A stretch of DNA of 64,000 bases from Nymphaea colorata (taxonomy: Eukaryota; Streptophyta; Magnoliopsida; Nymphaeales; Nymphaeaceae), in assembly GCF_008831285.2 (NCBI RefSeq), contig NC_045138.2:29359934-29423933 (forward strand). Reading direction: 5' to 3'. A program made the translations under genes and the position numbers. Every line of letters begins with the position of its first letter. The stretch's first letter is position 1. The notes below the pieces were generated by a model, which worked only from the letters and a program-made list of their open reading frames with translations, was not told where the DNA came from and did not search any database. Shown here piece by piece: positions 1 through 64,000 of this stretch.

Positions 1-325
1 TGCTTACTGCTGCACTTCAAGGAACTCCAGACTGTCTCTAACTAATACCTTGGGAAATCTCATTCAACCCTAACTCCAAGCAGGTGTCCATAAATCATAA
101 TACTCTTTTGGATCCTAAACTCATAAAAGGAACCAAACCAAATAATCAAGACCCAATTACATTCTTTCAACTTAGACAAACTTTACATTATGGATTTATT
201 CCACACACAGCCGACGATTGACCATAATCCCAATGCAAGTTTAGCTGTATTCTTGCAACCCACGTGACATAATCTCCAAATGTAATGTTAAATGCAACAT
301 AAACTTAAATATAACATGAACTTAC

Positions 326-6805
<6,480 letters not shown>

Positions 6806-7165
6806 CGATCAGACGTCGAATATCATCAAACTAAAAGAGAAATTCAGGGTGGAGACTTCTCTCCTGTGCGTTTGTATGTCTGTGAGAGACAGAGGGGGGG
6901 AGCGGGGAACACAAGATTGACGAACGGAGGTCTTCTGAGAGGAAGAGAAAGAAGCGCGCAGGAACCTCGACGCAGAGACGACGGCTTTAGCCCTTCCTGC
7001 CTCTCGTCGTCGGAGCCTTATATGTGGAGATCGGCGCGCAGGGCCATTTTCGAGATTATGAGAAAAGAAGTCAGTGGCGAGGATAGGGTCCTCCCCATCT
7101 TTGTCCTGGCGGTAACAGTCCAACAGGTCGGCTTGCGGTCCCTTGAATCGCCTTCCTTTCAATAG
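6806..7165 (-). promoter_or_regulatory. Probable 5' leader/promoter-proximal region of the CK1-like gene
   Basis: CT/GA-rich and CpG-rich sequence lies immediately upstream of the kinase ATG, typical of a plant 5' untranslated leader. Open frames on both strands here (about 100-117 codons) have no recognisable protein content. The transcription start cannot be set from sequence alone. Confidence 0.4.
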
Positions 7166-8155
7166 TTTCCATATAGGTGCCTATCCTTTCGATCAATTGC
7201 AAAACACCCGTGCCTGTTTAATTGCAACGGCCAGACCAAAACACTTGGGAGAGGCTCAATCTTTTAATATTAGTCATAATATATGTTAATGATTCATATT
7301 TATGTCTGCACTGAAGATAGTTAAATGTACGCTTGTTGATCTTAATCTATAATTTCAGCAACTGAAAAAACAAATAGCTTTTCTTTGAGAGTATTTCTCA
7401 CAAAAGCGTAATTTTGAAAGGAGTTTCTGTGAAAAAGAAGTTTTTTTTTTTTTCAATCGATCAACTAGTGTTGAATAAGACAAACTTTTCCCAATCGACT
7501 ATTAAAATACAAGATGTGTTGTCTTAAGGTTGTTCTAGAAAAGTTTTCTTGCAATATGTAAAGCCTATACTTTTAGGTGGTGTTTGATGCATATCTATGG
7601 GGTAGGTTACACGTGAGAAAGCGTGGGCTACTGTTCTACATTTTTATTCACAGGATTAATTGGTGGAGAACCGACTCTTACTGTCCAGAAGCCTCGCGCC
7701 GGAAAAGGAAATGAAAGTCGGAAGAAAGAATGGTTGATCAACGTCAGATCGGAGTAGGAATTTGCCGATTGATGAAGGACGAATCATGAAAAAAACTCTA
7801 CGACTTGGGGGTTCCGATGGGCCCACAACACAGCGAAGAGGGGCGGGCCCCAGAGGCAGAGGAAGGCGCTGGTGGATTGGGATGAGACGTGTGAGAGAGG
7901 AGCGCGTCGTCATGGCGGTGCCCATGCGCGTGACGTTGCATTGCATCCACTCGGCTGGGCTGGGCTGGGTCTATGTGGGACGATCCAACCCGATCCCAAA
8001 ATGCTCGATCTAAGGCCTCAGCGGGTTTTGATCTGACATTCGTTTAGATAAATCAAAACATTATTTTACGGGCCATACTCCATCATACGAAAATTCGATT
8101 TTTCAGGAAATGATATATTCCTAGTACGTTGCACAATCTGTGGTGGGTTACGGGT
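7166..8155. other. Intergenic DNA, no gene seen
   Basis: AT-rich non-coding DNA with a GC-rich patch at about 7680-8000. At 7573-7590 there is TTA followed by GGTGGTGTTTGATGC, which matches the left end of the PIF/Harbinger element at 36886 in 13 of 15 bases. No matching right end was found nearby. Confidence 0.5.
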
Positions 8156-8545
8156 ACGGGTGAACAGGTGCCCAATTGAGCTTGCTTTTCAACTCGGCTC
8201 GGGCTCGAGAATAGTTCGATGGAAACAATTCGACTCGATAGTTACGTGTTGAGTTTGAGCTCGACTCGATTAATGCTCGACAAACTTGTTTGAATAGAAC
8301 TGATATTCATGTTACGTGTTGAATTCGAGCTTGACAAACTCCTAAAATCTTTGAATATATCGACCTGATTAAGGCCCGACAAACTCGATTAAGGATAGAG
8401 CTCGACTCGACAGTTACGTGTTGAGCTCAAACTCAATTCGATTATTTGAACGAGTTGACTCATGAACTCGAGCTCGACTCGTTAAGCAAATAACTCGGCT
8501 CGAACTCATTCACGAACTGAGTTTGAAGGAGTTGACCTCGACTCA
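8156..8545. repeat. Degenerate GAGCTCGACTCG-type low-complexity repeat
   Basis: Dense imperfect repetition of GAGCTCGACTCG, AACTCGAGCTCG and TTACGTGTTGAG words on both strands. Similar shorter tracts occur at about 9955-10095, 13900-13930, 14640-14700 and 25560-25680. This looks like a dispersed, decayed plant repeat and not a gene. The parent element is unknown. Confidence 0.6.
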
Positions 8546-8767
8546 TTCCTCACCCCTAGTTATGGAGCTATGCCTTCGCATTGAGTCGAGTCTCCTGCCT
8601 TTGGCACCAAAAGTTTCCTGCTTGAATACTATTTCAATTGGCCCGAACCTGATCCAAGTAATACTATGTGTTGGATCTAAGATACAATCTTGATTGGATC
8701 TGCATCTGAGAGTAATTGCCGCAAATAATTGAAGTTCGACAATATGCATTAAACTTCTCTACACACA

Positions 8768-8770
<3 letters not shown>

Positions 8771-8861
<91 letters not shown>
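8771..8861. repeat. (TA)n microsatellite, about 45 units
   Basis: An uninterrupted TA dinucleotide run of roughly 90 bp. It is self-complementary and could extrude a cruciform. The IYIYIY frames across it are artefacts. Confidence 0.97.
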
Positions 8862-8865
<4 letters not shown>

Positions 8866-8879
8866 CTTGACCTCATATA

Positions 8880-9240
8880 AGCACACACGTATAAGAAAAG
8901 TCAATATTGTTGGATGTCTGCAAACTAACATTTAAAAATTTGTCATTAAATATATACCAATTGTTACTAAAGAACCATAAATCATCGCTAATACCAAAAT
9001 AGTGACCTTCATTTAATGATAAAATTTTCAATTTTAATAATCCCAGACTAACTGAATCGTCTTTTATACATATATACACATTTGGGCACACGTACTCTAT
9101 GAAATAAGATATCATATGAAACATCATTGGAAGCAAAATATGGTTGAATAAGCTACGAGACATTGCGTAAAGCAATTTCTTTTATGTGGTGGATGAAAAC
9201 CATGCTTTTCAGCCCGCAACATTCGCTAAAATAGACAATG
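8880..9240 (-). repeat. Dispersed repeat copy, inverted relative to the copy at 16.4 kb
   Basis: On the minus strand this reads ...AATGTTGCGGGCTGAAAAGC, then ATCCACCACAT, AGAAATTGCTTTAC, TCAACCATATTTTG and ATCATTAAA, in the same order as the plus strand at 16400-16690. Both copies lie next to a TA microsatellite, so they look like two members of one non-coding repeat family in opposite orientation. Confidence 0.6.
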
Positions 9241-11860
9241 AGACTAACTTTTCAAAGTTAGCAGCCTTCATTATTGTTTGCCTACTCGCAACCTCTCAAG
9301 TTTTGGTGATATAATAAAATACGCTCAAGTTCGAATTTTTCTTGTCTAACCCCTTGTATTATGTAATGAGTAAGACTCAAACACGTTTCAATTGTATTTT
9401 TTTGGGACGAAGCTTAGAATTTATGTTCCATGTAAAATGGAGAGAGAGAGAGAGAGAAACCAACTTAGCCAGGTGTTTTCTTCTTCTTCTTTGGTCTTTT
9501 CTCTCTCTTCTCTCTAAAAGTTTCTTTGGCAGTTCATGGATTTTATGGCAAAAAAGATGGGCAGGGCGTCCGGCCATTTCCGGCGACCAGCGTGGCTCGC
9601 CGGGGCACATGCAGTGGTAGGTCAAAGCCTCGCAAACTCTTTCTTTTTCGTCATTTTTTTTCCTCCTCTTTCTTCTCTTTGCTTCTATTCCTCCTCCTCT
9701 CTTGTTGCCCTCCGTCTCTGTTTCCTCCTTTTTTCTTTTTCTTTTCCTCATAGTTCCACCGGAGATGCAAACGCCGTTTTCCAGCGATCGGACGTCTGAA
9801 AGACGCCGCCTGACGGCAGAGCCTAAGTTTTTTTCTTTTTCCAACCGACGGGCTACTCTTGGACTTGCCTTATCTGTTTGTTCGCCCCCTCTTTTATAGC
9901 AGCGGCAAGATCGCCGGTTTCCAACAACAAGCTGGGACGACGATCCGGACTACCGAGTCTCGCTAGAGCTCGGATAGAGTCAAACTACTCGAGCTCAAGC
10001 CGACCTTGTCAAGCTTGACTTAAAGCTCGAATTGAGCAATATGTGAATCAGGCTGAGCTCGAACTCGAACTGGCCGAGCTTGAGCTTGACTGGCTTGTGT
10101 TGGACCTGGCATTAGAATTTGCTGGGGGGTTTAGGCCAGGTCCGCTTGGGTCCGGCCTCCTCTTAAATACTAATTAGTACAAACTGATCCCTATTGCCAG
10201 ATTTCAGGTTATATGGAACCCATGACCAAGACTATGGAATCGAGCCAGAGTCAAGCCTCAGGCCTGTTAGAATCGAGGCCTGGGCCATGGGCCATGGGCC
10301 ATGGACAGGGCCTGGGGCCGGCTTAAGTGTGAAGTAACAAAAACCTAACCCCACTAGCGATAAAATAAATTCATGTGACTAAATATATCTAAAAGTTTTT
10401 TATATGACACACCTTATAATTTGTTATGAGTTGGTATCTTAATTATTCCATGTATTTAAATTGAATCAAGGGGTACTAAGCATATTATCGCGGCCATGGC
10501 CCATATTATCTTGAGCCTGCAGCATCGAGGCTGAGGTCAGACCTTTTTTAGTTAACTTTTAATTTAAAAAAGCACAAATATGGAAATGAAAAAATACCCT
10601 CCAGTATATAGAAATAGGCATCTTTGTGAACAATTGCCTACACAAGCAGGCGTATCCCCCACATCTTTAAGCCTTTATAGGACTGTCGAGCCCAGTGCCC
10701 GGCCCTATGACAATGAAAATTCCATATATCATCGTCAATCATCAATCATGGAAATGGACGGTGGCTGTGAGGGCGGAAGGTGATGCCTTCAATAATAAAG
10801 GGTGGCGGCTTGGGTATCACGACTATCTTATCGTATCTTAAGATGTTGGATGCTACATGCCTTTTGACTTTGTTTTTTTTGTGATGCTTTACAAAATTTC
10901 ATTATAAATATTCCATTAAACAAGATTGATTTTGCGAGTGGACGGTCACTTCTTCACCATTCAGAAGTTTAAAAGCTTTGAAGTTGCCACTGTCTTGTCG
11001 ATTCGCTTTGTGAGTGCATGCTTTTTGAAAGAAGAAAACCCGTCAATTTGATGGACAATTTTGATTGTTTTTGAATGGTTATTGTAACTGAAGGTCATGT
11101 CATGTCAAACAAATCATAAAAAGTGCTTACTATACCAAAAAGAGTGAATATCATTTTGTCTGAATAAGCCAAAGCGAAGGAGATTTTCACCTCATTCGGC
11201 TCTTCATTCAATTCTTTCGAAGGAATCAGATCCTTTTCCTTGTTTCCTTTTGAAAGTAAGTGGTATTTTCAGAGGAACATGTGATGGTCTAGATCTAGAC
11301 CGAACCCCAACTTCAGTCTGAAACTTTTTTTTTTTTTTTAATAATGTAGATCTCGTAAAGCTTGTTGCTTGGAACTTATCGCTATCAGGAAATAAAATCG
11401 CTTTAGGCAACTCCTAACAGTTTGTTTTTTTTTTTTATGTAGAGATTTTCAAGCGGTAGCATGGCTGAGCTAGAAATTTGTGGCTCACTGATACGTAATT
11501 ACCCAATTTTGATCATATTAGAAATCCCTTGATATAGATGTAAATAATTCATACTCGGGCCAAGTCTAGGCTTTGCTGAGTTCGACATAATTGGATCTCA
11601 TCTACCCAGTTCCGGAATCAATCTTGGATTGACACTGAAATTTTAAAAGTTGCATTGAAATCCGCCTAGCATGAGATCAGATAGTTACAGAAATTTTATG
11701 CTCCTGTTTCTGCTTCTTAGTGACATCCTAGGGATAGTGTCACGGTGTAAATACACAATTTTGGCTTCTTTGCCGCATCTTTTTCTCTCCATTTTTTCTC
11801 ATCTCGTCTCATTTTTTATTCTCTAATGTGGCAAGTATTTACCAAAGTAGGTGTTATCTC
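9241..11860. other. Intergenic DNA with CT-rich and GAGCTCGA-type segments, no gene seen
   Basis: A GA run at about 9440-9460 is followed by CT-rich and CpG-rich sequence (9480-9900) that resembles transposon leader or LTR DNA. A degenerate GAGCTCGA tract lies at about 9955-10095. Three tandem GGGCCAT units sit near 10285-10305. Poly-T runs occur near 11320 and 11425. Open frames here are compositional and show no domain. Confidence 0.5.
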
Positions 11861-12146
11861 CATGATGATAATGTCCAACAAATCATTTAAACTAAGATGA
11901 TAGTGCTTGGTACTTGACGCAGACTTGATGATAAAATAATGACGACATTTCTACAGATGGTGCTCGAGTATAATACGACATAGAACATTACAAATGCAGT
12001 GACGTGTAGACATAACAACCTATTGTATCATTAAATGGATGCAGTTGTGAACAATCAACATTTGCTCCGGTTATGCATAATCTCTTACCTTCTAACCTTC
12101 AAATGTTTTCCCTGCAAACTGGGAACATTTGTTGTGGTGTGTGAAA

Positions 12147-12203
<57 letters not shown>

Positions 12204-13252
12204 AAATAAAAAAGAAAAGTGGGCATGTGCAGAAATCAGCTACAGGGGCGTACTTGGAACCTGCTTAAAAATAAATAAGGGGCATCCTTGGAATGACCAT
12301 GTTCCATTCGGGCATTTATGGAATATTCTCATCTTATTTGCTGGCATCAGCATCCACAGATTCACTTCATTAGTTCCTTGGGCCGCAGATTGATTATGCA
12401 TTAGGCAAAACGTCATTTTCGAATGAATTGACCGCTATAAAATGCATCCAGAATGTGTTAAGTTGTCCTTATCTAGACTCGAGCTTGCCGGTTCTGCATG
12501 GGCAAAACTTGTGTTTAATGCAATATATAACAGGTAATAAGTAATGACCAATGTCTCCATGTACATTAATTAAGATGAATTACATATATGCATCTTCATT
12601 TGGGTCGCATCAGGATGATCTGTAGTACATGCTAGGATAAAAGAAGGTGCAGGTTGTATCTGGATCCAGATTATAAACATCCATTTGACTATTCTATCCT
12701 TCAGTATCCAGCTTAATTATTGGACATCCATTTGACAATTTTAATCCTTGTATGTTGCCAAGATTCCAACGGATAGGTATTTATTTTGTCCATTTGTCTG
12801 TGCAAGTAGTAAAATTGAGAAATATGATCAAAGACAGGTGGACTTAGTTGGTCATTTGTGTATTCCAGCAATTTCATCAGGACCCATTGAGCAAATCAGA
12901 GGAAGTCATCGTTTTATTAGGCAAATGGGCGCCATTAAAAATAATACTTCCAATGGCGAGATGCTGTTGGTATCACCCACCTCCACATGAAAATGATACA
13001 ACGTTTTGATTGATTGCCGAAGTTTGTGCCTTGTGCAAGTTAGTTTCCTTCGTTTACTTGCTCTTTAATTATCGATGACAAAACCTTCCTTAGTTATTAA
13101 TTAATACGACACGGTCAAAGACACCGAGCACATATATTGGCACCCCTGCCATGAACATGTCGATAATAACTATACAAGAGCCACATTTCAGATTGGATTC
13201 CCTATACCAGCCAGGGAAGAAGGGGAGGGGAGAGAGCGAGAGATCTGTATCC
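11861..13252 (+). other. Upstream region of the ankyrin/PGG gene, shared with its duplicate copies
   Basis: Non-coding. The stretch about 11865-12150 is matched in order by about 16970-17275 (words such as GGTACTTGAC, AACAACCTATTG, CTTTCAAATGTT). The stretch 12225-12300 is matched at about 17690-17760 (TACTTGGAACCTGCTTA). The stretch about 12700-13030 is matched at about 21890-22110. A CT run followed by a TA run lies at about 12149-12200. Confidence 0.55.
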
Positions 13253-15935
13253 ATGGATAGAAGGGTGTACAGGTGTGCTGCTGAAGGAGACACAGGTGCG
13301 CTGCTTGAGCTTGTAAAAGAAGACAAACTCATCTTGGAAAAAGTTCCGGTCGACTGTGAGAAAACCCCTCTCCACATAGCAGCCAAGTGGGGACATGTTG
13401 GCTTTGCAAAGTTGGTGCTGGAGCGAATGCCGGCGTTTGCTAAAATCATCGATCAGAAAGGGCGCTCCTCATTGCACTTGGCTTCTGCAAGAGACCATGC
13501 AGAGATAGTTCGAGAGATCCTCAAGGTGGACGCAGACCTTTGCCTTCTCGGAGACAAAGATGGTAGAAATCCTTTACATGTAGCGGCTATCAGGGGCTTC
13601 ATACAAGTGGCAGAAGAGATCCTAGCGGCCAACCCCAGGTGCTTGCAGGAGGTGACTCCCCAAGGAGAGACGGTCCTGCACATGACTGTCCGCAACAATA
13701 GGGTGGAACTGCTGAGATACTTGTTGGGCAGGGAAGACATCGACGGCCTTGTGAACAAAAGGGACAACCATGGCAATACCATCTTGGACGTGGCTTCGAA
13801 AAGCAACAACTCCGAGGTAACTGTTTCGCGCTTAGTCTATTAAGTCAGGCTGAGTTAGGTGGGTTTAAAGCTAATGGCGTCAATTAGCTATTGGGTCATC
13901 GAACTCGAGCTGTGCTGAAGTTGCTCGACCAATTGTGCTGCCCTAACTTGTGCCAAGCGGCATGAGTGGTAGTACTCCTCCTTTTAATGGCAGCAGAGAA
14001 GTCAAGTGCTGCTTTGTCCCATATACCAAGTGATATAAGGCCTAGCTACTCGCTAGACAATGTTTTTGTATGTAGGGGAAGAAATATTCGCTTTCTCAAT
14101 CCAATCACTAGATCTGTCTTGCTGTTGAAGAGGTGTTTATACATAGTCCCTTAAAATAAGGGATCATTGGTGATCCATAGAACAGTTACTCTTGTGCTTC
14201 ACCACCAATCTGCCCCAACTCACCAAGTGTTTCCGATACCAAACTGCCCTAAGTAATTTTTCTTATAGAACATGGTAGAGTGTCCGGCAAGATGGTTCAC
14301 CGGTATGCTGATACTCGCTAGCTGCACAATAATGCACAGGTGGATACACCAAGTACTGGACGATCCACTTGTTGAATAGCCTTTTTAGTAGAGGGGAGGA
14401 AATGGGTTAATAGATTGAGACAGGGTATTGGATTCCACACACACCAACCAATGGGAAAAAATAGGTTTTAATTATGACCGACGATCGGGGGAACCTAGAT
14501 CAGGTCAAACATGATTCTAATTAGAAAAAGGAAATACAGCAATCACTCATTTGCTCATTAGTGTTAAATTTTCCTTTCAGTTGAGTAAGTCAAACTAAAC
14601 CTCATTCATTAGTTTCATCACTACAGAACAATAGTTTGTTCGAGCTCATACTTCGAGCTTGAATATCGGATGATCTGAGCTCGAATTGCTTGATATTGTG
14701 CCTTCTCAAAGTTTGACTGCGCTGGCAAAAAGAACACATGTAAATAATTTAACTTGTATAATTTTTTTTTTTGTATGTAGGAGCAGAAACATTACTGTTC
14801 CTCAATCCAATTACTAGATCCTTCTCGGCTTTGAACTTTGAAGAGGTGTTCATACATAGTCCCCTGCTCTAAAAGAATCATTTGGTAGCACAAACACTCT
14901 GTGCGTGTAGGTGTTTCGTTAATTATGCCTGTGTCAATAGAAAATTAGAAAATGTCTGAGTCGCATTGTTATATATGATAAGGATGATCCAAGTTATGGA
15001 TTCATAGTGGATGTTGGGTTTAGTAATAAATCGATAAACTGGTCTAGTTAATTTGGGTCAGATGTGGTCTTTACTTTTGTTTGTTCGCCAAATTTTACTC
15101 AAAAGGATCACAAATGGTACATAATACTAGAGCACTCTTGATTGCTGGCCATTGTCTCCTCAATATGCAGATAATGAACATTCTTGTGTCGAGCCAAAAG
15201 GTGCCGGAGGCCGGGAACTCCTCTGGCACTGTACTGCCTGACGACAGTCCAAGAAAGTCTATGGACATGGAGACCCACTCTCATGTGTCGTCCAGCGAAG
15301 GAGTGAGCGACTGGACCCAATCTTCTTCACCGGAAAAGAGGCGACGTTCATTTGCATCAAAAGCAGCAGGGAACCATTCAAAGAAGAAAGAGAAAGAAGG
15401 GCTGAGTGAGATCAAGAGAGGCGCCATAATGGTCGTCAGCGTGCTCATAGTCATGCTGACCTACCAGGCCGCCCTCAGCGCTCCTGGTGTCTTCTCGCAG
15501 GACGACACGAATGGATCAGATGACTCCAACACCGTACCAGCACCGCCTGGAGATGAGGCTGTTGACAGCGCCGAAGATGAGATTTTCTTTGAGCGCAGTA
15601 TTTACTTGCAGTTGTTTCTGATGGCTAACGCAGTGGGGCTGTTTGCATCATTGGTCATCATCCTACTCTTGACAGGCGCCATATCAGTCAGGCGGCAGAG
15701 AATGCTGCGGTTGTTGATGCTCAATATATGGATTTCCGTTTCCTCCGTAGCAGCTAGCTTCATCTTCGGGTTGCTCATTATCGGGGAGGAGTTGGAGGGC
15801 ACATTGGTCCCTGATTGCTTGCTTGCGCTTTTGTTAATCTGCATGGGGTTCTTTATGATATCCAACACAGTGATATGCTTGAGGAAGCTTTTAGGCTGGA
15901 TTAGGAGGAAACTGTCGCACCGTGAAACTGTTTGA
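13253..15935 (+). CDS. Ankyrin-repeat, PGG-type membrane protein (intact, two exons)
   Basis: Exon 1 is 13253-13816 and exon 2 is 15171-15935; the intron is phase 0 (GAG/GTAACT ... TGCAG/ATA). The product is 442 aa. Residues 1-188 hold about five ankyrin units (PLHIAAKWGH, SLHLASARDH, PLHVAAIRGF, VLHMTVRNNR, TILDVASKSN). A Ser/Lys-rich linker (about 200-265) follows, then four hydrophobic segments at about 270-290, 332-358, 366-392 and 402-424. Known relatives (ITN1/ACD6-like) are plant membrane proteins in stress and defence signalling; the role here is inferred from family only. The usual Pro-Gly-Gly after the first membrane helix reads SAPGVF, so the name-giving motif is altered. The ATG at 13253 has a good context (TCCATGG); an in-frame ATG at 13151 is possible but adds a family-atypical leader. 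Partial duplicates lie downstream. Confidence 0.88.
14050..14875 (+). repeat. Direct repeat inside the ankyrin/PGG intron
   Basis: The segment about 14065-14150 (TTTTTGTATGTAGG ... CTCAATCCAATCACTAGATC ... GAAGAGGTGTTTATACATAG) recurs diverged at about 14769-14865. Each copy is about 90-100 bp. Non-coding; probably two insertions of one repeat or a local duplication. Confidence 0.6.
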
Positions 15936-16389
15936 CTTGCTTGCTGTTTGATCAAGGATGGGGTTGTGATATTTTATGAACTCTTCTTGTCCTCAAAGAA
16001 CAACGGTGTTGATACTTGATGTGTGACTAATTAACTTGGACACCAAAATATGTAGGTAAGTTGTTCAAGCAAATGTTTGGATGGGCATTTATAATTTATA
16101 TGCGTGTCTTCCTATTCGATGAACTCTTCTTGATTTGAAATACGACATAATTGGTGTAAGATTTATGAGTTGGACCGGGCAGGGCTCTTATGTCTGCTTG
16201 AGCCTAGCCTTGTTGAGCCTTAGGTTGGTCTGACTTGATGCCTGATCGAACCCCAGTTTGATTAGTTTAGCAACAACATGAGTTTTATTTTTATTACTTT
16301 CAAGCAGCGAGAAATACTGGTTTGGTTTATAATTCATTACTTGTTGAGAAATTGACTAGCGTATTTTATTACTTTATAAATAAGAGCTA

Positions 16390-16528
16390 GTGTCTATTTC
16401 TAGTGAATGTTGCGGGTTGAAAAGCATGGTTGTCATCCACCACATATTAAGAAATTGCTTTACACAGTATGATCAATGGCTCACTCAACCATATTTTGAG
16501 TCGATAGGATATTACTTATTCCACGGGG

Positions 16529-16579
<51 letters not shown>

Positions 16580-16690
16580 TACATCTGTATCTTTATATAT
16601 AGGACGATTTAATCCTTCCAAATGTCAGATGAGTAACATCTAAAAGTTTATCATTAAAATGTGCATTATATTGGCACTAACCGTGACTAC
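16390..16690 (+). repeat. Dispersed repeat copy with CT/TA microsatellite
   Basis: Partner of the inverted copy at 8880-9240 (shared words AATGTTGCGGG, GAAAAGCATGGTT, ATCCACCACATA, GAAATTGCTTTAC, ATCATTAAA). A CT run followed by a TA run sits at about 16531-16575. No coding content. Confidence 0.6.
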
Positions 16691-16949
16691 ACATACTTCA
16701 CTATTATTTAGCAAGAGATTGAGTTACGTGCACAATCTTGTGCACACAACAAATATATGCTCCTCCAAAAAAAGAGAGATCGTTGGGTTATTTTAGAAAT
16801 TTTTAATGAAATATACTTTTTAGGCCTTTTACTTTTCTATGATCTTCATTCTTGTCCTTTTCAAAACCTCATTTTTCACTTTATAAAAGGTACTTTGGAC
16901 ATACAGAGACCCTTTACATGCACAGGAGTGCGCATATAACTGTTGAGAG

Positions 16950-18450
16950 TAGCTAAACATGGCACGTTATTGCTATGATAATAATTTCTGACAGGTCATT
17001 TGAACTAAAATAATATATAGTGTTCGGTACTTGACACATACTTGATGCTAAAATAATAATAGTAATTTTACACATGGCTTGCACCCGCAGAATATGACAT
17101 AATGCTGTGACCTGAGGATGTAACAACCTATTGCATCGTTAGTTGTATGCGGTGGTGACCAATTAACATTTACTTTAGTTAAAAATCTCTTTCTCCTTCT
17201 ACCTTTCAAATGTTATCCGTCCAACAATGTAACACATGATATAAGCACCCGTTGCTGTGTGTAAAGTCAATACATTTTTATTAAATATCTTTGGGGCAAT
17301 GATGCAGCTAGGGAGCTAAAACGGATGCACGTTAATTGCTGGTTAAAAAGTATATTTTTATTAAATACTTTACTTACCATGCACATTTGTTTACAAGAAA
17401 ATGTCGTCTAAGGGCTATGTCTTCCCTTCATATTTTTAAAAATTCAAAAATATTATATGTAAAATTTTAGTTTAACTTATGTAAAAGTTTTGAAAAATTA
17501 TATTTCAATTCTTGCTAACATTTTGAAACTACATTTTAGTTCCTGCAATAAGAGAGCTAATAAGAGAACTGAGATGTCTACGCACATCAATTTCACCCTT
17601 ACACAGACTAAAAAGAGTAGTGGAGTGTTTGGTACACATATGTCGTAGCAAAAACCGAAAGGATTTGCTAAGAAAAGTAGGGATGTGCAGAAACCATGAC
17701 CATACTTGGAACCTGCTTAGAAATAATCAAGGACATCTTTGGAATGACCATTTTTCATTTGCATGCATCAGCACCCAACACAAGGGCATTTAATGAAAAA
17801 TTATATTTTTAGAGTTTTAACTTTTCCGTAAACAGCTAGTTTTTTTGTTTATTACTTTAATGAAAGTTATTTTCGTCATTATAAATCTACATGCACATTT
17901 TTTCACAGGGTGTGCACATAAACAGTTTAGGCGGCTTTCCGCAAATTGTGAAAGAGTGATGTGATGGTGGGATCCAACAAATTAACACTGAGTGGGCCTA
18001 GAGTATAGTAATTATTTGGATTATTAGATGGCACCTTATTAATGACAAGTCCAATTAAACCATTGGATCCCAACCCCATTTGCTTGATTAATTTGTGAGT
18101 CTTCCTTCATTTACGGCCTTACAACTTGAAACATTGTCACCTACTGAATGGGTCTTAAAATGACTAGAACCAAGCACATTCCAGTTGCAGATAGGCCTCT
18201 GTCGGTACAGAATTAGTGAATGCCTGACTTGCGCGGTTATATATGACAAGGATGAAGGTAAAGAATTCATAGTGGTTCTTGTGTTTAATATATTCGGAAG
18301 GAATTGGCCTAGTTTAGTTGGATGTAGTGTTCTTCTTTTTTGCCAAATTTCATTTCAAAGGATCTCAAATTGTATATAGATTAGAGCACTCTTGATTTCT
18401 TGTCATGGCTTTGACTATATGCAGATAATGAACGCTCTCGGGTGGTAATG
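16950..18450 (+). pseudogene. Partial duplicate of the ankyrin/PGG locus, no coding exon left
   Basis: The segment 16970-17275 matches the upstream region of the intact gene (11865-12150). 17690-17760 matches 12230-12300. 18235-18450 matches the end of the intact gene's intron and the start of exon 2 (14970-15200), including AGAGCACTCTTGATT and ATATGCAGATAATGAACG. The copy then leaves homology at once (CTCTCGGGTGGTAATGC). Exon 1 and nearly all of exon 2 are absent, so this is a deleted tandem copy. Confidence 0.6.
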
Positions 18451-18705
18451 CAAATGATAATAGTCGACACCACAACTAATCAGAAACAGCATTCAAACAG
18501 TTAAATTGATCCTATCTGAAGTTGGTATCATGGTTATGAAAATATATGTATGAATGTATGTATAAGGATGCATCAATTAGTAAATAGAAAGCTATGAAAC
18601 ATAAAGGGAAAGGCCTGATATATATCATGGAATTTTAACCCGTCGAATCAAACCCAAGTTAATACCTAGTCAGTAATTCATTTATTTTGAGGAATAAAGA
18701 AACCA

Positions 18706-19761
18706 TTAAACAAGCCGTGAACGATAACATTCTGGAGGCGGATTGCCATGGAACCTCTTAGGGTTCCTGCAGTAGTCATAGATCATGAAATTCTCTCTTA
18801 CCCACCTCAATTGACCCAACTGAGCATAGCTGAGCCTCTGCAAGGAAGGTCTGGTCCACCAATTGCGAAGGGAAGGCGAGGAGCACTCTGAGATGCTTCT
18901 TGGGCCTTGCCATTTGCATGCTTTTGGGCTAAACCTGCTGAATCTTGCAACAAATGGCGCACTGCTCCAGTCAACCTTCATCTTCCCACCTTGGGTTGCC
19001 CAGTTATCGCCATTCCACAGGCTGGTGTACATCCTCATTCCTTGCTTGTTAGGGAAGGGGATGCCAGCATTCTCATGGTTCTCGTAAACCCTAATAGGTA
19101 TCCCATCAATGAACCACCTTACAAAACAAACGCATCGAACCTATCCATCAGTCCAATGAAAAGAGCTTGAAATGCAAAAATTGTGAGAAACAGTGTGCTT
19201 CTGCCTGTGTATAACATATATAAACGTGTATGTGTGTCAGTGTGTATATATGTGTGTGCAAATGCATGTTTATCTGAAATATGTGTAGGCTACGTGCATC
19301 TATTTGTACGGTATATGAAAATGTATGCTTATGTGCACATATATAGGTCATATGTGTTACAACATTCTTCTGTGAATCTGAACAAATCTTTGAGCAGATT
19401 CATAAAACAGTATGCATGTGGATTTACGTAGTTGTGTATAATCTAGATACTTATGGCTGTTTGGGTTTTATATATGTGTGTCCGTGTATATATATATATA
19501 TGTATGTATGTATGTGAGTGTAGGAAATTCAAGTTTATAAACTTACACAATTTGGTAGGGATTCCAGTGAATGGTGTAGTTGTGAAAATCTGCTGAAGGG
19601 TCGAACCAGGGCTTGAATTGCTGTTCTTTGGCACCTACACCTTGTATGAAGATGTTGGTGTGGATTGTATACGGTTGGCCTGATACATTTCCCAGGAACT
19701 CAAAGTCGATCTCGTCGTGGGCGTCTCCAAAAGATGTCAACTGTATATTATGATGCAGATT

Positions 19762-19798
<37 letters not shown>

Positions 19799-20717
19799 TA
19801 CGAACATAATATGCCGTGACTGTGCCTGCAGAGTTGCCTGAGACAAGTTTTATGTGCATCTCCAGACTCCCGAACAAGAATTCCCGTTTTGATTTTATTC
19901 CAGACCCTAACAATCACGGGATAAAAATGAGCGTAGAAACATAAACAAAGGCAAAGTTGAAAGAAGAGCGAGATTAATTAAAGGACGCATTTCTTTTTTT
20001 AGCTAAATCAAGAATTTATGGAATTTAATTTTCATTGGAGGTGCAAAAAACGTTAGCATTGTCACTGCCTAATAGGCTCCATAACAACGCGAAACAAGGC
20101 GGATACAAATTTTCTGTTTCTATTATAAAATCAATTTTAAATAATTCTTTAAATTCATAAAACCGAAAATGTAGCTCCATCCTCCATATGAGTCGATCAG
20201 TAGTGATAATTATCCGTCAACGTCCGGTATGGTGAGTAAATTAATACGATGCCGATACCATCGTCAATTACAACAATTATTGCATTTAATGCCAAAGAAA
20301 TGGTCACCACAAAGCACTTCCAGATATATCATCAGCCAAATTACTTTTTTCTGGAGGGATTTATCAATGTTTGCTACCATTTGGATTTTGGTCTCGTCCA
20401 ATCGATCTCGAACTCACCAAACGAAGGTAGATTATATTAATAATATAATGTTCATTCCGGCGAGGTACTGACAGTGGAGAGCCACAAAGTGATTTGGTTG
20501 GTAGGGGCAAAAACAAGGAGAAGAATTAATGGTGAAGTTAAAGCAAACCTGATGACTGGTCCATCCAGAGCTCCAGGTCCCAGCCGTTGTTGTAAATGAC
20601 AGCACGATCTTGGCCCCAAACAGGAACAGTGCTCTGATAAAAATTTGCTTCCACAGAATTGGGTGTTAGAGAAATTAGGATGATGAAGCCAGCGAAGAGG
20701 AGTTGAACGCTACCCAT
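18706..20717 (-). CDS. Xyloglucan endotransglucosylase/hydrolase (XTH), intact, four exons
   Basis: Exons on the minus strand are 20717-20549, 19906-19806, 19740-19547 and 19117-18706, giving 291 aa, the usual XTH length. The enzyme cuts and religates xyloglucan in the cell wall (glycoside hydrolase family 16). A hydrophobic signal peptide (about residues 1-24, [20 protein letters not shown]) directs secretion. The catalytic box [11 protein letters not shown] is complete, with the nucleophile and acid/base Glu, and is followed by the conserved N-glycosylation site NVS. The C-terminal XET_C region keeps its cysteines ([25 protein letters not shown]). The last residues end at a stop at 18708-18706, with an AATAAA on the same strand at 18686-18681. 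All splice sites are GT-AG and phases agree. It lies between two broken copies of the ankyrin/PGG locus but looks fully functional. Confidence 0.95.
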
Positions 20718-20852
20718 GGCCTCAACAACAAAATCGAAAAAGTTAGGAAAGGAAGACTGGATTAAAATCAAAGGAGGATAAGAAATTTTGTTAAACAGTA
20801 ACGTGAACGGGAAGCCATGGTTCCCGCTGGAACTTGCTTTGTTACTCGAAAC

Positions 20853-20861
20853 ATATTTATA
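20853..20861 (-). promoter_or_regulatory. Probable TATA box of the XTH gene
   Basis: The minus strand reads CTCTATAAATATG here, about 135 bp upstream of the XTH start codon. This is a normal distance for a plant TATA box plus leader. Confidence 0.55.
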
Positions 20862-22654
20862 GAGATCTTGGGAATCAAATGATCAGTTTGTTGAGGAGCA
20901 ATATTTACATATAAACCCTTGTTTGCATGTTCAATTGATCTTCTCCAAAACTTTGAAGTAATAAAACCATCAAAATCTTTGGTATGTAACAATAAAACCA
21001 TCAAAAACCTTTATAATTAGTTCCAACAGCTTTGGAAGCAAACCTTAGATTAGACCAGGTAACTCCAATTCTTCTTCAAATTTAATGGCAATTTGCCAAT
21101 GTATTAGTACTTTTAATCACAAATTGGATGGATACTTTTCATTGTGCGGATAATTTCTTGAAAAAAAAAATAATATTCTTCTAGTCAATTTTGGACTGGC
21201 TAGCTGATGCTTTTGCTATCTTTACCCCATTAATTTGAAAGGACTTGAGAAATGTCCGCAGAGAGAGAGAGATTCCCTCAAAATACTAACATCCACAGGA
21301 AGCAAACTGATAACTAACATCCAAGTAAACAAAAGTAATTTCCCTCAAAAGCTTAACATCCACAAGAATGGAACTGATGACTAGCATCCACATAAATTAA
21401 ACTAATGATAGGTCCTCTACCTGTCCATCAATCTCACCATGAGAGAGAGAGAAAGAGATCGAGAGAAGGCAGGAAAACGTAGGGAGTTGGTTCACGTAAG
21501 TACCTATAAACAAGGAAAAAGAAATTGCTAACACTTCATTGCATGCACAAGTGTGTGTGTGTAAATTTGGCCAACCACCATAATACGGCTACCCTGCCTG
21601 TTCAGTCGAATTCCGGCGGACTTTTTCTGATCTAAATTTACTGATCCCGTCTGACGAATAAAATCTAATTCTATCCAGATTAAACATTCAACAGACTACT
21701 CTGATCATCATTATCTAGCTTAAACATCAATTGGACTATTCTCAACTTCATCAATATGCATGTTCATTTCACCACAATTAAGATGAATATGCATGTTCAT
21801 TTGTGTATTTCATCTGGCTCCAGCTTATAAACATTCATTATCTAATCTAAGCATTCAGGAGACTACCCTGATCCTTCAAGGCCCAGTGTAATTGAACATC
21901 CATCTCACTGCTCTAATTCGTATTACCAAGATTGCATCGGATGGGAGTATTTTTTTTCTTGTCCATTAGATTGTGGAAGTAGTAAATGGACGACAGCAAA
22001 ATAATATGTTCAATGGCTAGATGCTGTTGGCACCACCCACCACATGAAAGTGACCACTCAGAAGTGTCAAGTGATTGCGAGAGTGATAGTTAGTTTCTTC
22101 TATAAGTTGTTTTGAGGTGACTCGTAATTGTAAGGCTTCCAATTATTTCAAACCTTGTTCATTTCTTTTCAATTAATAGCAGTGACAAAGCCTAACCAAG
22201 TTAATGGCTTATATATATAATTAGACGGTCAATGACATCACACACAGGCTTAATAATAATAAAAAAAAAGGGCTTCATAAAACTAGTTAATTGGAACTGC
22301 TTGCCGCAGGCCGCCCAACCCAAGACCTCTTGCACCCATCGATCCGAATAACCAATATCCTACAGCACCTGCCTCCGCTTAGCACCCTTACTCCCTCGCC
22401 CTTTACTCACAGCAGCATCCTTCAGCAGTATGGTTTCATATGTGCTACTTTTCTGAACAGAAAATGGTGAATGCATGCTCGACACTCTAACTGAGTGGTG
22501 TCCCACTCTCTAAGAAGCAGCAGCTCTGAACCCTGGAGCGAGGGAAAAGGAGGAGGGGGCCCATCTATTCAAGGGCTTCCACACACAAAGAGAGAAAGAA
22601 AGATAACCCTGAGGTTGATCTATTTAAGGAGAGACGGTCTTACTTCTTACTCCT
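20862..22654. other. Intergenic DNA, partly duplicated from upstream of the ankyrin/PGG gene
   Basis: No gene. GA runs lie at about 21260-21275 and 21440-21475. The stretch about 21770-22110 resembles 12560-13030 (AAGATGAAT, ATGCTGTTGG...ACCACCCACC, CCACATGAAA), so it is the flank of the third ankyrin/PGG copy. Confidence 0.45.
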
Positions 22655-24610
22655 GACAGTAGGCCTACAACGCTAGTTGGAAGTGCAGGCGTTCTTCGTG
22701 GATAGACAAGGTACGATCAGAAGCAAAAGGAATGACGACAGCAATACCGTCTTGGAGTTGACATCAACTGGCAGGAATGCTTCAGAGGTAACTCTCTCCT
22801 TTATAGGTTAAATGAAGGCATAAGATTTGGTAATTTGAAGAACAGTTCAGGAACGGGGCCGAGTAGACCTTCCCTTTGAAGGGTTTCTTGTCATCGTTCT
22901 TCAAAGAGCAGAGAACAATTAATCCACTCTCAACGTTAGTTTAGAAGTTACATGAAATGGAACTCCACGGTTCAGACCAACTAACCAGCAATGGTCTGCA
23001 TTTGTGCAAAAGGATCATGCCAGTCTAGAGATGTCAATATACGTCTGATTTTCATCAGACATTCACGGAACCATTTCAAAAAATCAGATGAAAAAAACAT
23101 TTAACATCAAATTAAGAAATCAAATTGAATTCAGATTTAAGAAATAAGTGCCATTGGATTCGAATTGGATTTAGCTTTAAATAGATATTCAACTATCTAA
23201 TGCTCTTACATTTTGAAGATAGGCCATTCAAATTTAAATATATAAATATAAAAATCAAATTGATATTCTAGATTCAAGCGTTACCATGTAGGAAAAATTT
23301 GGACCCAAATATAACTTGGATATAAACACGAACTAAAAATATCCGGCAAAGTCTCAATACCACAAAACTTTTTAAATAGCGCTCCTCAACCAAACCTCAT
23401 CAAAATAGCTTACAAAGTGAACTAAAACCCAACAACCGATAAGCACAGTTACGTGGGCGAACTTTCTCACACGACTCACTCACTTGTTCAACACCAAGTC
23501 GATGATGACTCCAAGGGTCTCACCAGACCCGCACCCTTATCTTATGCTATTTGACTAATGTTAGCAGGATAAGAAGCATCTTTTTGTGGATGGACCTGCG
23601 GATAGGGGAGGTTCTTCCATGTAGCTCCGTCGAGCAGGGGACAGGCAGCCGCGCTGGCAAGGCATCATGAGGCCACAAAAGGTCTTATCTATCAAGACGT
23701 CTTAGGAGACTTAAAAAGAAGAAGGTGGAGCAGTTGAAGAAACAAAGAGATAATGCGCTGGGCGAGAAGCCATAATGATTGTGAGTGTGCTGATAGCAAC
23801 GCTGGCTTACCAAGCGGCACTCAACCCTCCCGGTGGCTTCTGGCAGGATGTCAAAACTGGATCGGCAGGCTCCACCATCCTCCCCTTCTAAAAGTTAGAA
23901 CGAGAGAGACAAAGAGAGAGAGAGAGAGCACACAAGAAATTATGCGGTTCGGTCAAACTCCACCTATGTCCACAAAGCTTTTCCTTCTCTACAATTCTGA
24001 AAAAGGGAATACTCTCTTACAACCTCTAAATCTTCATAGAGAAAAGAATACTAAATAGAACCCTTTGAAATAGATTTTGGCATCTTCATGTGTGTTGCTT
24101 TCCTCTTTTTAGCGTCAATTGCATTTTTTCTATATTTGGCTTAAAATTCAAGATTTGATTTACCTTGTAAGATTGGTAAGGACGTTAGATCGACAACCTT
24201 ATCTCTAACACCCCTTACACTGCAGTCGAACCGGCGGCCGAAGATCAAGATGTTTCTGGACCCGCGGGCACTGCAATCAATAGCAGCTTTCGTGGTGTTA
24301 TTTGCATCTTTGGTCGTCATCTTGCTCTTGACCAGCGGCATAACAGTTAGGAGGCGGCCCATGATGTGGTTTTTGATGATCATTATGTGGATCTCCGTCT
24401 TCTCCATAGTGTTTAGTTTCTTCTGGAGTGCTGATCATCCCGAGAGATCTACCACACCCAGCGGTTAACTACATACTTTGTTTTGGCTTAGGCTGCATGG
24501 TGCTCCTTGCCCTGCTGCTGCTGTTGCTTGAAGGAGATGTACCGTTGGTTGAAAAAGAAACTAAGATTGCACAGTCAAAATGTGGACCATGTTTCGCCCT
24601 CTCTCCCTAA
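22655..24610 (+). pseudogene. Degenerate third copy of the ankyrin/PGG gene
   Basis: The tail of exon 1 survives to 22787 and ends at a matching donor (SNTVLELTSTGRNASE, then GTAACT), equivalent to HGNTILDVASKSNNSE of the intact gene. Exon 2 remains begin near 23569 and include the first membrane helix and PGG motif at about 23760-23850 (IMIVSVLIATLAYQAALNPP, then GGFWQD). Further membrane segments lie at 24280-24420 (VVLFASLVVILLLTSGITVR, RRPMMWFLMIIMWISVF). A stop codon lies in frame just before the PGG helix, the ankyrin coding region is missing, and about 350 bp of foreign DNA splits exon 2 at about 23887. The canonical PPGG is kept here, unlike in the intact gene. Confidence 0.8.
23887..24215. 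mobile_element. Probable solo LTR or LTR fragment inside the third ankyrin/PGG copy
   Basis: About 330 bp interrupts otherwise collinear ankyrin/PGG exon sequence. It contains a GA run then CACACAAGAAATTATGCGGT plus TCGGTCAAACTCC, resembling the ACACAAG...ACGTGGTTCGG box often seen in plant Copia LTRs. The flanks share CCCCTT (about 23880 and 24211), a possible target duplication. The termini do not read as clean TG...CA, so the boundaries are uncertain. Confidence 0.45.
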
Positions 24611-26653
24611 CAGGGCAGCTTAATTCAAATGGCGACTTGATACTTATCGGCCAAGACAAGTTGTTCAAGTCGACCATGGTCCATGGAGCATTATCTCTGA
24701 ATCTATTGAGTCTTGCCGAGATGAGGATTATATCTTCTCGGATAATCTTGAAGGAATTTGAAGTCCTGCTGCATGCTCTGGGACCTTTGGGAATAGTTTG
24801 GAAACCTTCCTCTCTTACGTGTTTACCATCTACAATTGGATTTTACGAAATTCATAAAAGAGAAAGACTTTGCTGGTGTATTACCTTGCTTGTTTAAAAA
24901 TCTCAGGTGATATCAATGCTTTTGGGGCACTAACATCTCACGAGAGAACTACAAAATGTAAAAATCAATTTTATCATTTTTATGAGAGAGAAAATAAAAT
25001 AAAAATTAATTTATAAAGAAAAAAAATTTCATGCTATGGATTAATAAAAAACTGAAATGTATTATTTCGTTCTGCGAAATAATACATAGTTGTAGACCCA
25101 TCCTTTTTGGTGAGGATGAGGATTGTGACTCACCGCATGCGGTATCATCAACTTGGTATTATGCTCCACCTATGGCGTATATAGAGGCATTACATGCACA
25201 CAAATTGAATTAGTGACATCTTTTTTATCTGCCCCCACTTAACTTAGGTTAAGAGGCCTTCCATCCCCACATTACTACTTAGTATTTGGAAAAATGTTGC
25301 CAACCGTAACTCTATTTTGTGTTTGTAGGGAAGCAAGTCCATTTTTTGGGCCGTGGAGTATTAATTGAGGGCAATGACGAATAAGTGTCTCATCTGATGC
25401 CTTAATTTCATAAAGGCCATCAGTGGCGGAGTAAAAAAAAAATTGCTTAAAGGGGCACTTAAGATAAATATTTAAGATTTTTATTTTAAAATAAAAAAAC
25501 TTTTAAGAAAGGTGTGAGCAACTGTCCATGTGGCTACACATTTGTTCAAGCTTTCATCAGCTTGAGCTCCAATTGTGAGTCTAGAGATTAGAGCCCAGCT
25601 CGAGCTCATCAGCTTGTGCTCAACTCTGAGTCTAGAGATTAGAGCCCAGCTCGAGCTCGCCCAGCTCCAATCTAGCTCGCTAATTGTGAACTTCCCATCA
25701 GTCTGCTAAAATGGACAAAAACTAATTAAATTTAATGACTACCTTCGGACACCCATGGAGGCATTGCAAAGACTCAAGCTTGTAGGAAGAAGTAATGAGA
25801 AGAGCTCCTAATCTGGACGAATTGATTTGGGGGACCCAAATTCGGATCTTGGTGCTGCAACAACCCTTAAATGTGCCATGCTGATGCTACTACCGCTTGT
25901 TTGAAACTTTCCGAGGGTTTGAGAAGAGAGAGAGAGAGAGAGAGAGGGAAATAGGTAAAAACGAAGAGTAAAAACCTATAAAAAGGTATATAAGTAATTG
26001 TTTTTAATGATTGAACTTAAATAGTTTTAAGTTTAATTGTATGGATCAGTCTCACGAGACCCAAGTCTGCCCCAGTTGAAAATTTGTTACTTATATCTTT
26101 AATATCTTTAATGCCGGACAGGCAATTTTTTTTTTTGCCTTTGAATATAATAACTACATCAATGTTGAACTTAATTTTGTAGAATATAAGAAAAAGAGAA
26201 ATTTCTTAATGGGCATATTTCAGGCTGATGGCTTTGCTGCCACCTTATCTATATGGAAACATGAAACCCACATGGCAATCACATCTTACCTCATTTACGT
26301 CACCCCCTTTGAATTTGCAAGGAAAAACCTTTCCAAGTGAAGGCCCTCTCACTTTAGTTGGATTGACATTCGCAGCTTTCAAAAAATCTCAGATCCCTTT
26401 TCTTCTAACAAATTTTCTCTGAAAATATTGTGTTTGTTTTTTCATGTGTGAATTAAAAATTGAAATTCTTATATTGGAGAATTTACCTCTCCTTTCTTCA
26501 TTCGAAGAAATAAAGTTTTTGCAGTAAACTGATGATCTCTCTTTTAGTAAAATCATAAAAGTGATCTTAGATCGGCCTCAGATCTCATATTCATAGCTAC
26601 CAAAACACACTATTGATCATTCTTTTAAATCAAAATGTTTCCATTCTTTGCAG
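24611..26653. other. Intergenic DNA, no gene seen
   Basis: AT-rich. It holds a tandem 52-bp duplication (see separate entry) and a GA run at about 25926-25948. The missing first exon(s) of the cytochrome-b5-like gene should lie near the right side of this interval, but I could not identify them. Confidence 0.4.
25556..25659 (+). repeat. Tandem duplication, two 52-bp units
   Basis: The unit ATCAGCTTG(A/T)GCTC...GAGTCTAGAGATTAGAGCCC...GAGCTC starts at 25556 and again at 25608 with a few mismatches. It is part of the GAGCTCGA-type repeat family. Confidence 0.8.
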
Positions 26654-29600
26654 TTTCGATCTTTTCACGGCTAGTGCCAATTCTTCTAGAAATCCTTGGG
26701 TACTGTTCAGTGTTTCTTTGAAGATCAACTTGGATTGTAGAATTTGATATTATTAAGCTGGTTCTTTTGGCTTCGTTGGTTTGATTGATTTTGAGATTTT
26801 TATTACAGCTCTGTGTTTGACGTAACTGAAGGTAAAACTCATTATGGCGTAGGTGGAGGTTACCATCACTTTGCAGGCAGGTTAACCTCGAATATTAGTA
26901 TAAACTCATTATCGGTTGATATTCGCCTTTCTTTGCAGGCAGGTTAGTTTGAGACATTTCATTCAGATTGATATTTTAATGCCTATATGAATGAGTACAA
27001 AAAGTTCTGTTACAGATGCGGAGTATTGGACGTTGGTTTCAAGGATTCATATTCGCTTTGTTGCCTACATGGGCAAAAGTTTTTTCTGTTAGCTGATTCT
27101 TAATTTACTTCTTAAAGTTCCAAGTTCTTATGAAACCTTTTTCCCCTACAGAGATGCGTCGCGTGCCTTTGTTTCTGGAAATTTTACAGGTAAAACTTAT
27201 GCATCCTGCTCCTAGAACCTTATGCTTTGTTCAAAAAATGAAAACAATGTACCTATTCTTGCTATTGTCATGTACACTACATATGTCGTCTTCGTGTACT
27301 AAATTTGCAAGCATTGAGCATGTTTAATGGCCTTGGTTGATGCATGTCTTAAAATGCAAGAACAAATATAGAGTTATTGACTTGCTAACCTTATTTTTAA
27401 GATTGAAGCTTCATGATAAGATAGACCTTTTGTTTGCTGAACTGAATGAGAATAGATGGCACAAGTCCAATTAATCTCATATTTGTCCAAATCATACCTT
27501 CTATCCTCTTAATTGCCTTACAAAAGCTGTTAATATAAGATCTATACCAAATGCTGATCTAATGAACAAAAAATTGTGCATAAATTTGTCGCTGGGATGA
27601 ACTTAATAACGATTATATAGTCAATATCTGAGGTTCCTGTGTCCAAATGGTAAATCATGGTTGTCATATTATAAGTGTAAGCAAGAAATGATGTAGGAAC
27701 TAGAGGCAAGCAAGTGAGATGGAAATTGGTTCAAATTTTCAACATATCCGTGCATTGAACTGTTTCTAGTGAACTTTTTGACCTTTCGAAAATTACATGT
27801 TTAAGTCTTTGATTTTCAACTAAAAAGAGAAGTACAGGTGGTTGTCGCACTTCTATGATTGAAATTCCCAAGGGATCAGTTTTCCACCTGAAGAGAACCT
27901 GAGTGCACAAAATTGTGATTATAAGGAAAGTATTGTTCATTTGAAAATGCCTTGAAAACTATGTCTCTAACTCTATATAGCACTCAATAACTATATCAGA
28001 AGCTAAAGTTATTTTTTTGTGCATTTTTTGGAAAGACATCTAATAAAATGAGTTTATCATACTAGAACTCATGTAGGATGTGCTTAAAAATTGAAAAATA
28101 AATTTGAAAAATTAGAAAAATTATGCAGAAAAACCAAGATTTTCAAAATACTGAACTGCGAAATAAATAAGGAAATGGGATAAGTGCATAGGAAGTATCT
28201 AACTATCTGCAATAAGTAGATCAAGAATAAATACATAGATAGACAAAATCACAACTGACTTTGAAAGCAAAACTATTAAAATTTGATAACTTGCAAAGAA
28301 AATTTACCCAGTTCATAATCTTCTGGAGATATGTGTAATGTTGGGTGTCCAAATAAAATGTTAGGATCAATTAGAGATAGTAAGTTAGATAAGCCCTGAA
28401 TAATGGAGAAAAATATCTGCACAGCTTGTGCAATTGATCACTTTTGCTGTACAAGATGACTCAAAGTTGTAGTCACTTGGCTTCTCATCCTCTAACTGTG
28501 GCATGGTATTCATCAGTTTTTTTTTTTTTCCCATTTCCTCCTAACTATCATAAGCATACTCATTAAGCACCTTAGGCTCCTCCTTACGGATTCATTTTTA
28601 AATGCATGCACCCTGTGTAGTGTGTATGCTCATACATGCTAGTAATTGCCTTTTCTATAACTGTAAACTAAGGATAAAAGGCCCAAACAGTTAAATAAGT
28701 CAAAATTAGTCTTCTGCTCATGTCATGTAACATACAAGATGAATACAATACCGTTGCACTAAAAAATTTTCTTGTTCTTGTCTTCTTGTTGATGTAATAT
28801 TTTAGGCTTCAATTTTTCTTGGTTAATTTTTATCTTGTTTCCTTATTACATGTAAATCTGGCTCTTATACTGCTTCTTGGTAACTGTTTTGCAACTTAGA
28901 TGATGGTTTAACAGACTCTTTGCGTGGTTTGTCTATCTCGGAGGTAATTCTCGGTTCTCTTCCTTTAGTAGTCAAAAGTGTGCTTAACTGTCCACCTTGT
29001 CGACTAGGCTGGGCCACCTAGGCGCCTAAGTTTTTTTTTTTTTTTAAAAAAAAAATTCTACATTTTCCTCTCCTATTTTCTTACACTCTCCTCTTTCATT
29101 GTTTTTCTTCTGCTTTTCCCCTTTTTCTTGTTGCTTTTCTTCTCATTCTCCCTCTTCTTCCTTGTTTTTTTTCCTTTCACGTACAGTTTTTGGCCCACCT
29201 AGATGCTGCCTAGGCTTTTTGGAGGGCCACCACCTAGGCCCTACATGTTTTTTAACATCTTATTTATTATCAAATTAATGCAGTCTGTTCTTGTCAAACT
29301 GATTGCTTTGCCTTATGGTTGATTTAGTGACAATTCTGATGGTCGAGATTACAGAGCCTAGTTGGCTTCTTGATTTTCTGTTTCATCTTTACTGACAAGC
29401 TCTATTCTTCTCTGTTTCCCTTGTAGATCAAAAGTGTAGTTGATTGGCGAGATTTTTACTTCAAAAGATACAAGCGAGTGCCTTTACAGGTTGATATTTA
29501 CATACCTATTAGAATTCCTATTAGGAATTGGTGACTTATTGTATATTTTGTAGTCAACTTGTCTTTTTGTGGTTTAGTTTTTTTGTGTGAACTGTAGAAT

Positions 29601-31412
29601 GCACTCACATAGACTCTTAAGTATTTTGGACTGGAAAACAGCCCTTCTTTGAAGGCATATAAAAGTTGCTGAAACGTGTTATCTGGACATGCAATAAATA
29701 GAAATGCATGCTGTTGATCTGAATCATCAGATTATGTGAAGCAATATAACAATATTAATTTATTTAGAATACCGAAGTGGAAAACTGTTAGTTTACTGTG
29801 GGTAAATCTGGTTCATCTCCTATATAGACCTCCTTGGGGTCAATGATGAAAAGTGGAGACTGAATTGACTCATTTGTTAGATTCTTTTTTCCATTTGCTG
29901 ATCTAAAGTTGTTAATTTACTGGCTTAGTGGCACTTTTCATTTCATATTCTAGTATAAATTAGTTATAGAGCTTTGTACACGTGTTTGTGTATGTTGCCT
30001 TTGTTATTAGTGTATTGCCGCCCACTCATATTGTGGTCAATGCATGCATTGTAGGACTTGGAACCTGAAGGTAGAAAAACAAACTTCATACATGTAATGT
30101 TTGCACTATGTGTCAACCTTCTATTCCTGAAAGTTTCAAATTTGTTTTCTTTGTCAACAAAATAACCTGACTATAACTTAGGCCATTGATCAATAAGTTG
30201 GAATCTCTATCTAGAGGTTTAGTACATCGGTAGGGTTTTTCTAGCAAATAGTTTGACCGGTAGATTTGATTCACAATCTTTGACCATTTTATTATGTGTT
30301 TTCCCTGTTTTAGGGTGTGAAATTATGTTTATGCTAGGAAAATGCATCTGCTGCAGTATTCTGTATAAAGTATTGCTTGGCATGTATTGGCTATGTTCCT
30401 TTTATTTGTACCAAGCATGACGTGATGTTTACCAAGTATGGCAAGTTTTTTCAGCTAAAGGCTAAGAGAGCCGATGGTCAAATTCATTGTTCTAATAGAT
30501 ATGTAGCTAAACTTATTGGCCGATACTACAACAATCAGGGAACCCCAACCAAACTGCTAAAAGAGAGTTGAAGCGAAGGCTGCTAGAGGTGCCCAACTTT
30601 TAGAAAAACAAAAGATTGAGGAAGCTAAGAGACCAAATTGCAATTCTAGATGGAGCCAGGAAGATGGAGGGCAGGTCATCATTCTCTCTCTCTCTCTCTC
30701 CCCCCCACCCCCCAACACACACAACACGTGTTGCAATTAATAACTTGATCTCAGGGTGAGGGACACGTGGTTTCGTGTTCACATCAAAGGCCACTTTTTT
30801 GAGCCTGAATTACACAAGGCAAAAGTAATCACCGTCCATTGTCTACCATCAATTCTCATACTTCATTAAGACTTCGAGATGTCGATTGCGATTATCCTTT
30901 GTAGACAAGCACAACGGGACTGACTATGGTTCCTGTAGTCTGTTTCTGGTATATTGAAAATGATGATACAGTCAGGAATCCATCTGAGCCATTTTTCTCT
31001 TAAAGAATTTATTTCAAACCAAGGCTCGCTTTTATCCTTTCAAGTAGAAGCACGACTGGATACGAAGCAGGCCTTAAAAGCCCAAGCTCATCAATCATCT
31101 TGCCAGCTGGTACTGGGTGGTTTTGTCATGTCCTTTCCTGTGGTTTACCAAGATTTGGTGTGCGAATGCGTTAAACCTGACACTAGTATTTCACATTCTC
31201 CTTGTGGAGGCGATATTGCAAAGTATACCTTTGAACTTGTTTGTGATGTGGATGTCTTTTGTTCAGGTTTCGTGTGATGATGGCTATCCAAGATTAGTTC
31301 AAAGGCCTGGAGATATAGCCTTACAGGAAAAATAAGTCTGAGGTATGAATGCTTCAAGGAAGATGAGCTTGACCAGCCAGGTTTGGAGGTTTATGCAGGA
31401 TTCAAAGGTCTG
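26654..31412 (+). pseudogene. Cytochrome b5-like heme/steroid-binding domain gene (MAPR4/neuferricin-like), frameshifted
   Basis: Exons are 26654-26699 (PILLEILG), 26809-26880 (SVFDVTEGKTHYGVGGGYHH then FAGR), 27152-27189 (DASRAFVSGNFT), 28900-28943 (DGLTDSLRGLSISE), 29427-29489 (IKSVVDWRDFYFKRYK), about 30459-30693 (KLIGRYYNNQGTPTK ... EAKAARGAQLLEKQKIEEAK ... NSRWSQEDGG) and 31267-about 31412 (DGYPRLVQRP ... FKEDELDQPGLEVYAG). Order and content match the MAPR family (neuferricin; plant MAPR4), single-pass membrane proteins with a cytochrome-b5-like heme/steroid fold. Two breaks are visible: about 30565, where LLKE reads into a stop and the family frame resumes as VEAKAARG (+1); and about 31322, where IAL reads QEK-stop but the family frame continues GKISLRYECF (-1). 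The join 29489/30459 adds about 14 residues not expected for the family. The N-terminal anchor exon was not found. It is probably a pseudogene; assembly error is the alternative. Confidence 0.75.
28985..29255. repeat. CCTAGGCG-type repeat within an intron
   Basis: CTAGGCTGGGCCACCTAGGC plus GCC at the left and GCTGCCTAGGC...CCACCTAGGCCC at the right flank a T-run/A-run and CT-rich core. The terminal words are partly inverted. It looks like a small dispersed repeat inserted in a MAPR-like intron. Confidence 0.4.
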
Positions 31413-33400
31413 TGTAGTATGAGAGTACCGAGTCTTGAGAGTTGCTGGACACTTTTTACGTGGAGTCATCCTTCCATACTTGACATGTTCAACTAGTAGG
31501 ACAGGGTCTAAAGTTGGTTAATTTGGCTTTGGAACCAAAGAAATTAACCTAACTAGCTAATGCAAACTTCATTTAACTCGATGTGTTAAATAACTTCTTA
31601 TTTGTGACATTTCTTTAAGGAGCTGCTATATGTTACAGATTTTTTTGATGTGATGGCCGATGGGGCTTACTTGGGGATAGTTACATCCCGTGATGTCTGT
31701 TGTACACTGGAGCATAATGAGATTGACTTGGAACCTTCTGAAGGAATGCCACTGTGTCATGGGTATTGTAAACTTTGGCATCGTATAACAGGTTTTGCTA
31801 CAATTAGTGGAGGGACCAAGTTGGTGAGTAGTCGATGGACCAATTTGCCTAACGCCTTTTCTATTTGCACAATTTGCGGAGAATCCCTAATTGCAGGAAC
31901 AGTTATGGATTAAAAAAGAAAAGATGCACAATGTGAGATCAATACTCTCTTTCTCTCCTCTTTCACACACAGACATGCTAAGATAAGAATGTCTACCGCT
32001 TCCAACATGATTTACTTTGGCTAAGATAAGAATGTCTACCGCTTCCAACATGATTTACTTTGAGCAGACTTGCTACTTGTCACTAGGCCATTTTGAATTT
32101 GAACAAAATAAAAGGCCTACAGATTTGTACTGTGAGAACGTTGTAGTCTGAATCACCCGGACGACCTCGCAGGGCATATATTAAATCCCAAAAAATTGAT
32201 CCTGGAGTATAGAAGCCAAACCAGGAAGTGCCATGCTTGAGCCAAACTGATTTGGAGACTGAAACTTTGAAACCAAGCATTTGGCATCTCCAGAATTGCC
32301 TTCTTTAGCTCTGCAAACTTCTGATTTCACTCACTGCCTCTGGATAGAAATCAGTTCTAACAACGAGAAATGTTTACATTGGCTACAAATGGGTATTCAG
32401 AATAGAGGGTCGAGGATAAAGACTCCTGCAATTTTGCTGTAATTTCTTGTTAGTTTCTGCATCTCTTTTGTCAACCCGGACGTGCAGACGCTGTTTATGT
32501 TACCATTGCTGTAGGCTGTAGTTAGCTTGGCACTTTGGTTTTGTGCAGCAAATGTTTTTGTATCATCTTCTGTACAGCTGGTTTTGGTAGTTGATTAATA
32601 AAATTACAGAGGAACTCTCCAGAAGGTTTGATGCGGAAGCATTTGATTTGGCATCTCCAGATTGGTTGAGTCTGATATAATCTGATTCAACTATCATGTA
32701 CAGGTTATTTTAAGGTCATGCTTAGTTTGTTAATAATCACTTTCAACGGTTTGCATTTGGACCTAGACTCCCAGCTTGACAGTCAGGCCTCCAGCATCTA
32801 AACATCTCACCAGTCTCTCTGGAACAGACCACTATACTACTTCTAAGGAGAACTAGGCAGACCGAGACTTCTCCAAGCCAAGCATGGGTATAGCCACGCA
32901 GATTCCTGCTGATCGGACGATATTGTATACATCTCCACCTGACCTAGAACTTCAAGGGGCTAATTGTTATGGTAAAACATTCGTTTAATGGAGAAGCATA
33001 ACTAGGCATTTCAGTGGTACTAAATGATGATACGCTGGAATGTTCAGGGTTAGAGGACTGTTCTACGAATAAGCAGGACTAGAAAGTAGTTACAGGCATC
33101 ACAGGTGCCTTTTCAGTGACCGAAAATTTCCTTCTATCCAGAAAGCAGTTTCACAATGATGTGGAAGAAAGGAATATATTCAAAAGTAGGAACCTTTCTG
33201 CTTCGAATTCCACAAACTTTGTGAGTCTCGAACCAGAAAATCTTCACAAAAACTACCCACTTATATAGCATTCGATATGGTGGGAGAGCCACAATTAACA
33301 GAACAAGGAAAAAAGGAATTCTGAAGCTACAACGGCTCCATGAAGCTGTAAAATGTTCATCACCCTGACACATGCTCGTCCAGCGCAGTGGCCAGCCCAC
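31413..33400. other. Downstream/3'-UTR-like DNA, no confident gene
   Basis: An open frame at 31650-31916 (87 aa) shows no recognisable family. AATAAA at 32597-32602, in T-rich DNA typical of a plant 3' end, could serve the MAPR-like transcription unit. A 43-bp tandem duplication lies at 31977-32062. Confidence 0.4.
31977..32062 (+). repeat. Perfect tandem duplication of 43 bp
   Basis: GCTAAGATAAGAATGTCTAC...TTTACTTTG is present twice head to tail (31977-32019 and 32020-32062) without mismatch, which suggests a recent slippage or duplication. Confidence 0.9.
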
Positions 33401-33410
33401 GGGCGCCAAC

Positions 33411-35800
33411 TTAATATATGCGCAGCAAAAGGTACAAAACGCTCAAGTTCAACAGGGCACCAACGAAATAACCTGCCCGGTTCAGATTTCGCTTATGTCT
33501 ATTACTTATTAATTTGTTAATATCAGCCATTTCGACCATTAGCAGCACATCAATGGATAAAGTACGCTGATACACTTTTATCATAAGAACAATCATTTGT
33601 TGATGCTCAGTATCTCGCATCATTTAGAATAAATGTGCTCTACTGCTCCGAAGATCATAAAATAAAGTGGCTCGCAGATATGGTGTTTCAAATAGGTAAT
33701 ATAGTCATAAATCCTCAATTAAGTCTCAAGTGGTAAGAGTAGAAGGAACAAGAAGCAACGAATAAAAGCGAGACCAATTACCATGACCATCTGCATCTCT
33801 AGAAAAAATGACAATTAAGTGATGAAACTTACGCAAATGCAGGCAGCAGAAAATTAGGGCATTTATCTGAGCCATTTTATATAAATGATGCCTTTGGATA
33901 ATGCTATGAATATTAAAATGCCAAAGCTTCTGTTATATCTACGGTTCTACAGACAAGGGCAAGAATAACCTGGGAAGAACTTTTCTTTCAGTTCTTTTTG
34001 TGTGGTAACACTTTTTGCCAGATTTCGAGGCTGATCAACATTTAGTCCTCCCAGAACCGTCAGATAGAGTAGGCCAGTAACTGTCAATAAGATCAAAGCC
34101 AAAAAAATGGACCACATGAGTATTTGACCTGCAGGCCAGCCAAAAGTACGATGTACAGCAACAGTAATTCAGCCGCCTTCTCCCATTATTAAACTACTGC
34201 CTGGCTAGTTAAGCCATCTCTTTTCTTTTATTATTCCCAAATACCTGGTGCCCTATCTCTCGGCTAAACTGTAACAATAAGAAGCACAGCCTGGAAAAGC
34301 AGACCTGCTGCACCTCCCTGATATGCTCAAAGTGACGTACATTTCATAATTGCCACATAAGTCTATTCATTGAGAGCAAGCAAATATAAAAACAGAAGCC
34401 AAGATCTATGGCTGTAGTAGCCTGTAGAAGGTGGTTTACTCAGACCTTTACAATGCCAGGGCACTTGACCAGTCCTACAGATAAAAGGGTTGCAGTAAGG
34501 CCCACAAATGAACACAGTCCACTGAATCCACCTATTACATATGGGTTCAAACCTGTGGAAAATCATGTAAGATTCAAATAAATAAAACATGAATGAACAC
34601 ATGACGTCCTTATTATGTCTGTCAGGAACTACAGACAAAACCAAGATATCAAAAAGTCAAGAAGGTAAACACTAAGTATTTATTTAAAAGGAAAAAGGGT
34701 AAAAAAAAAAGGAACAAAAAAAAAGCTATGGGAAGTGCAGGCTTTATTGCAGCATCTATTTAGTTCCTTGAAATTGAAAATAAAAGACCGATTCAGGAAA
34801 AAATGGGTCACTTATTTGAGCTATAATTTACAACTTAATTTACATATGACAAGGACACCTTTATCACAACATATTAAATATGAGCATCTTTTGTTTCAGT
34901 TAACATCCAAGCTTTGCTTTTTGCGCTTGTTTAGCACTTTAAGTAATTTTCACATCGTGTTGATTATATAGCAATTTTTCTGTTGTTTTATGCACTTTAA
35001 CTAATCTTCACATTGTGTTGATTATATGGTAAGGGCACCTGATAAATAAAATAATTATTAAATGTGAACATGTTTTACTTTGCTTAACTGTTAACACAAA
35101 TACTATGTTCTTTGTGTTCTTTTATGCACTTCAAAGCAATCATCAAATTGTACTATGGTAAGGGCAGTTACCTAGATAATCAAAATGTTTTACTAAGAAC
35201 TCCTTTTAAGCACCTCTCCCCTCATTTAGTGCACAAGCAGGCATAGCAATTGTCTTAATAGTATACTAAACATGGCACATTGGCACAGACAACATCGTGA
35301 GAATGCAAGAAAATAGTTATTAACTTGTTATTTCCTTGCCCTAGAAATGTCAAGCTTATAACCTATCTTTTCTTCAAAAATGTGTAGAGACCGTGTTTGC
35401 ATGTACCTTCTCAAACAGATATACACAATCTTCATTATCTTCAAACCAACCCTCATCCAGTCAATGCCATCTTGAGTATTGTCCTGCAACAACATAAAAT
35501 GTTAAACAACTGACCAAAAAGCCCAAACATTTGCAAAAATTATTCAAAGTTGAAAAGTATAAGATCACCACTATCTATTGAATATGTACCTGTCACTGAG
35601 ACCTGCAGAAATGTACCATCGATGACCATGGAGACAGGATATTTGAGATTTCTCCACACGAACTCAACTGAAGACTTGCACCCACAGGTTACTAGTAAAG
35701 GTAAAAATAGTTTATCTATAGTTAAAGGTGCTATTCCCAAACAACTCCTAGCAGAAACTAAGACATTTCCTTGATGTAAGCAATAGATTGCCACAATTTG
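33411..35800 (-). other. Unidentified coding-like segments on the minus strand
   Basis: Several minus-strand stretches look like exons with splice-like borders, but I do not recognise them. About 34145-33970 has a strong membrane helix (LMWSIFLALILLTVTGLLYL) followed by a charged tail. About 33500-33411 ends GYFVGALLNLSVLYLLLRIY then stop. About 35495-35410 contains DGIDWMRVGLKIMKIVYICL. About 35700-35590 contains SSVEFVWRNLKYPVSMVIDG. They surround the ferroportin-like exons and may be parts of the same decayed gene or other captured fragments. Confidence 0.25.
34270..34552 (-). pseudogene. Ferroportin/IREG3-like (SLC40) transporter fragment, two exons
   Basis: Exon 34552-34446 encodes [20 protein letters not shown] plus [15 protein letters not shown]. 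The next exon, 34317 to about 34270, encodes GGAAGLLFQAVLLIVTV and then a stop. Borders are GT-AG and phase 0. This matches the conserved membrane region of plant IREG3/MAR1-type ferroportins, plastid or mitochondrial metal transporters ([13 protein letters not shown]...GILKAGAAGLIFQ). The family continues well beyond this point, but here a stop follows and no further matching exon was found downstream or upstream. So this is most likely a gene fragment. Confidence 0.6.
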
Positions 35801-36539
35801 CAGCAGATATGCCTACCCCTACTATGCTTTTCCTAGTGAAATCATAAGGCAATTCCACTACTCTCTTCACCACTTTCTTTTTTTTCTTGGTACACGCCTG
35901 ATTGCTACAAGGAGGTAGCCATTGGTTGATGATCAGGGATCTGATCGCTGCTGATTGTTATGGAGCAGTGAGCAGACTTCTCTAGTTCGTGTTGTTGTTG
36001 TCAATGGTCATGGATCACAAATGGATAGCTGCAAAAAGATTTCTAAGCCATGGAAGATCTGAGGTCTTTCAAACACACTCCAAATTGGGTGGGTTGTTCC
36101 ATAAGTCGTCTAGTGCAGCCCTCACATGTTGTTGACGATGTTAGTTCAGTTTTTTTCAGATCTGAAATTTTCTTCATGAAATAGACGTCAGGTCTAGAGG
36201 ATTTCTGTTAGTTGTTGCAGTTGACGTCTAATCTGAGTTCTTGTTTGCTGATTGTGGTGATCCTATCATTGGATTTATGATACTGCTAGTTGTGTCACTT
36301 GGATATAATATTTAGATCATGGTGTTTATCTGCGTTAAAGACAGAGAACCAGATTTGATTTTATTTGGCCAGATCCTATTTGATCAATGATTGGATCTTC
36401 ACAACTGATTATTGCTTAAAGTTTGTATGGATGTTAATTGTTGGAGTTACCTGATGGTTGTTGATTGTTGGAATTTCTTGGTCATGCATCCCTAGCTGCA
36501 GGATATTGTTTTGGCGACTAAAAATTTTTTTTAACTGCC
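35801..36539 (+). other. Probable leader/LTR-side DNA of an old Copia element
   Basis: T/G-rich sequence with no gene, immediately upstream of the decayed Copia gag start at 36540. No clear LTR ends or tRNA primer site could be seen. Confidence 0.3.
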
Positions 36540-36885
36540 ATGGCTGAGGAAAAGGGTCAGAAGAGTCAGTCCACATTTGATCATGTGGCTGAGTATAAGG
36601 CATTTGCTAATCCTTTCTCTTAGGGGTCGTCTATCAAACTTGACAACAACAACAACAATGAAAGGTGGTCAAGAAGTCTTATGATGTCATTGATAGGGCA
36701 TCGGAGAGAATATTTTTTCAAAATCTAAACCCAAGGAGAAGATTGAAAAGTATGCCACATGGCGAGATAATAAAAGTATTGTCATGTATTGGACTATGAA
36801 CAGTATTCAAACAAATCACAGTTACCCTAGTTTACCAAACTATAGCAAAACAAACGTGCGATTCATTGTGGGACACATACTCTTA
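36540..36885 (+). pseudogene. Decayed Copia gag (N-terminal part), split by the PIF/Harbinger insertion
   Basis: ATG at 36540 opens MAEEKGQKSQSTFDHVAEYK, then after a stop and frame changes SIKLDNNN, ERWSRSLMMSLIGHR, KEKIEKYATWRDN and CDSLWDTYS. This is the order of the plant Copia gag N-terminal region (KLDG.NY..WSR...W...NS.VM.W...S...WD...YS). At least one stop and two frameshifts are present. The reading continues on the far side of the transposon at 48459, so this was the landing site. Confidence 0.65.
36883..36885 (+). repeat. Target-site duplication TTA (left) of the PIF/Harbinger element
   Basis: TTA precedes GGGGGCGTTTGATGC here; the second TTA is at 48456-48458. A 3-bp TTA/TAA duplication is the hallmark of PIF/Harbinger insertion. 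Confidence 0.88.
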
Positions 36886-37079
36886 GGGGGCGTTTGATGC
36901 GCCGGAAAAGAACTGTTCATCGAGAAAAATAATTCAAAAATTTGAAAATTTTCCGTCGTATCAAACATGGAAATATATTTTCGACCGTTGAAGTCGAATT
37001 CCGGAAATTTTTTTCCAGAAAAAATTTCCGTCTGGAGAGACGGAAATTTTTTTCTGGAATTTTATTTTTGCCCGTTAGG

Positions 37080-37300
37080 GCACGCGAGCGCGTCTTCGCG
37101 TCTTCTTCTTTTCCTTCTTGCCGCAGCAGCTCCCTCTTCCTTCTCGTCGACGCACCCGCAGAAAACTCCCTCGCGTGCCTCCTCTCTACGAAACAAAACC
37201 CCATCTTCCCTCTTCTCAAAACCCCATCTTCCCTCTTCTCTTGGCCTGAACCTTTCCTTTCGATCTCCCTCTCGCAGTTTTAGGGCTCCAAGGACTCGAG
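37080..37300 (+). other. CT-rich leader exon of the PIF/Harbinger transcript (predicted)
   Basis: CT-rich sequence ends at a strong donor (CTCGAG/GTAAGG at 37300/37301). The matching acceptor TGTAG lies at 44458, six bases before the ORF1 ATG. This arrangement predicts a 5' UTR exon and a long leader intron that contains the nested Copia. Open frames in it (up to 181 codons) have no domain. Confidence 0.4.
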
Positions 37301-37543
37301 GTAAGGCAGTCTTCTTCTTCCTTCCTCTCTCTTTCTTTTTCTCTTGCTGTGCTCGTCTTTTCCTTCGTTGGTTTGCTTGTTGGTTGGTTCTTCCTGCTGG
37401 TTCTGTAGGTATCTATTCTGTCATGTGTCTGTGTGTATGTTTTTTCTCCGCTTTTTGTTTGGGAATTTGGGGGTTGTGCACTAATAGCTTTTTGCTGTTG
37501 AAGAGATCTTAGCATCGATTTCTCCGTTTCCGTTTGTTATTAT

Positions 37544-37793
37544 TGTAGAGATACGAACAAGAAGAAGAGGAAGAGAAGCAATGATCACGATGTAACGTGG
37601 AAAACCCTCAACACGAGGGAGAAAAAACCACGAATGAGGAGTAGTTGGTGCCCACTAGCAGCCAGACTCTCTCTCTCTTAAGATTATCATTAACACATAA
37701 GGATTAGGGTTACATGACTTAAGTAGAGCCCAAAAACGGGCTACAAGGCGGGTCGGGTATGGATCCGGACCCGAACCACACAATCTGTCAACA
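37544..37793 (-). repeat. Copia LTR, 250 bp (3' LTR in element orientation)
   Basis: Begins TGTAGAGATAC and ends CTGTCAACA. By eye it is identical over its full length to the LTR at 42621-42870. The flanking 37539-37543 is ATTAT. The minus-strand purine tract TTGAGGGGGAG directly precedes it (37794-37804). Confidence 0.95.
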
Positions 37794-40700
37794 CTCCCCC
37801 TCAAGTTGAGCATACATATCAAACATGCCCAACTTGGATACATTCCTCTCAAATGAAGCTGAAGGAAGAGCCTTCGTCAAAACATCAGCAGTTTGGTCTT
37901 CAGACTTCATGTAAGGTAAGATAAACTCTTTCGCATCAATTCTTTCCCGAATGAAGTGACGATCAATTTCAACATGTTTTGTTCTGTCGTGAAGAACAGG
38001 ATTGTTGGCTAAGTTGATTGCAGACTTGTTATCACAGTACATCTTCATAGGTCCTTCAATCTCTATTCCAATGTCAGTCAACAATATCAACTCTGACACT
38101 CCCATAGCAATTGCCCTATACTCTGCCTCTGCACTGGATCTAGAGCAAACATCCTGTCTCTTGCTCCTCCATACAACAAGGTTTCCTCCCAAGTAGACAC
38201 AATACCCTGTAGTGGATCGTCTGGTATCACCACAACCTGCCCAATCCGCATCAGAGTAGCCCTCGATTTCCACAGTCTCTTGTTTCACATACAGGAGTCC
38301 CTTGCCAGGATTTTTCTTCAGGTAGCATAACACTCTGTCCACAGCCTTCAGATGTGCATCGGTTGGCGCATGCATGAATTGGCTCAAAACATTCACCGCA
38401 AATGTGATATCAGGTCTCGTGAGGGTAAGATAAATTAGCTTCCCAACCAAACGTTGATATCTTCCCTTGTCTTCTTCACAGAGAGGCTCTCCATCTCTAA
38501 GACTCAACTTGTGCCCAGTGTCAAAAGGGGTAGGTGTAGGTCTACATCCCAATTTACCAGTTTCTTCCAGCAGATCTAAAGTATATTTCCTTTGGTTTAG
38601 TACAAGACCAGTACTAGACCTAGCAACCTCCATACCAAGAAAATACCTTAGCTTGCCAAGATCTTTGAGGTCGAATTCTGTAGCCAGTAACCCTTTTAGC
38701 TTGATAATCTCCTCCTCATCATCTCCAGTAACAATCATGTCATCTACGTAGACGAGCAGGATAGTAACCCTGCTCTCCTTCTTCGTCACAAACAGAGTGT
38801 GATCTCCATTTCCTTGTTTGTATCCATGACGTAGCATTACTCTTCTCAGTCGTTCAAACCATGCTCTGGGCGATTGCTTAAGGCCATACAAGGCTTTTTT
38901 CAGCTTACAACATTTTTCTGGTTCTTCATATCCTGGAGGCATATGCATATATACTTCTTCTTCGAGGTCACCATTTAGGAATGCATTTTTAACATCCAAT
39001 TGATACATCTTCCATTCCTTCATCACAGCAAGGGATATAACCACCCTCACAGTCTTCATTTTTGCAACAGGAGCAAATGTTTCCAAGTAATCAATTCCAT
39101 ATTTCTGGCTAAACCCCTTGGCCACAAGTCGAGCTTTATATCTTTCAACACTCCCATCTGGTTTGTACTTGATGGTATACACCCATTTGGATCCAACTAA
39201 GTGAGCGGCTTCAGGAATCTTCACCACTTCCCATGTCAAGTTTCTTCTTAGGGCATCTATTTCTTCTTTCATTGCATCAGCCCACTTGGAGTCACTTTGA
39301 GCTTCAGCGACAGTCCTGGGAATCACAGCCAAAGAAATAGTAGAAACAAAACACTTGTAATCTTTCCCAAGTCTGGAATAAGAAACAAAATTACCAATGG
39401 GGTGTTGAGTACATGACCTGACACCCTTTCTCAGGGCAATGGGAAGATCGTCATTCTTCTTTTCAACCTCATCATGAGTCTCCACGGTAGGACTTGGTTC
39501 ATCCAGGGAAGGAGTGGCATTGGGATTGGAAGTAGATCTAGCATCACAAGTCATCATCTCTGTCCGAGTACCTCGTCTAGAGTAGAACTGTCCAAACAAC
39601 TGAGGGCCTTCCTTCTCAAGGCTATTGTCACACCTTTCCTCCTTCTCAGGCACATCAACATTATTAAGTGATTCTGCTTTCTTGTAGTCCAAAAAATCTA
39701 TAAACTGAAGTTCCTGTCTCTGAGAATACTCTTCCCTGCCCACAGACTGCTCCCCCTGAAGAGGATTCGCACCAAAGTAAGAGGCATGTTCCAAGAAGGT
39801 AACATCTCTCGTAACATAGGCTCGACCAGTAATAGGATCAATACATTTGTATCCTTTTTGCGTAGGGGAGTATCCAACAAAGACACCTTTGATAGACCTA
39901 GGATCAAGTTTCTTGACATTTGGACTGTGATCATGGATAAAACATACACAACCAAAAACACGAGGAGGAAGAGGAAATGGTGGACGACTGCCAGGAAGCA
40001 ACGAGTGGGGAGGCTTACCATTCAAAACACGACTTGGCATGCGGTTAATAAGATAGGCACTAGTAAGAACGGCATCACCCCAATAGTGTTTAGGAAGATT
40101 CCTTTGAAACAAAAGAGCCCTGGTGACATTAAGAAGTTGACGATTTTTCCTTTCAGCTACCCCATTTTGAGGGGGGGTATAACTACAGGATGTCTCGTGA
40201 ACAATCCCCCGTTGTCTAAGAAACTCCTCAACAGGCTGACACATGTACTCACAGGCATTATCGGACCTGAAAGTTTTAACATTCGCACCATACTGGGTAT
40301 GCACAAGAAGAATAAAGGTTTCGATGATGCGAGGAACCTCGCTGCGGTCTTTTAACAAGTATATAAATGTAGCACGAGAGAAATCATCAATGAAAGTGAT
40401 AAAATACTGGAAACCTTGACGGGTATGAATGCCCGAAGGTCCCCATACATCAGAGTGAATCAGGGAAAAAGCTTCATTAGCACAACTAGAAGAAAGAGGG
40501 TACGACGCCCTCACATGTTTGGCAAACTGACACACATCACAAGAAATGGAAGACACATCAAAGGAGGAACACAAGTCTGGAAACAAATGTTTCAAAATCC
40601 CAAAAGGTAAATGCCCAAAACGTTCATGCCAGTACATAAAAGACTGAAGACAATCTTCTCTTCTCTTATCTGTCTTGCGGATCGCTGTCAACAGAGCAGT

Positions 40701-42131
40701 AGCCACACGTATGGGAAGACGATATAATCCATCAGAAGCTAAACCAATCCCAATCCTCTTCCCTGTCACCAAGTCCTGCAAAACACAACGATCGGCAGAG
40801 AATATAAGTTCACAATTCAATTCTTTAGTAAGTCTACTGACTGATAAAAGATTTAAAGGAAACTGAGGAACATGTAAAGCGCCCTGCACATGAAATTTGT
40901 CCAACAAGGACAGAGTGCCTTCGCCTGCCACACAGGTAGAGGAACCATCTGCAAGAGAAACACGTTCCCTTCCCGAGGACAACTTATACTCATGAAACAA
41001 TTTTGGATTACCTGTCATGTGATGAGTAGCACCACTATCGACAATCCATTCCCCCACAGAAGAGTTACCTTGATTGCCAATAACTGCAAGAGCATGATTA
41101 GCTGTAGTTCCCTCCGAGGTCTCAGTCTTGTTGACATCGATCCTGCCCAAATAAGCCCTTAGTTCACGAAGCTGGTCAGCAGAAATGGAGACTTTTTCTC
41201 CACTAGAGGCTTGCACCTCAGACACAGGCGTTCTCCCAGTCAAAGGTCTCCCTCTGTTTCCTTTCTTTTCTGGATGAAGATCCCAGCAATAATCCACAGT
41301 GTGACCTGTCTTCTTGCAGTGAGTGCACCGGCAAAGAGATCTAGATGGGCCGCCAGGACCACGACTTACGAGAGCAGATCTCTCGTTATAGGGTACAAGT
41401 TCCCTCTTCCCTTCTTTTGTAACAAGCCTTCTCTGTTCTTTCGCTTCAACACAGGAATACACATCCTCAATACTGGACACCTCCCCTGAATTCAGAATCT
41501 GGCTTCGAACACCTTCAAACTCATCATTTAAACCTGCTAAAAATAGGAACAACCTATTTTCCCATTCATGAGCAACATAGAGCGCCTGATCATGGGGACA
41601 ATGCCAAGGAATATCAGAATGATAGTCAAGCTCTTCCCACTTGGCTTTCAAAGCCCCATAGTACTCTGCAACAGTCGAGTTCCCTTGTCGAATGCCATAG
41701 ACTGTCTTCATAACTTGGTAAGTACGAATTGCCGTTTTCTTTTGGCCATACATTTGCTCGAGGACCACCCACATGTCTCTAGCAGTCTTCTTCCGAAGGA
41801 TAAGGGGCTGAATATCGGCAGAAACGGAGTTGACAATCCAAGTTTTCACTTGATTATCCTCAAGAAACCAAGTATGCCACACATCACTTGTTCTTGCTGG
41901 TTCGGGGTTGCTCCCATCAATATAGGCCATGCGACCACGGCCAGCAATCCCCATAGTCATAGCAGGTGACCACGAGAAATAGTTTTCCTTGGTGAGGCGA
42001 AGAGTGATGACCTGCATGGGAACATTCTCAGTTCTAGAAGCCCCTATTTCAGTCGGATTGGTGTTGACGGTGGACGAGGAAGAGGCTGCCATAATCACAG
42101 ACCAGTAGGCAGCAAGGGCAGCAGGAAGCAA
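37788..42131 (-). CDS. Copia gag-pol polyprotein, intact (1447 codons)
   Basis: A single uninterrupted frame. In order it holds gag (KENYFSWSPAM; WEELDYHSD), a zinc knuckle CTHCKKTGHTVDYC (about residues 268-281), the protease motif WIVDSGATHHM (about 360), the pre-integrase WHERFGHLP...CDVCQFAKH, an integrase core starting HSDVWGPSG (about 557) with FIDDFSRATF and ERKNRQLLN, reverse transcriptase (QLDVKNAFLNGDL; YVDDMIVTGDD at about 1126) and RNase H (YSDADWAG; SSAEAEYRA; TKHVEIDRHFIRE; TKALP). The family-like start is probably Met14 (MAASSSSTV, 42092). The last codons run through the polypurine tract and the TGA stop is supplied by the first bases of the 3' LTR. Domain order protease-integrase-RT-RNase H is diagnostic of Copia. 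Lineage not assigned. Confidence 0.97.
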   Translation of the reverse strand: MLPAALAAYWSVIMAASSSSTVNTNPTEIGASRTENVPMQVITLRLTKENYFSWSPAMTMGIAGRGRMAYIDGSNPEPARTSDVWHTWFLEDNQVKTWIVNSVSADIQPLILRKKTARDMWVVLEQMYGQKKTAIRTYQVMKTVYGIRQGNSTVAEYYGALKAKWEELDYHSDIPWHCPHDQALYVAHEWENRLFLFLAGLNDEFEGVRSQILNSGEVSSIEDVYSCVEAKEQRRLVTKEGKRELVPYNERSALVSRGPGGPSRSLCRCTHCKKTGHTVDYCWDLHPEKKGNRGRPLTGRTPVSEVQASSGEKVSISADQLRELRAYLGRIDVNKTETSEGTTANHALAVIGNQGNSSVGEWIVDSGATHHMTGNPKLFHEYKLSSGRERVSLADGSSTCVAGEGTLSLLDKFHVQGALHVPQFPLNLLSVSRLTKELNCELIFSADRCVLQDLVTGKRIGIGLASDGLYRLPIRVATALLTAIRKTDKRREDCLQSFMYWHERFGHLPFGILKHLFPDLCSSFDVSSISCDVCQFAKHVRASYPLSSSCANEAFSLIHSDVWGPSGIHTRQGFQYFITFIDDFSRATFIYLLKDRSEVPRIIETFILLVHTQYGANVKTFRSDNACEYMCQPVEEFLRQRGIVHETSCSYTPPQNGVAERKNRQLLNVTRALLFQRNLPKHYWGDAVLTSAYLINRMPSRVLNGKPPHSLLPGSRPPFPLPPRVFGCVCFIHDHSPNVKKLDPRSIKGVFVGYSPTQKGYKCIDPITGRAYVTRDVTFLEHASYFGANPLQGEQSVGREEYSQRQELQFIDFLDYKKAESLNNVDVPEKEERCDNSLEKEGPQLFGQFYSRRGTRTEMMTCDARSTSNPNATPSLDEPSPTVETHDEVEKKNDDLPIALRKGVRSCTQHPIGNFVSYSRLGKDYKCFVSTISLAVIPRTVAEAQSDSKWADAMKEEIDALRRNLTWEVVKIPEAAHLVGSKWVYTIKYKPDGSVERYKARLVAKGFSQKYGIDYLETFAPVAKMKTVRVVISLAVMKEWKMYQLDVKNAFLNGDLEEEVYMHMPPGYEEPEKCCKLKKALYGLKQSPRAWFERLRRVMLRHGYKQGNGDHTLFVTKKESRVTILLVYVDDMIVTGDDEEEIIKLKGLLATEFDLKDLGKLRYFLGMEVARSSTGLVLNQRKYTLDLLEETGKLGCRPTPTPFDTGHKLSLRDGEPLCEEDKGRYQRLVGKLIYLTLTRPDITFAVNVLSQFMHAPTDAHLKAVDRVLCYLKKNPGKGLLYVKQETVEIEGYSDADWAGCGDTRRSTTGYCVYLGGNLVVWRSKRQDVCSRSSAEAEYRAIAMGVSELILLTDIGIEIEGPMKMYCDNKSAINLANNPVLHDRTKHVEIDRHFIRERIDAKEFILPYMKSEDQTADVLTKALPSASFERNVSKLGMFDMYAQLEGEC

Positions 42132-42602
42132 TCACACGATACAACACCAAAAAACGGACAGAGAGCAGGAAACGGAACCAGGCAAAGCGGCGCGGCGCTG
42201 GGCGGAAACAGACCAGGCAGAGCGGCACGGCGCCGGAAAAGGACACGGCGTTGGGCGGAAAAAGACCGCCGCTGGACAGGTCGTCGTTTGGGTAGGCCGA
42301 CGCTGGGCGGAAGCGGCTGAACGGGAACGCCGCTGGGCAGGGCGTCGCTGGGCGGAAGTAGCGGATTCCTGAGCGGAAGTAGCGGATTCCTGAGCGGCGC
42401 TAATCAGGGCGTCGCTGGGCCGGTTGTCGCTAGGCGGAGACGGCGGAATCCTGAGCGGTGCTGATCAGGGCGGCGCTGGGCGGAGACGGCGGCGGGACGA
42501 CAGACGACGCTCGGGCACGAGCGTCGGGCACGGGCGAGACGATGAACAGTGCCGGGCGATTCTCCTCTAACACGGGCAAAAGACAACCAGAAACGCCGGA
42601 AC
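42132..42602 (-). other. Copia untranslated leader with GC-rich degenerate repeats
   Basis: The region between the primer-binding site and gag. At about 42180-42490 it consists of irregular repeats of GCGCTGGGCGGAA and GCGGATTCCTGAGCG words and is far more GC-rich than the rest of the element. A direct 29-bp repeat lies near 42345-42400. Confidence 0.7.
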
Positions 42603-42620
42603 TTCACGGCTCTGATACCA
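42603..42620 (-). other. Copia primer-binding site (initiator tRNA-Met)
   Basis: The minus strand reads TGGTATCAGAGCCGTGAA directly after the 5' LTR, the classic plant Copia sequence complementary to the 3' end of initiator tRNA-Met. Confidence 0.93.
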
Positions 42621-42870
42621 TGTAGAGATACGAACAAGAAGAAGAGGAAGAGAAGCAATGATCACGATGTAACGTGGAAAACCCTCAACACGAGGGAGAA
42701 AAAACCACGAATGAGGAGTAGTTGGTGCCCACTAGCAGCCAGACTCTCTCTCTCTTAAGATTATCATTAACACATAAGGATTAGGGTTACATGACTTAAG
42801 TAGAGCCCAAAAACGGGCTACAAGGCGGGTCGGGTATGGATCCGGACCCGAACCACACAATCTGTCAACA
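42621..42870 (-). repeat. Copia LTR, 250 bp (5' LTR in element orientation)
   Basis: Same 250 bp as 37544-37793, with no difference found by eye. Followed by ATTAT (42871-42875), the right copy of the target-site duplication. Confidence 0.95.
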
Positions 42871-42875
42871 ATTAT

Positions 42876-44463
42876 TAATTTTTTTTAACGGCTAGGCCTT
42901 TCTGAGCATCTGGGTTGTGGTAGTTTTGGGGCTTGCTTTTGGTGTTCTGTCAATGGTTGATGTGCTCAATTGGGTGGTCTTCTTTCGGTGCTCTTTGTTT
43001 TGGTTTCTGGATGCTGCTTTAGTGGACAATGCAGAGGTGCTTCTTGTGTTTCATTTGTTTTCAGTCGCGTGCTGTTTATTGATTATTTTGTGTGTCTGAA
43101 ACTTCTGAGCCTGCAGTCTTATTTTTACTGTCATTGCTCATTGGAGTGTTCATTCTACCGTGGAAGAAGCATTCATTATTTCCATGACTTTTTGGGCATG
43201 ATTGCGTGAACTATCAAGGTCTTCGATCATGATAGTTTTTCAGCATTCCAACTGGTTGGTGTTTTGTGGGTTCTTTCTTGTTTGAAAAGCTCTGATGTCT
43301 GCACGCATGTTTTACTTTGCCTTGCTTCCCCGTCTTTCAGCATTCCAACTAAGTCTACCTTTGTAAATTATAACTTGGGAATTCATAACTTCATGGGACT
43401 AGTAGTAATAAGTTCTCAGAAGTAATGGTAGGGAAATATACAAGTTAAATATGCGTGTGTGAGTGAAATAACTTTTTCAAATGCAGCTTATGCTGTAGGG
43501 TTCTATGATCTATCAAACAGCAGGCGTACTGTTTCATGTATCTTCTCTAAGATTGCTGCAGATATATGAAACATTGTAACAACCCAATAAAAGCATTGTT
43601 CCTTTATGAACCAAGCATTTTCTCCTTTTGCTTACTATGTCTTCTCATCAATTTTTTTTTTTTTTTGAACAGAAAAAGTAAAAGAGACTTGAACCTCCCC
43701 AGTTGTCACATTGAAAGTCTAAAACTTAGTTTCATATGAACTTCCTCAAAAACATTTCATATTCACTCCTTTTCATCGTCAAGCTTTTGCAATGAGATCT
43801 AGGGATTTTAACCCCCTCCTTTGGCCTCAAACACACTTCTCTTAAACTGCACTTTTGAAACTGCCTTTGTTCTATCTTTTGTATTCATAATTATCTATTA
43901 TCTTTTGTATTCATAATTATCTATATACTTTATTTGAGGGGAGTTGAGCTTCTTGATTATAAAACTATCTTTGGATCTGATTCTCAATTGATTAAACAAC
44001 AATTTAATTCATCTCCTGCTATGGTGGTCATCTCGTCTAATTTCTTTTTCGCATTTTTCTGACTGGTCATACCAAACGTTCTAATTCGTGAGTTTAGCTT
44101 CCAATTTCTATTGTGGGACTGGTATTTGAGGCGCATGTTGTGTTTCTCTCTAACATGGAAATATTCATTCATTTCATTGCTCTTGTTTTAAGATGGAAGG
44201 GAATGAACAATTGTTTCATTAAGTTGACTTCGTATTTGCTATGGTATACATTTTCTTATGCAGGTTCTTCATTTGTCTTCGTGTCCTTATTTTCTTATGC
44301 TTGTTCTTCATTTGTTTTGGTGCTTCAACTTAAATAATTATTGCTTCACAAGAAGCTGATCAGCTCTTTGAGTTGCTCTACTATTTCTGCTGCTAGCTAT
44401 TGTTTTTTGTTCCTATCTTGGGGTTTACATTTACTTGATGTTTTTTCCTAAACTGTAGTACCT
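42876..44463 (+). other. PIF/Harbinger leader-intron DNA, no gene seen
   Basis: T-rich, intron-like sequence between the Copia insertion and ORF1. Short open frames have no domain. It ends with the acceptor TGTAG at 44454-44458 and TACCTATGG at the ORF1 start. Confidence 0.5.
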
Positions 44464-45466
44464 ATGGAAGGTTCAAGCTCAAGAAATGATAGTCTTGTCT
44501 GGAGTGACGCTCAACTAGATCATCTTATAGAACTTCTAGTTGAGCAATCAAGACTCCCTGGCATGAAGTCAGGTGCTAATTTAAAGCCAAAAGCGTTTAA
44601 GGTCATTGAACGACAAATGATAGAAATGTTTGGCCCACAATTCAAAGTCGAAAAAATTAAAAACAAATTGAAGAGTACGAAAGCAGACTACAATGTGTGC
44701 AGACAAATTTTGGCAACAAGTGGGTTTGGTTGGGACCCGATAAACCAGTGCGTAGATGTTGAAAATGAAGTTTGGGCGGAGTACATTCAGGTAAGGCAGG
44801 GACCATTTAGTGGAAATTAACCATCATGTCTATTACATTATACAACATATGTGACTGTAATTGTGTTTGCAGAAATTCCCTGATCGGCGCAAGTTTAAAG
44901 GGGGGCAAAAATGGAAACATTATCAACAACTAGACGAAGTGTTTGGCCAGTCCATTGCAAATGGTATTTGTAGTTTTACTTGTTCTTCATTGAATAGATC
45001 TAATGACTTACAAACTGATCAACCATCCGAGACCCCTACAACACATAACCCTGATTTGGGTTACAATGTTCATGAAAATGTATCCTTTACACAAATGTTG
45101 AACGAGGATTCTCCTGTGCCATCACCGACGCAGGTTGAACAAGATTCACAACAAACTGGATTTGAAAGTAGGACAACAAACTCATCAAATAAAAGAGCAA
45201 GAGTAAGTGCGAATCACGAGGGATATGAAACAATATTGCAGGAAATAGCTGATACTTTTCGTACAATGATAGACACATCCTCATATAGCTGCTTGAACAA
45301 ATGTTTAGAGCTATTGCAAGAAATGCTCGAGTTGGGAGAGATAGATGCTGGCATGCACTTAAAAGCCACGATGCTAATGGAGAAGCCAAACAAGCCAGTC
45401 GTCTTCCTCAAACTTCTGCCGACCCAACGTGTGCCTTGGTTGTTGGCTAATGTAAATCATCCATAG
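44464..45466 (+). CDS. PIF/Harbinger ORF1, Myb/SANT-like DNA-binding protein, two exons
   Basis: Exons 44464-44790 and 44873-45466 (GT-AG, phase 0) give 306 aa. Residues about 14-110 form a Myb/SANT-like domain (VWSDAQLDHLIELLVEQSR; FKVEKIKNKLKSTKADYNVC; GFGWDPINQCVDVENEVWAE), followed by KFPDRRKFKGGQKWKHYQQL and a Ser/Thr-rich, less conserved C-terminal half. In PIF/Harbinger elements this partner protein binds DNA and helps bring the transposase into the nucleus and onto the transposon ends. It lies 156 bp upstream of the transposase gene on the same strand. The frame is intact. Similar domains occur in domesticated host genes, but the surrounding inverted repeats make it a transposon gene. 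Confidence 0.88.
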
Positions 45467-45622
45467 TAAGTAGTGTGTGTTCTGTTACATCTTTATAATT
45501 CAATGATGTGCTTCTTTTAATTTATATGCAATTGAATGGATGCTATTGATATTGCTTTATACTTGATTGCGTAACATGTTTGTTTTTATGGCGGTTAACT
45601 CCTTTCCCCTTTCCATATTAGA

Positions 45623-47111
45623 ATGTTTTATTTGTACATTCACATGTCAAACATGAAACAAGTTGTTTTTCTCCTTCTGCTACCTAGTGCTGCAGTCATG
45701 TTGTCAGATGAAGAAGAAAGAAATCTTGTGATAGGAAGACTCATGTTTGCCGTGGCAATCATAATTTCTAGACTTCTTACTCAACCTAGACGAATCGTTC
45801 ACCCTTTTAGAAATGCTGGTTCGAGATTTGTTGATAATATCATCAATGGTCATCCAAGGAATTGCTTGGACTTAATGCGCATGGATCGCCTCTCGTTTAT
45901 TACATTATGTAATATCTTGAAAGAGAAAAATTTAGTAGAAGATGGTCGGGAAATCAGTGTAGAAGAGCAAGTTGCTATCTTTCTACTTACTGTTGGTCAT
46001 AACGAGCGCAACCGTGCGTGTCAGAACACGTTTCAACACTCAGGTCAAACAATTAGTAAGTACGTCAACATCATCTTACGAGCCCTATGTCAATTGGGTG
46101 AACAATACATCAGTCGACCAAACGATGACACTCCATCAAAAATCCGATTCAATCCTCGTTTCAATGCATATTTTCAGGTAAGGTAGTTCAACAAACTCAC
46201 ACAGTACATTGTACCAAATAATGTTTCACTAACATTTTTCATTGTACATAGGATTGTCTAGGAGCTATAGATGGCACTCACATACCAGTATGGGTACATA
46301 CATCAGAACAATCGAGGTTTCGAAATAGAAAAGGAACTCTCTCACAAAATGTACTGGCTGTAGTTGGTTTCGACATGCGATTCCACTATGTTTTGGCGGG
46401 CTGGGAAGGTAGTGCGACAGATTCAAGAGTATTGTACAGTGCACTAGACAACGATGTCGATCCTCTTCTCATACCTACAGGTTAGGTTGTGAATCTACTA
46501 TATTGGTACTTTTTAGGTTACAGTTGCATTTAATGTCGAACTCATAATAACTGTATTGTGTAGGGAAATACTACCTTGGTGATGGAGGATATCCAAACAT
46601 ACGTGGTTTACTAACTCCACATCGAGGTCATCGATACCATCTCTCTGAATTTAATACACCTGGGGCACGACGTGTTACATGTGCAGAGGAACTATTTAAT
46701 CATCGTCATTCATCGTTAAGAACAACTGTGGAACGAACTTTTGGTTTATTAAAAGGACGGTTCCCTATACTAAAAACACAAGTGTCGTACCCTTACCATA
46801 CACAAGTTGCGATTGTCTTAGCCACGTGTGTTCTACACAATTTCATTTTAGACCATAATCTTGAAGCAGAGCAGTTTGATGTTGATGAAAGTGCATTTGA
46901 CGATGCAAATGAGAGCACATCGTTTGTAAACGAGGATGAAAGTAGGACACAAAGTGTTCGTCGAGGATCGAATAATGATCTGCGCAGTACAATAACATCT
47001 CAAATGTTTACAGATTTTCAAATTCGTAGGTGCGGATTAACTTATCACACACATAAACAATTCTGTCGCAGTACAATAACAATTTCATTTCATCGCTTTT
47101 TATCTTCATAA
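45623..47111 (+). CDS. PIF/Harbinger DDE transposase, three exons
   Basis: Exons are 45623-46177, 46252-46480 and 46564 to about 47111, all with GT-AG borders and compatible phase. The translation start may be the ATG at 45623 or the internal MLSDEEERNLVIG. The N-terminal helix-turn-helix-like region (MDRLSFITLCNIL; VEEQVAIFLLTVGHNERNR; SGQTISKYVN) leads into the DDE_Tnp_4 nuclease core. The first Asp is in LGAIDGTHIPVW, the second in GSATDSRVL, and the Glu in TTVERTFGLLKGRFPIL; YYLGDGGYPN and FNHRHSSLR are also present. It cuts the terminal inverted repeats and inserts at TTA/TAA. The 3' end is uncertain: the open frame stops at 47111, but a donor near 47028 and an acceptor near 47149 could give another short tail. 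No stops or frameshifts are seen. Confidence 0.9.
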
Positions 47112-48455
47112 TCTCTTCGGAAATGTGATGTCTTTGTTTATGTTTTCAGGACTGATGGAAGATGAAGGACTGACATAATTGTGACGAATGTTCGAAGGTC
47201 GTGGAAGGGGAAAATTTGATTCTGTTTGTGTTTTTTGTTTTTTTATGGTGCAGAGACACTGCATATGTATTTGCTTTTATGGATGCTCGACACATGCACT
47301 TGGCTTTCTATTGAACGTTGAAGCTCTTCTGAATAGTGAACACTGATGGGAATATGTAAATATTTTATCACTGAAGGGACAATGTATGTGGTTTGATGCG
47401 CATTTTATCATTGATGGGACTATGTATGTTGTGTTGACGTTGCGCCTTGTTGTTGAATTGTATGGTATGTTTGATAGTCTATTGACGTGTTGTTGAATTT
47501 TGGAAATTTTATGGCTTTCATGTTTGTTATATGTTCCTTATCATTGAGTTGTTGCATCCACGTAATGGAGCGTGAAATGCATTTGGGCAACAATTCAGTA
47601 CTTCGTAATGAATATCTCAATTTAGAATGTTGAAATTGTGATTTTGTTTTCATGCAATCGATTGGTATACCAAAAGGAAAAATATTTATTATAAAGCCCA
47701 AGGTTAGATCCCTGATTTGCCAGCTGCTAATATGTTTCTATTTTTGTTTAATTCTAAATGATCTTCTCATGTTGAATTTGAGCAGGGTGAAGTGGCCATT
47801 GATAATTGCGTTGATTGAAGGTCATATTGTTCTTTGCATACGCTAGTGAATGATATATTCCCCCCAACGTCTCCAGAGCAGGTTTGTTTCTCTCCACTTT
47901 TCCTTTTCTTTGCCCTGTTTTGGGTTATGTGCTTGCTTTTTGGCTGCCTATAAACAGTGGAATCGATGGTCAGATTAGTGTTGATAAAGTTGTTAATGAT
48001 AATGATTCGTTGTTGGATTAATGTTGAATGATCTTATCCATTATATCATGTTGAACTTGGTTTTTCTTGTATATTTCTTAATGAGCGTGCTCTGTATATT
48101 TCTTAGCGGAAACAACTTTCATGTATATTTCTTAATTAGCGTGCTTGTATAGTTTTTCTTGTTAGATCATGTTGAACTTGGTACCCCTTCCTTGTGTACG
48201 TGGTTTTACTGTTCCTCTCTTGTAAATCTAGAAAAATATTTCCTTATTATCAAACCAAGAATTAATTTTTTGAAAATCTGGAAATATATTTCTTTTTCAT
48301 CAAACATAGAAATATATTTCTGAAAACATATTTCCAAATCATCACACACACATCAAAATTGGAATCGGAAAACTTTTTCCCATTCCATTTTTCCATTTCC
48401 TATATTTCCGGAAATATATTTCCAGAAATATATTTCTGGGCCATCAAACGGCCCC
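47112..48455 (+). other. PIF/Harbinger 3' non-coding and subterminal region
   Basis: T-rich 3' region without a gene. From about 48230 it carries repeated GAAATATATTTCC-like words in both orientations and ends in the right inverted repeat CATCAAACGGCCCC at 48442-48455. Confidence 0.7.
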
Positions 48456-48512
48456 TTAAGGATAAAATTGTTAGCTAGATTCTATAGGTTCAACACGAGA
48501 TCTGTCAACTTC
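48456..48512 (+). pseudogene. Remainder of the decayed Copia gag right of the transposon
   Basis: After the second TTA the gag-like reading resumes as KDKIVS, then VQHEICQLQRDD, continuing WDTYS from 36880. It blends into satellite sequence near 48512. Confidence 0.45.
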
Positions 48513-51500
48513 AACGGGATGATTACACCTCATTTATTTCTCATCCCCATCCTTTTGTACCAATAATGAGACGATTACACCACATCTAACTTTTATCTCT
48601 TGAATGCCTTTGAAGTTACATGTCATACTTTCTTGCCAAGATGATGAGACATAAAAAATAGTCCCAAATAAAGTATAATTTTTTTTTTATCGCTTTTCAT
48701 TATGAATATGATCCCACATGCAGCATCCACTACTTGTGTATGACAACCAATCAGCCTATTATTTTAATACCACTTAATTACCATTTTTAATGGTGGGGAT
48801 GTTGCTTCATCAAGATCCATAAATAGTTCTCAGGTGTCAAGAGACTGCTTCGGCTGTTGTTGAACGGGATCCATCATAGCCATTCTATCCTATTTCAATT
48901 TACCTACATAGAAATCCTTTTTCCAAAAACTCTTTTTGCATCTCCACTCATTTACTTATTTTACAAACGCCCAACAATTTCAACCCGTGTTTTCTCTTAT
49001 CTTTTGTTGAAAAGGAACAAACATATCTTAAGGGCATCGTCACCATAATTGTTGATATGCACTTTATATCATATTTCAAGAAAAAATTCATCATGAAGAT
49101 GATAAAGGTCTTCATGACTTTTTTCATAAAAAGAGAGTAGCATTTTTTGCCACTAAAAATTGAGCAGCTCCCCCACTTGGTCTCAAATGTAGGAAGCTGC
49201 ATGATATTTCTGTAGGAAAAAATAGACCTTAACTAGTCGAATATGTAGTTAACCATTCTCACCATGTACTCAGCTACTCCCACTTTTCTAGTATTGTCTA
49301 CTTTTCATTGTCATCCATTTTGTCTCACACATAACCACATAAAACTGAACATTATAACGATGCATCTAGTTGGTCATGCATTAGTTGTGTTTATGAGAAA
49401 CTATGCCGTTATAATTCTCTAACGTTTCTAGCAAAGGAACAAAAACAACATGAACATCGGCCACTGATTTCAACCAATATTTTGTCTTATCTTTCATTGT
49501 AAAGGAAACAAACATATGTCAAGGACATCATATCCTAAATTCTTGACATGCACCTTATATCATATTTCGAGAAGAAATTCATTAAGATGACGACAAGGCC
49601 GTCATGACCCTTTTCATAAAAAGATTGTAGTACTTTTCATCAGTCAAAATAGAGCAGCTGCCCCATCTGATCTCAAAATGCAGGAGGCGGCATGATGTTT
49701 GTATTGTGAAAAAATACACCTTAAGTACTCTAATATTTAGTTAACTATCCTCATCATGCCCTCGCTCTTTTATAGTATTGCATGCTTTTCATAGTCAATA
49801 CTTTTGTCTCACACGTAACCTCTTAACTGACCATTATGATGATGCATCTAGTTGGCCATGCATTGGTTGAGTCTTAAGTCAGCCATGTACTTCAATTGAA
49901 TTTGATTGACATTCTAAACTTGATGGTGGAGATGTTGCTTCATCAAGATCGTTTAGCAATTCCCAGGTCTTACGGGACTGCTTCTTCTCTGGTTGTATGG
50001 GCTTCATCGTAACTTTTCCGCCCATAATGCGACGATCACACATCATTCACGTCTCATCCCTTGAGTGCTCCATAAGTTATAAATGTCGCTCTCTCAGGCC
50101 AAGACGATGAGGCAAGATGCACAAGATTGTCAATAATAATCCCAAACAAAGTCTATGTCGGTTCATCTCTATTCGTCAAGAATATGCTCCCACATGCAAC
50201 ATTCGATAGTTTACCACGACAAACACTTGGCCATTTATTCTAATTCCAATAACTGACATTTTGAACTTGATGGTAGGAACGTTGCCTCATTAAGATCCTT
50301 GTGCGGTTCTCAACTCTCACAGGACTGCTTCTGCTCATGTATTACGAGGTTCATCGTATCTTTTCAACTCTACTTTTTTCATATTCAATACTTTTGTTTC
50401 ACACATAACCTCCCAAAACAGGATATTTTGCCGATGAATCTAGTTGGCCATGCATTGGTCGTGTCATCAGCCGACCATTTATTTCAGTTGCAATTGATTG
50501 ACATTTCTAACTCGATGGTGGGGACGTTGCTTAATCAAAATAATGAGATGATCACACATCATTCACATCTCATCCCATGAGTGCTCCATAAGTTATATAA
50601 GTGCGCACTCTCTTGCCAAGACGATGAGGCGAGATGCATGAGATTATCAATAATATCCGAAACAAAATCTATGTTCATTCATCGCTATTTGTCAAAAATG
50701 TGCTCCCACATGCAACATCTGCTACATTACCATGGTAACCTGTCAGCCATTTATTTTAATTGCACATAACTGACATTTTGAATTTGATGGTGGGGACGTT
50801 GCCTGATCAAGATTCTTATGTGGTTCCCAGGTCTCACGGAACTGCTTTCCCCTCTTGTTGTACGGGGTTCATAGTATCTTTTCTACACTAGTTCGATGTA
50901 ATCAAATGGAAATATTATTGTTTTCAATAGCCTTTTTGCATCTCCTCTCATTTACTAATTTGGACATCGGCCACTGATTTCAACCAATATTTTGTCTTAT
51001 CTTTCATTGTCAAGGAAACAAACATATGTCAAGGACATCATAACCTAAATTCATGACATGCACCTTATATCATATTTCGAGATGAAATTCATCAAGATGA
51101 CGACAAGGATCGTTATGACCCTTTTCATAAAAACATTGTAGTACTTTTCATCAGTCAAAATAGAGCAGCTGCCCCATCTGATCTGAAAATGCAGGAGGCG
51201 GCATGATGTTCATATTGTGAAAAAATACACCATAAGTAATCTAACATTTAGTTAACTATCCTCATCATGCCCTCGCACTTTTATAGTATTGCATGCTTTT
51301 CATAGTCAATACTTTTGTCTCACACGCAACCTCCTAAAACTGACCATTATGATGATGCATCTAGTTGGCCATTAAGATTGTAGTACATTTCATCAGTCAA
51401 AATAGAGCAGCTGCACCATTTGATCTCAAAATGCAGGAGGCGACATGATGTTCATATTGTAAAAAAAATACACCCTAAGTAATCTAACATTTAGTTAACT

Positions 51501-52020
51501 ATCCTCATCATGCCCTCACACTTTTATAGTATTGCATGCTTTTCATAGTCAATACTTTTGTCTCACACGTAACCTACTAAAACAGACCAGTAACCGGATG
51601 CATCTAGTTGGCCATGCATTGGTTGTGTCTTTAGTCAGCCATGTATTTCAATTGAATTTGATTGACATTTTGAGCTTGACGGTAGGGACACAGCCATGTA
51701 TTTCAATTGAGTTATAACTGTCGCTCTCTCTCGCCAAGACGATGAGGCGAGATGCACAAGATTGTCAATAATAATCTCAAACAAAGTCTATGTTTGTTCA
51801 TCTCAATTCGTCAACAATGTGCTCGTAGATGCAACCTCCGCTTACTTTACCATGGCAATCATACAACCATTTATTTTAATTTCACATAATAGACATTTTG
51901 AACTCGATGGTAGGGACGTTGCCTCATCAAGTTCCATATGCAGTTCCCATGTCTCACGGGACTGCTTCCCCTCTTGTTGCACGAAGTTCATCGTATCTTT
52001 CCTACCCACTTTTTTTTCAT
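48513..52020 (+). repeat. Diverged left edge of the satellite array
   Basis: Older, strongly diverged versions of the satellite monomers (ATGCATCTAGTTGGCCATGC at about 49844, 50438 and 51597; GGGACGTTGCCTCATCAAGA variants). They are mixed with an extra segment not found in the right part (GAGCAGCTGCCCCATCTGAT at about 49662 and 51170, variants at about 49160 and 51403). The block starting GACATCGGCCACTGATTTCA occurs at 49454 and 50944, giving an old repeat unit of about 1.49 kb. No genes. Confidence 0.8.
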
Positions 52021-54007
52021 AGTCAACAGTTTTGACTCACACATAACCTCCAAAAACTGACCATTATCCGGATGAATCTAGTGGGACATGCATCGGCTGT
52101 CTTCAGTCAACCATTCATTTCAAGTGAATTTGATTGACATTTTGAGCTTGATGGTAGGGATGTTGCCTCATCAAAATCCATATGAAGTTCCCATGTCTCA
52201 AGGGACTGTTTTCCATCTCGTTGTACGGGGTTCATCGTATCTTTCCTACCCTAGTCCTTTCATAGTCAATACTTTTGTCTCACACATAACCTCCTAAAAC
52301 TGACCATTATGCCAATGCATCTAGTTGGCCATGCATCGACTGTCTTCAGTCAGCCATTTATTACAAAAGTGCATTTGATTGACATTTTGAACTTGATGGT
52401 AAGGATGTTGCCTCATCATGATCCATATGCAATTCCCATGTCTCACGGGACTACTTCCCCTCTTATTGTCCGGGGTTTATCGTATCTTTCCTACCCTAGT
52501 TTTTTCATAGTTAATACCTTTGTCTCACACATAACCTCCTAAAACTGACCATTATGCCCATGCATGGCCATGTCTTCAGTCAGCCATCTATTTCAAATGC
52601 ATTTGATTGACATTTTGAATTTGATGGTAGGAACGTTGCCGCATCAAGATACATATGCAGTTCTCATGTCTCACGAGACTGTTTCCCCTCTTGCTATACG
52701 GGGTTCATCGTATTTTCTTTATCCTTGTTTTCTCATAGTTAATACTTTTGTATCACACATGACCTGCTAAAACTGACCCTTATGCCAATGCATCTAATTG
52801 GCCATGCATCGACTATGCCTTCTGTTAGCCATGTATTTCAAGTGCATTTGATTGATATTTTGAAATTGATGGTAGGGACGTTGCCTCATCAAGATCCAGA
52901 TTCAGATGCCATGTCTCATGGGACTACTTTCCTTTTTATTGTATGGGGTTTATTGCATATTTCCTACCCTAGTTTGTTTCGTAGTAAATACTTTTGTCTC
53001 ACATATAACCTCCTAAAACTAACCATTATGCTGATGCATCTAGTTGGCCATGCATCGGTTATGTCTTCATTCCGCCATTTATTTCAAGTGCATGTGATTG
53101 ACATTTTTAACTTGATGGTAGATACGTTGCCTCATCAACATTCATATGAAATTCGCATGTCTCATGGGACTGCATCCCCACTTGTTGTATAGGGTGCATC
53201 GTATGTTTCCAACCCTAGTTTTTTCATAGTCAATACTTTTGTCTCAAACATAACCTCCTAAAACTGACCATTATGCCGATGCATTTAGTTGGCCATGCAT
53301 CGACTATGTCTTCAGTCTGCCATTTATTTCGGGCACATATGATTGACATTTTTAACTTGATGGTAAGGACGTTGTCTCATCAATATCCATATCCAGATCA
53401 ATGTCTCACGGGACTGCTTCCCCTCTTGTTATACGGGGTTCATCGTATCTTTCCTACCCTAGTTTTTTTATAGTCAATACCTTTGTCTCACACATAACCT
53501 CCTAAAACTGACCATTGTGCCGATGCATCTAGTTGGCCATGCATCGGCCATGTCTGCAATCAGCCATTCATTTTAAGTGCATTTGATTGACATTTTAAAC
53601 TCGATGATAGGGACGTTGCCTCATCAAGATACATATGCAGGTCCCATGACTCACGAGACTGCTTCACATCTTGTTGTACGGGGTTCATCGTATCTTTCCT
53701 ATCCTTGTTTTTTTATAGTCAATACTTTTGTATGACACATGACCTCCTAAAACTCACCTTTATGCCGATGCATCTAGTTGGTCATCCATCGGCTATGTCT
53801 TCAGTCAGCCATTTATTTTAAGTGCATTTGATTGACATTTTGAACTTGATGGTAGAGACGTTTCCTCATCAAGATCCAGATGCAGTTCATATGTCTCACG
53901 GGACTGCTTCCCCTTCTGTTGTACTGGGTCCATCGCATCTTTCCTACCCTAGTTTTTTTCATAGTGAATACTTTTGTCTCACACATGACCTCCTAAAGCT
54001 GACCATT
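52021..54007 (+). repeat. Satellite array, simple about 245-bp monomers
   Basis: About eight tandem monomers with the landmark GATGCATCTAGTTGGCCATG at about 52312, 52785, 53033, 53278, 53524 and 53768 (and degenerate forms near 52066 and 52558), spacing 243-248 bp with one of about 228. Each runs through TTGATTGACATTTTGAACTT, GGGACGTTGCCTCATCAAGA, CTCACGGGACTGCTTCCCCT, GTACGGGGTTCATCGTATCT and ACTTTTGTCTCACACATAAC. Short open frames (70-140 codons) on both strands recur with the unit and are not genes. Confidence 0.9.
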
Positions 54008-55297
54008 ATGCCGATGCATCTAGTTGGCCATGCATCGGCCATGTCTTCAGTCGTCCATTTATTTCAAGTGTATTTGATGGACATTTTGAACTTGATGGTA
54101 GGGACGTTGCCTCATCAAGAACCATATGCATTTCTATTGTCTCACGAGATTGCTTCCCCTCTTGTTGCACGGGGTTCATCGTATCCTTCATATCCTAGCT
54201 TTTTCATAGTAAATACTTTTGTCTCACACACGACCTCCATAAACTGACCATTATGCCGATGCATCTAGTAGGCCATGCATCGGCTATGTCGTTAGTCAGT
54301 CATTTATTTCAAGTGCATTTGATTGACATTTTGAACAAGACGGTAGGGACGTTGCCACATCAAGATCCATATGTTGTTCCCATGCCTCGTGAGACTGCTT
54401 CCCCTCTTGTTGTACGGGGTTCATCATGTCTTTCCTACCCATGTTTTTTCATAGTCAACACTTTTGTCTCATCCAAAAACTGACCATTATGCTGATGCAT
54501 CTAGTTGGCCGTACACCGGCTATGCTGATCCATATGTCGTTCATCTCTATTCGTCAAGAATGTGCTCGCAGATTCAACATTCACTTACTTTACCACGACA
54601 CTCAGCCAGCCATTTATTTTAATTTCACATAACGGATATTGTGAACTAGATGGTAGGGACGTTGCCTCATCAAGATCTATATGCAGTTCCCATGTCTCAC
54701 GGCATTGCTTCCCCTTCTGTTGCACGGGGTTCATTGCGTCTTTCCTACCCTTGTTTTCTCATAGTAAATACTTTTGTCTCACACACAATCTCCATAAACT
54801 GACCATTATGCCGATGCATCTAGTTGGCCATGCATCAGATATGTATTCAGTCAGTATTTATTTCAAGAGCATTTAATTGACAATTTCAACTTGATGGTAG
54901 GACGCTGCCACATCAAGATCCATACGCAGTTCCGATGTCTCACGGGACTGCTTCCCTTTTTGTTGCACGGGGTTCATCGCAACATTTCTACCCCAATTTT
55001 TTCATAGTCAACACCTTTGTCCAACACATAACATCCTAAAACTGATCATTATGCCGATGTATCTAGTTGGCCATATATCGGCTATGTCTTCAGTCAGCCA
55101 TGTATTTCAAAAGTGCATTTGATTGACATTTTGAACTTAACCGTAAGGATGTTGCCTCATCAAGATCCATACGCAGTTCCCACGTCTCACAGGACTGCTT
55201 TCCCTCTTGTTGTACGGGGTTCATCGTATCTTTTCTTACGCTAGTCTTTGCATAGTTAATATTTTGTCTCACACATAACCTCCTAAAACTGGCCATT
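54008..55297 (+). repeat. Satellite higher-order unit 1 (1290 bp, shortened)
   Basis: Begins with the A-type monomer (CATCGGCCATGTCTTCAGTC). It lacks about 300 bp at 54527-54535, where the C-type monomer jumps directly into the D-type (CCGGCTATG/CTGATCCATATG). Otherwise it matches unit 2 closely. Confidence 0.85.
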
Positions 55298-56890
55298 ATG
55301 CCGATGCATCTAGTTGGCCATGCATCGGCCATGTCTTCAGTCGTCCATTTATTTCAAGTGTATTTGATGGACATTTTGAACTTGATGGTAGGGACGTTGC
55401 CTCATCAAGAACCATATGCATTTCTATTGTCTCACGAGATTGCTTCCCCTCTTGTTGCACGGGGTTCATCGTATCCTTCATATCCTAGCTTTTTCATAGT
55501 AAATACTTTTGTCTCACACACGACCTCCATAAACTGACCATTATGCCGATGCATCTAGTAGGCCATGCATCGGCTATGTCGTTAGTCAGTCATTTATTTC
55601 AAGTGCATTTGATTGACATTTTGAACAAGACGGTAGGGACGTTGCCACATCAAGATCCATATGTTGTTCCCATGTCTCGTGAGACTGCTTCCCCTCTTGT
55701 TGTACGGGGTTCATCATGTCTTTCCTACCCATATTTTTTCATAGTCAATACTTTTGTCTCATCCAAAAACTGACCATTATACTGATGCATCTAGTTGGCC
55801 GTACACCGGCTATGTCTTCAGTCAGCCATTTATTTCTAGTGCATTTGATTGACTTTTTAAACTTGATGGTAGGGACGTTGCCTCATCAAGATCCATATGC
55901 TGTTCACAGATCTCACGGGAATGCTTCTCCTCTGGTTGTACGAGTTTCATCGCATCAATTGCACCCATAATGAGACAACCACACATCATTAAGAACTCAT
56001 CTCTTGAGAGCTCCTTAAGTTACAATCGTGGCTCTCTCTTGCCAAGATGATGAGGCGAGATGCACAAGATTGTCAATAATAATACCAAACAAAGAATATG
56101 TTTGTTCATCTCTATTCATCAAGAATGTGCTCGCAGATTCAACATTCACTTACTTTACCACGACACTCAGCCAGCCATTTATTTTAATTTCACATAACGG
56201 ATATTTTGAACTAGATGGTAGGGACGATGCCTCATCAAGATCCGTATGCAGTTCCCATGTCTCACGGCACTGCTTCCCCTTCTGTTGCACGAGATTCATC
56301 GCATCTTTCCTACCCTTGTTTTCTCATAGTAAATACTTTTGTCTCACACACAACCTCCATAAACTGACCATTATGCCGATGCATTTAGTTGGCCATGCAT
56401 CGGATATGTCTTCAGTCAGTATTCATTTCAAGTGCATTTAATTGACAATTTCAACTTGATGGAAGGGACGCTGCCACATCAAGATCCATACGCAGTTCCG
56501 ATGTCTCACGGGACTGCTTCCCTTTTTGTTGCATGGGGTTCATCGCAACATTTCTACCCTAATTTTTTCATAGTCAACACCTTTGTCCAACACATAACAT
56601 CCTAAAACTGACCATTATGGCGATGTATCTTGTTGGCCATATATCGGCTATGTCTTCAGTCGGCCATATATCGGCTATGTGTTCAGTCAGCCATGTATTT
56701 CAAAAGTGCATTTGATTGACATTTTGAACTTAACCGTAAGGACGTTGCCTCATAAAGATCCATATACAGTTCCCATGTCTCACAAAACTGCTTCCCCTCT
56801 TGTTGTACGGGGTTCATCGTATCTTTTCATACCCTAGTCTTTGCATAGTTAATACTTTGTCTCACACATAACCTCCTAAAATTGGCAATT
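55298..56890 (+). repeat. Satellite higher-order unit 2 (1593 bp, full)
   Basis: Order: A (55298), B (55543), C (about 55785), the long D-type (about 55960-56220, with GATGAGGCGAGATGCACAAG), E (about 56374) and F (about 56620). The F monomer carries an extra small tandem duplication at about 56635-56690 (GGCCATATATCGGCTATGT twice). Confidence 0.87.
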
Positions 56891-58444
56891 ATGCCGATGC
56901 ATCTAGTTGGCCATGCATCGGTCATGTCTTCAGTCGTCCATTTATTTAAAGTGTATTTGATGGACATTTTGAACTTGATTGTAGGGACGTTAACTCATTA
57001 AGATCCATATGCATTTCTATTGTCTCACGAGATTGCTTCCCCTCTTGTTGCACAGGGTTCATCGTATCCTTCATATCCCAGCTTTTTCATAGTAAATACT
57101 TTTGTCTCACACATGACCTCCATAAACTGACCATTATGCCGATGCATCTAGTTGGCCATGCATCGGCTATGTCGTTAGTCAGCATTTATTTCAAGTGCAT
57201 TTGATTGACATTTTGAACAAGACGGTAGGGACGTTGCCACATCAAGATCCATATGTTGTTCCCATGTCTCACGAGACTGCTTCCCCTCTTGTTGTACGGG
57301 GTTCATCATGTCTTTCCTACCCATGTTTTTTCATAGTCAATACTTTTGTCTCATCCAAAAACTGACCATTATGCTGATGCATCTAGTTGGCCGTGCACCG
57401 GCCATGTCTTCAGCCAGCCATTTATTTCTAGTGCATTTGATTGACTTTTTAAACTTCATGGTAGGGACGTTGCCTCATCAAGATGCATATGCACTTCCCA
57501 TGTCTCACGGGAATGCTTCTCCTCTGGTTGTACGAGTTTCATCGCATTAATTGCACCCATAATGAGACAACCACACATCATTAAGAACTCATCTCTTGAG
57601 AGCTCCTTAAGTTACAATCGTTGCTCTCTTGCCAAGATGATGAGGCGAGATGCACAAGATTGTCAATAATAATACCAAAAAAAGAATATGTTCGTTCATC
57701 TCTATTCGTCAAGAATGTGCTCGCAGGTTCAACATTCACTTACTTTACCACGACACTCAGCCAGCCATTTATTTTAATTTCACATAACGGATATTTTGAA
57801 CTAGATGGTAGGGACGTTGCCTCATCAAGATCCGTATGCAGTTACCATGTCTCACGACACTGCTTCCCCTTCTGTTGCACAGGATTCATCTCCTCTTTCC
57901 TACCCTGGTTTTCTCATAGTAAATACTTTTGTCTCACACACAACCTCCATAAACTGACCATTATGCCGATGCATCTAGTTGGCCATGCATCGGATATGTC
58001 TTCAGTCAGTATTTATTTCAAGTGCATTTAATTGACAAATTCAACTTGATGGTAGGGACGCTGCCACATCAAGATCCATACGCAGTTCCGATGTCTCACG
58101 GGACTGCTTCCCTTTTTGTTGCACGGGGTTCATCGCAACATTTCTACCCTAATTTTTTCATAGTCAACACCTTTGTCCAACACATAATATCCTAAAACTG
58201 ACCATTATGCCGATGTATCAAGTTGGCCATATATCGGCTATGTCTTCAGTCAGCCATGTGTTTCAAAAGTGCATTTGATTGACATTTTGAACTTAACCGT
58301 AAGGATGTTGCCTCATCAAGATCCATATGAAGTTCCCATCTCTCACAGGACTGCTTCCCCTCTTGTCGTCATCGTATCTTTCTTACCCTAATCTTTGCAT
58401 AGTTAATACTTTGTCTCACACATAACCTCCAAAAACTGACCATT
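56891..58444 (+). repeat. Satellite higher-order unit 3 (1554 bp, full)
   Basis: Same A-B-C-D-E-F order as unit 2, without the small F-monomer duplication. Confidence 0.87.
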
Positions 58445-59757
58445 ATGCCGATGCATCTAGTTGGCCATGCATCGGCCATGTCTTCAGTCGTCTATTTATT
58501 TCAAGTGTATTTCATGGACATTTTGAACTTGATGGTAGGGACGTTGCCTCATCAAGATCCATATGCATTTCTATTGTCTCACGAGATTGCTTCCCCTCAT
58601 GTTGCACGGGGTTCATCGTATCCTTCATATCCTAGTTTTTTCATAGTAAATACTTTTGTCTCACACACGACCTCCATAAACTGACCATTATGCCGATGCA
58701 TGTAGTTGGCCATGCATCAGCTATGTCGTTAGTCAGTCATTTATTTCAAGTGCATTTGATTGACATTTTTAACAAGACGGTAGGGACGTTGCCACATCAA
58801 GATCCATATGTTGTTCCCATGTCTCACGAGACTGCTACCCCTCTTGTTGTACGGGGTTCATCGTGCCTTTCCTACCCATGTTTTTTCATAGTCAATACTT
58901 TTGTCTCATCCAAAAACTGACCATTATGTTGATGCATCTAGTTGGCCGTGCACCGGCTACGTCTTCAATCAGCCACTTATTTCTAGTGCATTTGATTGAC
59001 TTTTTAAACTTGATGGTAGGGACGTTGCTTCATCAAGATCCATATGCAGTTCCCAGATCTCACGGGAATGCTTCTCCTCTGGTTGTACGAGTTTCATCGG
59101 ATCAATTGCACCCATAATGAGACAACCACACATCATTAAGAACTCATCTCTTGAGAGCTCCTTAAGTTACAATTATTCCTCTCTCTTACCAAGATGATGA
59201 GGCGAGATGCACAAGATTGTCAATAATACTACCAAACAAAGAATATGTTCGTTCATCTCTATTCGTCAAGAATGTGCTCGCAGATTCAACATTCACCTAC
59301 TTTACCATGACACTCAGCCAGCCATTTATTTTACTTTCACATAACGAATATTTTGAACTAGATGGTGGGGACGTTGCCTCATCAAGATCCATACGCAGTT
59401 CCGATGTCTCACGGGACTGCTTCCCTTTTTGTTGCACGGGGTTCATCGCAACATTTCTACCCTAATTTTTTCATAGTCAACACCTTTGTCCAACACATAA
59501 TATCCTAAAACTGACCATTATGCCGATGTATCAAGTTGGCCATATATCGGCTATGTCTTCAGTCAGCCATGTATTTCAAAAGTGCATTTGATTGACATTT
59601 TGAACTTAACCGTAAGGATGTTGCCTCATCAAGATCCATATGAAGTTCCCATCTCTCACAGGACTGCTTCCCCTCTTGTCGTCATCGTATCTTTCTTACC
59701 CTAATCTTTGCATAGTTAATACTTTGTCTCACACATAACCTCCAGAAACTGACCATT
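58445..59757 (+). repeat. Satellite higher-order unit 4 (1313 bp, shortened)
   Basis: A, B, C and D monomers are followed directly by a hybrid monomer. At about 59375-59395 the D-type left half joins the E-type right half, removing one monomer length. Nearly identical to the start of unit 5. Confidence 0.87.
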
Positions 59758-61324
59758 ATGCCGATGCATCTAGTTGGCCATGCATCGGCCATGTCTTCAG
59801 TCGTCTATTTATTTCAAGTGTATTTCATGGACATTTTGAACTTGATGGTAGGGACGTTGCCTCATCAAGATCCATATGCATTTCTATTGTCTCACGAGAT
59901 TGCTTCCCCTCATGTTGCACGGGGTTCATCGTATCCTTCATATCCTAGTTTTTTCATAGTAAATACTTTTGTCTCACACACGACCTCCATAAACTGACCA
60001 TTATGCCGATGCATGTAGTTGGCCATGCATCAGCTATGTCGTTAGTCAGTCATTTATTTCAAGTGCATTTGATTGACATTTTTAACAAGACGGTAGGGAC
60101 GTTGCCACATCAAGATCCATATGTTGTTCCCATGTCTCACGAGACTGCTACCCCTCTTGTTGTACGGGGTTCATCGTGCCTTTCCTACCCATGTTTTTTC
60201 ATAGTCAATACTTTTGTCTCATCCAAAAACTGACAATTATGTTGATGCATCTAGTTGGCCGTGCACCGGCTACGTCTTCAATCAGCCACTTATTTCTAGT
60301 GCATTTGATTGACTTTTTAAACTTGATGGTAGGGACGTTGCTTCATCAAGATCCATATGCAGTTCCCAGATCTCACGGGAATGCTTCTCCTCTGGTTGTA
60401 CGAGTTTCATCGGATCAATTGCACCCATAATGAGACAACCACACATCATTAAGAACTCATCTCTTGAGAGCTCCTTAAGTTACAATTATTCCTCTCTCTT
60501 ACCAAGATGATGAGGCGAGATGCACAAGATTGTCAATAATACTACCAAACAAAGAATATGTTCGTTCATCTCTATTCGTCAAGAATGTGCTCGCAGATTC
60601 AACATTCACCTACTTTACCATGACACTCAGCCAGCCATTTATTTTACTTTCACATAACAAATATTTTGAACTAGATGGTGGGGACGTTGCCTCATCAAGA
60701 TCCGTATGCAGTTCCCATGTCTCACGGCACTGCTTCCCCTTCTGTTGCACGGGGTTCACCGCATCTTTCCTACCCTTGTTTTCCCATAGTAAATACTTTT
60801 GTCTCACACACAATCTCCATAAACTGACCATTATGCCGATGCATCTAGTTGGCAATGCATCGAATATGTCTTCAGTCAGTATTTATTTCAAGTGCATTTA
60901 ATTGACAAGTTCAACTTGATGGTAGGGACGCTGCCAAATCAAGATCCATACGCAGTTCCGCTGTCTCACAGGACTGCTTCCTTTTTTGTTGCACGGGGTT
61001 CATCACAACATTTCTACCCTAGTATTTTCATAGTCAACACCTTTGTCCAACACATAACATCCTAAAACTGACCATTATGTCGATGTATCTAGTTGGCCAT
61101 ATATCGGCTATGTCTTCAGTCAGCCATGTATTTCAAAAGTGCATTTGATTGACATTTTGAACTTCACCGTAAGGACGTTGCATCATCAAGATCCATACGC
61201 AGTTCCCATGACTCACAGGACTGCTTCCCCTCTTGTTGTACGGGGTTCATCGTATCTTTCTTACCATAGTTTTTGCATAGTTAATACTTTTTGTCTCACA
61301 CATAACCTCCTAAAACTGGCAATT
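59758..61324 (+). repeat. Satellite higher-order unit 5 (1567 bp, full)
   Basis: Its first about 930 bp, plus the preceding F monomer, is a near-perfect copy of the same stretch in unit 4, offset 1313 bp. The remainder restores the full D-E-F order. Confidence 0.87.
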
Positions 61325-62889
61325 ATGCCGATGCATCTAGTTGGCCATGCATCGGCCATGTCTTCAGTCATCCATTTATTTCAAGTGTATTTGATGGACG
61401 TTTTGAACTTGATGGTAGGGACGTTGCCTCATCAAGATCCATACGCATTTCTCTTGTCTCACGAGATTGCTTCCCCTCTTGTGGCACGGGGTTCATCGTA
61501 TCCTTCATATCCTAGTTTTTTCATAGTAAAAGCTTTTGTCTCACACACAACCTCCATAAACTGACCAGTATGCCGATGCATCTGGTTGGCCATGCATCGG
61601 CTATGTCGTCAGTCAGTCATTTATTTCAAGTAAATTTGATTGACATTTAAAACTAGACGGTAGGGACGTTGCTACATCAAGATCCATATGTTGTTCCCAT
61701 GTCTCACGAGACTGCTTCCCCTCTTGTTGTACGGGGTTCATCGTGTCTTTCCTACCCATGTTTTTTCATAGTCAATACTTTTGTCTCATCCAAAAACTGA
61801 CCATTATGTTGATGCATCTAGTTGGGCGTGCACCGCCTATGTCTTCAGTCAGCCATTTATTTCTAGTGCATTTGATTGACTTTTTAAACTTGATGGTAGG
61901 GACGTTTCCACATCAAGATCCATATGCAGTTCCCCGATCTCACAGGAATGCTTCTCCTCTGGTTGTACGAGTTTCATCGCATCAACTGCACCCACAATGA
62001 GACAACCACACATCATTAAGAACTCATCTCTTGAGAGCTCCTTAAGTTACAATTGTTGCTCTCTCTTGCCAAGATGATGAGGCGAGATGCACAAGATTGT
62101 CAATAATAATACCAAACAAAGAATATGTTTGTTCATCTCTATTCGTCAAGAATGTGCTCGCAGATTCAACATTCACTTACTTTACCACGACACTCAGCCA
62201 GCCATTTATTTTAATTTAACATAACGGATTTTGTGAACTAGATGGTAGGGACGTTGCTTCATCAAGATCCATATGCAGTTCCCATGTCTCACGGCACTGC
62301 TTCCCTTCTGTTGCACGGGGTTCATCGCATCTTTCCTACCCTTGTTTTCTCATAGTAAATACTTTTGTCTCACACACAACCTCCATAAACTGACCATTAT
62401 GCCGATGCATCTAGTTGGCCATGCATCGGATACGTATTGAGTGAGTATTTATTTCAAGAGCATTTAATTGACAATTTCAACTTGATGGTAGGACGCTGCC
62501 ACATCAAGATCCATACGCAGTTCCGATGTCTCACGTGACTGCTTCCCTTTTTGTTGCATGGGGTTCATCGCAACATTTCTACCCTAATTTTTTCATAGTC
62601 AACACCTTTGTCCAACACATAACATCCTAAAACAGATCATTATGTCGATGTATCTAGTTGGCCACATATCGGCTATGTCTTCAGTCAGCCATGTATTTCA
62701 AAAGGGCATTTTATTGACATTTTGAACTTAACCGTAAGGACGTTGCCTCATCAAGATCCATACGCAGTTCCCACGTCTCACAGGACTGCTTCCCCTCTTG
62801 TTGTACGGGATTCATCGTATCTTTCTTACCCTAGTTTTTGCATAGTTAATACTTTTTGTCTCACACATAACCTCCTAAAACTGGCAATT
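61325..62889 (+). repeat. Satellite higher-order unit 6 (1565 bp, full)
   Basis: Full A-F order; closely similar to unit 7. Confidence 0.87.
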
Positions 62890-64000
62890 ATGCCGATGCA
62901 TCTAGTTGGCCATGCATCGGCCATGTCTTCAGTCATCCATTTATTTCAAGTGTATTTGATGGACGTTTTGAACTTGATGGTAGGGACGTTGCCTCATCAA
63001 GATCCATATGCATTTCTCTTGTCTCACGAGATTGCTTCCCCTCTTGTTGCACGGGGTTCATCGTATCCTTCATATCCTAGCTTTTTTATAGTAAATACTT
63101 TTGTCTCACACACAACCTACATAAACTGACCATTATGCCGATGCATCTGGTTGGCCATGCATCGGCTATGTCGTCAGTCAATCATTTATTTCAAGTGCAT
63201 TTGATTGACATTTTGAAATAGACGGTAGGGACGTTGCCACATCAAGATCCATATGTTGTTCCCATGTCTCACGTGACTGCTTCCCATCTTGTTGTACGGG
63301 GTTCATCGTGTCTTTCTTACCCATGTTTTTTCATAGTCAATACCTTTGTCTCATCCAAAAACAGACCATTATGCTGATGCATCTAATTGGCCGTGCACCG
63401 GCTACGTCCTCAGTCAGCCATTTATTTCCAGTGCATTTGATTGACTTTTTAAACTTGATGATAGGGACGTTGCCTCATCAAGATCCATATGCAGTTCCCA
63501 GATCTCACGGGAATGCTTCTCTCTCTGGTCGTACGAGTTTCATCGCATCAATTGCACCCACAATGAGACAACCACACATCATTAAGAACTCATCTCTTGA
63601 GAGCTCCTTAAGTTACAATTGTTGCTCAATCTTGCCAAGATGATGAGGCGAAATGCACAAGATTGTCAACAATAATACCAAACAAAGAATATGTTCGTTC
63701 ATCTCTATTCGTCAAGAATGTGCACGCAGATTCAACATTCACTTACATTACCACGACACTCAGCCAGCCATTTATTTTAATTTAACATAACGGATATTGT
63801 GAAGTAGATGGTAGGGACGTTGCTTCATCAAGATCCATATCTAGTTACCATGTCTCACGGCACTGCTTCCCCTTCTGTTGCACGGGGTCATCGCATCTTT
63901 CCTACCCTTGTTTTCCCATAGTAAATACTTTTGTCTCACACCCAACCTCCATAAACTGACCATTATGCCGATGCATCTAGTTAGCCATGCATCGGATATG
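62890..64000 (+). repeat. Satellite higher-order unit 7 (cut by window end)
   Basis: A, B, C, D and the start of E are present; the array continues beyond the window. Confidence 0.87.

Follow-up and report, generated by a model that had tools for sequence, protein, structure and literature searches.

Results and Discussion

A tandem repeat array at the right end of the window

The window (the whole stretch of 64,000 nucleotides that was analysed) contains 51 copies of one repeat core between approximately 48.55 kb and its right end, all on the + strand. Its left flank holds plant gene sequences: ankyrin/PGG frames occur at 13-16 kb and the end of a xyloglucan endotransglycosylase-like gene at 18.7 kb, all of them 28-35 kb away from the array edge, and a partial PGG frame, below the Pfam cut-off, lies 24 kb away. 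A 75-bp core anchor scanned over the whole window on both strands matched the array at 51 places on the + strand, spanning 48780 to 63798 with scores of 50-73 of 75, in a tandem, head-to-tail arrangement. No core score reached 38 on either strand in the rest of the window, where the best flank scores were 36 (+) and 37 (-), compared with a best of 35 in one shuffle of the flank. From 51897 on, cores were spaced 228-247 bp apart in ordinary monomers and 347-350 bp apart in the long monomer, with two exceptions (310 at 54330 and 274 at 56449); the first four spacings were 1133, 347, 517 and 1120 bp. Similarity to the array begins at approximately 48,552, close to the start at 48,513 given in the original prediction, and the array, of at least 15.4 kb, continues past the right end of the window. 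The 51 anchored cores on one strand bear out the predicted tandem array of more than 15 kb of approximately 245-bp monomers.

Three spacers on one shared core

Three alternative spacers, M (approximately 85 bp), L (approximately 200 bp) and X (404 bp), are joined to one shared core, P. These modules define an old and a simple zone to the left of the higher-order repeat (HOR):

48552..51851, + strand: old zone, core P with a mixed succession of spacers L, X and M
48563-48735 (66%), 50023-50204 (86%), 50540-50718 (81%) and 51707-51851 (88%): L copies in the old zone
50894..51297, + strand: reference copy of spacer X
48932-49296 (75%), 49451-49786 (95%) and 51374-51540 (94%): partial X copies
51852..54002, + strand: simple zone, nine P-M monomers, one of 228 bp and the rest of 244-246 bp
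54003..54594, + strand: partial HOR copy U0, types d and e, then a deletion junction at approximately 54,525 into an L remnant
55966..56159 (limits approximate), + strand: spacer L of a type-f monomer, as an example, unrelated to M

The long monomer had been described as carrying about 100 extra bases; instead, L replaces M in it, and comparison of L with the P-M monomer showed no similarity beyond words of 7-10 bp. Likewise, what had been taken for an unrelated segment at the left is spacer X, which was absent at E 0.001 from 52097-64000 and from the left flank. Because X is a spacer found four times at the left, we regard the old zone as an older modular repeat. Recent duplications are present inside this zone (49451-49859 versus 50961-51372, 95%; 51132-51372 versus 51374-51615, 93%), so that the term "old" fits its leftmost part best.

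A six-type higher-order repeat with a sharp border

From 54.0 kb on, monomers follow the order a-b-c-d-e-f with a period of 1,557-1,590 bp, and the window takes in a single array edge and five complete six-part units:

54595..56159, + strand: HOR unit U1, a-b-c-d-e-f
56160..57749, + strand: HOR unit U2, a-b-c-d-e-f, containing a local 27-bp repeat (56612-56698)
57750..59306, + strand: HOR unit U3, a-b-c-d-e-f
59307..60619, + strand: five-part unit U4, an a/b hybrid monomer, then c-d-e-f
60620..62186, + strand: HOR unit U5, a-b-c-d-e-f
62187..63752, + strand: HOR unit U6, a-b-c-d-e-f
63753..64000, + strand: start of HOR unit U7 (type a), ended by the window limit

Clustering at a 10% cut covered 48 of the 51 monomers, those of 517, 1120 and 1133 bp being left out as not alignable whole. 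Identity was 95.2% within types (minimum 92.2) versus 75.5% between them (maximum 87.1), with types a-e 77-85% identical to one another. A tree built on the shared core alone recovered the six types as six clades (support 96/82 to 100/99). When monomers six places apart were compared (38 monomers, m13-m50), their mean identity was 90.2%, versus 74.6-80.0% at offsets 1-5 and 7-10, and none of 10,000 shuffles reached this value (shuffle maximum 85.5%). Same-type monomers across units are therefore far more alike than neighbours and stand in a fixed order, which makes this array a higher-order repeat; the clustering and phylogeny that had been proposed as a check on the periodicity returned both the six-type order and the clades.

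A motif scan placed the seven landmarks of the original prediction within 2 bp, at 54010, 55300, 56893, 58447, 59760, 61327 and 62892. Each lies 30 bp ahead of a type-d monomer start in the cut used here, and this constant distance makes the predicted steps of 1290, 1593, 1554, 1313, 1567 and 1565 correct. The six-part unit holds for four of these six steps, which contain six cores, but the steps of 1290 and 1313 contain five.

The HOR border is sharp and lies near 54,003. To its left, each of the nine simple-zone monomers formed a separate cluster at the 10% cut (mean pairwise identity 83.9%), whereas U0 is as young as the inner copies: 54003-54524 shows 4 differences over 522 positions when set against the copy 1290 bp rightward. 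This outermost d-e part is 99.2% identical to U1, and it is as close to U2, U3, U5 and U6 as U1 itself is. Identity between units did not fall steadily with distance (U1-U6 95.5%, U4-U5 93.2%). The expectation of young repeats inside and old repeats at the edge thus held for the older edge, but the array is built of three zones rather than along a smooth gradient, and a smooth divergence gradient within the HOR zone was rejected. Alignment of whole units gave U0 lower scores (93.5% to U1 and 89.0-91.1% to U2-U6), which we attribute to its L remnant being aligned to non-homologous sequence or gaps. The core scan, clustering, identities, shuffle test and core tree agree on the prediction of a homogenising satellite that has higher-order structure and is older at its edge.

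A hybrid monomer at the junction of a recent duplication

Two features mark a recent event within the HOR:

58067..59390, + strand: recent tandem duplication block, repeated 1313 bp rightward with 4 mismatches in 1,324 bp
59307..59553, + strand: a/b hybrid monomer, type a through residue 73 and type b from residue 85

The junction of this near-identical 1,313-bp duplication is a clean a/b hybrid, as left by unequal crossing-over. The crossover sits in the core, between residues 73 and 85 and in register, and 50 of 51 diagnostic positions agree with a single switch (the exception, residue 2, reads b). A simple in-register crossover does not account for the U0 junction at 54,525, which needs a second, illegitimate step.

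Content of the array

Variation by codon position, judged by eye, was 0.149-0.171 over the monomer and 0.144-0.187 in the core, and 3 of 70 open reading frames of the array zone, when tested against Pfam, gave no match at the cut-off (the best, DUF2198, fell under it at E 0.074). A coding or gene-fragment origin of the array is unsupported by this by-eye comparison and by Pfam on those 3 of 70 frames. Ribosomal or other known RNA was likewise not found within the window, which had no Rfam match at gathering scores and no tRNA. For a reading as an rDNA spacer repeat, the window thus offers no adjacent ribosomal RNA gene.

Within the HOR, transitions were found at 31 of 478 CG positions versus 39 of 2404 CHH positions (Fisher P = 3e-8), a fourfold CG excess that suggests past methylation of this sequence; the CHG excess was not significant (P = 0.16). 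In the nine plain monomers the sign of methylation is weak (CG 11/107 versus CHH 48/710, P = 0.23; CHG 15/125, P = 0.06). The array probably constitutes methylated heterochromatin.

Evolution of the array

We propose, with a probability of roughly 0.88, that a non-coding plant satellite array has its left edge at this locus and that unequal homologous crossing-over drives its evolution. The edge would retain an older modular repeat in which core P was followed by one of M, L or X, and the plain 245-bp array would have arisen from P-M units. Five P-M units and one old P-L unit may then have been caught as a block of approximately 1,566 bp and multiplied, yielding the six-part HOR; in this order of events, P-L and P-X-M would be older than the amplified P-M. 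The array is explained without any function of its own. Array edges retain history that is lost from the homogenised interior. This one edge preserves a modular repeat of greater age next to a zone of plain monomers and a young HOR zone, and it includes at least one crossover product that is readable to about a dozen bases, which is useful for models of satellite growth.

The HOR copies might instead have arisen from an excised circle that was amplified by the rolling-circle route and then reinserted. Plant satellite circles are described as multiples of monomer or HOR length (PMC2543021), and the HOR units diverge without a steady trend over distance, so that local unequal crossing-over and other block amplification are not separated by the unit identities. 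However, one unequal crossover directly explains both the a/b hybrid unit and its 1,313-bp neighbour, and we judge that the copies were probably made by crossing-over, a rolling-circle origin being rather unlikely.

It is unlikely that the repeats derive from tandem repeats inside a transposable element and were later expanded. There is precedent in Lathyrus sativus, where nine satellites, a number that covers every one analysed apart from two, are attributed to tandem repeats of the Ogre retrotransposon (PMC7004042), and the old zone, as a larger composite unit carrying X, would suit such an origin. The present array resembles those satellites in its possible route from a longer composite sequence, but no retrotransposon link was found here: the three frames tested had no Pfam match at the cut-off, X is absent from the left flank, and the left zone matched nothing in window positions 1-47800 at E 0.01. 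Words of 14 letters from the array occurred at just five scattered flank places, one of which (43848) lies between Copia and Harbinger-like frames; since these scattered words are the only shared sequence, we rejected the array as part of a neighbouring Harbinger-like or Copia element. At the array's left edge there was no sign of LTRs, TIRs or transposon genes of one element, and a left partner sought for a TIR-like end at approximately 48,456 was not found. Exact core patterns had no match in viral, bacterial or archaeal contig collections, which carries little weight as these are non-plant. A literature search with six 17-20-letter monomer pieces or their complements gave no match. In literature searches on plant satellites, "245 bp" appeared among the matches listed in two papers, neither of them concerned with plants by its title.

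In primate centromeres, HOR arrays are older at their edges, and by this analogy the array could, in keeping with the original prediction, be part of a functional centromere or pericentromere, with the HOR as its kinetochore-bearing form. The CG transition excess of the HOR would be compatible with methylated heterochromatin there, and of 45 M copies scanned, 12 contain a 10-bp inverted repeat that is perfect. This reading seems improbable, however, given that plant genes, or pieces of them, lie 24-35 kb from the array edge and that the inverted repeat comprises only 5-7 pairs in type e and is lacking in type f, which is without M. A conserved protein-binding box was rejected, the best 20-bp window not being outstanding (permutation P = 0.26), as was a hairpin dyad as a selected feature, whose folding was not exceptional (z of -0.7 to -1.4 in three monomer stretches and -1.7 in an L stretch).

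We regard as very doubtful a further proposal, that core P is a recombination hotspot that takes any of three unrelated spacers, the satellite evolving by spacer swapping and copying; were it true, one such spacer swap would have given rise to the young HOR. A post hoc count gives four junctions that fall in or carry a short stretch of the 245-bp monomer, at approximately residues 66-92. One is the a/b crossover (73-85); two are truncated old cores, which end at 66 and 82; and in the fourth, at 54,525, ten letters are identical to this stretch. Junctions also lie outside residues 66-92, at the HOR border (53,972-54,002), the 27-bp repeat at 56,612, and the P/X, X/M and P/L joins. Seeding of the HOR by the monomer after the 51.7-kb L remnant was rejected as well: it is nearest to type a (84.6%), but this lead is nearly gone without its first 45 bp (a 87.9% versus e 87.3%), leaving such seeding unsupported.

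That part of the structure, such as the 1,313-bp duplication with its two copies 99.7% alike, is an assembly artefact is highly improbable, as the remaining U1-U6 pairs differ by 4-7%, an unlikely invention of an assembler, and the junction is a clean hybrid monomer.

Comparison with known satellites

In primate alpha satellite, monomer types stand in a fixed order and whole blocks of them are multiplied, while plain monomers of greater age border the array. The array studied here is like these HORs in its fixed type order, block copying and older plain edge, and is unlike them in its modular spacers, in the conserved box, which was not found here, and in its monomer of 245 bp rather than the 171 bp given for alpha satellite, itself an HOR satellite (PMC4053949). 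The same study describes a switchgrass centromeric satellite, B1, with an HOR of 1,131 bp in which six monomers are accompanied by a truncated 53-bp one, and FISH probes that label primary constrictions (PMC4053949). Compared by description, both are plant satellite HORs with six monomers and a member of odd length, but the odd member of B1 is a truncated copy whereas here one of the six has a different spacer. Subfamily VG-V of Vicia grandiflora VicTR-B is likewise described as a plant satellite homogenised as an HOR, there of five monomers, but its monomers are 38 bp and its HOR 186 bp (PMC2543021). HOR satellites are reported as common, 76 of the 171 species that have Sanger data showing them clearly (PMC4053949), and the present array is an ordinary kind of plant repeat, in which short repeats are locked in a six-part unit and copied as a block.

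Organization of the array into a higher-order repeat

The tandem array began at about 48,552 and extended to the window's right edge. A 75-bp core anchor had 51 plus-strand matches in it, and in each of them 50 or more of the 75 letters agreed. No other anchor score reached 38 of 75 on either strand of the window (one shuffle of the flank gave 35 at best). In the other 48.5 kb, just five scattered places held 14-letter words from the array, and a BLAST comparison of the old zone at the left of the array with positions 1-47800 gave no match at E 0.01. Splitting the array at each core produced 51 monomers; the 48 with lengths of 200-360 bp were clustered, and three old monomers of 517, 1120 and 1133 bp were set aside. 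From 54,595 on, the clusters followed the order a-b-c-d-e-f, and the clustering delimited these higher-order repeat (HOR) units:

Starts 54595, 56160, 57750, 60620 and 62187: five full six-part HOR units
Start 59307: five-part unit
Start 63753: cut HOR unit

Monomers of the same type had a mean identity of 95.2% (minimum 92.2%), compared with 75.5% (maximum 87.1%) between types. The latter mean is low because the spacer of type f is not homologous to that of the other types; types a-e averaged 76.6-85.0% among themselves. The identity observed at an offset of six monomers was reached in none of 10,000 shuffles of the order of 38 monomers, and the periods given by TRF and the lag spectrum agreed with the clustering. 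In a maximum-likelihood tree of 110 core columns from all 51 monomers, each of the six types formed one supported branch; the nine plain monomers and the four old ones formed no single groups, and many deeper forks were unresolved.

Alternative spacers and the older zone

The original prediction held that the long monomer (type f in our clustering) carries about 100 extra bases and that the left part of the array contains an unrelated segment. Both descriptions had to be replaced. Type f shares a core (P, approximately the first 150 residues) with the other types, and this core is followed by a spacer of about 200 bp (L) in place of the spacer of about 85 bp (M) found in the others; L shared only chance words of 7-10 letters with a doubled P-M consensus. 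The segment at the left is a recurring spacer (X). At E 0.001 it was confined to the left zone, which has four copies, three of them partial (identity 75-95%):

50894-51297: reference copy of spacer X, 404 bp

In the two copies with P on their left, X lies between consensus residues 161 and 162, which is the P/M boundary. The left zone is therefore a modular repeat of older date: its cores lead into any of the three spacers, M, L or X, and X in turn leads into M. X may have been lost, giving the P-M monomer, or it may instead have been gained.

Border of the HOR zone and growth of the array

A gradient of divergence had also been proposed; we found instead that plain monomers give way sharply to the HOR zone at about 54,003, that the outermost unit is young, and that the old zone holds young duplications as well. 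This outermost partial unit (U0) differed from the neighbouring unit U1 by 4 mismatches in 522 bp, and the d-e parts of U0 and U1 were equally close to the inner units.

The segment 58067-59390 (1,324 bp) has a copy 1,313 bp to its right that differs by four mismatches. At the duplication joint lies a monomer that reads as type a through residue 73 and, without loss of register, as type b from residue 85 onward; a one-switch fit of this hybrid accounted for 50 of 51 diagnostic positions. Judged from its sequence, the unit at 59307 appears to be a direct product of exchange, which a single unequal crossover between an a monomer and a neighbouring b monomer would generate. At the end of U0 (about 54,525) the junction is out of register and holds a few core-like letters before spacer L resumes, a structure that calls for an illegitimate event, by which this end may have formed. 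Copying of blocks via circles is a further possible source of the HOR copies, since similarity among HOR units did not fall steadily with distance. At the end of the type b monomer in unit U2, a 27-bp tandem repeat (56612-56698), probably a small recent slip, lengthens the monomer to 274 bp.

Substitution pattern and the centromere question

Transitions were counted in five HOR units, with U0 (partial) and U4 (the near-duplicate at 59307) excluded. They were more frequent at CG (31/478) than at CHH sites (39/2404; Fisher P = 3e-8), CG transversions were not raised (1/478), and the CHG transition excess was not significant in these units (P = 0.16). In the nine plain monomers the CG excess was smaller and not significant (11/107 versus 48/710 at CHH, P = 0.23; CHG 15/125, P = 0.06). 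This pattern fits methylation of the HOR zone, although it is not proof of it. By eye, the variation had no clear codon pattern, and no 20-bp window stood out as conserved (P = 0.26). Spacer M contains a 10-bp inverted repeat, perfect in 12 of 45 scanned copies, and single-strand folding of three monomer stretches was not exceptional. None of these features demonstrates a centromere, and there are genes or gene fragments 24-35 kb from the array.

Comparison with known satellites

Many satellites carry HORs: PMC4053949 reports them for 76 of 171 species and describes a switchgrass HOR that comprises six monomers plus a truncated one. Recombination between plant satellite units is supported by PMC2543021. 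PMC7004042 documents satellites arising from retrotransposon repeats; such an origin finds no support here. A search of papers for pieces of the monomer gave no match, and none of the open-licence papers listed evidently describes it. Only one aspect is out of the ordinary: a single core is combined with three alternative spacers, and the young HOR includes an old spacer form.

Flanking genes and transposons

13151-15935 and 24145-24465: ankyrin repeat and PGG-domain frames
18709-20882, minus strand: end of a xyloglucan endotransglycosylase-like gene
37544-42870, minus strand: Copia retrotransposon, one open 1447-aa frame and two identical flanking 250-nt direct repeats
44452-48456: Harbinger-like element, Myb/SANT-like frame and DDE_Tnp_4-match frame, TIR-like right end adjoining the array

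Taken together, these genes and elements indicate that the window is most likely plant DNA. The direct repeats of the Copia element are probably its LTRs, and their identity indicates a recent insertion. We take the DDE_Tnp_4 and Myb/SANT-like transposase pieces to be Harbinger-like; the two frames between them had no Pfam match, and a left partner for the TIR-like end was sought and not found. Frame 20541-20882, upstream in the xyloglucan endotransglycosylase-like locus, likewise had no Pfam match, and the second of the PGG frames, an incomplete one lying about 8 kb from the first, scored under the Pfam cut-off. The flank also contains a perfect AT microsatellite of 45.5 units (8771-8861) and an exact 43-bp tandem duplication (31977-32062).
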